Source of the DNA: Nephrocerus scutellatus
Lineage: Eukaryota; Arthropoda; Insecta; Diptera; Pipunculidae
Assembly: GCA_947095585.1 (NCBI GenBank)
Contig: OX352761.1
Location: 65,836,546-65,900,545 of the forward strand
Length of the DNA stretch: 64,000 bases
Direction: 5' to 3'
A model generated the notes under the pieces. The model had not been told where the DNA came from, did no database searches, and saw nothing but the letters and a program-made list of their open reading frames with translations. Made by a program: the position numbers and the translations under genes. This document shows positions 1 to 64,000 of the stretch, piece by piece (position 1 is the first letter of the stretch; each line of letters opens with the position of its first letter).

Positions 1-379
1 AACTTTGGTAATTTTATTTTCGGAAGTGGTAACGTGTGTGCAGCTGTTGTGCCTGTCCTAGGAGCACATTCCTGCAGTCTTGCAATTAAGGCTGCAATGA
101 CCCTTTCAACTTCTTCAGCCAAGCCAACTTAGCTACGTGGTCATCACTTAGCTCATAAATTGATGTATGAAGTTCCTCGCGGCATCGGATTGTTGCGGTC
201 CTTGTTGCTCTTGTAGTCGGTTTCCTCGAACGCTTCCCAGGCTTCCTTCAACCGTCGAAGTCTTTCTCGGAAATAACTTTCTTGTGTTTTCCAGCAGGAT
301 CCTTCTTGTAATTGCAGATGACTTTGTTAAAACTTTCAGCATTACGTTCTTGTTGTTAAGCTAATTTTTCGATATCCAT
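1..379 (-). pseudogene. gag: BEL/Pao retrotransposon gag, N-terminal fragment
   Basis: Reading leftward from an ATG at 379-377, the minus strand encodes a Gag start of BEL/Pao type: an opening MDIEKL followed by a QERN..SFNKV..NYKKDPA stretch, and near the window edge the LPKI-LPK motif that precedes the Gag core in this family. The frame is broken: an in-frame TAA falls at codon 8 and a TGA near codon 44, and the downstream part is in another frame. The rest of the element lies outside the window to the left. Gag would form the particle that packages the RNA. The family call is by motif recall; the breaks are seen directly. A presumed primer site and LTR lie just upstream at 630-858. Confidence 0.6.
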
Positions 380-858
380 GATGATATCCCTCGATGAGTG
401 CTTCAATGTCGCTGGATAGTGTGTGTTTCTTTGGCCAGATCTTTTTCTCATGCAGTTGTCGTTGCTACCAGTCTATAGCCCTGGTACACGCCTCTAATAC
501 CGTAGTATGAATTTAAACGCGACGAGTACTTTACCAGTGTTCAAAGCCCTGGCAAACGCTTATCGTGTCCTAAATTGTGATCGCTCAGCAGTCACTCCTT
601 ACCACTGGTGGGGGGAAGCGAATGCTGGGATCACGTCGGGGTCACCAAATGTTAACGTTGGAACTCTTTTGTTCCACCGAGATAGTTAAGGTGCATGTAC
701 CTTCACTAATGTTGAGGATGTAAACGGTTTTTGTACCGATATATCTTAGTATAATTCCTATAATTCCTATAATTAGCCACCTTACTACTGGTGGGGGGAT
801 AGCTAACCAAATAAAAATTACCGACAACCTCTTGGATGATAAAAAAGTAGTACAGGAG
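380..858 (-). repeat. BEL-type leader, primer site and 5' LTR (candidate)
   Basis: On the minus strand the putative LTR ends in GTTAACA at 650, followed two bases later by TGGTGACCCCGACGTGATCC, which looks like a primer binding site of BEL elements, and then an untranslated leader to the gag ATG. The plus-strand right edge is uncertain; ...GTAGTACA near 855 is the likeliest terminus. A short direct repeat (CTACTGGTGGGGGGATAGC and CCACTGGTGGGGGGAAGC) occurs in LTR and leader. No second LTR is in the window. Confidence 0.45.
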
Positions 859-861
859 TAT

Positions 862-1495
862 TTATAAAAAAAAACAACCCATAAAAATACAATTTTTCAT
901 GTAAATTCTCTAATAGGAGATGGGTATGTGTTAAAATTTGAAGAAAATCGAGCTAATTTTTAAAAAATTTATATGGGCACCCCTCGGACCTCAGGGCCTC
1001 ACTCCAAAAACTTTGCAAAAAATGTTGTCCATCGGAGATACACCCGTATATAAAATTTAAAAAAAATCGGGTTAAGTTTTTTAAAAAATTTGTTGGGGCC
1101 CCATGACCCTCCAAACCCTGTCTCCAAAAATTTTGCAAAAAGTGTTGCCCATCGGAGATACACACGTATATAAAATTTAAAAAAAAAATTTTGGGGCCCA
1201 ATGACCCTGGGGCCCGGGGTCTCCAAATTTTCTACAAAAAGTGTTTTTCATCGGAGATACATACGTATATAAAATTTAAAGAAAATCGGGTTAATTTTTT
1301 TTTTAATTTTGGGGCCCCACGACCCCGGGACCCAGGGTCTTCAAATTTTATACAAAAAGTTTTGTCTATCGGAGAGACACATATGTATTAAATTTGAAGA
1401 AAATCGGGTTAATTTTTTTTTAAAAAAAGTTATGGGGCCCCACGAACCCGGGCCCGGGGGACACGGGCAGGTGAAGTTAATATAGAGAATTTAAT
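862..1495 (+). repeat. T1 dispersed tandem-repeat element, copy A
   Basis: Starts with AACAACCCATAAAAATACAA, then TTTTTCATGTAAATTCTCTAAT, and ends with CACGGGCAGGTGAAGTTAAT then ATAGAGAATTTAA, so the ends carry inverted TAAATTCTCTA motifs. Between them are about five units of roughly 100-120 bp, each with a CATCGGAGATACA core, a TATAAAATTTAAA stretch, AATCGGGTTAA, and a GC-rich GGGGCCC(C/A)..GACCC block. The short ORFs here are repeat-encoded and not genes. Confidence 0.75.
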
Positions 1496-1979
1496 AATAT
1501 TGCCTACGTGGGCATAAATAACAAAAAAACAAACATACAGAATGATAGGAATACGGATAATAGCCTAATAAGCATTAATGCCAAGAACAAAAAATACAAA
1601 ATGATACTACAGGTAAATTATTGCCTAATTCGCATTAATACCAAAAAAATAAAAAATACTGCAACAATATGCAGTCAATTTACACACGCAGTGACTGACA
1701 CAAATATGCTTACTTGCAAATTGACAATTTTAAAACATTACTGTAATAACTCTGCGATCATGTTTCGCTTAGCCGGAATTCGAAATTTTGATTTCATGCA
1801 TTCGCATGCCTAATGAATTTATATTATGAACTCCATTATTAATTTTATTATGAAAATGAATCCAACATGCACAAACACATTTCGGTTTTTATCAAATTTT
1901 CAGTAATATAGTATTTTAGTAGCTAAATTATTGACCTTAATTTTGTTTTTAATATGTATTTTATTAATATTATTACAAA
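1496..1979. other. AT-rich sequence without a recognised gene
   Basis: Contains an imperfect ~75-bp direct repeat around 1520-1680 (GCCTAATAAGCATTAATGCC and GCCTAATTCGCATTAATACC). The ORF at 1508-1813 has low-complexity Asn/Lys/Ile composition and no recognisable motif, so it is not called. Confidence 0.4.
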
Positions 1980-2165
1980 AACTTGATCTATACAAATATT
2001 ATAAAGAGGTAATGTTGGTTTGTGTGTACGAGGTAATCTTCGAAACTACTGGACCGATTTCAAAAACTCTTCGATCAATATTTAGAATGGACTTTTAAGG
2101 TGAACATAGGCTTTATATTATCCCGTTTAAATATAAGGCATCTGCGCTGCGTTGTAGGTACTATA
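1980..2165 (+). repeat. Helitron-like 5' end remnant
   Basis: TCTATACAAATATTATAAAG, followed by a GTTTGT-rich segment and ACTACTGGACCGATTTCAAA, resembles the 5' ends of many insect Helitrons. It is cut short at the next, better preserved element that starts near 2166. Identification rests on remembered family appearance. Confidence 0.35.
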
Positions 2166-3385
2166 ATCTATCTACATATATAACATAGAGAATTTATTTG
2201 TTTGTATATTTGTGCCTAACTAGCTCTGGAACGCCTTGACCAATTTCAACCAAACTTGGTATACATATTAGTTACTATCTGGAATCAAACATAGAGGGTG
2301 GGGGGTAGCACGTTTTTTGGCTGTGGGAGGCTGCTGCCACCCCACCACAGGCAAAAATCCTGCTACCCCCCCTGCTACAGTTTTCGGTATCACCGTGATG
2401 AAAAGTGTTGGTAGTACGCTCCTATGGATGAGTCGATAACTGAAGAGTGGGGGTGACTGACATTAGTGTCGATTCTATGGTTTTCGGGGTCGCTGAGTTG
2501 AATGGTGATGGTAAGACAGCTCTAGGGGGATGGGGTCGATAACTGAGTGGGGTGGGTGGTGGGGGGTGACCGATATTAGTATCGATTCTATGGTTTTCGG
2601 GGTCCCTGAGTTTAATGGTGATGGTAAGACAGCTCTAGGGGGATGGGGTTATTAACTGAGGGTGGGGGGGGTGACCGATATTAGTGTCGATTCTATGGTT
2701 TTCCAGGTCGCTGAATTGAATAGTGATGGTAAGACAGCTCTAGGGGGATGGGGTCGATAACTGTGGGGGGACACTCCTATGGGTAAGTTGTCTCCCCGGA
2801 GGTGACCGATATCAGTGTTGATCCTATAGTTTTCGGGGTCGCTGAGATCAGCTGAGATGAGATGAAGTGTATCGATACCGTTGTAGATACTGATAAGGAG
2901 GTTAATTATCTAACTGAGTTCCTAAGCTCACTTAATTCGTCTGGATTGGTACCTTACAGTTTGATCTTCAATTATTTTACAACGGCTTCTCGACTCGCCA
3001 AAACTTTGAAACGGCACAAGAGATGCCGAGCAATATAATTGAAGCGACTATCTTGACAGAAAAGGGACAGTGTGAAACAGTTTTTATCCCACGGATAGCA
3101 CTCATTTCGACGGATCTTCCTTTTAAATTCAAGAGATTGAAATTTCCAGTAAAACTTGCGTTTTCGATGACGATCAATAAGTCGGACAGTTTACTAAGTA
3201 CTGCGGAGATAGATTTGAGAACACAACCTAATTTTGCTTTTATAATTTGAATACTATAGCTGTAATTTAAAATATATTTTATAAAATAAATTTTGTTAAT
3301 AAAAACTGCAATTTTACCTTATAGATAGATATTATTCTTTTTTCTACCCCTGCCTAATAGAAGATTGGTATGAATAAATACCTGG
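2166..3385 (+). mobile_element. Helitron-like element with minisatellite core
   Basis: Begins ATCTATCTACATATATAACA and shares about 120 bp almost exactly with the element starting at 5958. Next come four to five copies of an approximately 90-bp unit (2385-2860) built on GACCGATATTAGTGTCGATT, TATGGTTTTCGGGGTCGCTG and GGTAAGACAGCTCTAGGGGG. A Pif1-type helicase C-terminal remnant follows at 2868-3250. From about 2400 to 3385 the element is homologous, in inverse orientation, to 25040-26215. That copy ends in a clear CTAG terminus, whereas this copy loses homology near 3385. Confidence 0.65.
2868..3250 (+). pseudogene. Helitron Pif1-like helicase, C-terminal remnant
   Basis: Two broken frames encode recognisable pieces of the Helitron helicase: NYLTEFLSSLN..GLVPYSL near 2900, then IIEATILTEKGQCETVFIPR and RLKFPVKLAFSMTINK at 3040-3180, the last being the conserved helicase motif V/VI approach. 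The usual GQ that follows TINK and the CSRVG box are missing. In autonomous elements this domain unwinds DNA during rolling-circle transposition. Frameshifts and an in-frame stop before 3030 make it non-functional. Confidence 0.7.
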
Positions 3386-4018
3386 GCAATGTAACGACCG
3401 CCTTCGTCGACGGTCATTCCAATTATTCAATGCTAGTTTCACTGGAAATTAAATTCACTGGAAATTAAATTCATCATGTAAACGCAATAGGCACGACATG
3501 GGCTTTTACTCATCACTAAGTTGGCAGAACTGACAAGAGGTTGTCGTGGCCGGATGGCAATTTTTGATGATGGCGTTTTGGCACTTTTGTTTTTGCTTTT
3601 GGCCTATCTGGTGCGCATTGGAGAGAGCTCGTCTGATATTGTTCGCCATAGTGATTTCTCTTTATGCGATTATTAATTGGTAATAATCGGAAAAACGCGT
3701 AGAGTGTGAATTCGTGCTGTTGTCTGGTCGAATCGAGAAGAAGTGGTTGCAGCGTCAAGCGGCGACATCGTGTGTGTTTCTGGTTTCCTAAGCCACGCTG
3801 GTGAATGATTGATTGACATCACATAACCCCAATTGAAAGCTGAAAAGGGGAGCTGACATCCGACAAGTTGGAGGAGCACCCGATTGTGAATTTTATTTTC
3901 TGAGGACACTGACAGTGCAAGTGCTCGGTGGGAGCGCAGTTATTCCTTATTAAAACATAATAATTTAAAAGAACTTTGGATTTTCGAAGTTTTGTACCAT
4001 TGAAAGTACACAACAGCT
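3386..4018. other. Non-coding stretch upstream of ORF remnant
   Basis: No convincing coding. Includes a near-palindrome GACCGCCTTCGTCGACGGTC around 3397-3416 and a doubled TTCACTGGAAATTAAA at 3428-3465. The G/T-rich 3520-3760 part has ORFs on the minus strand without recognisable motifs. It could be the 5' part of the gene fragment that begins at 4019. Confidence 0.35.
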
Positions 4019-4324
4019 ATGTACTGCAATTTTAAATGTGGTGAAGTATTCTGCAACAGTTCAACATCGTTTGAGATTTCGTGCATCCTCGGCCAAGCGA
4101 GCATTGCATTTTAAGAATTTCTAACGCACATTGAAAATGAGCACCTGTCTGATCAAAGCTGTGTATCCATCGATGAAGATGATCGTCCATTGGCAAGCCT
4201 TATTGAAGAAGTTCAGGATCCCCTAGAAAGAATTTCAAATAACACTGCCTGCCCATTTGAAAGCAGCACCAAAGACGAAAATTACTCATTAAAATCTACC
4301 ACTAAACCCAATAAACCTTTCTAA
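4019..4324 (+). pseudogene. Small acidic ORF with C2H2-like finger, one stop
   Basis: From ATG 4019 the frame runs 101 codons to TAA 4322, interrupted once by TAA at 4112-4114. The N-terminal part MYCNFKCGEVFC has two closely spaced Cys pairs, and after the stop the same frame reads HIENEHLSD, so Cys..Cys..His..His spacing of a zinc finger is suggested. It continues with an acidic linker (SIDEDDRPLASLIEEVQ) and a Ser/Lys tail. Composition looks like real coding sequence, unlike the surrounding AT repeats. It lies between Helitron ends, so capture of a host or transposon gene fragment by a Helitron is possible. I do not recognise the family. Confidence 0.4.
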
Positions 4325-4672
4325 ACATATTTAATTAACATTACACAAATATATTATTATTATTAGTATTGTACATACCATCCTACTACATTAATAGCAT
4401 TACGCGATTATTATTACATAATCTAATTAGTACATCTACACATATTTCATTTACATTACACAAATATATTATTATTATTAGTATTGTACATACCATCATA
4501 CTACATTACTAGCATTACGCGATTATTATTACATAATCTAATTAGTACATCTACACATATTTCATTACCATTACACAAATATCTTAGTATTCTTAGTATT
4601 GTACATGCCATTATAATACATTACTAGCATTACACGATTATTGCTACATAATCTAAACATATTTCATTACCA
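4325..4672 (+). repeat. Tandem repeat, ~116-bp unit
   Basis: Three units beginning ACATATTTMATT..CATTACACAAAT at about 4325, 4441 and 4555, with the start of a fourth at about 4660. Each contains ATTAGTATTGTACATACCAT and ACGCGATTATTATTACATAA. No coding. Confidence 0.8.
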
Positions 4673-5600
4673 TTACTAGATATATATAGATACTATACTC
4701 ATACTATTGCGATTGCTATGGCTATATAACTGTCTTGGCATTAGTAAAACTACTTTAATACAATCATATAGCATCTTCGTATTATCAGAGCCTATATATA
4801 TATACTATAATAATACTATCACTATGTTTATTACTAGATATATATAGATACTATACTATTGCTATTGCTATACCATATATATAAAATATATGTATACAAT
4901 ACAATTATATAGACAAATATATAGACACTACTATCACTATGTTTATAACTAGATATATATAGATACTATACTTATACTATTGCTATTACTATGGTTATAT
5001 AACTGCCCTGGCCTTAGTAAACATAATTTAATACAATTATATAACCATCCCTGTATTAGCAGATCATATATATATATACTATACTGTTGTTATCTCTATG
5101 GTTATTACTAGTTATCTATAGACACTATACTATTGCTATTACTATGGTTATATAACTGCCTTGGCATTAGTACACATAAGTTAATACCATTATATAGCCA
5201 TATTCGTGTTATCAGATCATATATATGTATCCTATACTAGTACTATCACTAAGGTTATTACTGGAAATATATAGATACTAGGCTATTGCTATCACTATGG
5301 CTTTATAACTGCTTTGGCGTTAGTAAACCTAATTTAATACAATTATATAGCCATCCTCGTATTATCAGATCCTATATATACATACTATACTATTACTATC
5401 ACTATGGTTATTACCATGACTATATAACTAACTATGCTATTACTACAACTATTGCTGGACATTAGTAAACATAATCCTTTAATACAATTATATAACTATC
5501 TTATTATTATCACCTCATATAGAGACACTTTACTATTACTATTACTATAGCTACCTTGTTGTTATACACTATACTATCACTACTACTATTGCTAATACTA
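4673..5600 (+). repeat. Tandem repeat, ~150-160-bp unit
   Basis: Successive units start near 4673, 4829, 4942, 5103, 5255 and 5409 with ATTACTAGATATATATAGAT or close variants, and contain CTATGGTTATATAACTGCC, TTGGCATTAGTAAACATAA and ATAGCCATCCTCGTATTATC. One unit (4829-4941) is shortened. Array and neighbours up to 5957 probably belong to one Helitron. Confidence 0.75.
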
Positions 5601-5957
5601 TGACTATATATCTATATATAATCTTCTTTTGTCAAATATATATATATATACACATAAATCAATGAACTTGATAACCCGAATAAGTTCTTTTATTGGATAA
5701 ACTCTATGCTTCGTTAGAGACGTTTGTCGCCGGGGAGTCTGATCGCGGGGTGTGAGGAGGTGTGTGTGGCATTTCCCCTTTTGTTTTACTCTTGAATCGG
5801 CAGCGAAATTAACTTCGTTCGGGAGACCCAGCAAACCCCCCCATCTCTAGCTGAGCCGAGCCGGACCAAGCTGCCTGTTGGGATACTCCGGAACGAAAAT
5901 TCGGGAACGTGTTCATTCACAAATGAACCGTTTCAGCAACGCCGGGTAATCAGCTAG
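5601..5957 (+). mobile_element. Helitron 3' terminal region
   Basis: Ends AACGCCGGGTAATCAGCTAG at 5957, the CTAG form of the CTRR terminus, preceded by a GC-richer sequence usual for insect Helitrons. The next element begins immediately at 5958 with TC. A 76-codon minus ORF at 5604-5834 has no recognisable motif. Confidence 0.6.
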
Positions 5958-6895
5958 TCAATCTATCTATATATATAAAATAGAGAATTTATTTGTTTGT
6001 ATATTTGTGCCTTACTAGCTCTGGAACGCCTTGACCAATTTCAACCAAACTTGGTATACATATTAGTTACTATCTGGAATCAAACATAGAGGGTGGGGGT
6101 AGCACGTTTTTTGGCTGTGGGAGGCTGCTGCCACGGTATCGGTATCACCGTGATGAATAGTGTTGGTAGTACGCTCCTATGAATGAGTTAAGTATGGGCG
6201 CAGTGAGGTGGGTGACCGATATTAGTGTCGATTCTATGGTTTTCGGGGTCGCTGAGTTGAATGGTGATGGTAAGACAGCTCTAGGGGGATGGGGTCGATA
6301 ACTGAGTGGGTGGGTGGGGGGGGGGGGAGACCGATATTAGTTTCGATTGTATGGTTTTCGGGGTCGCTGAGTTGAATGGTGATGGTAAGACAGCTCTAGT
6401 GGGATGGGGTCGATATCTGAGGGGTGGTGGGGTGACCGATATTAGTGTCGATTCTATGGTTTTTGGGGTCGCTGAGTTGAATGGTGATGGTAAGACAGCT
6501 CTAGGGGGATGGGGTCGATAACTGAGGGGGGGGTGACCGATATTAGTGTCAATTCTATGGTTTTCGGGGTCGCTGAGTTGAATGGTGATGGTAAGACAGC
6601 TCTAGGGGGATGGCGTCGATAACTGAGGAGGGGGGGTGGGTGACCGATATAAGTTTCGATTCTATGGTTTTCGGGGTCGCTGAGTTGAATGGTGATGGTA
6701 AGACAGCTCTATGGGGAGGGGGTTGATAACTGAGGGGGGTGGGGGGGGGGGGGTTGGTGACCGATATTAGTGTCGATTCTATGGTTTTCGGGGTCGCTGA
6801 GTTGAATGGTGATAGTAAGACAGCTCTAGGGGGATGGGGTCGATAACTGAGGGGGGTGACCGATATTAGTATCGATTCTATGGTTTTCGGGGTCG
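5958..6895 (+). mobile_element. Second Helitron-like element with longer minisatellite
   Basis: Starts TCAATCTATCTATATATATA directly after the CTAG of the previous element. The first ~150 bp match 2166-2390. From 6195 to 6895 there are eight units of about 85-100 bp of the same GACCGATATTAGTGTCGATT family, with G-runs of variable length (up to about 14 G near 6730) between units. The ORFs here on both strands are repeat-encoded. The element is truncated at 6895, where the array breaks off within TCGGGGTCGATTCT. Confidence 0.65.
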
Positions 6896-7671
6896 ATTCT
6901 GGCTGTACCAACCCGAAAGTGAAATTGTTCCACTGGCCAACAAAATTAGATTATAAGAACAACAACACTTTTGCTCCCAAGCGGCTAATTTTTCTGATCG
7001 ACTTGTGAATTTCTTCCACGTACATATGGCTTTAGGCATACCTCCTGCAGCTATAACTAAAAATTTGCATTTTTTGAGTTGTGGCAGTGGTCCTTCTAGC
7101 AGTGCGTACATATAAGTTTTGATGTATCACTCAACACTAACAAACAGTTATGGAATGATTACTATTATTCTCTTTCTTTAATTTGTAAATTGAATAACTA
7201 AATGAATTATTTAAATTATGAAATGGAAAAAGGTACCAAAATATGTAGTTATTACTATAGCAATGACTCGTTATAATCTCTTTCCAATTTGTTCAATATA
7301 TCGTTGAGGCGAAATTGTTTACTAAATAGAGGCGTATAAAATTAATCCATGTGCTGCTTATATTACAACATTATAACTTACATACAGTCCGTAACATTTG
7401 GATAGCCTCAGACATATTTTTTCTTAAAATCACTTATTTTTGGTAAATTCTTGATGTTTACTTATAATTTTGAATAGTGGGAGACAAGGTAAGACTGAGT
7501 CCTTGATATTAAGAGAAGTACTAACTGGTTTCCTAAAGTTAAGGGAATTTTCTGAGTTGATTTTGTTTGATGTCACTCAAATGTACATTTTTTGTTGTAA
7601 CAGTAGAATAGCCTCACTGTATTTGTTTAGTAAAACCAAAAACAGATTGTTTTTTTATACACTTTTATCCT
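6896..7671. other. Unassigned region between repeats
   Basis: 6900-7110 shows minus-strand coding-like character in two alternative frames (for example VEEIHKSIRKISRLGAKVLL), broken by a stop, with no family recognised. 7112-7380 is AT-rich and featureless. 7383-7621 is bounded by TACAGT and ACTGTA, compatible with a small Tc1-like remnant, but the ends do not match beyond six bases. Confidence 0.3.
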
Positions 7672-8336
7672 GATGGAGCCACTCGCAAACAGATAGACAC
7701 AATGTTGATAGATCGCCGCCACAACCCGAACCTGATGACAGTAAGAACGTACCGAGGTGCCAGCGTCGACTCAGACCACTATCTTGTTGGTATTGCATCA
7801 CCAAGAAAGACAGCATCCGCGAATCAGATTCGAGTCAATACGGCTGCCCTTCGCAACGAAGAGACCAGAAACAACTACGGTCAAGCGATAAGACTCGCTC
7901 TAAATGCAGGGAGAATAAGTCCTGGGGCTGAGATGCCGGGCGTAGAAAATGTTGCGTACCGAGCAATGCAACAATCTCATAGAACACGGGCACGCGAAGA
8001 TGAATATAAAGAGCTCAGAAGATATGAAAAAACAATTCACCAGCGAAGGAAAACAGCCTGGGAGAATAATTTCGTCCGTGAACTAGAACAGTATAGTGAG
8101 CGAGGACCGCACCAGGCGTGTATGTTCTACCAAAAAGTCCGCGGTATGACGCAAAATACACCGCGTTGCACAAACTGCAAAGACATACAGGGTAATCTGA
8201 TCGCCGATTTCAAAGGCATCTTAGAGCGATGGGAAGAGCACTTTCATGAGTTGCTTAATGGCCAGCTAACTGAGGAATCGGAGGCTCAACCAATAACAGA
8301 AGACCACACCGCCACCAAGCATAGATGAAGTTAGCA
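7672..8336 (+). pseudogene. RTE-type non-LTR retrotransposon, EN end and linker
   Basis: An open frame from about 7672 to 8328 encodes the end of an AP-like endonuclease (DRRHNPNLMTVRTYRG, then DSDHYLVG with the catalytic SDH) and the linker before reverse transcriptase (EYKELRRYEK, ADFKGILERWEEHFHELLNG). It is closely related to 42003-42760. Endonuclease N-terminus and the whole RT domain are missing, so it is a double-truncated piece. Compared with the 42-kb copy there is an internal deletion around 7915-7955. Confidence 0.75.
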
Positions 8337-8488
8337 GCGAGTTAAATTGTTCCAAAGGGAAAGAAGGAAAAGAAATTTAAAAATGTATTTTTTTTTAATA
8401 TTAAAACTTTATTTTTCCTAATGAGCCGATCTGTTCGGTGTTGTTTACAAAATCAAGACTGAGGTTCTTAACAATTTCTTAATCTATA

Positions 8489-9564
8489 CAGGGTGTATCC
8501 GTTAAGGTGGCAAATACTTAAAGGGATGATTCCTTGGTTAATTTCGTGAAAAAAATCGTATGGAAAGGGGGGGTCTATTTTCAACCCCTGCGGTGTACGT
8601 TTCAATGTGAAGATACGTACTTTTGACCTTACATCACTTCACACCCTGTAACTCTTAAACGCTTCTAGCTTCAAGAATTTTGTTGCACTCTTGCTACGGG
8701 AACACTGAGACGTCATGCAACTCTTCCTTTACGTAATAGTAGTAACACAACCCGCACTATCTCGCTCTTTTTGACTAAATACACAAATGTTATGATATGG
8801 ATTTGTAGGAGATTGAATAGGCTTTAATAGTGCACTTGTCAAAAAAAATGTATCCGATAGCATTTTTTGAATTAATCGTGTTTGTAAATACAATTTTAAT
8901 AAAAAAAAAATGTTTGATTTTGACGAATTTCATAGGTATGGCTTAAATAATTTAAGAAAGTGTATATTGTTAGATCTTAAAAATGTAATTTTCTTTCAAA
9001 AAAGACCAATAGCAAGCTTGTAGCTGGAAGCGTTCAAGAGTTATAGGGTGTGAAGTCATGTAAGGTCAAAAGTACGTTTTCGTTCATTTTACAAACTTTC
9101 ATTTTTAACCCTGTTCCTGTTGACCAAATGCAATAATATTATAAGGTAGATTTGTAGAAAATTTAATAGGCTTTAATATTGCATTTGTCAAAAAAAAATT
9201 ATCCGAGAGCAATTTTCGAAATATTCGCGTTTGAAAATAAAATTTAAAAAAAGAAAATTTTTTTTTAGATTTTGACGACGTTTATATCGGTAACGGTTTC
9301 AAGAATTTAAAAAAATGTACATTATTTGATCTTAAAAATTAAATTTTCTTTCAAAAATTATCAACAGTGATCTTGTAGCTGGAAGCGTTTAAGAGTTACA
9401 GGGTGTGAAGTGATGTAAGGTCAAAAGTACGTATCTTCACATTGAAACGCTACGTACACCGAAGGGGTTGAAAATAGACCCCCCCCTTTCCATACGATTT
9501 TTTTCACGAAATTAACGAAGGAATCACCCCTTTAAGTATTTTCCACCTTAACGGATACACCCTG
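8489..9564. mobile_element. Long-TIR DNA transposon, non-coding (1076 bp)
   Basis: The two ends are inverted repeats of roughly 185 bp with few mismatches, beginning CAGGGTGTATCCGTTAAGGT and flanked by TA/TATA on both sides. The end segment includes TTACATCACTTCACACCCTG and AAGTACGTATCTTCACATTG. A third partial copy of the inner TIR sequence occurs at 9010-9090, so one arm is internally duplicated. The AT-rich centre has no ORF of note. TA target suggests a Tc1/mariner-type or related non-autonomous family. Confidence 0.8.
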
Positions 9565-9888
9565 TATATACTTAAAGTAAAGAGGCGTCCATCGTTTGTC
9601 ATTCGGTTTTATCGATTGCAGATGTGGATCAACGGGAATGGATAGTTACCAAATGAATGTCCATCCCTTGGTGTCGTATTACTTTTATTTTGCATTATTT
9701 GTTGGTCCCTGTGTGGTTGAGAGAGTGTCGGGTCGTTCTTCCAGTTAAAATTACCACACAAGGGATTTACTTATTCTAGAAGACGTTTACCCCAAACGTG
9801 TCGATCTGAATTCCTCTTGACTTCTCTGGTTTGTGTGTTCAAGTAGAAGTTTAAAATTTCGATGATCTCTCTGTTGTCTCCTTACTTT
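9565..9888 (-). other. Possible 3' LTR region of the old gypsy element
   Basis: Lies directly downstream (minus strand) of the env stop at 9889, where a 3' LTR is expected. No second copy is in the window, so ends cannot be defined. TATAAAAAGTAAGGAGACAA at 9872-9891 is purine-rich and could be near the polypurine tract. Confidence 0.3.
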
Positions 9889-10600
9889 TTATACGACTAT
9901 TATTTTATATATTATAAATGCTGACATAATGATTACTATATTAATTGTAATTCCCCATAATACCGGGTGTTCCTTTACATTTTTTACATAGGGTAGTATA
10001 TGGTCTATATTAGTAAATTTTAGCAATTCATTATCTGATTTGATATATTTAACAATCTTAAAGTCAGTGGTTTAATTTTGTATGTTCCAAATTTACAAAT
10101 AGTTGGTTATTTATTTTTATGGTACCTGTGTATTGGATTAATTGGGTACCGTAATATGTTTCGTTATTGATGAATACTTCGCCAGAGGTTACGATATGAT
10201 TATGATTAATAATATTAATAGTTGGATTTCTTTCCAATATTTTAGTACAATTTGATTTATTTTTATTTAATATATTTGTTGAACAATTTTGTTCATTCAT
10301 GTATTCACATATTTTAATATTTAATTCTTGTTTACAATTGTTGGTGGTGTATGAATTCATATATAATGTTATATCAGTCTGAATAACAAGTTTCCCATCT
10401 GGTGTCTGTACGCTAAATGTTTTAAAATGCTTTCCTATACGGTTTATGATTGGATATTTTACATAAGTTACAACTATGTCTTTAGTTTGAATAACGTGAA
10501 AATCAGAAGTATCAAGTACATCCATTAACAATATTTCTTAGCTTCTATATTTATAATTTCGTTTATTTCCTCTTGACTAAATATAATAGTATTTAATATG
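9889..10600 (-). pseudogene. env: Errantivirus-type env, C-terminal fragment
   Basis: Minus-strand reading gives the ectodomain end (ORF 10531-10064, with IIQ-like VIQTDITLYMNS, Cys-rich NNCKQELNIKICEY and a QYTGTIKINNQLFVNLEH block) and, after a frameshift near 10064, a stretch with EHPVLWGITINIVIIMSA that forms the membrane anchor, ending at TAA 9889. Upstream of 10531 the same protein continues in another frame. Order, strand and content match the env of the gypsy remnant at 13140-13287 and 23178-23450, so this is most likely its C-terminal end. Several frame breaks make it inactive. Confidence 0.65.
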
Positions 10601-10619
10601 TTATTTTGACGTGACAACG

Positions 10620-11405
10620 TCTCACTACAAGGGGTGCATTTTCAAAAAGTCAAATGATAAGTGAGACACTGTTAAGTGATACAGTGCTCACACTGTTATG
10701 AGACACTGTTAAGTGAGACACTGTTAACTAAGACACTGTTTAATGTCCGAATGTTCTGATCACTATTAAATATCAAAAAATTTAAATGTCAGTACTTTGG
10801 GAACTAAGCCATTTCCCAAGAGATTCGCATGAAATTCGGAATGTAGGACTAATATGTGACTATAAGACTTGTTCCTATGGAAATTCTGGGATCTGGCCAA
10901 TAGGGTCTGGGATTTTTGGAACCAAGCCATTTCTCAAGGGATAGGTATGAAACTCGGAATGTAGGACTAATATGTGACTATAAGACTTGTTCCTATGGAA
11001 ATTCTGGGATCTGGCCAATAGGGTCTGGGATTTTTGGAACCAAGCCATTTCTCAAGAGATTCGCATCAAATTCGGAATTTAGGACTAATGTGTGACTATA
11101 AGACTTGTTCGTATGGAAATTCTGGGATCTGGCCAATAGGGTCTGGGATTTTTGGAACCAAGCCATTTCTCAAGCGATTCGTATGAAACTCGGAATGTAG
11201 GACTGATATGTGACTATAAGACTTGTTCCTATGGAAATTATGGGATCTGGCCAATATCAATTTCGCAAGCGATTCGCATGAAATTCGGAATGTAGGACTA
11301 GGTGTTCAAAAAGTCAAATGTTAAATGTCCACTGTTGTGATCAACAGAATGTGCCACTGTTGTGATCAACAGAATGCTCACACTGTTGTGGTCACTGTTA
11401 ATGTT
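10620..11405 (+). repeat. Minisatellite, ~118-bp unit with GACACTGTT flanks
   Basis: Four and a half units between about 10796 and 11300 contain AACCAAGCCATTTCTCAAG, CATGAAATTCGGAATGTAGG and GACTTGTTCCTATGGAAATT. Flanks on both sides carry short GAGACACTGTTAAGT-like repeats (10650-10735; 11325-11400) and a shared TTCAAAAAGTCAAATG, so the array sits inside a duplicated short sequence. It interrupts the old env. Confidence 0.75.
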
Positions 11406-11406
11406 T

Positions 11407-12755
11407 TAATATCAAGAAGGCGTACCGTACTTGAAATTTTGAGAATCGCCTAGAGAAAACTATATTTAGAAATTTTCTTTTCAGTGTCGTTTGGCATTTT
11501 TTGCATAAAAGTTTGAATAGTTTTTGCATTTTTTAATTATTATAAAAAGTATTACAGTAATTTATTTTTTTTATTTACATTAAACAATATTTCCTTGTAT
11601 TGCAGATATTAGCTTTAATATATTTAAGTAATAATCCTCTACAAAAAATCATTTTAAACATAGATCTTCACAAAACGAATTATAATCGTTTAATTATATT
11701 ATCTATATAGTGGGGTAGTTGGGTAGTTGGTGTAGTTGGATGGTTAGTGGGATGGTTGTGTGGAAAGAGTGTCTGTGTAGAAAGCATGTGTGTGTAGAAA
11801 GAGTGTGTGTATTATATTAACTATAAACATACCTTTTTATTGATAGTTTACTATATATAAATAAGGAAAAAAATATAAAAGATAATTTTTAACAGCTCTT
11901 ACTTCTCCTACTACTATCGACGTAACTGCATTACTATGTTTGTGCAGTGATATGATATATTTAATATGTACCCACCTCACAATAAATTGTTATGAACATT
12001 TAAATCAGCTTATAAATTATTTATTCTGTTGTATTTGATGTGATTGATGATCATGTATGTGGTTTCAATAACATACAATCAAGCAGAGCAGAACGAAACA
12101 AACATATGCAGTAGTAGGCTGCGGTCAAGAATTCAGCCGTTGCGCAGTTTATGCTGCATTTTAGTCAAAAATTAAATTTTCAGCCAATTCATTAAAGAAA
12201 AATCGACTGCGCAGTTACGCAGCTACTTAAAATTGGATGCAAATAGCAAAATGTAAATGTCAAATTGTCGCCCTACAAGCAGACTGTTAGTCGGTTCAAA
12301 ATATAGCCGCAATTTCGTGCATACCGACTGCCTGCCATTTTTTTGTGCAGCACAAGCTGCGAAGCTACTTAATTCTTCACCGCAGCCGTAGTGATAGTAA
12401 AGTCTCTGTTCATTTTCTATCAGTGCTCTGTTCTGCTCTTTCTATCAACATTGCATAAATGATATAGTGCTCGTGAGAGAGAAAAAAATACAAATTTTGT
12501 TGCTGCTTTTCTTTTGGCTTAATTTATCCTTAGTCATGTATACAGTAAGTTCGATTGCTGGTTTGATTTTTTAATATCAAGAAGGCGTAACGTACTTGAA
12601 AATTTTAGATTCGCCTAGAGAAGACTATATTTAGAAATTTTCATTTCGGTGTCGTTTGGCATTTTGTGCACAAAAGTTTGAATGGTTTTTGCATTTTTTA
12701 ATTATTATAAAAAGTATTACAGTAATTTATTTTTTGTATTTTATTTAAACAAAAT
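11407..12755 (+). repeat. ~180-bp direct repeats enclosing ~1 kb
   Basis: 11407-11590 and 12573-12755 are about 93% alike by eye, beginning TTTTAATATCAAGAAGGCGT and ending with TTATTATAAAAAGTATTACA. They have no TG..CA ends, so LTR status is doubtful; a local duplication or the arms of an unclassified element are alternatives. The interior has no coding; 12090-12400 is richer in GC and holds repeated GCGCAGTT/GCGAAGCTACTTAA words. Confidence 0.55.
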
Positions 12756-13130
12756 GAACGTGTTTGGTTAGAGCACAAGTCCAACGATAATTTGGATACA
12801 AGAGTTGCCATGCGCAAGCAATCACCAGCTTATGTTATGGTTTGGGCTGTAGTGACTGCAGATGGACGCACTCCTCTGGTTTTCATCGAACATGGAGTCA
12901 AGGTAAACCAAAAGGTGTTTATTCACATACTGTTGAATGGTGAAAATTTTCTCATCAGAAAAGACAATTTTTGGAATCTCATCACGTTCGGCCAAGGCCT
13001 TCAATGCTCGTGTTCATTCTAAATCAAATAATCGGAGCCAAAGGAGGTCATATCGAGCAGTAACATGTTTTTCATAAAATGTAATATGTTTTCAACATAT
13101 TCCACGAAATTTCAATAAAAAATAATCAAA
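12750..13130 (+). pseudogene. Mariner transposase remnant with internal inversion
   Basis: The plus strand encodes QNERVW, then RKQSPAYVMVWAVVTADGR and LVFIEHGVKVNQ, and at 13033-13065 AKGGHIEQ with a stop: middle and C-terminal parts of a mariner transposase. Between them, 12915-13015 codes on the minus strand for EIPKIVFSDEKIFTIQQ, which holds the second catalytic Asp region and normally lies upstream of VMVW in the same direction. So an internal block has been inverted and moved. The N-terminal DNA-binding part and third catalytic Asp are absent. It was inserted in the old gypsy env. Confidence 0.75.
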
Positions 13131-13139
13131 AAAAATTTC

Positions 13140-13287
13140 TTGTATTGATTTAAATAATTTTCAGTTAACTTTAAACTGTTTGTTATTAGAAATTATCAAT
13201 TCTTTCAATTTGGTTTCTATATTTATTTGATCTTCGTGATCTGGTATGCCAGATATACATTTCCACAATTTCCCTATTTCATCAATC
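13140..13287 (-). pseudogene. env: Old gypsy env, middle fragment
   Basis: The minus strand encodes LWKCISGIPDHEDQ followed by a helical stretch, the region after the Env cleavage site; the second gypsy remnant has the equivalent AWKWMAGNPDHDD at 43830-43870. It is cut at 13287 by the 5' LTR of the inserted errantivirus; its N-terminal continuation lies at 23178 leftward-to-right on the other side. The left side is cut by mariner and satellite DNA. Confidence 0.65.
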
Positions 13288-14016
13288 TGTTGTGACCGGC
13301 ACAACTATTCGATCCCTGACCACACACTCGCTGCACTCTACCCACATCTGCTTTCCATAAACTACTTATTTTATGATCGGCACAGCCTGTCACATTGCCA
13401 GTATACTCGTATACCGAATTTCCGAATTCACATCCACCACTAACCTGTATAGTACGTACGGATGGCTGGTGTTTGTAATAAGAAACCGATCGAGATGTGA
13501 TAAAGGCACTTTTGATCCTTTATTCATCTCGAGTTTCGAGCACAGCACGCAGCTCATAAATTCCGATACGATACCAAGAAACAGTTGGTGCACATGCAGA
13601 TATTACGAAATAGTAATATCAGCATGAGGGCAATTCTAAGGCGACCGTTAAGTGGCTCGACTGCAGAAGGGAAACAGATGTCGCAGGTCGACTGTGTGTG
13701 TTCTATGCTTGCAGTCGTATTTGTGTATTGAACCCTTGTTCATGCACACGATGCTGTCGTTCAATCGTGTGCATATGATTGGTTGGTTGCGATCCATCCA
13801 AAATATTATAAAAGACCACTGCTGCGATTACTAAGCGCGGCAGTTGAAGTTTAAACACATCACCAACAACACATAACTTTTAAGTAACAATATATTTATA
13901 AAAAAATTATAAAAGAATATATAAAATTAAACTTAAACTTGTGTTTAATTTAACATTCAACTCGCCCGCACACTCCCTCTTCTCTACGTGAAAGCACGGG
14001 GAGCCTGTGCGTAACA
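13288..14016 (+). repeat. Errantivirus 5' LTR (729 bp)
   Basis: Starts TGTTGTGACCGGCACAACTA and ends GCCTGTGCGTAACA. A TATAAAAG box lies at 13807-13814 and would place the transcription start about 25-30 bp downstream. ORFs read within it on either strand are shared with the 3' LTR and are not genes. Confidence 0.92.
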
Positions 14017-14856
14017 AAATTGGTGGCAGCGGTGGGATACACCAAATAAAAAAAAAATTAAAATTAAAATTAATTAAATAAAAATACAGCAAAAAAGTAT
14101 AAGGCGTAAAACCCGGCCACAACAGGGGAAGTTAAAAAAAAAAGTGATAACATAAAGTGAAAGTGTAATCCTTATAAAGCGTCAAACCCGGCTACAACAG
14201 GGTATAAAAAAAAAAGTGCTAAAAAAAAGTGCAGAAGACCCAAGATAGTAAGACCTGGCGAACTCCCAAGTGGACGCCGGAGGCAAAGTTTGGGCAGTGA
14301 TAAAAAAAGAAAAGACCAGGTCGTAATATCAACTTTAGGGCGCGAAGCCTACCTGGCACCAGCATTAGCAACACCATCAACAACGGCAGAAAATTTTCAT
14401 CAAGAAAAAAAAACAGCACCCGCCAAACTAGGGGGCGGACAGCACCGGCATCTTCAGAACCACCACAACTAGCACCAGCATCAACAGCCTCAGCATCCAT
14501 CATAAGTAAAAAAAAGGGTTTTTTTTTAAAAAATTTAATTCAGGTTAAATACAAAAAATTTTTATTATATAAAAAAAACAATCAATAAAAACAAGACAAA
14601 ATCGAAAAATTTTTTCCTTATATTTCATATTTTAATATATTAATATTTTTATATATAATTTAAAAAAAAAAGCTATATTCTCGTATAAAGTACCTTGTAA
14701 AGTGTAAAAGGTTATTCTCGTTCGCGTAAGTTTCGCTCACGGTCGAAAGTTTAAGAATTCTTCAAAATTTTTACGCGTAATCGTTTAAGGACAGTTAATC
14801 TGTTCGAAGAGTTACCTTTTCAGTGCTATCCCTTCCTGACTCCTAAAACTCCTACA
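14017..14856 (+). other. Errantivirus primer site and untranslated leader
   Basis: Begins AAATTGGTGGCAGCGGTGGG, in which TGGTGGCAGCGG is at the primer-site position; the tRNA was not determined. The leader is A-rich and contains a ~74-bp direct repeat: GGCGTAAAACCCGGCCACAA (about 14102) and AGCGTCAAACCCGGCTACAA (about 14177). The ORFs at 14219-14503 show no family motif. Confidence 0.6.
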
Positions 14857-15870
14857 ATGGAAGTTACAATTACCATGTCAGATGCATAAAATTTAATACC
14901 AGAGTTCGACGGAACTCCAGGTAAATTGAATAAATATGTATCATGTTGTAAAACTATTTTTGCGCATACAAAGTCTGAAGTAGAAACGCAACTATTTCTG
15001 GAAATTGCAAAAACGAAATTGCATGGGAAAGCATTCGATATTATTCAATATCGAAATGTAACCACATGGTCGGAACTAGTTAAAGAATTAGAGAGCCATT
15101 TTAAAGATGACCGCTCTCGAAGTTCAATCCAAGGAGAAATTTCTCAAGCTAAGCAAACTAGCAGAGAAACAGTCCAAGAATTTGGTGAAAGACTAATTGA
15201 CCTGTTCAACGCGCTAAATTCCTCAACCTACTCCCAAAAAACCGATGAAAACGTAAGAAAATTCCTAGTTACTGAAAACGAACGACTAGTAATCAACGCA
15301 TTTGAGGATGGATTAGTAAATCATGACCTTAAAATTCTCGTAAAAGCACGAGCAATAAGGGATATGAAACAGGCCACGCACTATGCCCATGAGCAATCTC
15401 TGCGTTTGAATTTAGCTAGACAAACTGTTAGGACGACTGGACGTTACACACAGTCAAATGAACACATATTCTGCAATACTTGCAAGAAAGCAGGTCATAC
15501 GTCTGAAATGTGTTTTCGAAACAAAAGTTTCCCAAATTTTATCCCGAAAAATATAAAAAAGGAGGTACAACGTTTAATTTGTAGTTATTGCAATAAGTCT
15601 AATCACTCATATCAAGAATGCTGGACGCGGAAAAGAAACGAGGTACAAAGGAATCCGCGACCTCAAGATCAAACTCCCCGCACATCTCACTCACAGCAAT
15701 TTAATCCTTTCCGTGAAAATAAATTCAATAACAATAGTCACGATCTAAGATATGCGACAACGGAACCACATTATTGTTGCAACTCGCAAGCAAAAAACGA
15801 GCAATCGGGGAAGGAAGGCAGCATTCCTTCCCAATTCAAAACGACTGCCGAAATACACAAACACCAGTAA
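14857..15870 (+). pseudogene. gag: Errantivirus gag with premature stop
   Basis: ATG at 14857 opens a frame that meets TAA at 14887-14889 after ten codons; the same frame then continues open to 15870, so Gag from the natural start is interrupted. The body contains a retrotransposon Gag core (residues ~20-190 of the open part) and two CX2CX4HX4C zinc knuckles, CNTCKKAGHTSEMC at 15474-15515 and CSYCNKSNHSYQEC at 15579-15620, which would bind genomic RNA. Downstream ATGs (14875, 14926) exist, the latter after the stop. The end overlaps the pol frame by about 97 bases, in the -1 frame, as is normal for programmed frameshifting in this group. Confidence 0.88.
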
Positions 15871-16595
15871 GACTTGATATTTCATTTTGTGCGCAATACA
15901 AAGAACCTGTGATAAGAGTTTTATTTAGTCCATCTGAAAAAAGATTTCTAAATTTATTAATCGATACAGGCGCTCAGGTCAGTCTTTTAAAAAATTCCGC
16001 TACTTTTATAAATCTGCTTAACTACTCACCGAAAAAACAAAAGTGCACTATATCAACGATTGCCGGTGATCGTATGGACACTCTTGGCACAATTGTGGGT
16101 TCTATAGAATTCGATTCAGATGCAGAATTTATTTCTTTTAAGCACACTTTCCATGTTTTAACCAACAATGTTCATTTACATTACGATGGTATATTAGGAA
16201 ACGATTTTTTCACTAAATATGGGTGTAAAATTGATTATTCCAAACAAAATTTAAGCTTTAATTTAAAAAATAACGCTATTTACACAATAAAAAACCAAAC
16301 TCCAGCAAATATAGGTCCAAATCAACCTAAAAATTTTCAAAATAATGAAATAAAATTCTTACCTGATAAAAGGGTACTACCTACGGGTGATATAAAAGGT
16401 GATAGTAAAAATCGGTATGAAAGCACGTCAAAAGTGGTCGAATGCCACAACCATCACGATACTATAGCTTACGAGCAACGATCTACCACCTTAAAAAATC
16501 AGAAAAAACCGCTTTTGGAAATCGAAATCTTAAGAAAAATGATAACCGTAACACAACTTCATGCGACGCAATTGTTTCTGAGCAGCGATTTGTGA
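15774..16595 (+). pseudogene. pol: Errantivirus pol part 1: aspartic protease
   Basis: This frame is -1 to gag and overlaps it. It encodes the retropepsin with the active-site triad region LLIDTGAQVSLLK at about 15953-15993 and the second conserved block GILGNDFFTKYG at about 16188-16225. Protease would process Gag and Pol. The frame ends at 16595, while the reverse transcriptase continues in another frame that is open from 16442; one indel in the 16440-16595 overlap, where A-runs occur, has split pol. Whether it is a real mutation or a sequencing error cannot be told here. Confidence 0.85.
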
Positions 16596-18661
16596 CCCTA
16601 AAACCTAGGTGTGAACAACTAACAGAAATCCCATTCCCCTACAAAAAAGACGCTATAATATTTAAAAAGCAAGTTAGTCCTGACGTTTATCTGGCAGAGA
16701 CATTGGTAAGACCAGAACAAGAAAAGGTAAACATTTTGTTAATGAACACATCGGAAAAGGAGATTGAAATCAATTTAAATGAACTTAAATATGAATGGAA
16801 TGCATTAGACGCTTTCGACATTATTGAAATGGATGCCTCTAAAGACCCAATAAAGAAAAGGTTATTAAAATTAGAGTCAATGCTGAATTTAGATCACTGT
16901 AATGAAGAAGAAAATAAGTCAATTAAAAATATATGCCTTGAATATAATGACATATTTTTTTTGGAAGGTGATCATCTAAGTTATACTGACAGAACTAAAC
17001 ACCGAATTATTACGAATTCTGAAGCACCGATTTTTATTAAGCCATACAGATTACCTGAATCCCAGAAGGAAGAGATACAACACCAAGTTAAAGAAATGTT
17101 GAACGATAACATTATAAAACCTAGTTGCAGCCCTTGGAATTCACCACTTCTACTTGTGCCCAAGAAACCAGATAGCAATGGTAAAAAACGTTGGAGGGTG
17201 GTTGTTGACTTCAGGAAACTGAATAACATAACTATCGGTGATAGTTATCCACTACCAAACATTACCGACATATTGGATCAATTAGGCAGAGCAAAATACT
17301 TTAGTACACTGGACCTAGCCAATGGGTTTCACCAGATAAAAGTGGACGAAAGAGATCAGGAGAAAACAGCTTTCAGTACTCCTTTTGGCCATTACGAGTA
17401 CAACCGTATGCCTTTCGGTCTCAAAAATGCACCGGCTACTTTTCAGCGCACAATGAATAATGTTTTAATTGGACTACAGGGTATCGACTGTTTCGTATAC
17501 ATGGACGATATAGTTATCTACGGTTATGATCTTAAGGAACACAACGAGAAATTGTTAAAAATATTTGACAGACTGCGAAGCAATAGTCTGAAACTGCAAC
17601 CCGAGAAATGTAATTTTATTAAAAGAGAGTTATTATACTTAGGACATGTTATTTCAAAAGATGGTATTAGCCCAGATACAGATAAAATAAAATCAGTCAA
17701 AACATATCCGGTACCAAAGAAATCTAAAGATATCAAGTCATTTTTAGGTTTAGCTGGTTATTACAGACGCTTTATCCCAAACTTTGCGAAGATAACAAAA
17801 CCTTTAACCAACTTATTAAAAAAGAATACTGTTTTCAAATGGGATGCACACTGTGATGAGGCATTTCGAACACTCAAAAATAAACTAACTAAAGCACCAG
17901 TTTTAGCTTACCCCGATTTCAGTAAAGAATTCTTAATAACAACTGATGCAAGCGATTTTGCCATGGGAGCAGTCCTTTCACAAGGAAAAATAGGAGAAGA
18001 CCAAGCGATCTGTTTTAGCAGCCGAACAATGAATTTAGCAGAAACAAAGTACAGCACTACAGAAAAGGAATTGTTAGCCATAGTATACGCAGTAAAACAA
18101 TTCCGACCTTACATATATGGCCGCAAGTTTTCGATAATCACAGACCATCGACCTTTAGTATGGCTATTAAACTTAAAGGATCCTACATCAAGACTTGCTC
18201 GTTGGAGAATCCTATTAGACGAATATGACTATCAAATTTTATACAAACCTGGTAAATACAATGATAATGCGGATGCTCTTAGTCGTATAAGGGAAAGTGA
18301 AATAGAAGGCAATAACGTGATGGTTTTAACCAGATCTCATGCTAAAAAGCAACGAATTCTTTCGGAAAAGGTTAATGAGGATAACAATTTTGGAAATAGC
18401 TCCGAAACAAACAGAAACAATCAAAATTTTAGAATAATAGAAAAAAGAAAGTCGATCTTCGCCAACAACGATCCAGAACCAAAGATAATAATTTTACCTT
18501 TAGTATCGTCACCTGACGAATTTATTCTTAAAACCCTTGATGAAAAGTTTATTAAACCTTCCATAGCACAAATAGAAACCTTTTCAAATGGAAAAACCGA
18601 TTTTTTTTTGCACTACTTTACCCATACCCTTTCGAACAAACACAGACAAAAATACGACTAA
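16442..18661 (+). pseudogene. pol: Errantivirus pol part 2: reverse transcriptase and RNase H
   Basis: The reverse transcriptase core is complete: WRVVVDFRKLN (~17195), LDLANGFHQI (~17310), MPFGLKNAPATFQ (~17410) and the catalytic YMDDIVIYG (~17500). RNase H follows with TTDASDFAMGAVLSQ (~17940), TEKELLAIVYA and TDHRPLVWLL. It would make double-stranded cDNA in the particle. The N-terminal ~60 residues of the open frame are probably out-of-frame read-through, since the protease frame overlaps there. At the end it runs into a stop at 18661 after a run of nine T (18601-18609), and integrase is in a different frame. Confidence 0.9.
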
Positions 18662-19880
18662 AGCGACACTAAAGGTGATTAACGACATTCTTATGTCAAA
18701 AGACTATCGTAAAATCGAGTTTTCAATTCCCAAACTTGAATTTGAAGCCAAAAATGAGTTTAAACATTTATTAGAAGACATATATTGCAACCAAAGTGCT
18801 GACATTTCTTTTTTTATTGATGACACAATACATTTAGATGACGAAAAAGACATTTTAGAGATTTTAATACAATATCATGACTCACCACTCGGAGGACACC
18901 AAGGCATCCAACGAACATTAAAACGCATAAAATCAAAATATTACTGGCCTACAATGAACTCAGACATTAAAAATTATATTAAAAAGTGCACCTCTTGCCA
19001 ACTAAATAAAAGCAAACGAAATCCACCCATACCAATGAAACTTACAACAACAAGCTCCACACCTTTTGAAAGAATAGCACTAGACATAGTAGGACCCCTA
19101 CCCTTAAGTCACAACGGAAATAAATACATCTTAACATTTCAAGACGACCTAACAAAATATTCAGAGGCATACCCGTTACCAAATGCAGAAGCGCCCACCT
19201 TAGCTCGAATTTTTGTAGAAAACACGGTTTGTAGACACGGTATACCATTAACAATTCTGACTGACCAAGGCACGAACTTTTTGAGTAATTTATTTAAAGA
19301 AGTATGTAAACTCCTTAAGGTTAGAAAAATTAACACAACCCCTTATCACCCCCAAACTAACGGAGCGCTAGAACGAAGTCACCGTACCTTAGCAGAATTT
19401 CTTAGGCATTATGTTAATAAAGATCCATTAACTTGGGACACATGGATTCCTTATGCCATGTTTGTATACAATACCACAACCCACAGCAGCACAGGGTACA
19501 CTCCTTACGAACTATTATACGGGTATCCTGCAAAAATACCTTCTATTTTGGAACAAAGACCTAATGTTAGCTATAATTACGAGAACTATGCAAATGAAAT
19601 AAAAGCACGACTTCAACACGGTTATCAAATAGCCAGGGAAGAAATTATCAAAAGGAAAGACAACGCTAAAAAATATTATGACAAATCAACTGTGTATAAA
19701 CAATTCAATGTAGGTGATAGAGTACTTTTATGTAACCACACGCGAAAAAATAAGCTGTCTTCATTATGGGAAGGACCATACGAAGTAACAAAAATTATAT
19801 CAAACGAAAACAGTGTTATCAGAATCAAAAATAAAACAAAGCTTGTACACAATAACCATCTTAAGCATTTTTTCGATTAA
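18588..19880 (+). pseudogene. pol: Errantivirus pol part 3: integrase
   Basis: Encodes an HHCC zinc-binding domain (HDSPLGGHQGIQRTL.. and CTSCQLNKSK, 18875-19015), the DDE catalytic core (LDIVGPLP, LTDQGTNFLS, NGALERSHRTLAEF, 19080-19400) and a C-terminal GPY-like region (VGDRVLLC.., LWEGPYEV, 19710-19790). All three catalytic residues are visible. The frame differs from that of RT; the switch is at or just before the T9 run at 18601-18609. The ATG at 18588 is probably only the first Met of the open frame, as integrase is made from the Pol polyprotein. Confidence 0.9.
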
Positions 19881-20003
19881 AAATTCACAAATAATATAAT
19901 AAAATTAATTAAATAATATACAAATGTAAACAAAGCATCCTTAACTAATGTTTTTCTTGTTTTTGTTTTTTTTTTCACCTTCAAAAAAAAAAAAAAAAAG
20001 AAG

Positions 20004-21815
20004 ATGAAAAACCCAACTACGAATATGGTAACAATAATTTTATGCGCCCTAACTTTGGAGGCAACAACAATTAGCATAAAACCTATAAGAGATAATCCAG
20101 GGATATATTTTGAGGAGCTAGGAACCGTACAGCTTTACTCTAATAAATGGAAAATAATTGTATACCAGGACATAACTGAATTAGATCAAGGATTAAGTAT
20201 TATAGAAAATACTACAGTTAAATTAAAAATAATATGTGAAGAACTTAAAATGGACCACGATTTCTCGATAATATGTAACTCAACAATTATAGAAATAAAA
20301 TATTTACTAAGAGATTTAAAGGAAAAACTAAAAAACCTGCGGCCGAACTCCCGTAAAGAACGATCTCTATTCGGAGCTATAGGTATCGCAGAAAAAGTAC
20401 TTTTTGGCACACTTAATGAAGAAGATGCAAAACGATACGACGAACAAATACAGCTAGTAAAATCTAATGAAAATCACCTACACTCATTAATAAAAAAACA
20501 GACGCTAATTATAGAGACAACACATAACATCCTTAACAAATCCAAAGACGAAATGGATAGAGAATTTGTAAACATAGAAAAGAGAATAAATAAAATTCAA
20601 GCACAAATACAAAACATTATTAAAAAGAAACATGACGCGACGACCCAAATGGAAACGGAGGCTCTTACATCTTTAACAACAATAATGTTAATGCGATACA
20701 TTAGAATTATTGACGATATAACAGACCTAGTAACTAGACATAGATTTGACAAACCCCACCCATCAATACTTTCTCCAGAACAAATGGAATCAATCTTGTC
20801 GACAATGAGAAAACAAATACACTCTGATTTACAAGTCCCACAAATAAACAACTACGATACCCTCTCTATTTATAAAATAAGTACACTACAAACCCGGGTA
20901 TTAAAAGAAAAGGTAATCTATGAAATAGGTATACCACTAATCCATAATACAAAATATCAACTATTTAAAGTAATCCCTCTCCCAACAAAAGTAAACGAAA
21001 AATTAGTTTTCATAAAACCTGATATATCACATTTAGTAATAGATTATGACAGAGAGCACCATTATGACATGACAATCAATGAACTAGAAAAATGTAAACA
21101 AACTCACGAAAAGACATATTTATGCCAAGCAGTACATCCGGTATTTACTACAAGATCAACAAATCAGCCTTGTGCTGTCTTACTTTTTCAAAAACCCAAA
21201 ACTTTACCACATATTTGCGAACTGAGAGAAACACAACTGACTACTATTTGGACCCAACTGGAACAACAAAACAAATGGTTATTTTCAACACTTGACAAAT
21301 ACGAAATAGATGAAATTTGTCCAAACAAAATCTCTCCCCACACCCTTATAAATACAGGCACCATAGAACTAACAGACGAATGTTATATCAAATCAACGGA
21401 CTTGACTATAAGAAATTCCTATTTCAAAACATCATCACTGAATAATTTCTACATACCCCCTATTAATATTTCAAATTCATTCTTACAAAAACACACGAAT
21501 GAAATTCTCCTTCCTGAAGTAGCACTAATACGAAACTCTGACTCAAAAGACTTAGACACACTGTCCAAACAAATAAAAGATTTAAAAAACACAGAAAAAA
21601 CAGACCTTGAAAGTTTCAATATACACAACATTCATCATTATGGGTTAATTTACCTTATGATCATTTCCGTTATAATCATAATAATAATAAAAAAGTATAA
21701 AGCGTTGAAACTAAACCAACGACTACCTCCACAAGAATCAAATACCACTGAAATGGTAACTAGCGATCAGACTAATGAAGGTCGCGAAACATCTAAATTC
21801 GTTTTAAAAATTTAA
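20004..21815 (+). CDS. env: Errantivirus envelope glycoprotein (603 codons, open)
   Basis: The frame is uninterrupted from ATG 20004 to TAA 21815. It shows an N-terminal hydrophobic segment (VTIILCALTLEA) as signal peptide, a furin-type RKER site around residue 118 followed by a hydrophobic glycine-containing segment typical of insect retrovirus Env, a long helical region, paired cysteines in the ectodomain, and a C-terminal anchor LIYLMIISVIIIIIIKKYK with a short tail. Length is near the usual size for this group. Env is expressed from a spliced RNA in relatives; the poly-A/AG tract before the ATG (19985-20003) could hold an acceptor. Intactness of env against broken gag and pol is notable; function was not assessed. 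Confidence 0.88.
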   Translation: MKNPTTNMVTIILCALTLEATTISIKPIRDNPGIYFEELGTVQLYSNKWKIIVYQDITELDQGLSIIENTTVKLKIICEELKMDHDFSIICNSTIIEIKYLLRDLKEKLKNLRPNSRKERSLFGAIGIAEKVLFGTLNEEDAKRYDEQIQLVKSNENHLHSLIKKQTLIIETTHNILNKSKDEMDREFVNIEKRINKIQAQIQNIIKKKHDATTQMETEALTSLTTIMLMRYIRIIDDITDLVTRHRFDKPHPSILSPEQMESILSTMRKQIHSDLQVPQINNYDTLSIYKISTLQTRVLKEKVIYEIGIPLIHNTKYQLFKVIPLPTKVNEKLVFIKPDISHLVIDYDREHHYDMTINELEKCKQTHEKTYLCQAVHPVFTTRSTNQPCAVLLFQKPKTLPHICELRETQLTTIWTQLEQQNKWLFSTLDKYEIDEICPNKISPHTLINTGTIELTDECYIKSTDLTIRNSYFKTSSLNNFYIPPINISNSFLQKHTNEILLPEVALIRNSDSKDLDTLSKQIKDLKNTEKTDLESFNIHNIHHYGLIYLMIISVIIIIIIKKYKALKLNQRLPPQESNTTEMVTSDQTNEGRETSKFVLKI

Positions 21816-22433
21816 CGAGAAAAAAACCTTTACACTCGTAATTATATGATAATTAATTATAAAATAATTATATGATGAAAAAAGAATAAAAAACACAATA
21901 AATCTTAGTATTTTTTTTGAACCTTTATTAATAGTATTATATTATAATACATTACCCTACAAATATACCTTTTATCAAAAAAAAAAAAAAAATATTTTCT
22001 ATGCTATATCAGCTTGCATTATTTTAAACATAATTACATATATTACTATATTACTAGGCCTTGGACCGCAATAGTCTGCTGCGTCAAAAATTATAATTAT
22101 TACTATTATTTTACTACATACGAGTATATATTACTATTATACTTATAATTTTAAAAAATCTGTTCGAAACTTTCAATATTCAATAATAATATTCAATGTA
22201 TATAAAAACAAAAAAAAAATCACGCAATCTACAAGTGTGTGAAAGTTAAAACGCACTTAACACATTTATACAAATACAATACAAACAAATTTGTACGCCA
22301 ACCAAGGTTTTCAAATCAGTGGTTTTTTCTGGTATTCTGTTAACGACAAACCACCGCGGCAAGTTCATTCCCGTTTAACGAAAATTTTTACCTACTCCTG
22401 GTAAAGAATTTTCTTATTCGTAGGGGGAAGGGA
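21816..22433 (+). other. Errantivirus 3' untranslated region and polypurine tract
   Basis: AT-rich, without genes. Ends with AGGGGGAAGGGA at 22422-22433, directly before the TG of the 3' LTR: the polypurine tract that primes plus-strand synthesis. Confidence 0.8.
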
Positions 22434-23173
22434 TGTTGTGACCGGCACAACTTTTCGATCCCTGACCACACACTCGCTGCACTCTACCCACATCTGCTTT
22501 CCATAAATTACTTATTTTATGATCGGCACAGCCTGTCACATTGCCAGTATACTCGTATACCGAATTTCCGAATTCACATCCACCATTAACCTGTATAGTA
22601 CGTACGGATGGCTGGTGTTTGTAATAAGAAACCGATCGAGATGTGATAAAGGCACTTTTGATCCTTTATTCATCTCGAGTTTCGAGCACAGCACGCAGCT
22701 CATAAATTCCGATACGATACCAAGAAACAGTTGGTGCACATGCAGATATTACGAAATAGTAATATCAGCAGGAGGGCAATTCTAAGGCGACCGTTAAGTG
22801 GCTCGACTGCAGAAGGGAAACAGATGTCGCAGGTCGACTGTGTGTGTTCTATGCTTGCAGTCGTATTTGTGTATTGAACCCTTGTTCATGCACACGATGC
22901 TGTCGTTCCATTGGTGGATCGCAACCAACCAATCATATTGGTTGGTCGATCCATCCAAAATATTATAAAAGACCACTGCTGCGATTACTAAGCGCGGCAG
23001 TTGAAGTTTAAACACATCACCAACAACACATAACTTTTAAGTAACAATATATTTATAAATAAATTATAAAAGAATATATAAAATTAAACTTAAACTTGTG
23101 TTTAATTTAACATTCAACTCGCCCGCACACTCCCTCTTCTCTACGTGAAAGCACGGGGAGCCTGTGCGTAACA
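22434..23173 (+). repeat. Errantivirus 3' LTR (740 bp)
   Basis: Matches the 5' LTR except for about half a dozen substitutions and one local rearrangement at 22910-22950, where an inverted copy of ATTGGTTGGTTGCGATCC precedes the original sequence and makes a hairpin. TATAAAAG is at 22964-22971. Ends GTGCGTAACA, followed by the duplicated AATC. Confidence 0.92.
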
Positions 23174-23177
23174 AATC

Positions 23178-23640
23178 CCTCGTTTGGTTCTTGCCATTGT
23201 GAGTTGACTTACTAACTTATTTGCAAAACTTATTTTTAATTGGTGGTCTTTGCATGTTGATCCTGGATCAATGGAGTCTATCAGTTCTTTTTAATTACTT
23301 TGTCGTATGAAATAATTCTCCTGTATTATTATATATGGCTACCTTTCTATTAGAATATAGTCTTTTTTAGAGTAACCCGTTACATGTATTTCCGCGTTTA
23401 TTGTGGCTATCCACATTCCTAAGATTAGTAATGAGTACATTTGGAAAAAGATTAATTCCTCAGATTATCTTGATGTATTAACTTGTTATTTTTATCTAGG
23501 ATGGTGTTTTTGTTATTTTTCTTAACTATTCTTTTGATATATGTAGATAGGTTTTGCTTTGTTTAACCTACGGTCTGATTTTTCATAGACTACGTCATCT
23601 TCTTTATAGTCCTTGTTCCTATGGTTCTTGTTTCTGTCCG
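23178..23640 (-). pseudogene. env: Old gypsy: integrase end and env N-terminus
   Basis: On the minus strand 23640-23470 gives the C-terminal tail of integrase (DDVVYEKSDRRLNKAKP and KLIHQDNLR). This is followed at about 23440-23180 by the start of an Env with hydrophobic leader (MYSLLILGMWIATINAEI) and several stops. The reading is cut at 23177 by the inserted errantivirus, close to a basic cleavage-type motif; the remainder is at 13287 and below. RT, RNase H and the integrase core are missing between here and the protease, so the element had an internal deletion. Confidence 0.6.
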
Positions 23641-23689
23641 TCAGTGTTTGGATTTGTTTTATTTTTAATCTATGTTAATTACTCCATTT

Positions 23690-23960
23690 ATTTTCTTTAA
23701 TATTTTAACTCCTAATATTACGTCGTACTATCTTAATTCTGGAAGTACGCTATACTTATTTTTAATACCTAATAAATTTATTTCTTGATATTCATGGATT
23801 ATAGTGGTTCCATGAACGGTTTTTACTTGGGACTTAACTTCTAACGTATTCGTGTGCATCTCACTGTTGGGTTTGACATAATTATGGGTCGCCCCTGTAT
23901 CAATCAGAATTTTAAATATACGACCTAACTTGTTCTCTGTGCCTTATGGATGCAAGGCAG
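23690..23960 (-). pseudogene. pol: Old gypsy: aspartic protease fragment
   Basis: Minus strand codes for FKILIDTGATHNYVKP (catalytic DTG) near 23890-23935, then a beta-rich stretch ending in a stop inside the domain near 23725. It lies downstream of the gag remnant, as expected for gypsy. Retropepsin identity is secure from the motif; the frame is broken. Confidence 0.7.
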
Positions 23961-23974
23961 GTCGTGCCTTATTT

Positions 23975-25039
23975 TAAAAAAAAACTTCACTTTATTTTAA
24001 ATTGTTTAAACGTGGAGCTTTTAAAGCTATTTGATTGCTATTAGCTCTCCCTCTTTTAAATGGATTGTTTTGGTTATAGTTATTTTGGTAATTGCGGCTT
24101 TCGTTATTATTGCTATAATTATTATAATCCCGTGAAATATTATAAGACCTATTCTGGTTTTGTTGATTTTGGGTTTCCCCCCTAAATTGTCCGCTGTTTG
24201 GAATATCCATTTTCTGTGGATTGTTCTGCACAAACGTGTGCCTAGGCTGTTGATAGTTATTTTGATAATGAGATGTTCTTGGTACTATACGGTGCGGAGT
24301 CACATTATTATTTATTCCTTCTTGATTGAATCTAGGAGTTATAGGTAATGTTATTCTAAAAAAATCTTCACTTTCATTTAAATTGTTTAAACGTGGAGCT
24401 TTTATAGCTATTTGATCGCTATTAGCTCTCACTCTTTTAAACGGATTGTTTTTGTTATAATTATTTTGGTAATTGCGAATTTCTTTATTATTGCTATAAT
24501 TATTATAATCCCGTGAAATATTATAAGACCTATTCTGTTTTTAATGACTTTAGGTTTGCCCCCTAAATTGTCCGCTGTTTGGAATATCCATTTTCTGTGG
24601 ATTGTTTTGCACAAACGTGTGCCTGTTGATAATTATTTTGATAATGAGATGTTCTTGGTACTATACGGTGCGGAGTCACATTATTATTTATTCCTTCTTC
24701 TTTGGGTGTTTAGTAAATTATCTCTTAACTGTACCACATTAGTCTCTATTACCTATGCGCAAGCTAATGCATTTGGTAAATCACTCTGATTTAATGAGAA
24801 AACTACCTGTGACGTTGGTTGCCTTAGACCTAACACAAATGTTCTCAGAGCATCTGATCTAGCAACATTTATTAAGCAACTTGTGGTCCGTAAGTCATTA
24901 TTGTTTTATTTATGATTAAGGTGAATTGGTCGCTTATCTTCATATGTTAAATCTAATCTACCTATAATTGCGTCAATGTTTAACGGAGTTCCGTGAGAAG
25001 TTAGTATGTCATTTGCGGGTCCTATTATTTTATTCCTAA
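23975..25039 (-). pseudogene. gag: Old gypsy: gag with internal tandem duplication
   Basis: 25039-24720 minus encodes the Gag core (GPANDILTSHGTPLNIDAII and RLDLTYEDKRPIHL), interrupted by stops. The Asn/Gln-rich C-terminal region is present twice, at about 24356-24700 and 23975-24355, with a period near 381 bp; the second copy lacks some segments. Motifs such as NNPQKMDIPNSGQF and RGRANSNQIALKAPRLNNL occur in both. No zinc knuckle is seen, as in the gypsy subgroup. The N-terminal part of gag is cut off at 25039 by the 3' end of a Helitron. Confidence 0.7.
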
Positions 25040-26215
25040 CTAGCTGGTTACCAGGCGTGTATTTATTCATCCCAATCTTCTATGAGGCAGGGGTAGAAAA
25101 AAGAATGATATCTATCTATAAGGTAAAATTGTAGTTTTTATTAACACAAATATATTTTAAATTATAGCTATAGTATTCAAATTATAAAATAAGATTAAAT
25201 AAACCTACATAAAATTATACATAAAATTAATTTAAAACAAATCTTGGTTGTATACAATGTTTTTAGTTTCACCTTCAAGAGCAGGAATAAATAAATTCTT
25301 ATGTTTACCCAACCCAGAGCAAGCAGAGCAAGTCCGTGGGACAAACATGGCGATCTCAAATCTATACTCCGCAGTACTTAATAAAATGTCCAACTTATTG
25401 ATCGTCATCGAAAACGCAAGTTTTACTGGAAATTGCAATCTCTTGAATTTAAAAGGAAGAAATGAGTTCTATCCGTGGGATAAAAACTGTTTCACACTGT
25501 CCCTTTTCTGTCAAGATAGTCACTTCAATTATATTGCCCGGCATATCTTTTACGCACAGTCTTGTGCCGTTGCTAAGTTTTGGCGAGTCGAGAATCCGTA
25601 GTAAAATAATTGGAGACCAAACTGTAAGACGATGTGGTGGCAATCCAGACGAATTAAGTGAGTTTAGGAACTCAGTTAGATAATGACCTTTCTCATCAGT
25701 ATATACAAAGGTATCGATACACTTATATTCAGTGACCTACGCCTATTAATATGGCAAGTATATGATTGTTTATTTCGTGGGTGTCTCCATTTCTAGTAGC
25801 AAGAATGGTCCCTTCTCGCAACCGGTTCAAAATCTGATAGTTTTGAGAAACAGGCGGATAAATATAATTTATTAGTTCTGCGTTAGATTTCAAAAATCTA
25901 TGTCAATTTAATGTAACGATAAGACACGGATACTAATCTACCTTTTCCAACTTGAAGTATGACCGAAAATGTCCTCACGCCTAAATTCGTCGCCAAATAG
26001 TCGCCGAGTACCATTCTAAACACCACTAATCATTTCAGCGACCCCGAAAACTATGGGATCGCCACTAATATCAGTCAACCTCCCCACTCCGGGGAGACAT
26101 CTCACCCATAGGAGTGTCCTACCAACACTTTTAATCTCAGTGGCCTCGAGAACTATTGAATGGACACTAATATCGGTCATCCCCCTCAGGTATCGACCCC
26201 ATCCCCCTAGAGCTA
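25040..26215 (-). mobile_element. Minus-strand Helitron with minisatellite, 3' end defined
   Basis: In minus orientation it ends CCTGGTAACCAGCTAG, with CTAG at 25043-25040, inserted in the old gypsy gag. It contains the helicase C-terminus at 25228-25735 and, further right (26030-26215), two or three units of the GACCGATATTAGTGTCGATT minisatellite. It is an inverted relative of 2400-3385. The 5' end is lost where RTE sequence begins at about 26219. Confidence 0.7.
25228..25735 (-). pseudogene. Helitron Pif1-like helicase, C-terminal remnant
   Basis: Minus strand shows MPGNIIEVTILTEKGQC.. (25560-25500), FPVKLAFSMTINK (25435-25395) and the very C-terminus KNLFIPALEGETKNIVYNQDL (25300-25235, shown to 20 residues without the last), which places the natural stop near 25232. 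The region between motif V and the end is partly deleted and frames change twice. Related to the remnant at 2868-3250. Confidence 0.7.
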
Positions 26216-26218
26216 TCT

Positions 26219-26460
26219 GAATTAAGCTCGGTAGGTTCTGGTGGGGAGGACACCTAGCTCGCATGAGCGAAGATGATCCTGCTCGGAAAGTCCTTTGCGG
26301 TAGGATTTGTGGAACACGACAGCCAGGCTGGCCAAGCCTACGCTGGAAGGATGGCCTAGAACAGGACGCCCAGAATTCAGGGATGCCAAACTAGATGACA
26401 TCGACTCGAAATCGGTACCGGTGCAGAGATTTTTTGCGGGAGGCCAGGACCGGACACCGG
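26219..26460 (+). repeat. RTE retrotransposon 3' tail
   Basis: GAATTAAGCTCGGTAGG to CAGGACCGGACACCGGT matches, in direct orientation, the 3' end at 43365-43510 and, inverted, 30695-30920. Includes GGCCAAGCCTACGCTGGAAG and GATGCCAAACTAGATGACAT. Only the 3' untranslated/C-terminal end remains. Confidence 0.7.
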
Positions 26461-26920
26461 TGTGCCCGTGTCTGGCTGCCTTTCTGGCTGGTCAGATGTT
26501 GCGATCAATTTTTAGCCCACTTCGTAAAGCCCGATTCTATTTAAACTTTGCACACATGTGTGTCTCCCTTTCTATCAAAATTTGGGCCCCTCGGACCTCG
26601 GGGTCGGTTTTCTTCAAATTTTATACGCATGTATATCTCCGATGGACAACACTTCTTGTAAAAACTTGGAAGTGACCGGGATCAAGGAGCACCCATACAA
26701 ATTTTATAAAAAAGTACCCGATTTTCTCCAAATTTTACACGCATGTGTATCTAAGATGGACAACAGTTTTTGTAAAAATTTGGAAGTGATCGGGCCCCGG
26801 TGTTAGGGGGCGCCCCTACAATTTTTTTTATAAATGTACCCGATTTTCTTCACATGATATCACATGTGTATCACCGATTAGAGAATTTACAAGAAAAATT
26901 TTAATTTTTATGGGCTTTTT
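26461..26920 (-). repeat. T1 tandem-repeat element, copy B (inverse)
   Basis: Reads in the opposite direction to copy A: GTGCCCGTGTCTGGCTGCC at its right-type end, then units with CCCGATTTTCTCCAAATTTT and GTATATCTCCGATGGACAAC, closing with ATTAGAGAATTTACAAGAAA and a TTTATGGGCTTTT terminus at about 26910. Confidence 0.7.
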
Positions 26921-27275
26921 ATATTTTAACATATATATATTTTAACATATATATATATGATTTAATAAAAAATTATTTGATGTATCTTATAACAACTTTA
27001 ATACCATTTAAGGACTTGTCAAAGGTCCGGAAAAAATCCGGGAACTTTTATCGCACCCTATATATTTACAATTTTTAAAATGAAAAGTATTATTTAACAA
27101 TGTACAGGACTAGTTGTAAAGATGCGGGTTAGATATATATTTTAAAAATTCATTTTTGTTTTGAATTTGAATAAATTTTACTTAATTATATTATATTTAT
27201 ATTAAATTGCATACAACACAAAATTATTTTTTAAACAATTTTATAAAATATTTTTATCCTACATATGAAACCTAC
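26921..27275. other. AT-rich intronic sequence
   Basis: (ATATTTTAAC) microsatellite-like tract at 26925-26960, otherwise featureless. Probably intron downstream of the receptor exon on the minus strand. Confidence 0.5.
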
Positions 27276-27456
27276 CTTAAACCCATCATAGGTCCAACTT
27301 CCGAATTTTAATACACATGTCTGTTCGTCAAATGGGAAATATTCTACATCAATTTCACATGAAGATTTGTAAATTGCCGGCGGTTTCCATTCGACTAATC
27401 CTTCCGAGTATATTGTTGCTTTTGTTGCCAGTGTCACTTCAAAGTTACCATCAGCA
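27276..27456 (-). CDS. nAChRbeta1: Nicotinic acetylcholine receptor subunit, internal exon
   Basis: A 181-bp minus-strand exon encodes about 60 residues of the extracellular ligand-binding domain: [39 protein letters not shown], then [18 protein letters not shown]. The two cysteines 14 residues apart ([17 protein letters not shown]) are the Cys-loop, and WKPPAIYKS is a conserved core strand. It is bounded by an AG acceptor (27458-27457) and a GT donor (AAG|GTAGGT, 27275-27274), phase 1 in and phase 0 out, matching a usual exon border in this family. The subunit forms cation channels at insect cholinergic synapses. I recall this sequence as closest to the beta1 (ARD) subunit; another beta or alpha subunit is possible. 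No neighbouring exon was found, so introns must be long and transposon-filled. Confidence 0.85.
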
Positions 27457-29879
27457 CTATCGCAGTTTTGTATTTAATTTAATTGAAAAGTATGTCACTA
27501 TTATTCTTTAATTTGTAATAAGTGTAATAAGAAGAGAGGGGATTGTTTTGTATAAAAAAGTTAATTAAATTTCTATGGGGCTAATCAAACCTCCAATGCA
27601 TTAGGGGTTCATTTATTCATTTAATTCTCTAAAGATACCAAAGAAAAGCTAAATATATGGCCCACAGAGCCAATATGAACATAGAAACGTAGCATCCAAA
27701 TTTCATTGGCGTTCTTAACTTTTGATTTTCGTGATTTGTTTTTTTTTCCAGAGGAAAACTAAAAAGCCGGCTGAAGGTTAGTTATTTTTTAAATCATCTA
27801 TATTAACTTAACATGCCCGGTTGGCTGTCTGCCTGTCGGTGGCTGATTGCCTGGATACCAAGGGTTTCCCATATAATTTTTTACAAATTAACCCGATTTT
27901 ATTCAAATTTTGCTCATATGTGTATATACGATTGGACAATTTGCATGAAAAATGGGTTTCATGGGTTTTTGGTTTAACTATGCTGTTTTCATATCACCCA
28001 ATGGGGTAAGCTTTCAGATTGTTTTTTTTTTACATCTCCGAGTGGAGTTAGTTTTCTGTTTGTCTCACAGTGAAGGCCGACCCAATTTGATGCCACACCC
28101 TTAAATCGGCTGTATTGGCCAGATATAGAAGTTTTATTTGGTACCATTGGAGGTAACCATCCTTAACAGACACTCTTATTAAGTGCATTTGAAAAATAAA
28201 AATGTTCCTCTCCCACAAGCAAGTGCACTTCGATGGGTCCCATTTTTTATTTAATTTATTTGCATTTGATACCAAACAACCGTATTGAAAACTTCACAAA
28301 AACACACATTTTTACGGAAAATTGTCTAAAGTTTGAAGCGAAGGGAGGCGCAACGACGGAAAATGGGCTGTTTTTGTTAGCGGATCGGGACGCAGTTCGC
28401 TACCTCTTGTTGGCTATACTGTAGTGTGGCCCATTATTACATTTTTTATTTATTGTAATGTAGTCGACAGAAATATATTTTATATACTCGTATTACAGAA
28501 AGACAGGTACAAAAACACGCACACACACACAAAATAAAATAAAGATATCGAATCCCTAGGTGTTTGATAGAATGGATATTAAATTCCCCCGCGGACAAAA
28601 ATGTTGAATTTAAAACTCTATTCCTTACCTGCACGTAGTACATCCTGCTTGCCTTGGCGACTTAATTCCAGATTTATAACACACAGTAATCCCGAAAAAC
28701 CGGGATATCAGAACTGGACTCCGGTTGTAAAGCTAAATATATTATGAATCCCGAAAGCCACAGCCACCAATAGACCTAGGCATACAAAAAATAGATAATA
28801 CTGAGCCCAGTAAATAATCGTTATTATAGCATACAAAAAGAAGCAATTGAATTTGTTAAAAATTAATGCTGCAACTCATGGTGTTCTGTATACAAGATTA
28901 AATCTTGCTGTAGTGGATTTCAGGCAAAACGTAAAAACCCTGACAGGCCTTACATTAAAACGTTTTTTTGTAGTCCATGAGTCGTAAAGATATTAAAGTA
29001 CTCTTTAGCAATCATACCCCCATAATGACTTGCCTAAACCGGTGCATTTACTCACTGCTTGCATTAATAAACATGGAATCTTAAGCTGACTGCACACCCC
29101 ACCATTGTTAACATTTTTGAATGAATAATTCCAGTTTTAAAAAAAGAGTATTAGGGAAGAGATCCCCATTAAGATTCAAAAAGTAAGAAAATAAACACCG
29201 ACGCTACTGCCATCAAAGCGGCTTAATATCAATAAGAAGATCGGTATCCAGGATCAGAAGGACCCATAAAAGGAAATGTTCTCATAAAGACTAAAGTGCA
29301 CAGCACAGCAGAGTTTGTTTAAAAGGGTTTTGAGTAAAGCTTTAGACGAAAAAGTAAATTTTAAGACCCGCAACAACCATCGAGCCAAAATTACATCGAA
29401 ATAGAATATATGGAGAGCAAAAATATACTCGTTGGTCGAGTTACAACGGCGCAAAAAGAAGTATAAGTTCAAAAATGGCAACAAACAACATAAACACACA
29501 CCGAACTGCCGGGTGATCAAAATGCTACATTGGCGATTTTCGTACGTTGAACCGTTTGCCTATCAAGTGCTCGAGTATAAACAAACCAAGTGATGACGCT
29601 CACAGTTCGCAGTTAAGACTGTTCGCGATAAACAAAAATAAAATGTAATGCAGTTCTCTTCTACGGGAATTTAAAAAACAAAGTTCTCATGGCCTTGAGA
29701 CTGTACGCGATAAGCATTATCGCAAAAAATGAAGCAATAAGATCTAGCATTGGGCTTACCAAACAGAGTTGAATACAAGATTTCAAGAGGTGAACATCAA
29801 AAGAGTAATCGATTAAATTTTAAAAAAGTAGTATTAATTAAAATTGTTAAAATTAAAATTTCAAATTTCGAAAAATGTA
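27457..29879. other. Probable intron, no recognised gene
   Basis: Contains a degenerate T1-like piece at 27810-27970 (GGCTGTCTGCCTGTCGG, ACCCGATTTTATTCAAATTT, CAATTTGCATGAAAAATGGG). 28020-29700 shows no repeat or coding I can name. 29500-29740 has features of a retroelement leader (TCGCAGTTAAGACTGTTCGC) but no partner copy. Upstream receptor exons were looked for on the minus strand and not found. Confidence 0.45.
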
Positions 29880-30040
29880 TATGGGAGCCCCTCGGCGCTG
29901 GTGCCAGATCACCTCCAAATTTTAATAAAAATTATTGTCATCGGAGATACACATGTGTGCAAAGTTTTGAATAAAATTTGAAGTGAGTAAAAAATTTATC
30001 ACAAGATTTGGCCAGACAGCCAGCCACAAACAAACAATCA
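29880..30040 (+). repeat. T1 tandem-repeat element, short copy C
   Basis: One unit and the right end only: GGGAGCCCCTCGGCGC, ATTGTCATCGGAGATACACA, and GATTTGGCCAGACAGCCAGC. Confidence 0.65.
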
Positions 30041-30671
30041 AACACTGATTCGCTTGAACACTAGAGAAACGTTTCCTGCTTGTCACTGTTTGATAGCTTC
30101 TTCCACCAATGGTGCTCAAAAGAAAAAGCCTTGAATTCCACCGCAATACTCGTGGCGCTCTAAGTGCTCGTCAGTTTACCCTCAAGCCTATCTTCGGACG
30201 TACAGTTAAGTTCAGAGATTCGTTCTTCAGTCGTGTGTAGGTGGAATTCTATGCCAACGTCTGTCTTTCCACATCACTATGAGCCACAGTCATTCAAAGC
30301 ACAAGCTCATAGACATCTTCTATTTTATCCTTGTTTTCCTTAACGCCCGCGCTTTACCCAAGCATAAAGCCTAGCATTATGAGAGTGTGAACCCCTTTAC
30401 CCGTGTGTTACGACCTCGACGCAACCTAATCCATCACATCCGCCACCCAAATCTGCATATTATAAATATTCTCCATGTAATTTTGTCTGGCAATTAATTA
30501 CTTTACCAAATTCGTTTTGTCAATTTATCATTTCCTGTTTTCAATATCTTATTTCCATTCAATGACTGTAAATTATATATTAATTTGCTAACAGTACAAC
30601 TTTTACACCGAAATTATTTTTTGTATTCATTTTTATTTATTCTTTTTTCGGACGGATGTTTTTTTTTCTTT
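30041..30671 (+). repeat. Unnamed dispersed repeat, first copy
   Basis: 30044-30430 shares blocks with 34741-34964: GTTTCCTGCTTGTCACTGTT, TCTATCTTCGGACGTACA and ATTATGAGAGTGTGAACCCC. Possibly LTR-derived. 30430-30671 is AT-rich and holds nothing recognised. Confidence 0.4.
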
Positions 30672-31907
30672 ATGATGATGATCATCATATTTGACTCTAC
30701 AACCGGTGTCCGGTCCTGGCCTCCCAAAAAAAAATCTCTCCACCGGTTCCGATATCGAGCCGATGTCATCCAGTTTGGCATCCCTTAACTCTGGGCATCC
30801 TGGTCTACGCCATCCTTCCAGCGTAGGCTTGGCCGGCTTCGCTGGCGTGTTCCATAAATCCTACCGCAAAGGACTTTCCGAGAACGATCATCTTCACTCA
30901 AGCGAGCTTAATTCTCCTCACGATGTCGACATCGCGGTAACGCTCGTAGATCATTATAGTGCCTCTGGAATCGTCCTTCCTCACGTACTGTGCCAGCAAT
31001 TCTCCCTAAGAATTTTCTTTCGATCACAGCTAAATGGTCAGAATGCTTTTTGCTAAGCACCCAAGTCTCGGATCCATATGTAAGTACTGGTATAAACATT
31101 GTCTTATACACCAGAAGCTTGGATGTTATGTTTAAATTCGTGGATTTGAAGAGTCGTAACAGACTAAATTAAGCTTTGTTGGCTTTGAGCAACCGTGCGC
31201 GTAGTTCTGGTTCCATGTTATCGGCTGCTACAGTTGACTAGAGATAGGTTAAGGATTGCACTACTTCAAATTCTCGCTCCATTATTTTAATTGAGGGACC
31301 AGTTTTGGATCTTCTTCTCGCAGACGTTGCCATCGTGTGCTTTGTTTTCATGTCATTTATGTGCAGCCCCAGATTTCGTGCCGCCCGCTTGATCTGGATG
31401 AAAGCTACCTGTACAACGATGTCAGTGTCGTCTGCGTAAGCCAGTATCTGAATGGACTTAAAGAGGGTTGTTCCTCTTGCCGTTACGTCAGAGTCTCTGA
31501 TCACTTTCTCTAACGCCAGATTAAAGAGGATGCTGGCCAGTCCATCCCTTTGTCGGAGCCCGTTGTAGATGTGGGCTTGATAATGATCCGGATATTTTTA
31601 CTCGAGCTCTATTCAGTGAGCGTACGTTCCATGAGATAATTCTTAAATCGTTTATCCGAGTATCCGAGGCTGATTTTGGGTTCCGCAATTAAGTTTTTTA
31701 CGGTGAGGTTATTGGCCTCGCGCCAACCCTTTTTTGAAGGGACTAGATCGATCAATTAGCTATTCCTGTATTGGAGGGAAATTACTGGCGGCCACCACGT
31801 GGAGGTTTGATCGCACTTCCACCAGTCCGAGGTATTTACGGTCATCTGCGCTTCTAAAGCATTCTGTGTTATTCGCCCTATTCTGCTAAGGACTGACCGT
31901 TGATCCA
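30672..31907 (-). pseudogene. RTE retrotransposon, internally deleted copy
   Basis: On the minus strand the 5' untranslated end (31907-31590, matching 41501-41760) is joined directly to the second half of reverse transcriptase (31560-30700). Seen motifs: catalytic ILAYADDTDIV at about 31440-31410, LGLHINDMKTK, and the C-terminal LTYGSETWVLSKKH (31090-31050). The tail ends in an ATGATGATGATCATCAT microsatellite at 30672. The endonuclease and the first half of RT are gone, and stops and frameshifts are present. The element would have copied itself by target-primed reverse transcription. Confidence 0.8.
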
Positions 31908-31919
31908 ATATATACCACT

Positions 31920-32195
31920 TTTAAATTTCCGGTCTTATTAAAAACCAACATTCTTGATATCTTGATTGGCACTGATTGCATTATCTGGTGCTACGCGGTG
32001 CGGGAAAGTTGGGGGGAAAAAAGGAAAGGGGGAAGCCAGTCCCGTACGATTGATGATGTAAGCCGCCCTATTTGTTGCTTCAGCCCAAATTTTATCTTCA
32101 TATTTTTAGCATGAATCATCGTTCTGGCCGATTCTACCAGTGTGCGCATTATTGCTTTCTGCTTTACCATTTTGTTTTGGTGTATAGGGAACCAT
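31920..32195 (-). pseudogene. pol: Ty1/copia integrase fragment
   Basis: Minus strand 32193-32057 encodes VPYTPKQNGKAESNN and YEDKIWAEATNRAAYIINRT, the part of the copia integrase core carrying the catalytic Glu (in NGKAE), with one stop between. Sequence leftward to 31920 continues without clear homology. No LTR next to it. Confidence 0.7.
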
Positions 32196-32196
32196 T

Positions 32197-33145
32197 TTTT
32201 GGAAAACAGCCTTTATCCAGCTTATTCCTATAAAAGGCGAACCGTCATCTTTTCCTCGTACCGACTAATTGCGCTAACATCCGTACTTTCTAAGTTCATG
32301 GAAACGCTGATCAAACGTAAGCTTATGCAATACCTTGAATCACACGAAATCCTTAGCGACCAGTAGTACGGTTTTCGTAGGCAATATTCTACAGGTGACC
32401 TGATGGCTTATCTCACTGAAAAGTTGAACCAGTCTATTCACAAATGGTGAAAGCAAAGTTGTTGCACTCGATATTTCCAAGGCATTTGACAGAGTCTGGC
32501 ACCAAGCTCTTTTATCGAAAATGAATGCCTATAGAATTGATAGGGCCCTGCTTGATAAGACCAGTAACTACCTTTATGGCCGTTCATTCCAGGTCGTATT
32601 GGACGGTTTCAAATCCAATATTCACCGAATAAACGCAGGTGTTCCCCAAGGCTCTGTTTGTCTCTGACACTCTTTCTCATTTTCATAAACGATCTCCTAT
32701 TCGCTACTTTTATTCCAATCCATTCTTTCGCTGGCGACAGCGCTCTTAGCTTTTCATATGATTTAACGCTTTCTGCAAGCCCCTCTACATAAAGTGAAAC
32801 TTACACAACAACGTTTGTTAAGCATGTTAAATTCTGACTTTGATAGCATAACAAGGTGGGGCTATGTAATAAAGTTGAATTTAACGCTTCTTAAACCCGA
32901 CATCATTCTGTCGTCCAAGCGTAATTTAAACCCCCAACCGTTATCCATGAATGGATCTTGCATCATAGAAACTAAAAAACTCTCAATTCTCGGTACAAAC
33001 GACAAGCTTGGTTGGAACGACCACATATTTGCCATCGCCAAAAATGCTGCGAGATGTTTAGGTTTCCTAAAACGGTGCAAGAAGTACTTCACTCCTTCAG
33101 ATTGTGAGATCGTCAGTGATTTAACCCCACACGATTTTCTTTAAT
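32197..33145 (+). pseudogene. Non-LTR reverse transcriptase remnant (CR1/jockey-like)
   Basis: Broken frames encode SSYRLIALTSVLSKFMETLI (32255-32315), YGFRRQYSTGDLMAYLTEK, FDRVWHQALLSK (about 32490), INAGVPQGS (about 32630), FINDLLFAT and SFAGDSALSFSYD (about 32725). The catalytic pair normally FADD reads FAGD, so the polymerase site itself has mutated. The C-terminal part around 33000 has GWNDHIFAIAKNAARCLGFL. It is a different lineage from the RTE copies. No endonuclease is seen; 5' truncated. Confidence 0.7.
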
Positions 33146-34072
33146 TTATCATTTCTCACTTATTGTTATTTTATAACAAAGTAAATTTGCCACTCATTGT
33201 TTACACCGATATCGACATTTGAAAATGCCGACGGCGTCTCTGCTCAGACGCACGCCGACTACACTTCTCCACTTTAAAAATACGATTATTAGACCACGCC
33301 TCCATTTTTGGAACACCGATCGCAACTAGACAAAACAATCATTAATATTGAGTAGCCGCGCCTATACTGCAACCACCACAATGCAATGATAGGAGAGTAA
33401 AGGGGACAATGCAAATGACATGCAAAACTCTGTACGCATTCGGGAGCGCAGAAGCGTAGGCGGGCCCTATAATGAAATAAACGCATACACAACACCAACA
33501 TTCACCAAAACAACGCAAACACAAGCACAGAAATTAAATGATCAAAACCAACGGATGAGGTCAACGACCGAGGAGCATTGACCAAAATACTATTCACACA
33601 CAATAACAAAACTATGCTGCCGGCATTAGCCTATGCATAGCTTGTTGGACACAGTAGCCACAGTAGACAAACGAAATCCCTTACAACAACAAACATGAAG
33701 GGGTTTTCGTCAACATTTTTTGCAAACAACAATGCTGTTGAGTGCATAGCCACAGTGGACAAATGTAATGAAAATACAACAACAAACACATGGGGAATTC
33801 TCGATAGTAAAATGACAACAGCCACCTGGAGTGTATACACATAAGCGACAAAAATAAAAACAAGAACAACAACACGGCATGACGCATACGCAATGCAGTT
33901 CCGATATAACTGATAATGGAAAGAAGACAGCATAGCAACAACGGTGATTTACCGGACGATGGAAAACATGGGAAAGAACAACCCGGTTCGAAGTTTTAAA
34001 CCGTTTCACGTCCTATAAAAGGGGACACAGATGCAGTAAACAGTCTCTTATTCTTAGGACAGACTCCTGATA
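33146..34072 (+). other. Possible LTR-like region with TATA box
   Basis: No coding recognised. 33649-33830 has an imperfect duplication (TGTTGGACACAGTAGCCACA and TGTTGAGTGCATAGCCACAG). A CCTATAAAAGGGG promoter-like box lies at 34012-34024, and CGTTACA at 34669 could end an LTR of ~1 kb. No matching flanking duplication was found. Confidence 0.35.
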
Positions 34073-34740
34073 GTGAACCGAGTATAGAATCCTCCTTTCA
34101 CTGATGAAAATACTTGGACGCAGAGACTCATGACAGCGAACTGAGCGTAGAATCCTCTTTTCACTGGTCAACATGCTTGAACATAGCAACTATTGGCAGC
34201 GAACTAAGCGTAGAATCCTCTTTTCACTGGTCAACATACTTGAACATAGCAACTCTTGGCAGCGAACTGAGCGTAGAATCCTCTTTTCGCTGATCAAAAC
34301 ACTTCGACACGGAGACTCTTGGCAGCGAACTGAGCGTAGAATCCTCTTTTCGCTGGTCAAAACACTTGGACACAACGGCTCGGTTGACAGTGAAGTGAGC
34401 GTAGAATCCTTGCCCACTGGTCAGACTATTCCTACGCAGACGGATTACTTTAATCCCGCTGGACCAAGGCTTCAAACCACAGGACACCCTAGGTAGAATC
34501 TAAGACTTAAGTCAATCTAACTATATCACAATCATTTTCCTTGTTTTAAGAAAGAAATAAATATTGAATTCAGAGTTCCATAACAAAATAAATCTTTTAT
34601 TGTAACGACCATAATATCAAACGAACCCTGGTCACACTGAGGATACCCCGGCTGGGAAAAACCTCGTTACAAGATCTGGCTACTATTTACAAGGACCGCG
34701 CGTTAAAACTTATTGATGACGTAAATATCGCGAAAACAAT
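34073..34740 (+). repeat. ~66-bp tandem repeat downstream of a TATA box
   Basis: Six degenerate units from 34073 to about 34425 with GGCAGCGAACTGAGCGTAGA and ATCCTCTTTTCGCTGGTCAA. Open reading frames across it are repeat-encoded on both strands. 34430-34740 has AATAAATCTTTTATTG near 34590 as a possible polyadenylation area and no gene. Confidence 0.7.
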
Positions 34741-34964
34741 CGAATCGCTTGAACATCGTAGAAATGTTTCCTGCTTGTCACTGTTTTATCGCTTTTTCCA
34801 CAAGCGGCGTTCAAACGAAATATCCTGATGTAGCCTGCCCATTCTCGAACCAATCTGTAATACCCGTGCCTCAACTCGAGCCCACGGGTCTACCATTAAG
34901 TCTATCTTCGGACGTACAAGCTAAGCATTATAAGGGTGCAAATCCCTTTACCGTGTGTACATTA
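34741..34964 (+). repeat. Unnamed dispersed repeat, second copy
   Basis: Shares blocks with 30044-30430 (CGCTTGAACA, TTTCCTGCTTGTCACTGTTT, TCTATCTTCGGACGTACA, ATTATAAGGGTGCAAATCCC). Directly abuts T1 copy D. Confidence 0.45.
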
Positions 34965-35700
34965 TTTAAAAAAAATCTCCGATGGACAACACTTTTTGTA
35001 AAAATTTTGGAGACCCTGAGCCCTAGGGTCATGGGGCCCAATACAAATTTTGTTCAAAAATTTATTTTTCTTCATGTATATCTCCGAAGAACAACACTTT
35101 TTGTAAAAACTTTGGAGACTTAGGGCCCCGGGGTTGTGGAGCCCCATACAAATTTAAAAAAAAAATTAACCCGATATTCTTCAAATTGTATACACATGTG
35201 TGTCTCCGATGGACAAAACTTTTTGTAAAAGGTTTGGAGTGGACGGGCCCTGAAGCCCGAGTGGTGCCCATATAATTTTTTTGAAAATTTAATTTTTTAA
35301 AAATTAGCCCAATTTTCTTAAAATTTTAAACACATGTGTATCTCCAATGAACATAACTTTTTGTAAAATTCTTGGAGTGAACGGGCTCTGTGGCTCGAGG
35401 GGTGCCCATATAATCTTTTTAAAAATTAACCCGATTGAAATTTTAAACTTATATTTATCTCTGATTGCAACATATTCTATTGAAAAGTGGAAGTGATTGG
35501 CCCCCAAGGTCGGGGGGTCCCATACAATTTTTTTTAAACATGTGTATCCCTGGTGGCAACAGTTTTTGTAAAAATTTTGAAGTGAAGGGGCTCTAATAAT
35601 AATTTAACCTGGTTCAAACTTTGCACACATGTATGTATCTTCTATCAGAGAATTTACATGAAAAATTGTAATTTTTAAAGGTGTTTTTTTTTAAATTTTC
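34965..35700 (-). repeat. T1 tandem-repeat element, copy D (inverse)
   Basis: Six units with TATCTCCGATGGACAACACT-like cores near 34976, 35079, 35202, 35341, 35455 and 35544, GC-rich GGGCCCCGGGG blocks, and closing AGAGAATTTACATGAAAAAT near 35645. All ORFs in it are repeat-encoded. Confidence 0.75.
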
Positions 35701-36699
35701 CGTTTAATTTTTTTTAACCGCAACACCGACATGCGTCACACAGAACACGCGTCTTAATTGTTTTAAAACTAGTCTCATTAAATTCTTACTGCTAGAAGGC
35801 GTGATATACAAGAGGACAAGCAATGGCGAAAATGATTATCAATGAAAATCAGCAGACATAATGAACCGTCTTCCCTTAGAAATGAATTACTAAATCTGTT
35901 GTCAAATTTGACTTTTAAACAATTTTACCAAAACTTGTACTTTAACTTGGGAGTTGTACACGAGCTAATGTATTTTGCTATGCAAGTGATTTTTTTTTCT
36001 ATAAAATTTTGAATTTTTGATGATTTTGGACGCTTTAAAGCGTGAAAAGTCGATGCAAATCTTGTAAATTTTTAGAAAATCGTAAAATAAATTGATAAAA
36101 ATACAAAGATAACGAGAAAAAAAGGAGATTGCGTTATTGAGAGTGATTCCATTGGTAAGTTCATTTTTGTGGATTAATTATTGAAAATAAATTACTGAAA
36201 TGAATCATTTTAATTTTTAGGAATTGATTTTTGATTATCTGGCTATCAGACGATCGAACCTAGGACGATGAAACCAAAATTCACAAAGAATGCACGGTGT
36301 CCGTGAGTGAAACGCAAGAGCACCGCGAAGAATTAAATAAACAGAGTCGTGCTCACATCGGACATGTTCGCTCTGCATGGGCACCAGCTCAGGATCGACA
36401 AATCGTAACTCGACGACACTTCTTCGAACGTCGACTTGAATCACGCTGCTTTCAATTATGACTCTACAATCGCCTATATTATCTTCGCTGCGGGGGTTTG
36501 ACTTCGCCACCGGAGCTATTGCGTACTTATGTCTATGGAGATACAACGCTATACAGACCTTTTAATGCACATACGCAACAGTACAATCATGACGTCATTT
36601 GGAACCGATGTTGTTGTTCGTCAACCCGGCTACAATACTACCTATAAGGTAATGACGTCACCACGTATTCATCATTTCGATAATGTTAAACGATTTTAT
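35701..36699. other. Region preceding a Helitron coding remnant
   Basis: AT-rich to 36230. 35757-35815 (TTGTTTTAAAACTAGTCTCA..) resembles 57080-57135, which lies beside another Helitron. 36235-36700 has coding-like composition, possibly more of the Helitron N-terminal region, but no motif could be assigned. Confidence 0.35.
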
Positions 36700-37350
36700 C
36701 CATCATATTCAAAATCATATTCATATTTTAAAGATTCAAGGGCAAATTTATCGTCGAAGCGGAGCGTTGATGCCACCAGCAAATGAAGAACCTAGGCTCC
36801 TTCAAATTTATTTCGTTGGAAATCCCGAATTTAAATTAAGTTATCGTCTTGCGCTTTTCAATGCGTCATAATAAGAGATAATCGGAGAACAACACTAAGT
36901 CTTTTGCATGAACACAATGCGCTGGTTCGGTTGTTTAAAACTTCCAGATAAAGATGGTCAATCCGCTGACCGGTAAGTTATTGAGCTGTCGATTGTTTTT
37001 GCAGTGCTATACAAATAACATATTTATTCTTCAGGTGAAGAAACGAATAAGATGGTCATGCATTTCCATGCATTTTTTTTTTACTTATCGGTTTATGATG
37101 CGACAAGCCAAGGACAATACTCTTTTGAAATATCATCGATTCTTTCAACAGCATTGCGGCGATATTTATGTCAAGATCGAGATGGAACGTTTAAATTTCA
37201 TCCCCTTCAAGCAATCGAAACTTCGTTTAGAACAGAACATTCATCTGCGCGATGCCATCGTTTCGGAAGAAGATGCAACCAACGTCGGTCAATTGACCAT
37301 TATCCCAGCGACATATGTTGGCAGCCCACGGCATATGCATGAACATGCTT
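36700..37350 (+). pseudogene. Helitron RepHel N-terminal domain remnant
   Basis: Plus-strand pieces: FKIQGQIYRRSGALMPPANE and LLQIYFVGN at 36730-36830, a short VNPLTG-K area near 36960 with a frame break, then YVKIEMERLNFIPFKQSKLR, HLRDAIVSEEDATNVGQLTI and PATYVGSPRHMHEHA (37165-37350). These are the Helitron-like N-terminal region before the HUH Rep domain. Homology stops after HMHEHA, so catalytic Rep and helicase are not here. It is not colinear with the Helitrons at 54-63 kb. Confidence 0.75.
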
Positions 37351-38282
37351 TAACAGTGTTTGCTCGGGTATCGCTCGCCGGTCACCCAGGGTTTGTTTTT
37401 TTATCTTCTTCGTTACAAATTGAAAGTTTTTTTTTTTTTTATTCCCATCCATACTTTTTGTGTTTTATTTTCGGTTTTGGTCGCTAAATTTTGACTACGC
37501 TGGTTTTATACTTAAATCATGCTTACTACATAGGTTCTTATATACATATAATATATGTTCTAACCATTGGTGATAGATAATCTGGGCTGTACGCATTAAG
37601 TGCGGGGAAATCAGAGGGGTGTAATGCATTCTAGGCAAACACGATGTCCTACGATGACAGTATTTGCGGGGGGTGCCGAACGGATGATAGGCGACTTCTG
37701 CTACCAAAAACGTTGCTACTACAAAGGAGGAATAAGTGCTGTGTAACAGCCACTCTATTGACGAGTATATTTGCTAAACCCTAACGCCGTCGGCGAAATG
37801 CTTTAATAGCTTATTCAAATTCAAAATTTCAAAATTCTTCGTTTAGAACGGCGGTCAGCGTTAGCTTTCCAGAAGAGATTTTACAAATTGCAGCAGAGTA
37901 TTCTTTCTGATTTGCTTTGGTTTTTCCCACCATATATCTGTGTCCAGTTATTTCAAACTAGAAGGAATTTTATTTCCCCCAGTTTGAAGTAATAAATTTT
38001 CCATATACCTAATGTATATTGGAAATTAATATTAATATACCATTATTATTATATTATTATTAAATTATTATTATATATAATAGTATTCTTGATAATCGGG
38101 CGAAAAAACCCTCCTAAAAAGTAAATTCATCGGTTCGGTCTTCGGATTCGATCACCGTACCCAATGAATTTCGAGCGAGCACATTTGCTTGGTGCCTACG
38201 CGATGTATGCGTTATATTGGTTAACCGAGCAATATGCATTATCTCTCGGGTAAGTGTCCGGCGCTGGACTTGCTATTTCGCC
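37351..38282. other. Unassigned sequence
   Basis: No gene recognised. 38030-38090 is an (ATTATT)-rich tract. 38097-38282 is GC-richer and ends abruptly where BEL LTR sequence begins. Confidence 0.4.
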
Positions 38283-38432
38283 TTTCGCACAATTGCTATT
38301 TGTGCTGATTGTTACAAAATAGCAATTGCGTGGATGTGGGTCACTGCATGTTGGGTGTGACGATCGATTGTGCAAACGCTGATGATGCATTTGGTTGCCG
38401 ATACGTTGGACTTGATTGCGCACATGCTGTGG
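38283..38432 (-). repeat. BEL 3' LTR, left part (split from 50516-50552)
   Basis: Matches 53989-54136 of the BEL 5' LTR at roughly 90%, including TAGCAATTG.GTGGATGTGGG, GTGACGATCGATTGTGCAAA and GCGCACATGCTGTGG. It stops at the hAT element, and the sequence that should follow (TCGCCTTGTTGTTG) is found 12 kb away at 50524. The left end is truncated at 38283. Confidence 0.8.
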
Positions 38433-39534
38433 TAGAAGTGTGCGGGTAGTAACTATTCGGTATTCAATACCCGTTACATGCAACTACCCGAAGTAACGAT
38501 TACTCTAATGAAATACTTATCGTTACTCATCGTTACTTTATATTCTTTTACGAGTGTATCATGTTTGCATGGTACGAATATTTTGGTTATTGTTTTGTAT
38601 AGAACTATTGATATATTGGAAATTATGCAAGCTGAAGAGAGTAAGTATTACAATAGACGACGATTTTTCTCTCGTTTTCCCGTGCCGTTGTGAAATTGGT
38701 TGGTCAGCAATCGTATATTTACAAAAAAAGAGATAGACTACTGCTAGATTTCTACGAGAAAAACATATCAAAAGTATAGTACACAAGTTCACAGCAGTTC
38801 ACACAGCAGTTGAATGTTAATGTTTGTGTTGCCTGTTTGAGTTTTATTTTCTAAATATAATTATATGCGTTTAGTTTCGAATTATATAAATTCAAGTTGC
38901 CAACAGTTATTGATTTAAAGTTTGTGCCCGTTGCAAACAAGGGAGCTGGTATACCCACGGTTAGCAAGGTTAGCCAAAAAGCACCTTTCAATAGTGGCAA
39001 CTTCTGTGCCTTCGGAGAGAATATTTCAAAAAGTGGGCAAATATTTTCTGATAGGCGTTGTCGTATTAAGTCCAAAAATTTTGAAAAAATCATTTTTTTG
39101 AATGCTAATCAAGATTTTATCTTATAATTTAGTTAAATTTCTTTTTAGCGTTCTTTTTATTCTAGTCTTTGAATTATGTATGAATCGATCGTAGAGTTAA
39201 TTTTTATTTTATATTTATATTTATATTAAAAAATGAATTAATAGATATCGTTTGTTTTTTTCGCATAATAAAAACATATTTTGAAAAATAAATCTTTTTT
39301 CTTAATGAAAGTAAATATATTCCAAAATCAACAGTGGTCTACGAGCCATATATACAAATTCACCAGTAACAATTATATGGTTAGATAGGTAATCGTACTG
39401 TTCCTTCTTCTTGTTAAAAAGTGAATGATTACTTTTAATGTATTTTAATGATTACGAACAAAATGTAACTGGTATTTGCATCAAAAGTAACGGGTACTCG
39501 TGATTACTCAAAGTAACGACATTGCACATCTCTA
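38433..39534 (+). mobile_element. hAT transposon derivative, copy 1 (1102 bp)
   Basis: Ends TAGAAGTGTGC and GCACATCTCTA form imperfect inverted repeats of hAT style. Subterminal GTAACGATTACT/GTTACT words recur on both sides. 39000-39125 encodes SKSGQIFSDRRCRIKSKNFE and KIIFLNAN, the C-terminal dimerisation end of hAT transposases, so this is a deleted derivative. Left flank is TGCTGTGG (38425-38432) and right flank CAACTCAC (39535-39542); they do not match each other but match the opposite flanks of copy 2. Confidence 0.85.
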
Positions 39535-39684
39535 CAACTCACACTGTTCTATATCATTTTCTCTCGTCGTCCTTTCTTGTATTGTCACTGTTCGTCAAAC
39601 GTTCGTGCAATGTTGCATTTTAATAGTTTCTAGTTTTCGGTAAGGTACTGTTTGTCTCGCTAACTTCTCCCATTCCCACATATA
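39535..39684 (-). repeat. Gypsy-type LTR, outer part, plus TSD TATA
   Basis: 39535-39680 matches 46963-47104 of the complete LTR nearly base for base (TTCTCTCGTCGTCCTTTCTT, GTTTCTAGTTTTCGGTAAGG) and ends CCCACA. TATA at 39681-39684 equals TATA at 46824-46827 beyond the other LTR of that element. The inner part of this LTR lies at 49268-49413. Confidence 0.85.
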
Positions 39685-39739
39685 AGTTAATTAAATCACT
39701 ACAAGAATAGTATAAAAAAATTTAAAGGCTGAATGCCTT

Positions 39740-39990
39740 TTGCTTTATTCAATGATTATTCTTCTTATTGATTAACAAAAATTCAATAACTTATATTTAT
39801 ACCCTAATTCAGCTTTTTTGTCGTTCGCTATCGTGAGAACGATTTGTTTATTCTGATGTGTGCTCGATGCGCCAGACGCTTGGTCAGCATTTCCGTTCTA
39901 TTTGGTGTTCGTGCATGCAGGTGTCGTTCACACCGTCTGCTGGTGTTAAGTCTTCCCCTCTTAAATGCGATTGTCCTCAATCGCTAATAA
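39740..39990 (+). repeat. Copia LTR/leader fragment
   Basis: 39765-39957 matches the reverse complement of 60350-60545 and 63540-63745 (CTAATTCAGCTTTTTTGTCG, GATGTGTGCTCGATGCGCCA, GCAGGTGTCGTTCACACCGT). Plus-orientation here; no gag follows. T1 copy E begins right after it. Confidence 0.65.
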
Positions 39991-40004
39991 AAACAACCCA
40001 TAAA

Positions 40005-40492
40005 AATTAAAATTTTTCTTGTAAATTCTCTAATCGGGGATACACACACACACACACTGCGTGCTCGTTTTGTGGCAAAATCATTCACCAAATGACGCAG
40101 CGGCAGCGAACAGCGCTGCTCACAAAGCACAGAGCTCAGACTTTGCCGTGATCTGATGCGATATAGCGATATTTAAAAATTGTATATTGGGGTCCCCAAG
40201 GGGCCGATCTCTCCAAATTTTTACAAAAAGTGTTTTCCATCGAAGACACACATGTGTACAAAATTTAAAGAAAATCGAGTAAATTTTGTAAAATATTTGT
40301 ATGGGAGCCTCCCGACCCCGCGGCCCGAGGGGCCTCAAATTTTAATAGAAAGTGTTGTCTTAGGAGATATACATGTGTGCAAAATTTCAATAAAATCGGG
40401 CTGTAGGAAGTGGGTTAAAAATTGATCACAAGATTTGGCCAGCCAGCCAGCCAGCCAGCCACGGGCAAGTGAAGTTAATATAGAGAATTTAA
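40005..40492 (+). repeat. T1 tandem-repeat element, copy E
   Basis: Complete-looking small copy: AACAACCCATAAAAATTAAA at the left, two units with CATCGAAGACACACATGTGT-type cores, a CCAGCCAGCCAGCCAGCCAG tract at 40441-40460, and CACGGGCAAGTGAAGTTAAT then ATAGAGAATTTAA at the right. (CA)n at 40042-40056 is inside. Confidence 0.75.
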
Positions 40493-40497
40493 AAATA

Positions 40498-41500
40498 TGG
40501 GGCACGATGGTTGGTGTAGCTATTTCTGGTTCGTGGTGTTCTTCGCGGATCTTTTCTTCAGGGATTTGGATGGTGACCTTGGTACTATTTCTTTTAGGAT
40601 GAGACTTGCAGATTACGGCTATTGTGGCTAATATTCCGAAGCAGGAGATGAGGCAGTAGGTGGTTACTTGATGTATATCGTTCTCTGTTTGTAGCAATCG
40701 GAGTTTGTTTGTGTTGTTAATGTAAAGGTCTTTCATCATCTCTAGCGTTAGTTGCTCTCTGTCCTCCTTTTCTCTAGGGCTTGGTTGTAGTACTGCCGGT
40801 AATGCTTTTACCATTGATGCTTATCTGGAAATGAACGATCTTCCATTGACGGTTACGGTGGTGTTGTGGAATTTTATTAGGAATGTGCCAATGAGGGTGT
40901 GGGTAGTGTTTCCAAATTGTATGATTCCGATAAACTGGTTTAGTAATAGAACGCCTGTTGAGATTTCATCTATTGTTGGTATATGCTGACTGTTGACGGT
41001 GTTGCATGAAGCTGATAGACTATTAAGCAAGCTAGGAATACATGTTTCTTATATCTATAATGTCTTTAGAATTACAAATTGATAAGGAGTTATAATTTTT
41101 CATTTTTGTGTTGTTCCATACATTTCTTCATTGTATCTTAGGATTACATTAAATAAAATTTCTGGTACAATATTGTTCCTTTTTATTGGTTTGATTGGAA
41201 GACTGTCATAGGTTTCGTTTGCGGTTAATCGAATATTTATGATATAGAGTAAAGCTGAGCTATTGCTTATAACTTTTATCTGTGAGAATGTCTGTAGCAA
41301 GTTTTATTTCGTTTTTTGATAAAATAAATGAATTTATCATACCTAACTTAGCCCAATGAATGGCATAATTGATATTTTCTAATTCTTCTTTAACTAGTTT
41401 AATTTTATATTGAATGTTCGTTATGATTTCAAAATTTAGTGTATTGTCTTCTTTTATTAATTTTTGTATCTCGTTTTGAACTCTAGTGATATTATTCATT
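40498..41500 (-). pseudogene. env: Second gypsy remnant: env C-terminal part
   Basis: Minus strand: MNNITRVQNEIQKLIKEDN (41499-41440) starts a helical region, then INYAIHWAKLGMINSFILSK; after frame breaks, HIPTIDEISTGVLLLN, LIGTFLIKFHNTTVTVNG (40920-40850) and an anchor QVTTYCLISCFGILATIAVI (40665-40605) with a basic tail. This is the transmembrane half of an errantivirus-type Env with at least three frame breaks. It is cut at the left by T1 copy E and interrupted at 41500 by the RTE insertion; the N-terminal half is at 43540-43960. Confidence 0.75.
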
Positions 41501-43539
41501 GGCGGTCAGCCATCAGCAGAAATAGGGGGAATAACACAGAATGCTCTAGAATTGCATGTGGCCGTAACTATCTCTGACTGGTGGAAGTGCGATCAAACCT
41601 CCACGTGGTGGCCGCTGGTAATTTTCCTCCAATGCAGGAAAAGCTGAATGATCGGGCTAGTCCCTTCAAAGTAAGGTTGGCGCGAGGCCAATAACCTCGC
41701 CTGTAAAAAATTATTATTACGGAACCCAAAATCAGCCTCGGATACACTGATGAACGACGACGACCACGGCAACGAATGGTGTCTTACAAAAATCAGAATA
41801 TAACATATATTACAGCCGTCATGCAAGACATCATGTGCTCGGGATGGGGTTTCTAGTCAGCAAAAGAATGAAACCCACCGTTATCGGCTTTAATGCAGTA
41901 AATGAACGGCTATGCAGCCTTCGCGTGCGGGGCAAATTTAAAAACATAAGCCTCATAAACGTTCACGCACCTACAGAAGATTCCCCAGATGGAGCCACTT
42001 GCAACCAGATAGACCAAGTACTGATAGACCGCCGCTACAATCCGAACCTGATGACGGTACGAACATACCGAGGTGCCAACTTCGACTCGGACCACTATCT
42101 TGTTGGTATGGTGCTCCGAACGCGGATTGCATCATCACGGAAGACTGCATCCGCGAATAAGACTCGAGTCAACACGGCTGCCCTTCGCAATGAAGAGACC
42201 AGAAACAACTACATTAAAGCGATAGGACTCGCCCTAAAGTAAGTCCTGGGGCTGAGATGTCGGGCGTAGAAGAGAAATGTACACGCCTTAAGAATACTGT
42301 CATTATTACTGCTGACTCCATCTTAGGCAGTAGTCATAGAGATCAAAACGACTGGTTCGATGACGAATGTAAGCTAGCGACTGAACGTAAGAATGCTGCG
42401 TACCGATCAATGCAACAATCTCATAGAACGCGGGCATGCGAAGATGAATATAAAGAGCTCAGAAGATATGAAAAAACAGTTCACCGGCGAAAGAAAGCAG
42501 CCTAGGAGAAGAATCTCGTCCGTGAACTGGAACAGTACAGAGAGCAAGGACCGCACCAAGCGCGGAAGTTCTACCAAAGGGTCCGCGGTATGACGCAATA
42601 TACACCGCGTTGCACATACTGCAAGGACAAAGAGGGTAATCTGATCGCCGATCTTAAAGGCATCTTAGAGCGATGGGAAGAGCACTTTCATGAGTTGCTA
42701 AATGGCCAGCTAACTGAGGAATTGAAGGCTCCACCAATGACCGAAGATCATACTATGCTGCCGCCACCAAGCATAGTCGAAGTTAGAAGACCGATAAATC
42801 GGCTCATAAATAATAAGGCCCCGGGATCTGATGGGATCCCAGCGGAACTGATAAAAATAGGAGGCCCCACATTACACCAAGCAATTCATGAAATAATAGT
42901 GCAAGTATGGGAAGAAGAAGTTATGCCAGAAGACTGGCGAAGAGGCATCCTGTGCCCCATAATAAGAAGGGAGATATCACAAAATGCAGCAATTATCGTG
43001 GTATAACGTTGTTGAGTACCGCGTAAAAAATTTTCTCCTCTATCCTTCAAGACAGGATAGCCCCATCATTTGTTCAGTGTGGCTTCATCCCAGCCAAATC
43101 AACAACTGATCAGATTTACACCCTATGTTAGATGATGGAAAAATGTCTAGAGTTTCAAAACACACTACACCATCTTTTTATTGACTTTAAGGCCGCCTAT
43201 GGTAGCATACCCAGAGTAGAAATGCCATGAGAGATTTCGGCATCCCAAATAAACTGACACGACTATGTAGGTTGACCATGACCAATGTTATAAGCCAAGT
43301 AAAAATATCCGGATCACTATCAAGCCTATTCAACATCTATAACGGTCTCCGACAAGGGGATGGACCGACAGCGAGGCCGGCCAAGCCTACACTGGAAGGA
43401 TGGCGTAGACCAGGACGCCCAGAGTTTAGGGATGCCAAACTGGATGACATCGGCTCTAAATCGGGACCGGTGGAGAGCCTTTTTGCGGGAGGCCAGGACC
43501 GGATCCCGGTTGTAGAGCCAAATATGATGAAGCTGATGA
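41501..43539 (+). mobile_element. RTE non-LTR retrotransposon inserted in env (14-bp TSD)
   Basis: Flanked by TGATATTATTCATT at 41487-41500 and 43540-43553. From 41501 there is a 5' untranslated region, then endonuclease pieces (GFLVSKRMKPTVIGFNAVNE, INVHAPTED, DQVLIDRR, DSDHYLVG), linker, and the first half of reverse transcriptase (INRLINNKAPGSDGIPAELI, YRGITLLS, IDFKAAYGS, YNGLRQGD at 43345). It then jumps to the 3' end at 43365 with an AT-rich ATGATG tail. The YADD half of RT is deleted. At least six frame breaks or stops. 42257-43006 shows the best open pieces. Confidence 0.85.
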
Positions 43540-43960
43540 TGATATTATTCATTCTTTCATTGTATAATTGGTTTATTATAAATAACAACAGATTTCTTAA
43601 AACATCTGCAATTTTTTCTTTGATGGTGACGAAGTCATCATGGTCTGGATTGCCAGCCATCCATTTCCACGCACTTCCAATGAATTTTAATGAACGTTTT
43701 GTAATACGCGGTCTCAAGTTACGCAAAAGATTTCGAATTGGTTTCAGCTCATGTGATAGCAAAGGGAATATTGTATGGTTATGAGTTGATTGAAGATCAA
43801 GGATTGGGGTTATTCCGGATATAAATTGGTCGTACTGTCCTAGGTCGATGACGTGTATAAGTTTGAAGTTTCCGTCTTGTATTTTCATCTGTCCTATGTG
43901 AAAGGTTATTATTTGAAAAGTCCAAAATTTGGACTGTAGCTTGGCAGGTGTAAAAGGCAC
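43540..43960 (-). pseudogene. env: Second gypsy remnant: env N-terminal part
   Basis: Open on the minus strand from 43960: FTPAKLQSKFWTFQI, KLIHVIDLGQYDQFI, a basic R-I-T-K-R site that resembles the Env cleavage motif, then a glycine-containing hydrophobic stretch with AWKWMAGNPDHDD, and a helix up to the RTE target site at 43553. The open frame that continues into 43337 is RTE sequence read backwards. Equivalent to 13140-13287 of the other gypsy. Confidence 0.75.
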
Positions 43961-43969
43961 ATCTGAAAA

Positions 43970-45168
43970 GAAATGGGTTATTTTCTAATGTTACTCTTGT
44001 GAATTGTTCTTCCAGATTCGGTTATTATTGTAGAGTTTTTATTCTCTTTAACTATTTCCTGTCGATATCTGCCTGTTAATTTTGAATCTATTCGTTTATT
44101 ATTTTTTACGTAAATAACTTGTCCTATCTGATAGTCTTTGTTGAGTTTCCTTTTTTTGTTATGATATTTGTTGTCTTTTTCCTGTTTGATTTTAAGTTTT
44201 TCTACATTAGTTAACCGTGTTTTTTCGAATTGTTAAGGGATTCGTCCGTAAAATAGTTCAATGGGTTTCTTTCCTGTGGTTGAATGGATAGTGAAGTTAT
44301 ACTCGTTGACAGCCCGTTCTAGGAGTTCTTCAAATGACCGTGAAAGTCCGTCAGATTTCAGGCATCTCATAATTTCCGACAAAGTGAAGTGAAACGGAGT
44401 TTTGAAGATTCTGACTTGAAGGTCGTCTTCCATCATTGAGGTTATAGATGCTGAATTTAACGCTTTTTCGTTGTCTGTAACGACAACTTCAGGTACGCAA
44501 AAGAAGAATAGAATATCTCTTAGTGGACGTCTAATGTCTTCGATAGAACGTGATGAGATAATTTTAGCCTGAGCGAATTTCGTGAATTTGTCGACAGCTG
44601 TTAAAACGATTTGTTTTTCTGTGGAAAAGATATCAACGTGAAGGGTATGTCCTGGATAATTGGGGATGGGTGTAGGATTCAGTTGTGGCTTGTTGGGATG
44701 TCTGTGGTATTTATTTACCTTACAAGTTGCACAGCGGCTTACTATTGCTTTGATTTTCGAAGACATTTTAGGGAAATATAAATTATCTAATAGCGGGATT
44801 CGGTTTTCTTCAGCATTGCGATGAGCTCTTCGGTGTGTCTTTATGATTTTTTCCTCTTGCTTAATTTCGTAAGGTAGATCTTCTACAAGTTTTTGTGGGA
44901 ATCTAATACGGTAGTCTTTAAAATGGAGCGGATAAATTTCCTGAATTTTTCCCATAGTTTCTTCATGTGTTAAAAGACCGTTGATAGTGTTAGGGTTCAA
45001 ATATCTTTTGATTATGTTAATTAGATCAATTTCTGTGTATTCTGGTTTGATAAGGATGTGTCTAGTGTAATTTTCAAATGGATTTTTAATTTGGTAGCTG
45101 TCTTCTTCTTCAATTTTTAGTACTAATTGGGGCTGCCTGTCAATTGCTTGTGGCAATTTCATTAGCAT
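43970..45168 (-). pseudogene. pol: Second gypsy remnant: integrase
   Basis: The ORF 45168-44233 (311 codons) contains the zinc-binding HRRAHRNAEEN..CATCKVNKYH, the catalytic-core pieces LHVDIFSTEKQ and VVVTDNEKALNS, and AVNEYNFTIHSTTGKKPIEL. From 44230 to 43970 the C-terminal region continues in another frame with DYQIGQVIYVKNNK. The third catalytic residue region is degenerate (FTLSEIMRCLKSDG in place of the usual HPNGNGQ-E). RT and RNase H are missing to the right, where a hairpin MITE begins at 45201. An integrase of gypsy type, followed by env in the normal order. Confidence 0.8.
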
Positions 45169-45200
45169 ATTTGTGTTGTAATTGTTACAGTCGTTTAATT

Positions 45201-45411
45201 ATTAAACCATTTAAAGTTCAATGCAAACTTTTTCGCAAACAAACGAAACCTTTTCCCCTCCATTGAAAAAAAAATTTAGTTTCTTTTGATTTTGAAAAAG
45301 TTTCTTTTAATTTGGAAAAAGTTTTGTTTGGTTTGGAAAAAGTATTATTTGTTTTGGAAAAGGTTTCGTTTGTTTTCGAAAAAGTTTGCATTGAACTTTA
45401 AATGGTTTAAT
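45201..45411. mobile_element. Hairpin MITE (211 bp)
   Basis: ATTAAACCATTTAAAGTTCA at the left is the inverse of TGAACTTTAAATGGTTTAAT at the right; about 55 bp pair at each end. The centre repeats GAAAAAGTTTCTTTT-like words four times. No coding. Located between the integrase remnant and unassigned sequence. Confidence 0.75.
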
Positions 45412-45589
45412 TTGAAGTTGAAATCCTATATTACAAGCATATGAAGAACTGGTTACGCACTCACAATGCTTTACAGCTGAACTAAACTCAAAAGAAAGAA
45501 TTTTAGTGGTACTTCGTACGTCGTTGTGTGTACGTCGCAGCGACCGTGCGCTGTGGCTGCTATGTTTTCACCACCAAATGGGGAATTTC
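45412..45589. other. Short unassigned spacer
   Basis: No motif identified on either strand; may be further degraded gypsy pol. Confidence 0.3.
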
Positions 45590-46720
45590 ACCACAAAATC
45601 GAATCTCCGATCAGAGAACTTACAAGAAAAATTTCAATTTTTAAATTCGCTTGCCCGTGGCACGTCTGTCTGTCGGTCGGACTGTTTGTCGTGGAGTCTT
45701 GCGATACATTTTTAACCCACTTTCAAAAGCTCGATTTTATTGAAATTTTGTACACATGTGTATTTCCTGAGACAAAACTTTATTCTTTCTATTAAAATTT
45801 GGGACCGAGGGGTGCTAATATAAAATTTTTAAAAAATAACCCGATTTTCTTTAAATTGTATACACCCCAGGGTCATGGGGCCCCAAATTTTTTTTTAAAA
45901 AACATAACCCGATTTTCTTCAAATTTTATACACGTGTGTATCTCCGATGGGCAACAATTTTTGTAAAAAATTTGAAACCCCAGGGTCATGGTACCCCAAA
46001 ATTTTTTTAAGAAAATTAACCCGAATTTTTTCAAATTTTATACACGTGTGTATCTCCGATGGACAACACTTTTTGTAAAAGTTTTGGAGACCCCGTGCCC
46101 CGGGGTCGTGGACCCCATACAAATTTAAAAAAAAAAATTAACCCGACTTTCCTCAAATTTTAAATACGGCTGTAACTCCGCTGGACAAAAATTTTTGTAA
46201 ATATTTTGGGGACCCCGGGCCCCGGGGTCGTGTGGTCCCATACAAATTTTAAAAAAAATGTACCCTACTTTCTTTAAATTTTATGTATATCCGATGGACA
46301 ACAATAAGTGTAAAAATTTTACATACGCGGGCGCGGTCGTGGGGCCTCAAAATTTACAAATTTAAAATAAAAATTTACCCGATTTTGGTAAAATGGACAA
46401 AACTTTTTGGACTTTTTTGAACGAATGGGCCTGAGGCCCGAGGGGTGCCCGAATAATTTTTTTTAAAAATTAGCCCGATTTTCTTCAAATTTTAAACATT
46501 GTTTATCCCGATGGACAAAAGTTTTGTAAAATTTTTGGCGCGAATGGGTCCTGAGGCCTGGGTGCGGCGCCATAAATTTTTCTTTTAAAAGCAGCCCGAT
46601 TTACTTTTAATTTTAAACATATGTGTATCTCCGATAGACCGAACTTTTTGTAAACATTTTTGAGTTTTTGATTTGAATTTTTTTCCCATACAAATTTTAA
46701 CATTTACTTATTTATTTTGA
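45590..46720 (-). repeat. T1 tandem-repeat element, copy F (inverse, longest)
   Basis: Begins with the left terminus in inverse form (TCAGAGAACTTACAAGAAAA) and a GCCCGTGGCACGTCTGTCTG right-type end, then eight to nine units with GTATCTCCGATGGACAACAC cores (for example 45940, 46053, 46172, 46505, 46627) and GGGGTCGTGGACCCCATACA blocks. Confidence 0.75.
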
Positions 46721-47239
46721 CCTTTCTTGCTTTTGTTTGCGTTTCTGTTCTTTGAGAATGGAGAATTTTTTAAGACACAATATTATACAATTTGAAGATA
46801 ATATAGATTTTAAATGCGATGATTATATGTAGTAAATTTTATAAACGAAATTAAATTTAAAAACGATATGTATTCATTTATTACAAAGAAACATTTAATA
46901 AAATTAAATTCTTGGCCCGTAGGTCGTAGAACGTCCTTCTTGTACATTTGTTCGTCGTCAACTCACACTGTTCTATATCATTTTCTCTCGTCGTGCTTTC
47001 TTGTATTGTCACTGTTCGTCAAACGTTCGTACAATGTTGCATTTTAATAGTTTCTAGTTTTCCGTAAGGTACTGTTTGTCTCGCTAACTTCGCCCATTCC
47101 CACATCCGGCCATCCTGTAACAGCATTCGCCTCGAATGGTGTAATCCATCTTTTTATGTGCTCTGCCACAGTATAACTTGGCAGAAGTCCTTCTTCCATG
47201 CCAACTCTTTTAACGTAGTAGCGGCCGTATTTTAGCTTC

Positions 47240-48302
47240 TTTCAGCTTTTAACTTTCATCTTTAACTTCTTTAATTTTTTCATCCTTACTTCTTTGAATT
47301 TCATCTTTAACTTCTATAATTTTTTCATCCTTTATTTCTTTCAAAATTATCTTCTTTACATTTCAGATAGTACGACAACGAGCTCTTCATATGTTTTTAC
47401 GGACCGGTACATTCAAAAGATCTATGTCCAAACTGCTGACATTTAAAACATTTGTAGCCAGAATTTTTGAATTCACTTGCAATGTGGCTCATCTCGCCGC
47501 ATTTAAAACATTTCTTTTCATTGTCTTTCCTAGCGTCCTGACCATTTGCAAAAGACTTGGTTGTCCACGCCAGCGTTTTGATAAAGTTTGCAGAATGGTG
47601 CTTGCCATCTCGAATTTTTTCTTAGATCGTTATTTGAGTCTTAAGCTCGTCTATTGATTTATTTTGGTACAAGTTACTTTTGCTCGTTTCATTATCAGGC
47701 ACACCGTCAATAAAATACTCCAAAATACTCTGTTCGTCAAGGTTCACTGGCTTAGCGAGCTCCATCTGTGAGTACAGATATTCTCTGAGAGTTTCATTGA
47801 ATTTTTGCGTCGATTTCTTAACATTCTATGAACCTCTACAGCTGACATCTGAGTTCCGCATTCCTTAATAAGTTCTTGTTTTAAAGTTTTCCAATTGTGG
47901 ACTCCAACTTAGCTACGAATGTACATCCTGGCTGCACCCTTGAGTAGCTGTTTTCCGTAAATGAATTTTTGCAACTCGTTCCATTTAACGGACAACGCGT
48001 TCGCTTCGAATTCTTCTAGCCATTGTTCAACACGGGGATGACCGGATGCAGAAAATGACGTTATTGCATCTTTGATATCCCGTAGCGTAAATGTTGATCT
48101 TTGGGAAAAAATTTCGTGAACTGGAAACTGTTGAGGCGACGTCTTCAAATTCTGACTCATCTTCGCTACTGTGGACTAAACCGAAATGAGTCATTAATCT
48201 GTCTTGTAATGTTACCTTCCGTCCAGTTGTAGTCAAGCCCAAGCCACCTAAGCGTTCTTTCAGATCTTTTACTGACAGTCCTAAAATTGTCTGTTTGTCC
48301 AT
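47240..48302 (-). pseudogene. gag: Gypsy-type gag with SAP-like N-terminus
   Basis: ATG at 48302 starts MDKQTILGLSVKDLKERLGG followed by LGLTTTGRKVTLQDRL, a helix-extended-loop-helix SAP-like motif. After a frameshift near 48120 the Gag core continues (HPRVEQWLEEFEANAL, WNELQKFIYGKQLLKGAARM, to 47909), and further on in broken frames are Cys/His clusters at 47440-47540 that resemble two zinc knuckles. 47240-47340 encodes a Lys/Glu-rich repeat (KEVKDE-type). The nucleic-acid-binding roles are those of the family; the frame breaks are seen. Confidence 0.7.
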
Positions 48303-49267
48303 GGTAAAGTAATTGGTTTTACAGTATTAATTATTAAATGATAAAATATGTATCTTAAAATATTCAAAAACAAAAATCTTTAACATAAAATTAAACGAAT
48401 GGATTAATATTTAGATAATCAAAATAATTAAATTTATTTAAATATTATTCAAATGCAAACTAAGATTATTTAAGTTCCAATTGATTTCCAAAATATCCAA
48501 ACAGTTTGATGTTGACTGGTGGTGGACGATGACAATACAGCAGCTTACAGCAACACGAACAGCAGCAACAATAGCATAAACGGTGATGACGACAGCAACA
48601 TAATCCAAACATTTATACAGGCACATTTATTTGCGTTAATGTTAGAGTGACGACTGTTTTACTTTTTGTATGTGTTACAAAAAACGTATAGTTTAGCTCA
48701 ATAATTCTCACATGCATCAACGGTGATGACGACAGTATAGCAGTACTGTACAAAGTATGAAAGGAAAGATGTAGCGAACTGCTATTCTTTTCCACTCTAA
48801 AATTATGGCATTGTACTTTCTTAGGAATTTCGTTCTAATTCTCTAATCTAACACACATGTAGCAAGTGTAAAAAAATGTCATTCGACGATGACAATGGTT
48901 AATGGATCCCGTTTAAAAAAAACGTCGCATTTCGCTTATGAAACCATTTTTTCTTGATTTTTACAATAATATATAGTTACGTTTCATACAAACATAAATT
49001 TTCACACTTGTTAACATTTCTTGTAAAACTTTTGAGTTGAACGGCACATTTCGCTTACAAAAAAAAACCATTTTTGTTCAAATTTTTGTTGTTTTCACAA
49101 AATGAACTCCGTTCGAGAAAAAATTCTCAAATTTTGATTTTTCTTGAAAAACTACGCACTTGCTTGTTGGCGAATGGTTTGGCTTTTTTTTCTTTCAATT
49201 TATAAACCATTTACGTTTTTTTTTATTTGAACGCACAGTTTTTATGAATCTTGGTTGGGCCCCCAAA
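48303..49267 (-). other. Leader of the small gypsy-type element
   Basis: On the minus strand the LTR end ACTACA is followed by TTTGGGGGCCCAACCAAGAT, where TGGGGGCCCAACC is at the primer-site position. The rest of the ~960-bp leader is AT-rich with a doubled GGTGATGACGACAG (48580 and 48722) and no gene. Confidence 0.5.
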
Positions 49268-49413
49268 TGTAGTAAATTTTATAAACGAAATTAAATTTAA
49301 AAACGATATGTATTCATTTATTACAAAGAAACATTTATTAAAATTAAATTCTCGGCCCGTAAGTCGTAGAACGTCCTTCTTGTTCATTTGTTCGTCGTCA
49401 AGAGTCAACTCAC

Positions 49414-50515
49414 TAGAAGTGTGCGGGTAGTAACTATTCGGTATTCAATACCCGTTACATGCAACTACCCGAAGTAACGATTACTCTAATGAAATACTTA
49501 TCGTTACTAATCGTTACTTTATATTCTTTTACGAGTGTATCATGTTTGCATGGTACGAATATTTTGGTTATTGTTTTGTGTAGAACTATTGATATATTGG
49601 AAATTATGCAAGGTGAAGAGAGTAAGTATTACAATAGACGACGATTTTTCTCTCGTTTTCCCATGCCGTTGTGAAATTGGTTGGTCAGCAATCGTATATT
49701 TACAAAAAAAGAGATAGACTACTGCTAGATTTCTACGAGAAAAACATATCAAAAGTATAGTACACAAGTTCACAGCAGTTCACACAGCAGTTGTATGTTA
49801 ATGTTTGTGTTGCCTGTTTGACTTTTATTTTCTAAATATAATTATATGCGTTTAGTTTCGAACTATATAAATTCAAGTTGCCAACAGTTATTGATTTAAA
49901 GTTTGTGCCCGTTGCAAACAAGGGAGCTGGTATACCCACGGTTAGCAAGGTTAGCCAAAAAGCACCTTTCAATAGTGGCAACTTCTGTGCCTTCGGAGAG
50001 AATATTTCAAAAAGTGGGCAAATATTTTCTGATAGGCGTTGTCGTATTAAGTCCAAAATTTTTAAAAAAATCATTTTTTTGAATGCTAATTAAGATTTTA
50101 TCTTATAATTTAGTTAAATTTCTTTTTAGCGTTCTTTTAATTCTAGTCTTTGAATTATGTATGAATCGATCGTAGAGTTAATTTTTATTTTATATTTATA
50201 TTTATATTAAAAAATGAATTAATAGATATCGTTTGTTTTTTTCGCATAATAAAAACATATTTTGAAAAATAAATCTTTTTTCTTAATGAAAGTAAATATA
50301 TTCCAAAATAAACAGTGGTCTACGAGCCATATATACAAATTCACCAGTAACAATTATATGGTTAGATAGGTAATCGTACTGTTCTCTCTTCTTGTTAAAA
50401 AGTGAATGATTACTTTTAATTTATTTTAATGATTACGAACAAAATGTAACTGGTATTTGCATCAAAAGTAACGGGTACTCGTGATTACTCAAAGTAACGA
50501 CATTGCACATCTCTA
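49414..50515 (+). mobile_element. hAT transposon derivative, copy 2 (1102 bp)
   Basis: Same length and orientation as copy 1, with roughly twenty substitutions. Left flank CAACTCAC (49406-49413) and right flank TGCTGTGG (50516-50523). The C-terminal transposase remnant is at 49985-50093 (SKSGQIFSDRRCRIKSK). Confidence 0.85.
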
Positions 50516-50589
50516 TGCTGTGGTCGCCTTGTTGTTGTTAATATATTCAACATTTTGCCTCCTTCTGTTTTCCAGTTGATTTCAAATCT

Positions 50590-51650
50590 TTGGTTGATTC
50601 TCCTATGGTCTGTTTATTCAATTTTAGCGACAGGATTATTTCTATTTCGCCCATTTCCATACTTTAAGACAGCTGCCAGTAGACAAATGTTAATTATTGC
50701 GCCCGCAAAGGAAACACAAAGGCCAATTGTCCAATATTGGTGCCTTTTTAAGATGTTCCAGTTGTAATCATGTACTCGGTTGAGTGCCTCGGTTGCGTCC
50801 CTATCATTGACCTTTAACACCTCCATCAGAACCTTATTTAATGGGATGACAGTTTCATTGGTGAAATAAACTGGGATCTGGGTTGATATTGATGTGTTTA
50901 TTATACCGATTGACTTGCTGAGATGCATCATTATTGGCATTTCTTTGTACAGTTTTGCTTCCAGTCGAATGAATTTTGATTGAATGACGCAATGCGGAGT
51001 CAAATGAATAATGCCTTTGTCATTTAAGACGACCTCTTCACGCGTGGATCCACAGGTTATAAATACAGTGGCTTGTTCTGGTGTAACAATCATCCACGAA
51101 TTGTGGGTCCATAAGTCTTTCCACATGGTGTGTGTTAGCCTTAGTGTTATTGTTGAACATCGCTTAAACGACAGTTTTTTGTATAGTTGCTGGACGATGC
51201 AATTTTCACTGTTTTCAATGCTGTGGAATATAAATGACTGAGGATGACTATTGTTTTATTGAGTGTTGGTGCGCGTCTTACATCATCCAGTGGTAATACG
51301 AAGTATCTTTGTATGTTGTAGTTGATTCCTAGTATCGTTTGCTGTATATATGTCTCGCGAAATGTCTACTCCCCTATTTTCTAAGGAATCGAATTAGGCT
51401 TGATCAGGCTACACTCATTAGCATCGCTTATCATTAGATATACCGTTACTACAATTTTCGTTGATGTTATAGCTATGTCCAGTTTGTCCATTGGATCGGG
51501 GAGTACCTTCATTTCTGGTCCCAGCTTTTTCTCACACTTGTCTATTATTTCCTCTAATGTTTTGTGAGATAGAAATTCAAACAGTTGACTACGCTTAAGG
51601 TAGGCGTTCAATAGCTTGTTGTATTTTATTTCGATCTCTTGTATTTAACT
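50590..51650 (-). pseudogene. env: Env remnant of the BEL element
   Basis: Minus strand: KYNKLLNAYLKRSQLFEFLS with CEKKLGPEMKVLPDPMDKLD (51640-51480), YFVLPLDDVRRAPTLN (about 51300), then ORF 51126-50614 with SWMIVTPEQATVFITCG, HCVIQSKFIRLEAKLYKEMP and an anchor YWTIGLCVSFAGAIINICLL before a short basic tail. This is the transmembrane half of a class of Env found in roo-like BEL elements and errantiviruses. Three or more frame breaks. No N-terminal signal peptide is seen. Confidence 0.65.
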
Positions 51651-52400
51651 TAGAGCAATTAGATAGGTGCCAATTGCGGCACCATTGAGACCGTTACTAC
51701 AACTATTGTTACTACTGCCAACTCTAGGGCGGCACATACCACCGCCGGACCGCATCTGTGCATCTGTGAATTCTACCGCGGTGTATTGGTTTGCTCTTGA
51801 GGCGGGATATGTTGCGTTGTCATGTTGTATTGACCGCTGGGTATACCGCCGACTGGCGCCGGCACCGACGTCGACGCTGCTATCACGTGGTTGTTGCATG
51901 TAATTCGGCTCGGCCGAAATTTGCTGTCCTTGCGATATCGGTAAACTGTGTTGATTGCCCGGCTTGGAAAAGCTACCACCTGGAGAACACCCATTTTTGA
52001 CGCACCACCGTGCTGCGTGTGCTGCTGGTGTGGATGCGGATGTGAGTGCAAATGTTGTTGCTGCTGGTGCTGCGAATGCTGCATTTGAACTTGCTGTTGC
52101 AACCGTTTGAGATCAAAGTCATTTTGTAAAGATTAAAAGAGTTCGTGCTTAATGTCTATGAAGGATTGCGTCGTTGGACCTATCTGATGGAATTGCGGGA
52201 AAATTTGCTGCTGCTGCTCTATAGCCCCAAGTGCTGGTCCACCAGTTCCTCCTTGAACACCACGACCACTTCTGTCCATGAATTTATTTCCAAATTGTCC
52301 AAAATCATTGTATCTCGCATTACTACCCATCAGTTGACTTTTGCCTGTATTGGTGACCTTGGAAAATTCATACCGCCCATTGCTTTCTTTTGCTGGCACT
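51650..52400 (-). pseudogene. Gln/His/Gly-rich host-like coding insert
   Basis: Where BEL pol should be, the minus strand encodes protein-like sequence of quite different character: GRYEFSKVTNTGKSQLMGSN and GRGVQGGTGGPALGAIEQQQ (52375-52210), a HSQHQQQQHLHSHPHPHQQH tract (52080-52020), GGSFSKPGNQHSLPISQGQQ, and VGGIPSGQYNMTTQHIPPQE in successive frames down to about 51790. Such CAG/CAC-encoded low-complexity tracts are usual in dipteran nuclear proteins and not in Pol. There are about three frameshifts. I do not recognise the gene. It may be a transduced host transcript or a host exon into which BEL pieces inserted. Confidence 0.5.
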
Positions 52401-53676
52401 TTTGATGTAATAATTGGTCATCGGCACCCGTATTTGTCGAGCTAGTTCTTCTGACACGACGCATGATTGAGACCCTTGGTCAATTAGAGCTCGCACTAGG
52501 TTGACTTGTCCGTCAACGTATATGTTCACATTGGCCGTGGGAAGTAATACTATCCCTTCGGAAATTGTATTAGCTGCGGTAGCAAATCCCGTCGTTATTA
52601 CTTCGTTGATGACTTCCCAACCTGAATTCAGGGTCAAGTTTTGGTAGTTGCAACTGAATGACTAGCGGATCCCACGAGCTTATATCGACTCCCAAATTAT
52701 TAATCCCATACAGGACTTCTCTTGATGTGTCTATAATATTTTTTAAGCCAAATGCACTATCATGTCTTAATGCCTTTAGTGTCAATAAAGTCTGAATGTA
52801 ACTGTTCACTAATGCTGCCGAATTTTGGAGCCGTTTCGGCAACTGCAATTCTACTGCCGTTGCATAATTGGTTGACGTCGGTGACATATGGTTCACAATT
52901 CTCGGTGCTTCTCCACGAAGATTTTCCTTTAAGTATTAAATCCGTTCGCCGTCATCTAATGACTCGTTCTGGTGCACTACTCGCTCAAATAGCTCCCAAA
53001 ATGGTGTCCATTCCTCATACCTTCCGCTGAATGTTGTTATAACAATGGTTGGAAGCTTAATTTGTTGATTCATAACACAGCCAGCTTTGTCCAGCATTCC
53101 CTTAATTGATCCAACTTAAACCCAAGGTAGACTAAATTCTTTGTCAGATCCAAGCTGTGAATTGTACGAAAAAGATTATTTTTAACAAGATTTAGCCTGG
53201 TAAATCTTTCCGAGCCCCTTATAATATAGGCCGTCTTTCTCTAGTCTTCTGAAATTGCTCCTCCCTGAAACGGAATTGGTTCGGCTGCTCCTACGGTAGA
53301 CGCCTGGCTGCCTACATTTGTTGGTGCCGTAAAAAGCTGCAACTTCCTTTTGATCTCCAGGTTTGCTTTGATGGTCACCCTTATTTCCAAATATCTTACC
53401 TCAAACTGACTGAAGTAATTTTTTGTGAAGTATTCATGTTGCGGTTCTGTCTTCCTTCGCTCTTCCAAGTACCCATTATTGATCAGGAAGTCAACCAACC
53501 CAGAATTTTTCTAGGTCCTCCAGCCTCCTCCTTAGGTACTCTGGGGTGTATCGGGACTCCCCGTCCTTTTTGAAGTTGGTCCATAATCGATGTACCTCCT
53601 CAGTGGTTCTCATTTGATCCAACGCGATGTCCTCGAAGTCACCCATTTTGTTGGTTTTATTTTGAAAAAAGGACAT
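52401..53676 (-). pseudogene. gag: BEL/Pao gag and protease
   Basis: Minus strand begins at ATG 53676 or, more likely, at MGDFEDI (53645). Gag parts: RTTEEVHRLWTNF, YTPEYLRRRLEDLEKF, then NHMSPTSTNYATAVEL (52896), SWDPLVIQLQLPKLDPEFRL (52690-52630). Protease: ILLPTANVNIYVDGQV-type strand and ALIDQGSQSCVVSEELARQI (52510-52450), which carries the D-x-G-S active-site form of BEL elements. Stops and frame changes near 53500, 53100, 52640. Family assignment is firm from the Gag and protease motifs. Confidence 0.8.
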
Positions 53677-54159
53677 TTGCCTTTAGTAATTCAAAACTTA
53701 GTAACTCAAAACTTTTTTAAAAAAACTTTAATATTTTCAGGCATATCCGTCTCGAAGGAGCATGTAAATTCTTTCTTTAGGAATTTAAAACTGGACAACC
53801 ACCTTACCATTGGGGATAGTTGTCGGTTTTTTTGTAAGAAAACTGTTTATTTGATTTGCTAAACTGACTCAACATGCTCCTTTATTTGCTCTCTATTTAT
53901 ACCATAAATTGACTTCATTTAAACTTGCTAAAAAAGCATATCCAACAAATATTGGAAATGCTTACTAATTTAATCTTAATGCTAATGCAATTGCTATTTG
54001 TGCTGGTTGTTACAAAATAGCAATTGAGTGGATGTGGGTAACTGGGTGTTGGGTGTGACGATCGATTGTGCAAACGCTGATGTTGCATGTTGTTGCCGAG
54101 ACGTTTAACTTAATTGCGCACATGCTGTGGTCGCCTTGTTGTTGGTGATACATTCAACA
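53677..54159 (-). repeat. BEL 5' LTR and leader
   Basis: On the minus strand the LTR begins TGTTGAATGTATCACC at 54159, has TATAAATAG at 53901-53893 and an AATAAAGGAGCATG just after. Its inner end is near 53815, with TGGTAAGGTGG at the primer-site position. It carries TGCTGTGG once (54127-54134), an unoccupied version of the hAT target in the 3' LTR. Confidence 0.7.
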
Positions 54160-54379
54160 GCCCGCAAGGGTTTTGTCAATGTGCTATGATATTCCAATTG
54201 TGCTGCTGGTTTAACTGGTAGTTTCTTATACCGACATTTCGCCTGAAAGTCTGCAAGGGTTTTGTGAATATGCTATGATATTCAAATTGTGTTGCAGGTT
54301 TAACTGGTATTTTCTTATGTAAGGCGAAATCCTAATTTTATTAGATATAGGGTTTGTGACGCAGTCGATTATTATTCGA
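54160..54379 (+). repeat. ~90-bp direct repeat
   Basis: GCAAGGGTTTTGTCAATGTG..GGTTTAACTGGTAGTTTCTTA at 54163 is repeated at about 54251 with few changes. No gene. Confidence 0.55.
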
Positions 54380-56480
54380 CTTTGTTACAATGCGCAGGAT
54401 GCTATTGCGTATGTGCGGCACTACGGACGGTCAGTTTTGTTCACATACAATACGAAATGGCCTAAAATTGCCAGGAAAAACTTCCGGTGATCGCCACGAC
54501 ATCACCGCACCTGAGTTCAAACAAAAATTCAGGACCTTAATGGCTTTCATCGCTAAGCAGATGGTTTTCAGACAGCCACGTTGTTGGATGTACTCAATAG
54601 AGTAGCAGAAGCATGGATTACCACATGCTGTAGTTAATTGAGAAAATCAGACCAGATCAAATCGATGCATCAGCACCGAGAAACCAGATCCAGGAGCCGA
54701 CTCGGAGTTTTTCCTGGTAGTCGCAACAAACATCATGGCCCGTGCGGAGGATTTCTTCGAAATTTGCAAAAGCGATCCGTTCGCACGAACATTGCTTTAC
54801 TGAGAAATGCCACGCTGTTATACATGGAACCAAAGAAGTTTCAACGACGAAAAAAAGGTCAACCTGTTACAGGATATGTCGATGTGTACTCGACTGATGT
54901 GCTGGGCCGTGTGTACATCGTACAATAGATGTTGTGTTGTGCACCACTTACCGAGAGGCTTACCACGTCTGAATTAGCTGAAAAACGACTCACATTGGGA
55001 CTCAACACTTGCCGATGCCACTGTTTTTCCGCTGGAAAATCAAATTCGTACATTGTTCGCGACCATCATAGCGTGTCATCCATCAAATGCATTGGAATTG
55101 TGGAACAAATACAAGGACGAGATGGCTGACGACATTTTGCATCGAGTTCACACTGCAACATCGTATTATGAGCTTGAAATAAACGACGGAGACGTATGCG
55201 TGCTTACGTGCGGCAGCTGTTTGTCGAAATTGGGTAGGGCAGCACTAATTCCTTCGATGCACGATGCATTTAATAGTGCAACAAGAGCAAGTGTACGATC
55301 GAGATTCAAGGAGCCAAATAGTACGAACGAATGTCCTGCTTTTGAATGCACAGCAAAATAACGTGTACGACGAATTGATGAAGGCAGTGGACGAAGGAAA
55401 CCGTGGAATATTGTTCCACGATGCTCCCGGTGGTACAGGCAAAACCTTTCTGATTTCATTGCTTTTGGCCACAATTCGCACGAGACCTCACAAACGATCA
55501 TTGAAAGCGTTCAATCGAACGATGAAGGATTTACGAACAGACTTAAGACGTTTTGGCGGACTATGATTATGCTGGCCGGAGATTTTCATCAAACGCTACC
55601 TGTCATTCCGAGATCGACAGCTGCAGATGAACTTAATGCATATCTGAAATCGTCGATTTTGTGGCGCTATGTGAAGAAGTTGCAGTTTACCACGAATATG
55701 GGAGTCACGTTACAGAACGACTCATCAACTGCTGATTTTTTCAAACAACTGTTGGCAATGGTCAAATACCTGTTGATGTTTCGACCGGATTAATTTCGTT
55801 TCCCTCAAATGTTTGCATGTTCACGACGTCGAAAGAAGAGCATATCGCCAAAGTGTTTTCGAACATCCGCCGAAATTATATGAATCAGGATTGGCTCAGC
55901 GAACGAGCGATTTTGGCAGCAAAGAACAATGAAGTAGACAGTCGGAATGACTTGATTCACAACCAAAGTGCTGGGGAATCAATCCATCCCTTGACTGTGT
56001 GACCATTCAAGACGAGGCAACCAAATATCCGACCGAGTTTTTGAATGCGGTTGATTTGTCGGGAATACCACCGCATAACTTGATGCTCAAGGTCGGATCT
56101 GTGATAATCATGCTGCGCAATCTGAACAATCCAAGATTTTGTAACGGATTGCAATTGGCTGTGAAGAAACTGATGAACAACGTGATTCAAGCAACGATCA
56201 TAAAGGGCAAATTCAAAGGAGAGGATGTTCTAATTCCGAGAATTCTTCTAATTTCAACTGATATTTCGTTCGACTTCAATCGTTTGAAGTTCGCTATGAC
56301 TATTAACAAACGTAAGGTCAATAGTTCTTAGTGTGCGGAATAAATCTGGAATTTCCGTGTTTTTCTCATTGTCAGTTGTACGTCGCGTGTTCGAGAGTTG
56401 GCCAAACATCATCGTTGTTTATTTATGCGCCAAAGAACAAAACGAAAAATATTGTTAACGACAATGCATTGTATTGATTT
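54380..56480 (+). pseudogene. Helitron RepHel remnant, unit 1
   Basis: Broken plus-strand frames in RepHel order: DAIAYVRHYGRS (54397), SGDRHDITAPEFKQKF and PRCWMYSIE (54485-54600), a stop, then KHGLPHAVVN where the Rep HUH motif should give two histidines. Next come KKGQPVTGYVDVYSTDVLGR, HPSNALELWNKYKDEMADDI (55080), the helicase Walker A in DAPGGTGKTFLISLLLATIR (55420-55480), AGDFHQTLPVIPRSTAADEL (55572), NYMNQDWLSERAILAAKNNE and RLKFAMTINK, and in another frame FSHCQLYVACSRVGQ. Sequence between Walker A and the AGDF block is deleted, and the Rep tyrosines are missing. A transposition enzyme in origin, now dead. Confidence 0.85.
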
Positions 56481-57310
56481 GCGTCTGCATTCGACTTAAT
56501 TCTACTCGAAAAAAATACATTGAATTCTTTTCAATTCCAACTGACTCCAATTCATTTCCACACTAAGAGAAAAAATCCAAAAAAACAACTCAATTTTCGA
56601 TAGATGCCTGAGTTTGCATCGACATTTCATTCACTTTTCAATACATTAGTGTTGAATTCGATGAAAAAGTGAATGGAATGTCCACTCAACTCAAGCGTCT
56701 ATTGAGAATTGAGCTGAGTTGTTTGATTTTTTCTCTCATCAAAATCAATTTTCCTAAAGGACAAAAGTATTTGCTCGAAGTAATTTGGGGAGGAACGAGG
56801 TTCGCCGGGTCAACTAGTTCAGTCTAAAGACTCAATTATATTAAAAGCCTAATAGTATGTAACGTTAAATGTAGGTCTTTCATTCATAAGCGATAGGTCT
56901 TTCAGTCATAAGCAATTTCTGAAATAGACCGAAAAAACCACATTTAACTTTGCAAACCACTAGGCTTAAAAAAATCGATAGCGATGCCTTAGATTTAGTA
57001 TTTTTTCTCAGTTTTCTCAGGGGTAGTAACCTCTATGAATGAAAAAATTACGCCATCGCAAGCCGAGCGCTAACCAATTGTTTTAAAACAAGTCCCATCA
57101 AATTTTGACTGGAAGAAGCCAAGATATACGACACGGCAAACTGACCCATGTATAAACGTACAAATGTACTAACAAACGTACAAATGTTAACACGCTCGCT
57201 AAAAAAAAATTTCATGATCTTTGAATATAAGCTTTGCCCTTCGGGCTTGCAATTATTGCCCGTAACTTTGATCTTTGATCTTTTTATAACATGTTCAGTT
57301 AATGCAGCAA
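54448..57310 (+). repeat. Tandem duplication unit 1 (2863 bp)
   Basis: Period is exactly 2863 bp to unit 2. Contains the Helitron remnant, the Helitron 3' terminus GAACGAGGTTCGCCGGGTCA..CTAG ending at 56817, and 490 bp of flank to GTTAATGCAG. A single difference from unit 2 was noticed (C at 57146, A at 60009). 56480-57310 has no gene; an IR-like TCCAAAAAAACAACTCAATT..GAGCTGAGTTGTTTGATTTT pair lies at 56577-56735. Confidence 0.9.
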
Positions 57311-60173
57311 CAATACGAAATGGCCTAAAATTGCCAGGAAAAACTTCCGGTGATCGCCACGACATCACCGCACCTGAGTTCAAACAAAAATTCAGGACCT
57401 TAATGGCTTTCATCGCTAAGCAGATGGTTTTCAGACAGCCACGTTGTTGGATGTACTCAATAGAGTAGCAGAAGCATGGATTACCACATGCTGTAGTTAA
57501 TTGAGAAAATCAGACCAGATCAAATCGATGCATCAGCACCGAGAAACCAGATCCAGGAGCCGACTCGGAGTTTTTCCTGGTAGTCGCAACAAACATCATG
57601 GCCCGTGCGGAGGATTTCTTCGAAATTTGCAAAAGCGATCCGTTCGCACGAACATTGCTTTACTGAGAAATGCCACGCTGTTATACATGGAACCAAAGAA
57701 GTTTCAACGACGAAAAAAAGGTCAACCTGTTACAGGATATGTCGATGTGTACTCGACTGATGTGCTGGGCCGTGTGTACATCGTACAATAGATGTTGTGT
57801 TGTGCACCACTTACCGAGAGGCTTACCACGTCTGAATTAGCTGAAAAACGACTCACATTGGGACTCAACACTTGCCGATGCCACTGTTTTTCCGCTGGAA
57901 AATCAAATTCGTACATTGTTCGCGACCATCATAGCGTGTCATCCATCAAATGCATTGGAATTGTGGAACAAATACAAGGACGAGATGGCTGACGACATTT
58001 TGCATCGAGTTCACACTGCAACATCGTATTATGAGCTTGAAATAAACGACGGAGACGTATGCGTGCTTACGTGCGGCAGCTGTTTGTCGAAATTGGGTAG
58101 GGCAGCACTAATTCCTTCGATGCACGATGCATTTAATAGTGCAACAAGAGCAAGTGTACGATCGAGATTCAAGGAGCCAAATAGTACGAACGAATGTCCT
58201 GCTTTTGAATGCACAGCAAAATAACGTGTACGACGAATTGATGAAGGCAGTGGACGAAGGAAACCGTGGAATATTGTTCCACGATGCTCCCGGTGGTACA
58301 GGCAAAACCTTTCTGATTTCATTGCTTTTGGCCACAATTCGCACGAGACCTCACAAACGATCATTGAAAGCGTTCAATCGAACGATGAAGGATTTACGAA
58401 CAGACTTAAGACGTTTTGGCGGACTATGATTATGCTGGCCGGAGATTTTCATCAAACGCTACCTGTCATTCCGAGATCGACAGCTGCAGATGAACTTAAT
58501 GCATATCTGAAATCGTCGATTTTGTGGCGCTATGTGAAGAAGTTGCAGTTTACCACGAATATGGGAGTCACGTTACAGAACGACTCATCAACTGCTGATT
58601 TTTTCAAACAACTGTTGGCAATGGTCAAATACCTGTTGATGTTTCGACCGGATTAATTTCGTTTCCCTCAAATGTTTGCATGTTCACGACGTCGAAAGAA
58701 GAGCATATCGCCAAAGTGTTTTCGAACATCCGCCGAAATTATATGAATCAGGATTGGCTCAGCGAACGAGCGATTTTGGCAGCAAAGAACAATGAAGTAG
58801 ACAGTCGGAATGACTTGATTCACAACCAAAGTGCTGGGGAATCAATCCATCCCTTGACTGTGTGACCATTCAAGACGAGGCAACCAAATATCCGACCGAG
58901 TTTTTGAATGCGGTTGATTTGTCGGGAATACCACCGCATAACTTGATGCTCAAGGTCGGATCTGTGATAATCATGCTGCGCAATCTGAACAATCCAAGAT
59001 TTTGTAACGGATTGCAATTGGCTGTGAAGAAACTGATGAACAACGTGATTCAAGCAACGATCATAAAGGGCAAATTCAAAGGAGAGGATGTTCTAATTCC
59101 GAGAATTCTTCTAATTTCAACTGATATTTCGTTCGACTTCAATCGTTTGAAGTTCGCTATGACTATTAACAAACGTAAGGTCAATAGTTCTTAGTGTGCG
59201 GAATAAATCTGGAATTTCCGTGTTTTTCTCATTGTCAGTTGTACGTCGCGTGTTCGAGAGTTGGCCAAACATCATCGTTGTTTATTTATGCGCCAAAGAA
59301 CAAAACGAAAAATATTGTTAACGACAATGCATTGTATTGATTTGCGTCTGCATTCGACTTAATTCTACTCGAAAAAAATACATTGAATTCTTTTCAATTC
59401 CAACTGACTCCAATTCATTTCCACACTAAGAGAAAAAATCCAAAAAAACAACTCAATTTTCGATAGATGCCTGAGTTTGCATCGACATTTCATTCACTTT
59501 TCAATACATTAGTGTTGAATTCGATGAAAAAGTGAATGGAATGTCCACTCAACTCAAGCGTCTATTGAGAATTGAGCTGAGTTGTTTGATTTTTTCTCTC
59601 ATCAAAATCAATTTTCCTAAAGGACAAAAGTATTTGCTCGAAGTAATTTGGGGAGGAACGAGGTTCGCCGGGTCAACTAGTTCAGTCTAAAGACTCAATT
59701 ATATTAAAAGCCTAATAGTATGTAACGTTAAATGTAGGTCTTTCATTCATAAGCGATAGGTCTTTCAGTCATAAGCAATTTCTGAAATAGACCGAAAAAA
59801 CCACATTTAACTTTGCAAACCACTAGGCTTAAAAAAATCGATAGCGATGCCTTAGATTTAGTATTTTTTCTCAGTTTTCTCAGGGGTAGTAACCTCTATG
59901 AATGAAAAAATTACGCCATCGCAAGCCGAGCGCTAACCAATTGTTTTAAAACAAGTCCCATCAAATTTTGACTGGAAGAAGCCAAGATATACGACACGGC
60001 AAACTGACACATGTATAAACGTACAAATGTACTAACAAACGTACAAATGTTAACACGCTCGCTAAAAAAAAATTTCATGATCTTTGAATATAAGCTTTGC
60101 CCTTCGGGCTTGCAATTATTGCCCGTAACTTTGATCTTTGATCTTTTTATAACATGTTCAGTTAATGCAGCAA
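57311..60173 (+). repeat. Tandem duplication unit 2 (2863 bp)
   Basis: Starts CAATACGAAATGGCC directly after GTTAATGCAGCAA; CAA is shared at both junctions, so the break has microhomology. The Helitron remnant is repeated with the same stops and frame changes (57351-59340), and the terminus CTAG ends at 59680. No independent gene. Confidence 0.9.
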
Positions 60174-60559
60174 CTTAATTTTTTTATTCAATGAAACAAA
60201 CTGTTCTGTAGTTGGAAAAATCATCTGTAAATATTACTTCGTACTTCGCACCATTGATTGAAAACGTCTGCATTGGTCCACATAGGTATTTATTATTTCT
60301 CCAGGTTTTGAAGCTTTACTTTCACTCATTTTAAACAGTAATGTTTGATGTTTACTTATTATATAACTTAACACCAGCAGACAGTGTGAACGACACCTGC
60401 ATGCACGAACACCAAATAGAACGGATATGCTGACCAAGCGTCTGGCGCATCGAGCACACATCAGAATAAACAAATCGTTCTCACGATAGCGAACGACAAA
60501 AAAGCTGAATTAGGGAATTAGTGTATAAATATAAGTTATTGAATTTTTGTTAGTCAATA
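60174..60559 (-). pseudogene. Copia element: LTR, gag start fused to integrase
   Basis: On the minus strand LTR-like sequence (60545-60345) leads to ATG 60329 and about ten Gag codons (MSESKASKPG). After that the sequence jumps to CGPMQTFSINGAKYEVIFTD and DFSNYRTVCFIE (60290-60195), the opening of the Ty1/copia integrase core, then to a stop. The intervening gag, protease and integrase zinc domain are deleted. The same fusion occurs at 63361-63755. Confidence 0.7.
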
Positions 60560-61095
60560 AGAAAAAACAACCAATAAAAATTACAATTTTTCATGTAAAT
60601 TCTCTAATTTTTTAAAAATTTACATGGACACCACACAGGTCTCAGGGCCCGATCACTCAAACAAACTTACAAAAAGTTTTGTCCATCAGTGATACACATG
60701 TGTTTAAAATTTGAAGAAAATCGAGCTAACTTTTAAAAAATTTATATGGGCACACCTCCAAAACTTTAAAAAAATTTTGTCCATCGGAGATACACACGTA
60801 TATAAAATTAAAAAAAAAATCTGGCTAAGTTTTTTAAAAAGGGGCCCTATGACCCTCTAAATCCTGTCTCCAAAATTTTTGCAAAAAGTGTTGCCCATCG
60901 GATATAAACACGTATATAAAATTTAAAAAAAATCGGGTTAATTTTTTTAAAAAACTTGTTGGGGCCCTATGGCCCTCCAAATCCTGTCTCCAAAATTTTT
61001 ACAAAAAGTGTTTTTCATCGGAGATACATACGTATATAAAAGTTGAAGAAAATTGGGCTAATTTTTTTTAAATAAGTTTTGTGGCCCTACGACCT
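60560..61095 (+). repeat. T1 tandem-repeat element, copy G
   Basis: AACAACCAATAAAAATTACA left terminus near 60546-60565, then five units with CATCGGAGATACACACGTAT-type cores at about 60685, 60782, 60896, 61018. It is cut off at 61095, where Helitron unit 3 begins at GACC|TCAATAGAGTAG. Confidence 0.7.
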
Positions 61096-62861
61096 CAATA
61101 GAGTAGCAGAAGCATGGATTACCACATGCGGTAGTTAATTGAGAAAATCAGACCAGATCAAATCGATGCATCAGCACCGAGAAACCAGATCCAGGAGCCG
61201 ACTCGGAGTTTTTCCTGGTAGTCGCAACAAACATCATGGCCCGTGCGGAGGATTTCTTCGAAATTTGCAAAAGCGATACATGGAACCAGTCGCCGAAGAA
61301 GTTTCAACGACGAAAAAAAGGTCAACCTGTTACAGGATATGTCGATGTGTACTCGACTGATGCGCTGGGCCGTGTGTACATCGTACAATAGATGTTGTGT
61401 TGTGCACCACTTACCGAGAGGCTTACCACGTCTGAATTTGCTGAAAAACGACTCACATTGGGACTCAACACTTGCCGATGCCACTGCTGGCAAATCAAAT
61501 TCGTGCTTTTGGCCACAATTCGCTCGAGATCTCACAAACGATCATTGAAAGCGTTCAATCGAACGATGAAGGATTTACGAACAGACTTAAGACGTTTTGG
61601 CGGACTATGATTATGCTGGCCGAAGATTTTCATCAAACGCTACCTGTCATTCCGAGATCGACAGCTGCAGATGAACTTAATGCATATCTTAAATCGTCGA
61701 TTTTGTGGCGCTATGTGAAGAAGTTGCAGTTTACCACGAATATGGGAGTCACGTTACAGAACGACTCATCAACTGCTGATTTTTGCAAACAACTGTTGGC
61801 AATGGTCAAATACCTGTTGATGTTTCGACCGGATTAATTTCGTTTCCCTCAAATGTTTGCATGTTCACGACATCGAAAGAAGAGCATATCGCCAAAGTGT
61901 TTTCGAACATCCGCCGAAATTATATGAATCAGGATTGGCTCAGCGAACGAGCGATTTTGGCAGCAAAGAACAATAAAAGTAGACAGTATGAATGACTTGA
62001 TTCACAACCAAAGTGCTGGGGAATCAATCCATCCCTTGACTGTGTGACCATTCAAGACGATGCAACCAAATATCCGACCGAGTTTTTGAATGCGGTTGAT
62101 TTGTCGGGAATACCACCGCATAACTTGATGCTCAAGGTCGGATCTGTGATAACATGCTGCGCAATCTGAAAAATCCAAGATTGTGTAACGGATTGCAATT
62201 GGCTGTGAAGAAACTGATGAACAACGTGATTCAAGCAACGATCATAAAGGGCAAATTCAAAGGAGAGGATGTTCTAATTCCGAGAATTCCTCTAATTTCA
62301 ACTGATATTTCGTTCGACTTCAATCGTTTGAAGTTCGCTATGACGATTAACAAACGTAAGGTCAATAGTTCTTAGTGTGCGGAATAAATCTGGAATTTCC
62401 GTGTTTTTCTCATGGTCAGTTGTACGTCGCGTGTTCGAGAGTTGGCCAAACATCATCGTTGTTTATTTATGCGCCGAAGAACAAAACGAAAAATATAGTT
62501 AACGACAATGCATTGTATTGATTTGCGTCTGCATTCGACTTAATTCTACTCGAAAAAAATACATTGAATTCTTTTCAATTCCAACTGACTCCAATTCATT
62601 TCCACACTAAGAGAAAAAATCCAAAAAAACAACTCAATTTTCGATAGATGCCTGAGTTTGCATCGACATTTCATTCACTTTTCAATACATTAGTGTTGAA
62701 TTCGATGAAAAAGTGAATGGAATGTCCACTCAACTCAAGCGTCTATTGAGAATTGAGCTGAGTTGTTTGATTTGTTCTCTCATCAAAATCAATTTTCGTA
62801 AAGGACAAAAGTATTTGCTCGAAGTAATTTGGGGAGGAACGAGGTTCGCCGGGTCAACTAG
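61096..62861 (+). pseudogene. Helitron RepHel remnant, unit 3 (older, deleted)
   Basis: About 97% like units 1 and 2 but begins later (TCAATAGAGTAGCAGAAG) and has two further deletions: ~44 bp near 61276 and ~430 bp near 61495, the latter removing Walker A. Retained are QPVTGYVDVYSTDALGR, EDFHQTLPVIPRSTAADEL and RLKFAMTINK. The PHAVVN change at the Rep site is shared. Terminal CTAG at 62858-62861. Confidence 0.85.
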
Positions 62862-63360
62862 TTCAGTCTAAAGACTCAATTATATTAAAAGCCTAATAGT
62901 ATGTAACGTTAAATGTAGGTCTTTCATTCATAAGCGATAGGTCTTTCAGTCATAAGCAATTTCTGAAATAGACTGAAAAAAACACATTTAACTTTGCAAA
63001 CCATTAGGCTTAAAAAAATCGATAGCGATGCCTTAGATTTAGTATTTTTTCTCAGTTTTCTCAGGGGTAGTAACCTCTATGAATGAAAAAATTACGCCAT
63101 CGCAAGCCGAGCGCTAAGCAATTGTTTTAAAACAAGTCCCATCAAATTTTTACTGGAAGAAGCCGAGATATACGACACGGCAAACTGACCCATATATAAA
63201 CGTACAAATGTACTAACAAAACGTACAAATGTTAACACGCTCGCTAAAAAAAATTTCATGTTCTTTGAATATAAGCTTCGCCCTTCGGGCTTGCAATTAT
63301 TGCCCGTAACTTTGATCTTTGATCTTTTTATAACATGTTCAGTTAATGCAGCAACTTAAT
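62862..63360 (+). repeat. Shared flank of Helitron unit 3
   Basis: Homologous to 56818-57310 and 59681-60173, ending GTTAATGCAGCAAC. No gene. Its presence after all three termini shows that flanking DNA was duplicated with the Helitron. Confidence 0.8.
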
Positions 63361-63755
63361 TTTTTTATTCAATGAAACAAACTGTTCTGTAGTTGGAAAA
63401 ATCATCTGTAAATATTACTTCGTACTTCGCACCATTGATTGAAAACGTCTGCATTGGTCCACATAGGTATTTATTATTTCTCCAGGTTTTGAAGCTTTAC
63501 TTTCACTCATTTTAAACAGTAATGTTTGATGTTTACTTATTATATAACTTCACACTAGCAGACAGTGTGAACGACACCTGCATGCACGAACACCAAATAG
63601 AACGGATATGCTGACCAAGCGTCTGGCGCATCGAGCACACATCAGAATAAACAAATCGTTCTCACGAAAGCGAACGACAAAAAAGCTGAATTAGGGAATT
63701 ACTGTATAAATATAAGTTATTGAATTTTTGTTAGTCAATAAGAAAAAACAACCAT
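63361..63755 (-). pseudogene. Copia element remnant, second copy
   Basis: Nearly identical to 60174-60559, with the same gag-integrase fusion; ATG on the minus strand at about 63512. It follows Helitron unit 3 exactly as the first copy follows unit 2. Confidence 0.7.
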
Positions 63756-64000
63756 AAAATTTTTCATCTAAATTCTCTAATCGCAGAAATTGATATGGGA
63801 GCCCCTCGATCCTGGGCCATTTTTTTTTATTGTAGGAGAAAATCATCGAAACAAACATTTGACATCAGATGTTAAAATGAAAAAGCTCAGATCATTTTAT
63901 TCTGAGCACTTAGAGCACGCTCATACTCTGAGCAAATAAGAAACACGAACATTTATCTTGAGAACTTTTTGACTGCTCTGAACTAATTTATGAAAACGCC
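63756..64000 (+). other. T1 fragment and unassigned end
   Basis: 63750-63825 is a short T1 piece (TTTTTCATCTAAATTCTCTA, GGGAGCCCCTCGATCCTGGG). 63831-64000 has no gene; GCTCAGATCATTTTATTCTGAGC at 63886-63908 is a near-hairpin. Confidence 0.45.

What the first reader, a model, noticed from the sequence alone, without database searches (positions are those of the whole stretch)
38425..50523. Composite of two hAT elements with swapped target duplications encloses a circularly permuted 9.9-kb segment
Copy 1 (38433-39534) has TGCTGTGG on its left and CAACTCAC on its right. Copy 2 (49414-50515) has CAACTCAC on its left and TGCTGTGG on its right. Both are 1102 bp and in the same orientation. The outer pair lies in a BEL LTR whose unoccupied form is present at 54127-54134. 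The inner pair lies in a gypsy-type LTR whose unoccupied form is at 46963-46970. That gypsy element's own TSD (TATA) is at 46824-46827 and 39681-39684, so before the event 49413 and 39535 were joined through one hAT. The enclosed DNA is therefore circularly permuted. Either a DNA circle carrying one hAT recombined into a resident hAT, or a hAT-DNA-hAT macrotransposon from a tandemly duplicated locus jumped into the BEL LTR. This would be a natural route for mobilising 10 kb of unrelated DNA.
Basis: seen in the sequence. Interest (0 to 1): 0.88.

Follow-up and report, generated by a model that had tools for sequence, protein, structure and literature searches.

The report
Transposon pair carrying permuted DNA cargo
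Two near-identical copies of one jumping gene bracket 9.9 kb of other DNA whose two ends match the two sides of a single position in an older element, so the cargo is likely out of its original order, probably because the jumping gene used ends from two sister copies when it jumped and dragged its neighbourhood along.

Summary
Two 1,102-bp hAT copies (38433-39534, 49414-50515; same orientation, 15 mismatches) carry swapped 8-bp flanks: TGCTGTGG outside, CAACTCAC inside. Element identity is supported by Pfam Dimer_Tnp_hAT above its cut-off in both copies. The inner flanks are the two sides of one gypsy-LTR position, so one hAT insertion there probably preceded the event. Alternative transposition, as in maize Ac Composite Insertions (PMC4270019, passages and discussion read), gives the same anatomy from one donor hAT and an empty BEL LTR: transposon, flanks in switched order, transposon, 8-bp duplication outside. 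I rank it first, at modest confidence. The decisive tests (other hAT copies, donor locus, BEL site in relatives) need the genome, which genome search never reached (17 requests unanswered). Verdict: a real, well-preserved, new variant of a known kind in a repeat-rich, probably insect, sequence; mechanism unproven.

The parts
38425..38432 (+). outer 8-bp target duplication TGCTGTGG, left copy
38433..39534 (+). hAT copy 1, non-autonomous, 1102 bp
   Evidence: PF05699 E=1.2e-06 in window:38919-39098; imperfect terminal inverted repeat, 9 of 13 bases
39535..39542 (+). inner 8-bp target duplication CAACTCAC, beside copy 1
39535..39680 (-). one part of the split gypsy-type LTR
   Evidence: 97.3% to 46959-47105 over 147 bp
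39681..39684 (+). TATA flanking the split gypsy LTR
39685..46823 (.). rest of the cargo: nested transposon debris (integrase/env-like fragment of a second gypsy-type element on the - strand, an inserted repeat 41501-43539 with 14-bp duplication, minisatellite-like repeats)
46824..46827 (+). TATA flanking the intact gypsy LTR
46828..47104 (-). intact LTR of the gypsy-type element; unoccupied hAT site CAACTCAC at 46959-46966
47105..49267 (-). internal part of the gypsy-type element: gag pieces (SAP domain, CCHC zinc knuckles); no match to any of 120 pol proteins
   Evidence: PF02037 E=4.9e-08; PF00098 E=4.9e-10
49268..49413 (-). other part of the split gypsy LTR, ending in CAACTCAC
   Evidence: 97.0% to 46827-46961 over 135 bp
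49406..49413 (+). inner 8-bp target duplication CAACTCAC, beside copy 2
49414..50515 (+). hAT copy 2, non-autonomous, 1102 bp
   Evidence: PF05699 E=1.5e-06 in window:49900-50079
50516..50523 (+). outer 8-bp target duplication TGCTGTGG, right copy
38294..38432 (-). left part of the split BEL-type LTR
50516..50552 (-). right part of the split BEL-type LTR
53992..54159 (-). intact BEL-type LTR; unoccupied hAT site TGCTGTGG at 54123-54130

Best explanation
Two same-oriented 1,102-bp hAT copies with swapped 8-bp flanks enclose 9,879 bp whose two ends match the two sides of one position in a gypsy-type LTR, and this composite was likely made in one alternative-transposition event that put a hAT and its copied flanks into a BEL-type LTR. 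Shown: the swapped flanks, both unoccupied sites, the shared orientation and the hAT identity. Inferred: (1) a single hAT sat in the gypsy LTR between left flank X (ending ...46823-gypsy-49413) and right flank Y (39535-gypsy end-39685...). (2) During replication a transposase supplied in trans paired the left end of the hAT on one sister chromatid with the right end of the hAT on the other. (3) These ends inserted into the BEL LTR, making the outer TGCTGTGG duplication. (4) Replication ran on through hAT into Y from one side and through hAT into X from the other, then stopped, and the broken ends of Y and X were fused. The result reads BEL-hAT-Y><X-hAT-BEL, which is the observed order, with the inner CAACTCAC pair left over from the older insertion. 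If a single fusion point exists it probably lies in 39685 to about 40500 or about 45198 to 46823, since the block between looks like one element split only by a later insertion.
For: Anatomy of flanks and empty sites. Same layout as maize Composite Insertions: outer 8-bp duplication, transposon termini at the borders, former flanks switched and fused inside; three published lengths are 14,287, 19,341 and 23,647 bp, re-replicated arms 4,781-18,866 bp, with one larger uncharacterised allele (PMC4270019); here 12,083 bp. Needs one donor hAT and an empty BEL LTR, fewer prior states than the rivals. Order of ages fits: the hAT pair (15/1102) differs less than the gypsy LTR pair (8/277), as required if the hAT was doubled after the gypsy insertion, though not significantly (Fisher p = 0.11). 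Use of ends from sister chromatids is described as hybrid element insertion and, for Ac, sister chromatid transposition (passages of PMC2775673 and PMC3744419); for inversions, exchanged duplications are stated to result also from hybrid element insertion when both copies sit at one site. The block 40500-45198 looks continuous: its inserted repeat has a 14-bp duplication, 41487-41500 and 43540-43553.
Against: The two hATs would have been identical at birth; all 15 differences must then be later mutations, and this could not be tested without other copies. No fusion point was identified. The element is non-autonomous and no transposase source was found (nor sought beyond the window). Every feature tested here is equally expected from a circle recombining with a resident hAT. 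In the papers I saw, Composite Insertions are documented for maize Ac/Ds, and from two elements, not from one site. The BEL element's missing outer duplication is unexplained under this reading.
Confidence: 0.4

Rival explanations
1. A circle of 10,981 bp carrying one hAT (in the gypsy LTR) integrated by homologous recombination into a resident hAT in the BEL LTR.
For: Predicts exactly the swapped duplications and a circularly permuted cargo. Segmental duplications through circles with switched block order are reported in humans (PMC7450558, abstract and section list read). Exchanged duplications with chimeric copies are the reported outcome of ectopic recombination for Galileo in Drosophila (PMC2775673).
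Against: Needs two independent hAT insertions, a circle and a crossover; no circle junction or second lineage of hAT was seen, but neither could be looked for outside the window. Mismatches are evenly spread, which neither supports nor excludes a crossover.
Confidence: 0.3
2. A tandem duplication of the gypsy-hAT region gave hAT-cargo-hAT, and the outer ends of that unit jumped as a 12-kb macrotransposon into the BEL LTR.
For: Same flanks predicted; macrotransposition by closely linked direct-orientation transposons is reported in maize (Huang and Dooner 2008, seen only as a reference in PMC3744419 and PMC9910405; the paper itself is not held). The window does hold a recent tandem duplication elsewhere (54447-60174).
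Against: No tandem copy of the 10,981-bp unit in the window; two separate events required.
Confidence: 0.14
3. Assembly join: a separate BEL-hAT-BEL locus and a circle or tandem array were threaded together at the hAT copies.
For: The order is the path that an assembly graph with one collapsed hAT node would give (inference); no reads were available.
Against: The hAT copies are kept apart by 15 differences; the window has no N and resolves a 2,865-bp tandem repeat at 99.97% identity, which points to long reads. It would still imply a circle or array.
Confidence: 0.08
4. A break in a resident BEL hAT was repaired by both ends copying from a hAT in a gypsy LTR and then joining (two-sided synthesis-dependent repair).
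For: Gives the same flanks and one fusion point inside the cargo (inference from the anatomy).
Against: No positive evidence; needs hATs at both sites.
Confidence: 0.05

Closest known systems
Composite Insertions from alternative transposition of maize Ac/fAc (hAT) (PMC4270019)
   Same: hAT termini at both borders, 8-bp duplication of a new target outside, former flanks in switched order fused inside, size of order 10-20 kb
   Different: Here both inner flanks are the two sides of one insertion site, so one donor element; the host is probably an animal; not observed de novo; no fusion point found
Hybrid element insertion / sister chromatid transposition (P element, recalled; Ac)
   Same: Ends from sister copies of one element insert at a new site; for inversions this is stated to give exchanged duplications
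   Different: Outcomes named in the passages read are inversions, deletions, inverted duplications and chromatid bridges or breaks, not a two-hAT insertion
Galileo inversion breakpoints in Drosophila buzzatii (PMC2775673)
   Same: Two copies with exchanged target duplications
   Different: Opposite orientation and an inversion; there the copies were shown chimeric, here that test could not be run
Ds macrotransposon
   Same: Two same-oriented hATs with cargo between and an 8-bp duplication outside
   Different: A macrotransposon does not by itself put the two sides of one insertion site at opposite ends of its cargo
hobo/Hermes episomes (PMC2803484, abstract read)
   Same: Circular hAT DNA in insects that can reintegrate
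   Different: 86% of the episomes with two intact ends held 1-1000 bp between the ends, not 9.9 kb; integration of such a circle would be expected to leave one element, not two (inference)

Membership tests
hAT superfamily transposon | 8-bp target site duplication | tested here: met
   Both 8-bp pairs, each with one unoccupied copy in the sister LTR
hAT superfamily transposon | short terminal inverted repeats | tested here: met
   TAGAAGTGTGC.../TAGAGATGTGC..., 9 of the first 13 bases; imperfect
hAT superfamily transposon | transposase of the family | tested here: inconclusive
   Only the C-terminal dimerisation remnant, frameshifted: PF05699 28.6 and 28.3 bits, cut-off 21.4; a second frame of copy 1 is below cut-off, 13.5 bits. 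No complete transposase ORF in the element
Composite Insertion (alternative transposition) | two hAT termini bordering an insert, 8-bp duplication outside | tested here: met
Composite Insertion (alternative transposition) | inside, the former flanks of the donor element in switched order | tested here: met
   The two sides of one gypsy LTR position lie at opposite ends of the cargo; the donor locus itself was not seen
Composite Insertion (alternative transposition) | a new fusion junction between the flanks | not tested
   No donor locus: the genome search unanswered 17 times; the bounds 39685-40500 or 45198-46823 are inferred
Composite Insertion (alternative transposition) | target site empty before the event | not tested
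   Only the sister LTR (54123-54130) is known empty; no relatives reached
Ectopic recombination between two hATs (with a circle) | both copies chimeric | not tested
   Needs other copies; only two in the window
Macrotransposon from a tandem duplication | tandem copy of the 10,981-bp unit at a donor site | tested here: inconclusive
   None in the window; genome not reached

The most novel reading that the evidence does not exclude
A single non-autonomous hAT in an animal genome can, by pairing ends of its two sister copies during replication, pick up and re-replicate about 10 kb of whatever flanks it and deposit this elsewhere as a bordered, permuted and possibly again mobile unit: a natural animal counterpart of the maize Composite Insertion, needing only one element.
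Probability: 0.35. Interest if true: 0.72.

Novelty: new variant of a known kind. Interest (0 to 1): 0.52.

Why it matters
If the composite insertion reading is right, one hAT suffices to copy, permute and move about 10 kb of neighbouring DNA in what is probably an insect, so dispersed segmental duplications bordered by DNA transposons could be recognised by a simple signature: swapped target duplications plus switched flanks. If the circle reading is right instead, dispersed hATs act as docking sites for circular DNA. Either way the locus gives a clear test between the two, by comparing other hAT copies and the BEL site in relatives.

Tried and rejected
Two independent simple insertions: rejected, each would carry the same 8 bp on both its own sides; 0 of 2 do. 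Inversion or deletion by recombination of direct repeats on one chromosome: does not give this order (reasoning). A crossover point from the two copies alone: 15 mismatches evenly spread, nothing to read. Finding the pre-gypsy target (46823-TATA-39685) elsewhere in the window: 0 matches with up to 3 mismatches. More hAT copies: none in the window; no exact match of a 27-base and a 26-base stretch in viral contigs and prokaryote genome contigs, as one would expect, and records of the window's own genome may be left out there. Host name: a pol protein search listed 120 of 5,855 hits, at most 63% identical; nine of the 120 carry an organism name, eight insects and one frog; host left unnamed. Rfam at gathering thresholds: 0 matches. 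Reversed-ends transposition within an older composite already in the BEL LTR would also permute the cargo; kept only as a sub-variant since it needs a prior composite.

Full report
Observation. Their flanking 8-mers are swapped: TGCTGTGG-copy 1-CAACTCAC and CAACTCAC-copy 2-TGCTGTGG. Three further places in the window hold one of them in either orientation (51219, 19481, 23199). Random 8-mers of this window coincide with probability 4.8e-5, so both pairs at preset junctions have a chance of about 2.3e-9.

Identity of the parts. The hAT label rests on 8-bp duplications, imperfect terminal repeats (9 of 13 bases) and a C-terminal dimerisation remnant, PF05699, 28.6 and 28.3 bits against a cut-off of 21.4; the continuation in another frame scores below cut-off (13.5 bits). 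The element is non-autonomous: no long ORF lies in it. The gypsy-type element (46828-49413 plus 39535-39680, minus strand) shows gag pieces with SAP and CCHC domains, and none of 120 pol proteins matches its interior. Its split LTR differs from the intact one at 8 of 277 sites plus a 7-nt indel, and BLAST gives 97.0% and 97.3% for the two halves, as expected if 39535-39680 completes the LTR at 49268-49413. When I aligned the halves apart, the left half scored 10 of 143 with 3 gaps and the right half 4 of 142 with 4 gaps; I read the excess on the left as misplacement of the indel near the cut end. The BEL-type element (minus strand; DUF1759) has LTRs differing at 15 of 168 sites and no matching 5-bp outer duplication. 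That is a result against a simple nested history of the outer locus, and I cannot explain it.

What the anatomy says. The two sides of one gypsy-LTR position are at opposite ends of the cargo, each followed outwards by a hAT and then by the two sides of one BEL-LTR position. So before the event 49413 and 39535 were most probably joined through one hAT (inference). The gypsy TATA pair agrees with this, but weakly, because this class of element often targets TATA (recalled).

How it arose. Four routes give these flanks: composite insertion by alternative transposition; a circle recombining into a resident hAT; a macrotransposon from a tandem duplication; two-sided repair copying. An assembly join is a fifth. 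I rank composite insertion first since it needs one donor hAT and an empty target, and matches a documented hAT behaviour: in maize, Ac termini excised from replicated DNA insert into an unreplicated site, replication runs into the flanks, aborts, and the ends fuse, leaving former flanks in switched order between transposon termini with an 8-bp duplication outside (PMC4270019; passages, discussion). Three lengths given there are 14,287, 19,341 and 23,647 bp; here it is 12,083 bp. In the maize work two elements took part; here both inner flanks come from one site, so the ends would have come from sister copies, as in hybrid element insertion or sister chromatid transposition. Delprat and colleagues state the key contrast for inversions: exchanged duplications arise either way, but the copies are identical after hybrid element insertion and chimeric after ectopic recombination (PMC2775673 section 10, part 1 of 2). 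That test needs other copies.

Ages. Pairwise differences are 1.4% for the hATs, 2.9% for the gypsy LTRs and 8.9% for the BEL LTRs. hAT below gypsy is required under composite insertion or macrotransposition and holds in sign, but p = 0.11. Gypsy below BEL is p = 0.007.

Where a fusion could lie. The middle of the cargo is a minus-strand fragment of another gypsy-type element: integrase in 44236-45198 (PF17921 and PF00665, both below cut-off) and an env-like end in 40338-40820 (PF07253, below cut-off), interrupted by an inserted repeat with a 14-bp duplication. Of 120 pol proteins, 46 match here, all within 43975-45054 and none in 45198-46823. Minisatellite-like similarity takes over below about 40500. 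So this block looks old and continuous, and a single fusion would probably lie in 39685 to about 40500 or about 45198 to 46823 (inference).

Assembly. The window has no N and resolves two 2,865-bp tandem copies at 99.97% identity, so a long-read assembly is likely (inference) and a misjoin across a 1.1-kb repeat with 15 differences is unlikely but not excluded.

Hence no donor locus, no other hAT copies, no relatives. The ranking of mechanisms is a judgement from parsimony and precedent.

Noticed in passing
54447-60174: Tandem duplication of a 2,865-bp unit at 99.97% identity with a PIF1-type helicase ORF (Helitron-like, label recalled), and parts of a third copy at 98-99% up to 63545.
   Followed up: no
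13288-23175: LTR retroelement with reverse transcriptase/RNase H and a Baculo_F envelope ORF of 603 aa; LTRs 96.5% alike, apparent 4-bp flank AATC.
   Followed up: partly
49390-49413: The split gypsy LTR has 7 extra bases ten bases from the hAT border that the intact LTR lacks; could be an old footprint.
   Followed up: no
926-1452, 26571-26836, 34975-35459, 40172-40453, 45865-46664, 60608-61094: A roughly 100-140-bp minisatellite-like repeat dispersed in both orientations inside and outside the cargo.
   Followed up: partly
48030-48326: SAP domain at the start of a retroelement gag (PF02037, 32.9 bits, cut-off 23.9).
   Followed up: no
38282-38293 and 54160-54171: BEL element without matching outer duplication, so its two ends may stem from different copies or one flank was altered.
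   Followed up: partly
45201-45411: 211-bp imperfect palindrome (72%) just beyond the end of the integrase ORF of the inner gypsy-type fragment (45198).
   Followed up: no
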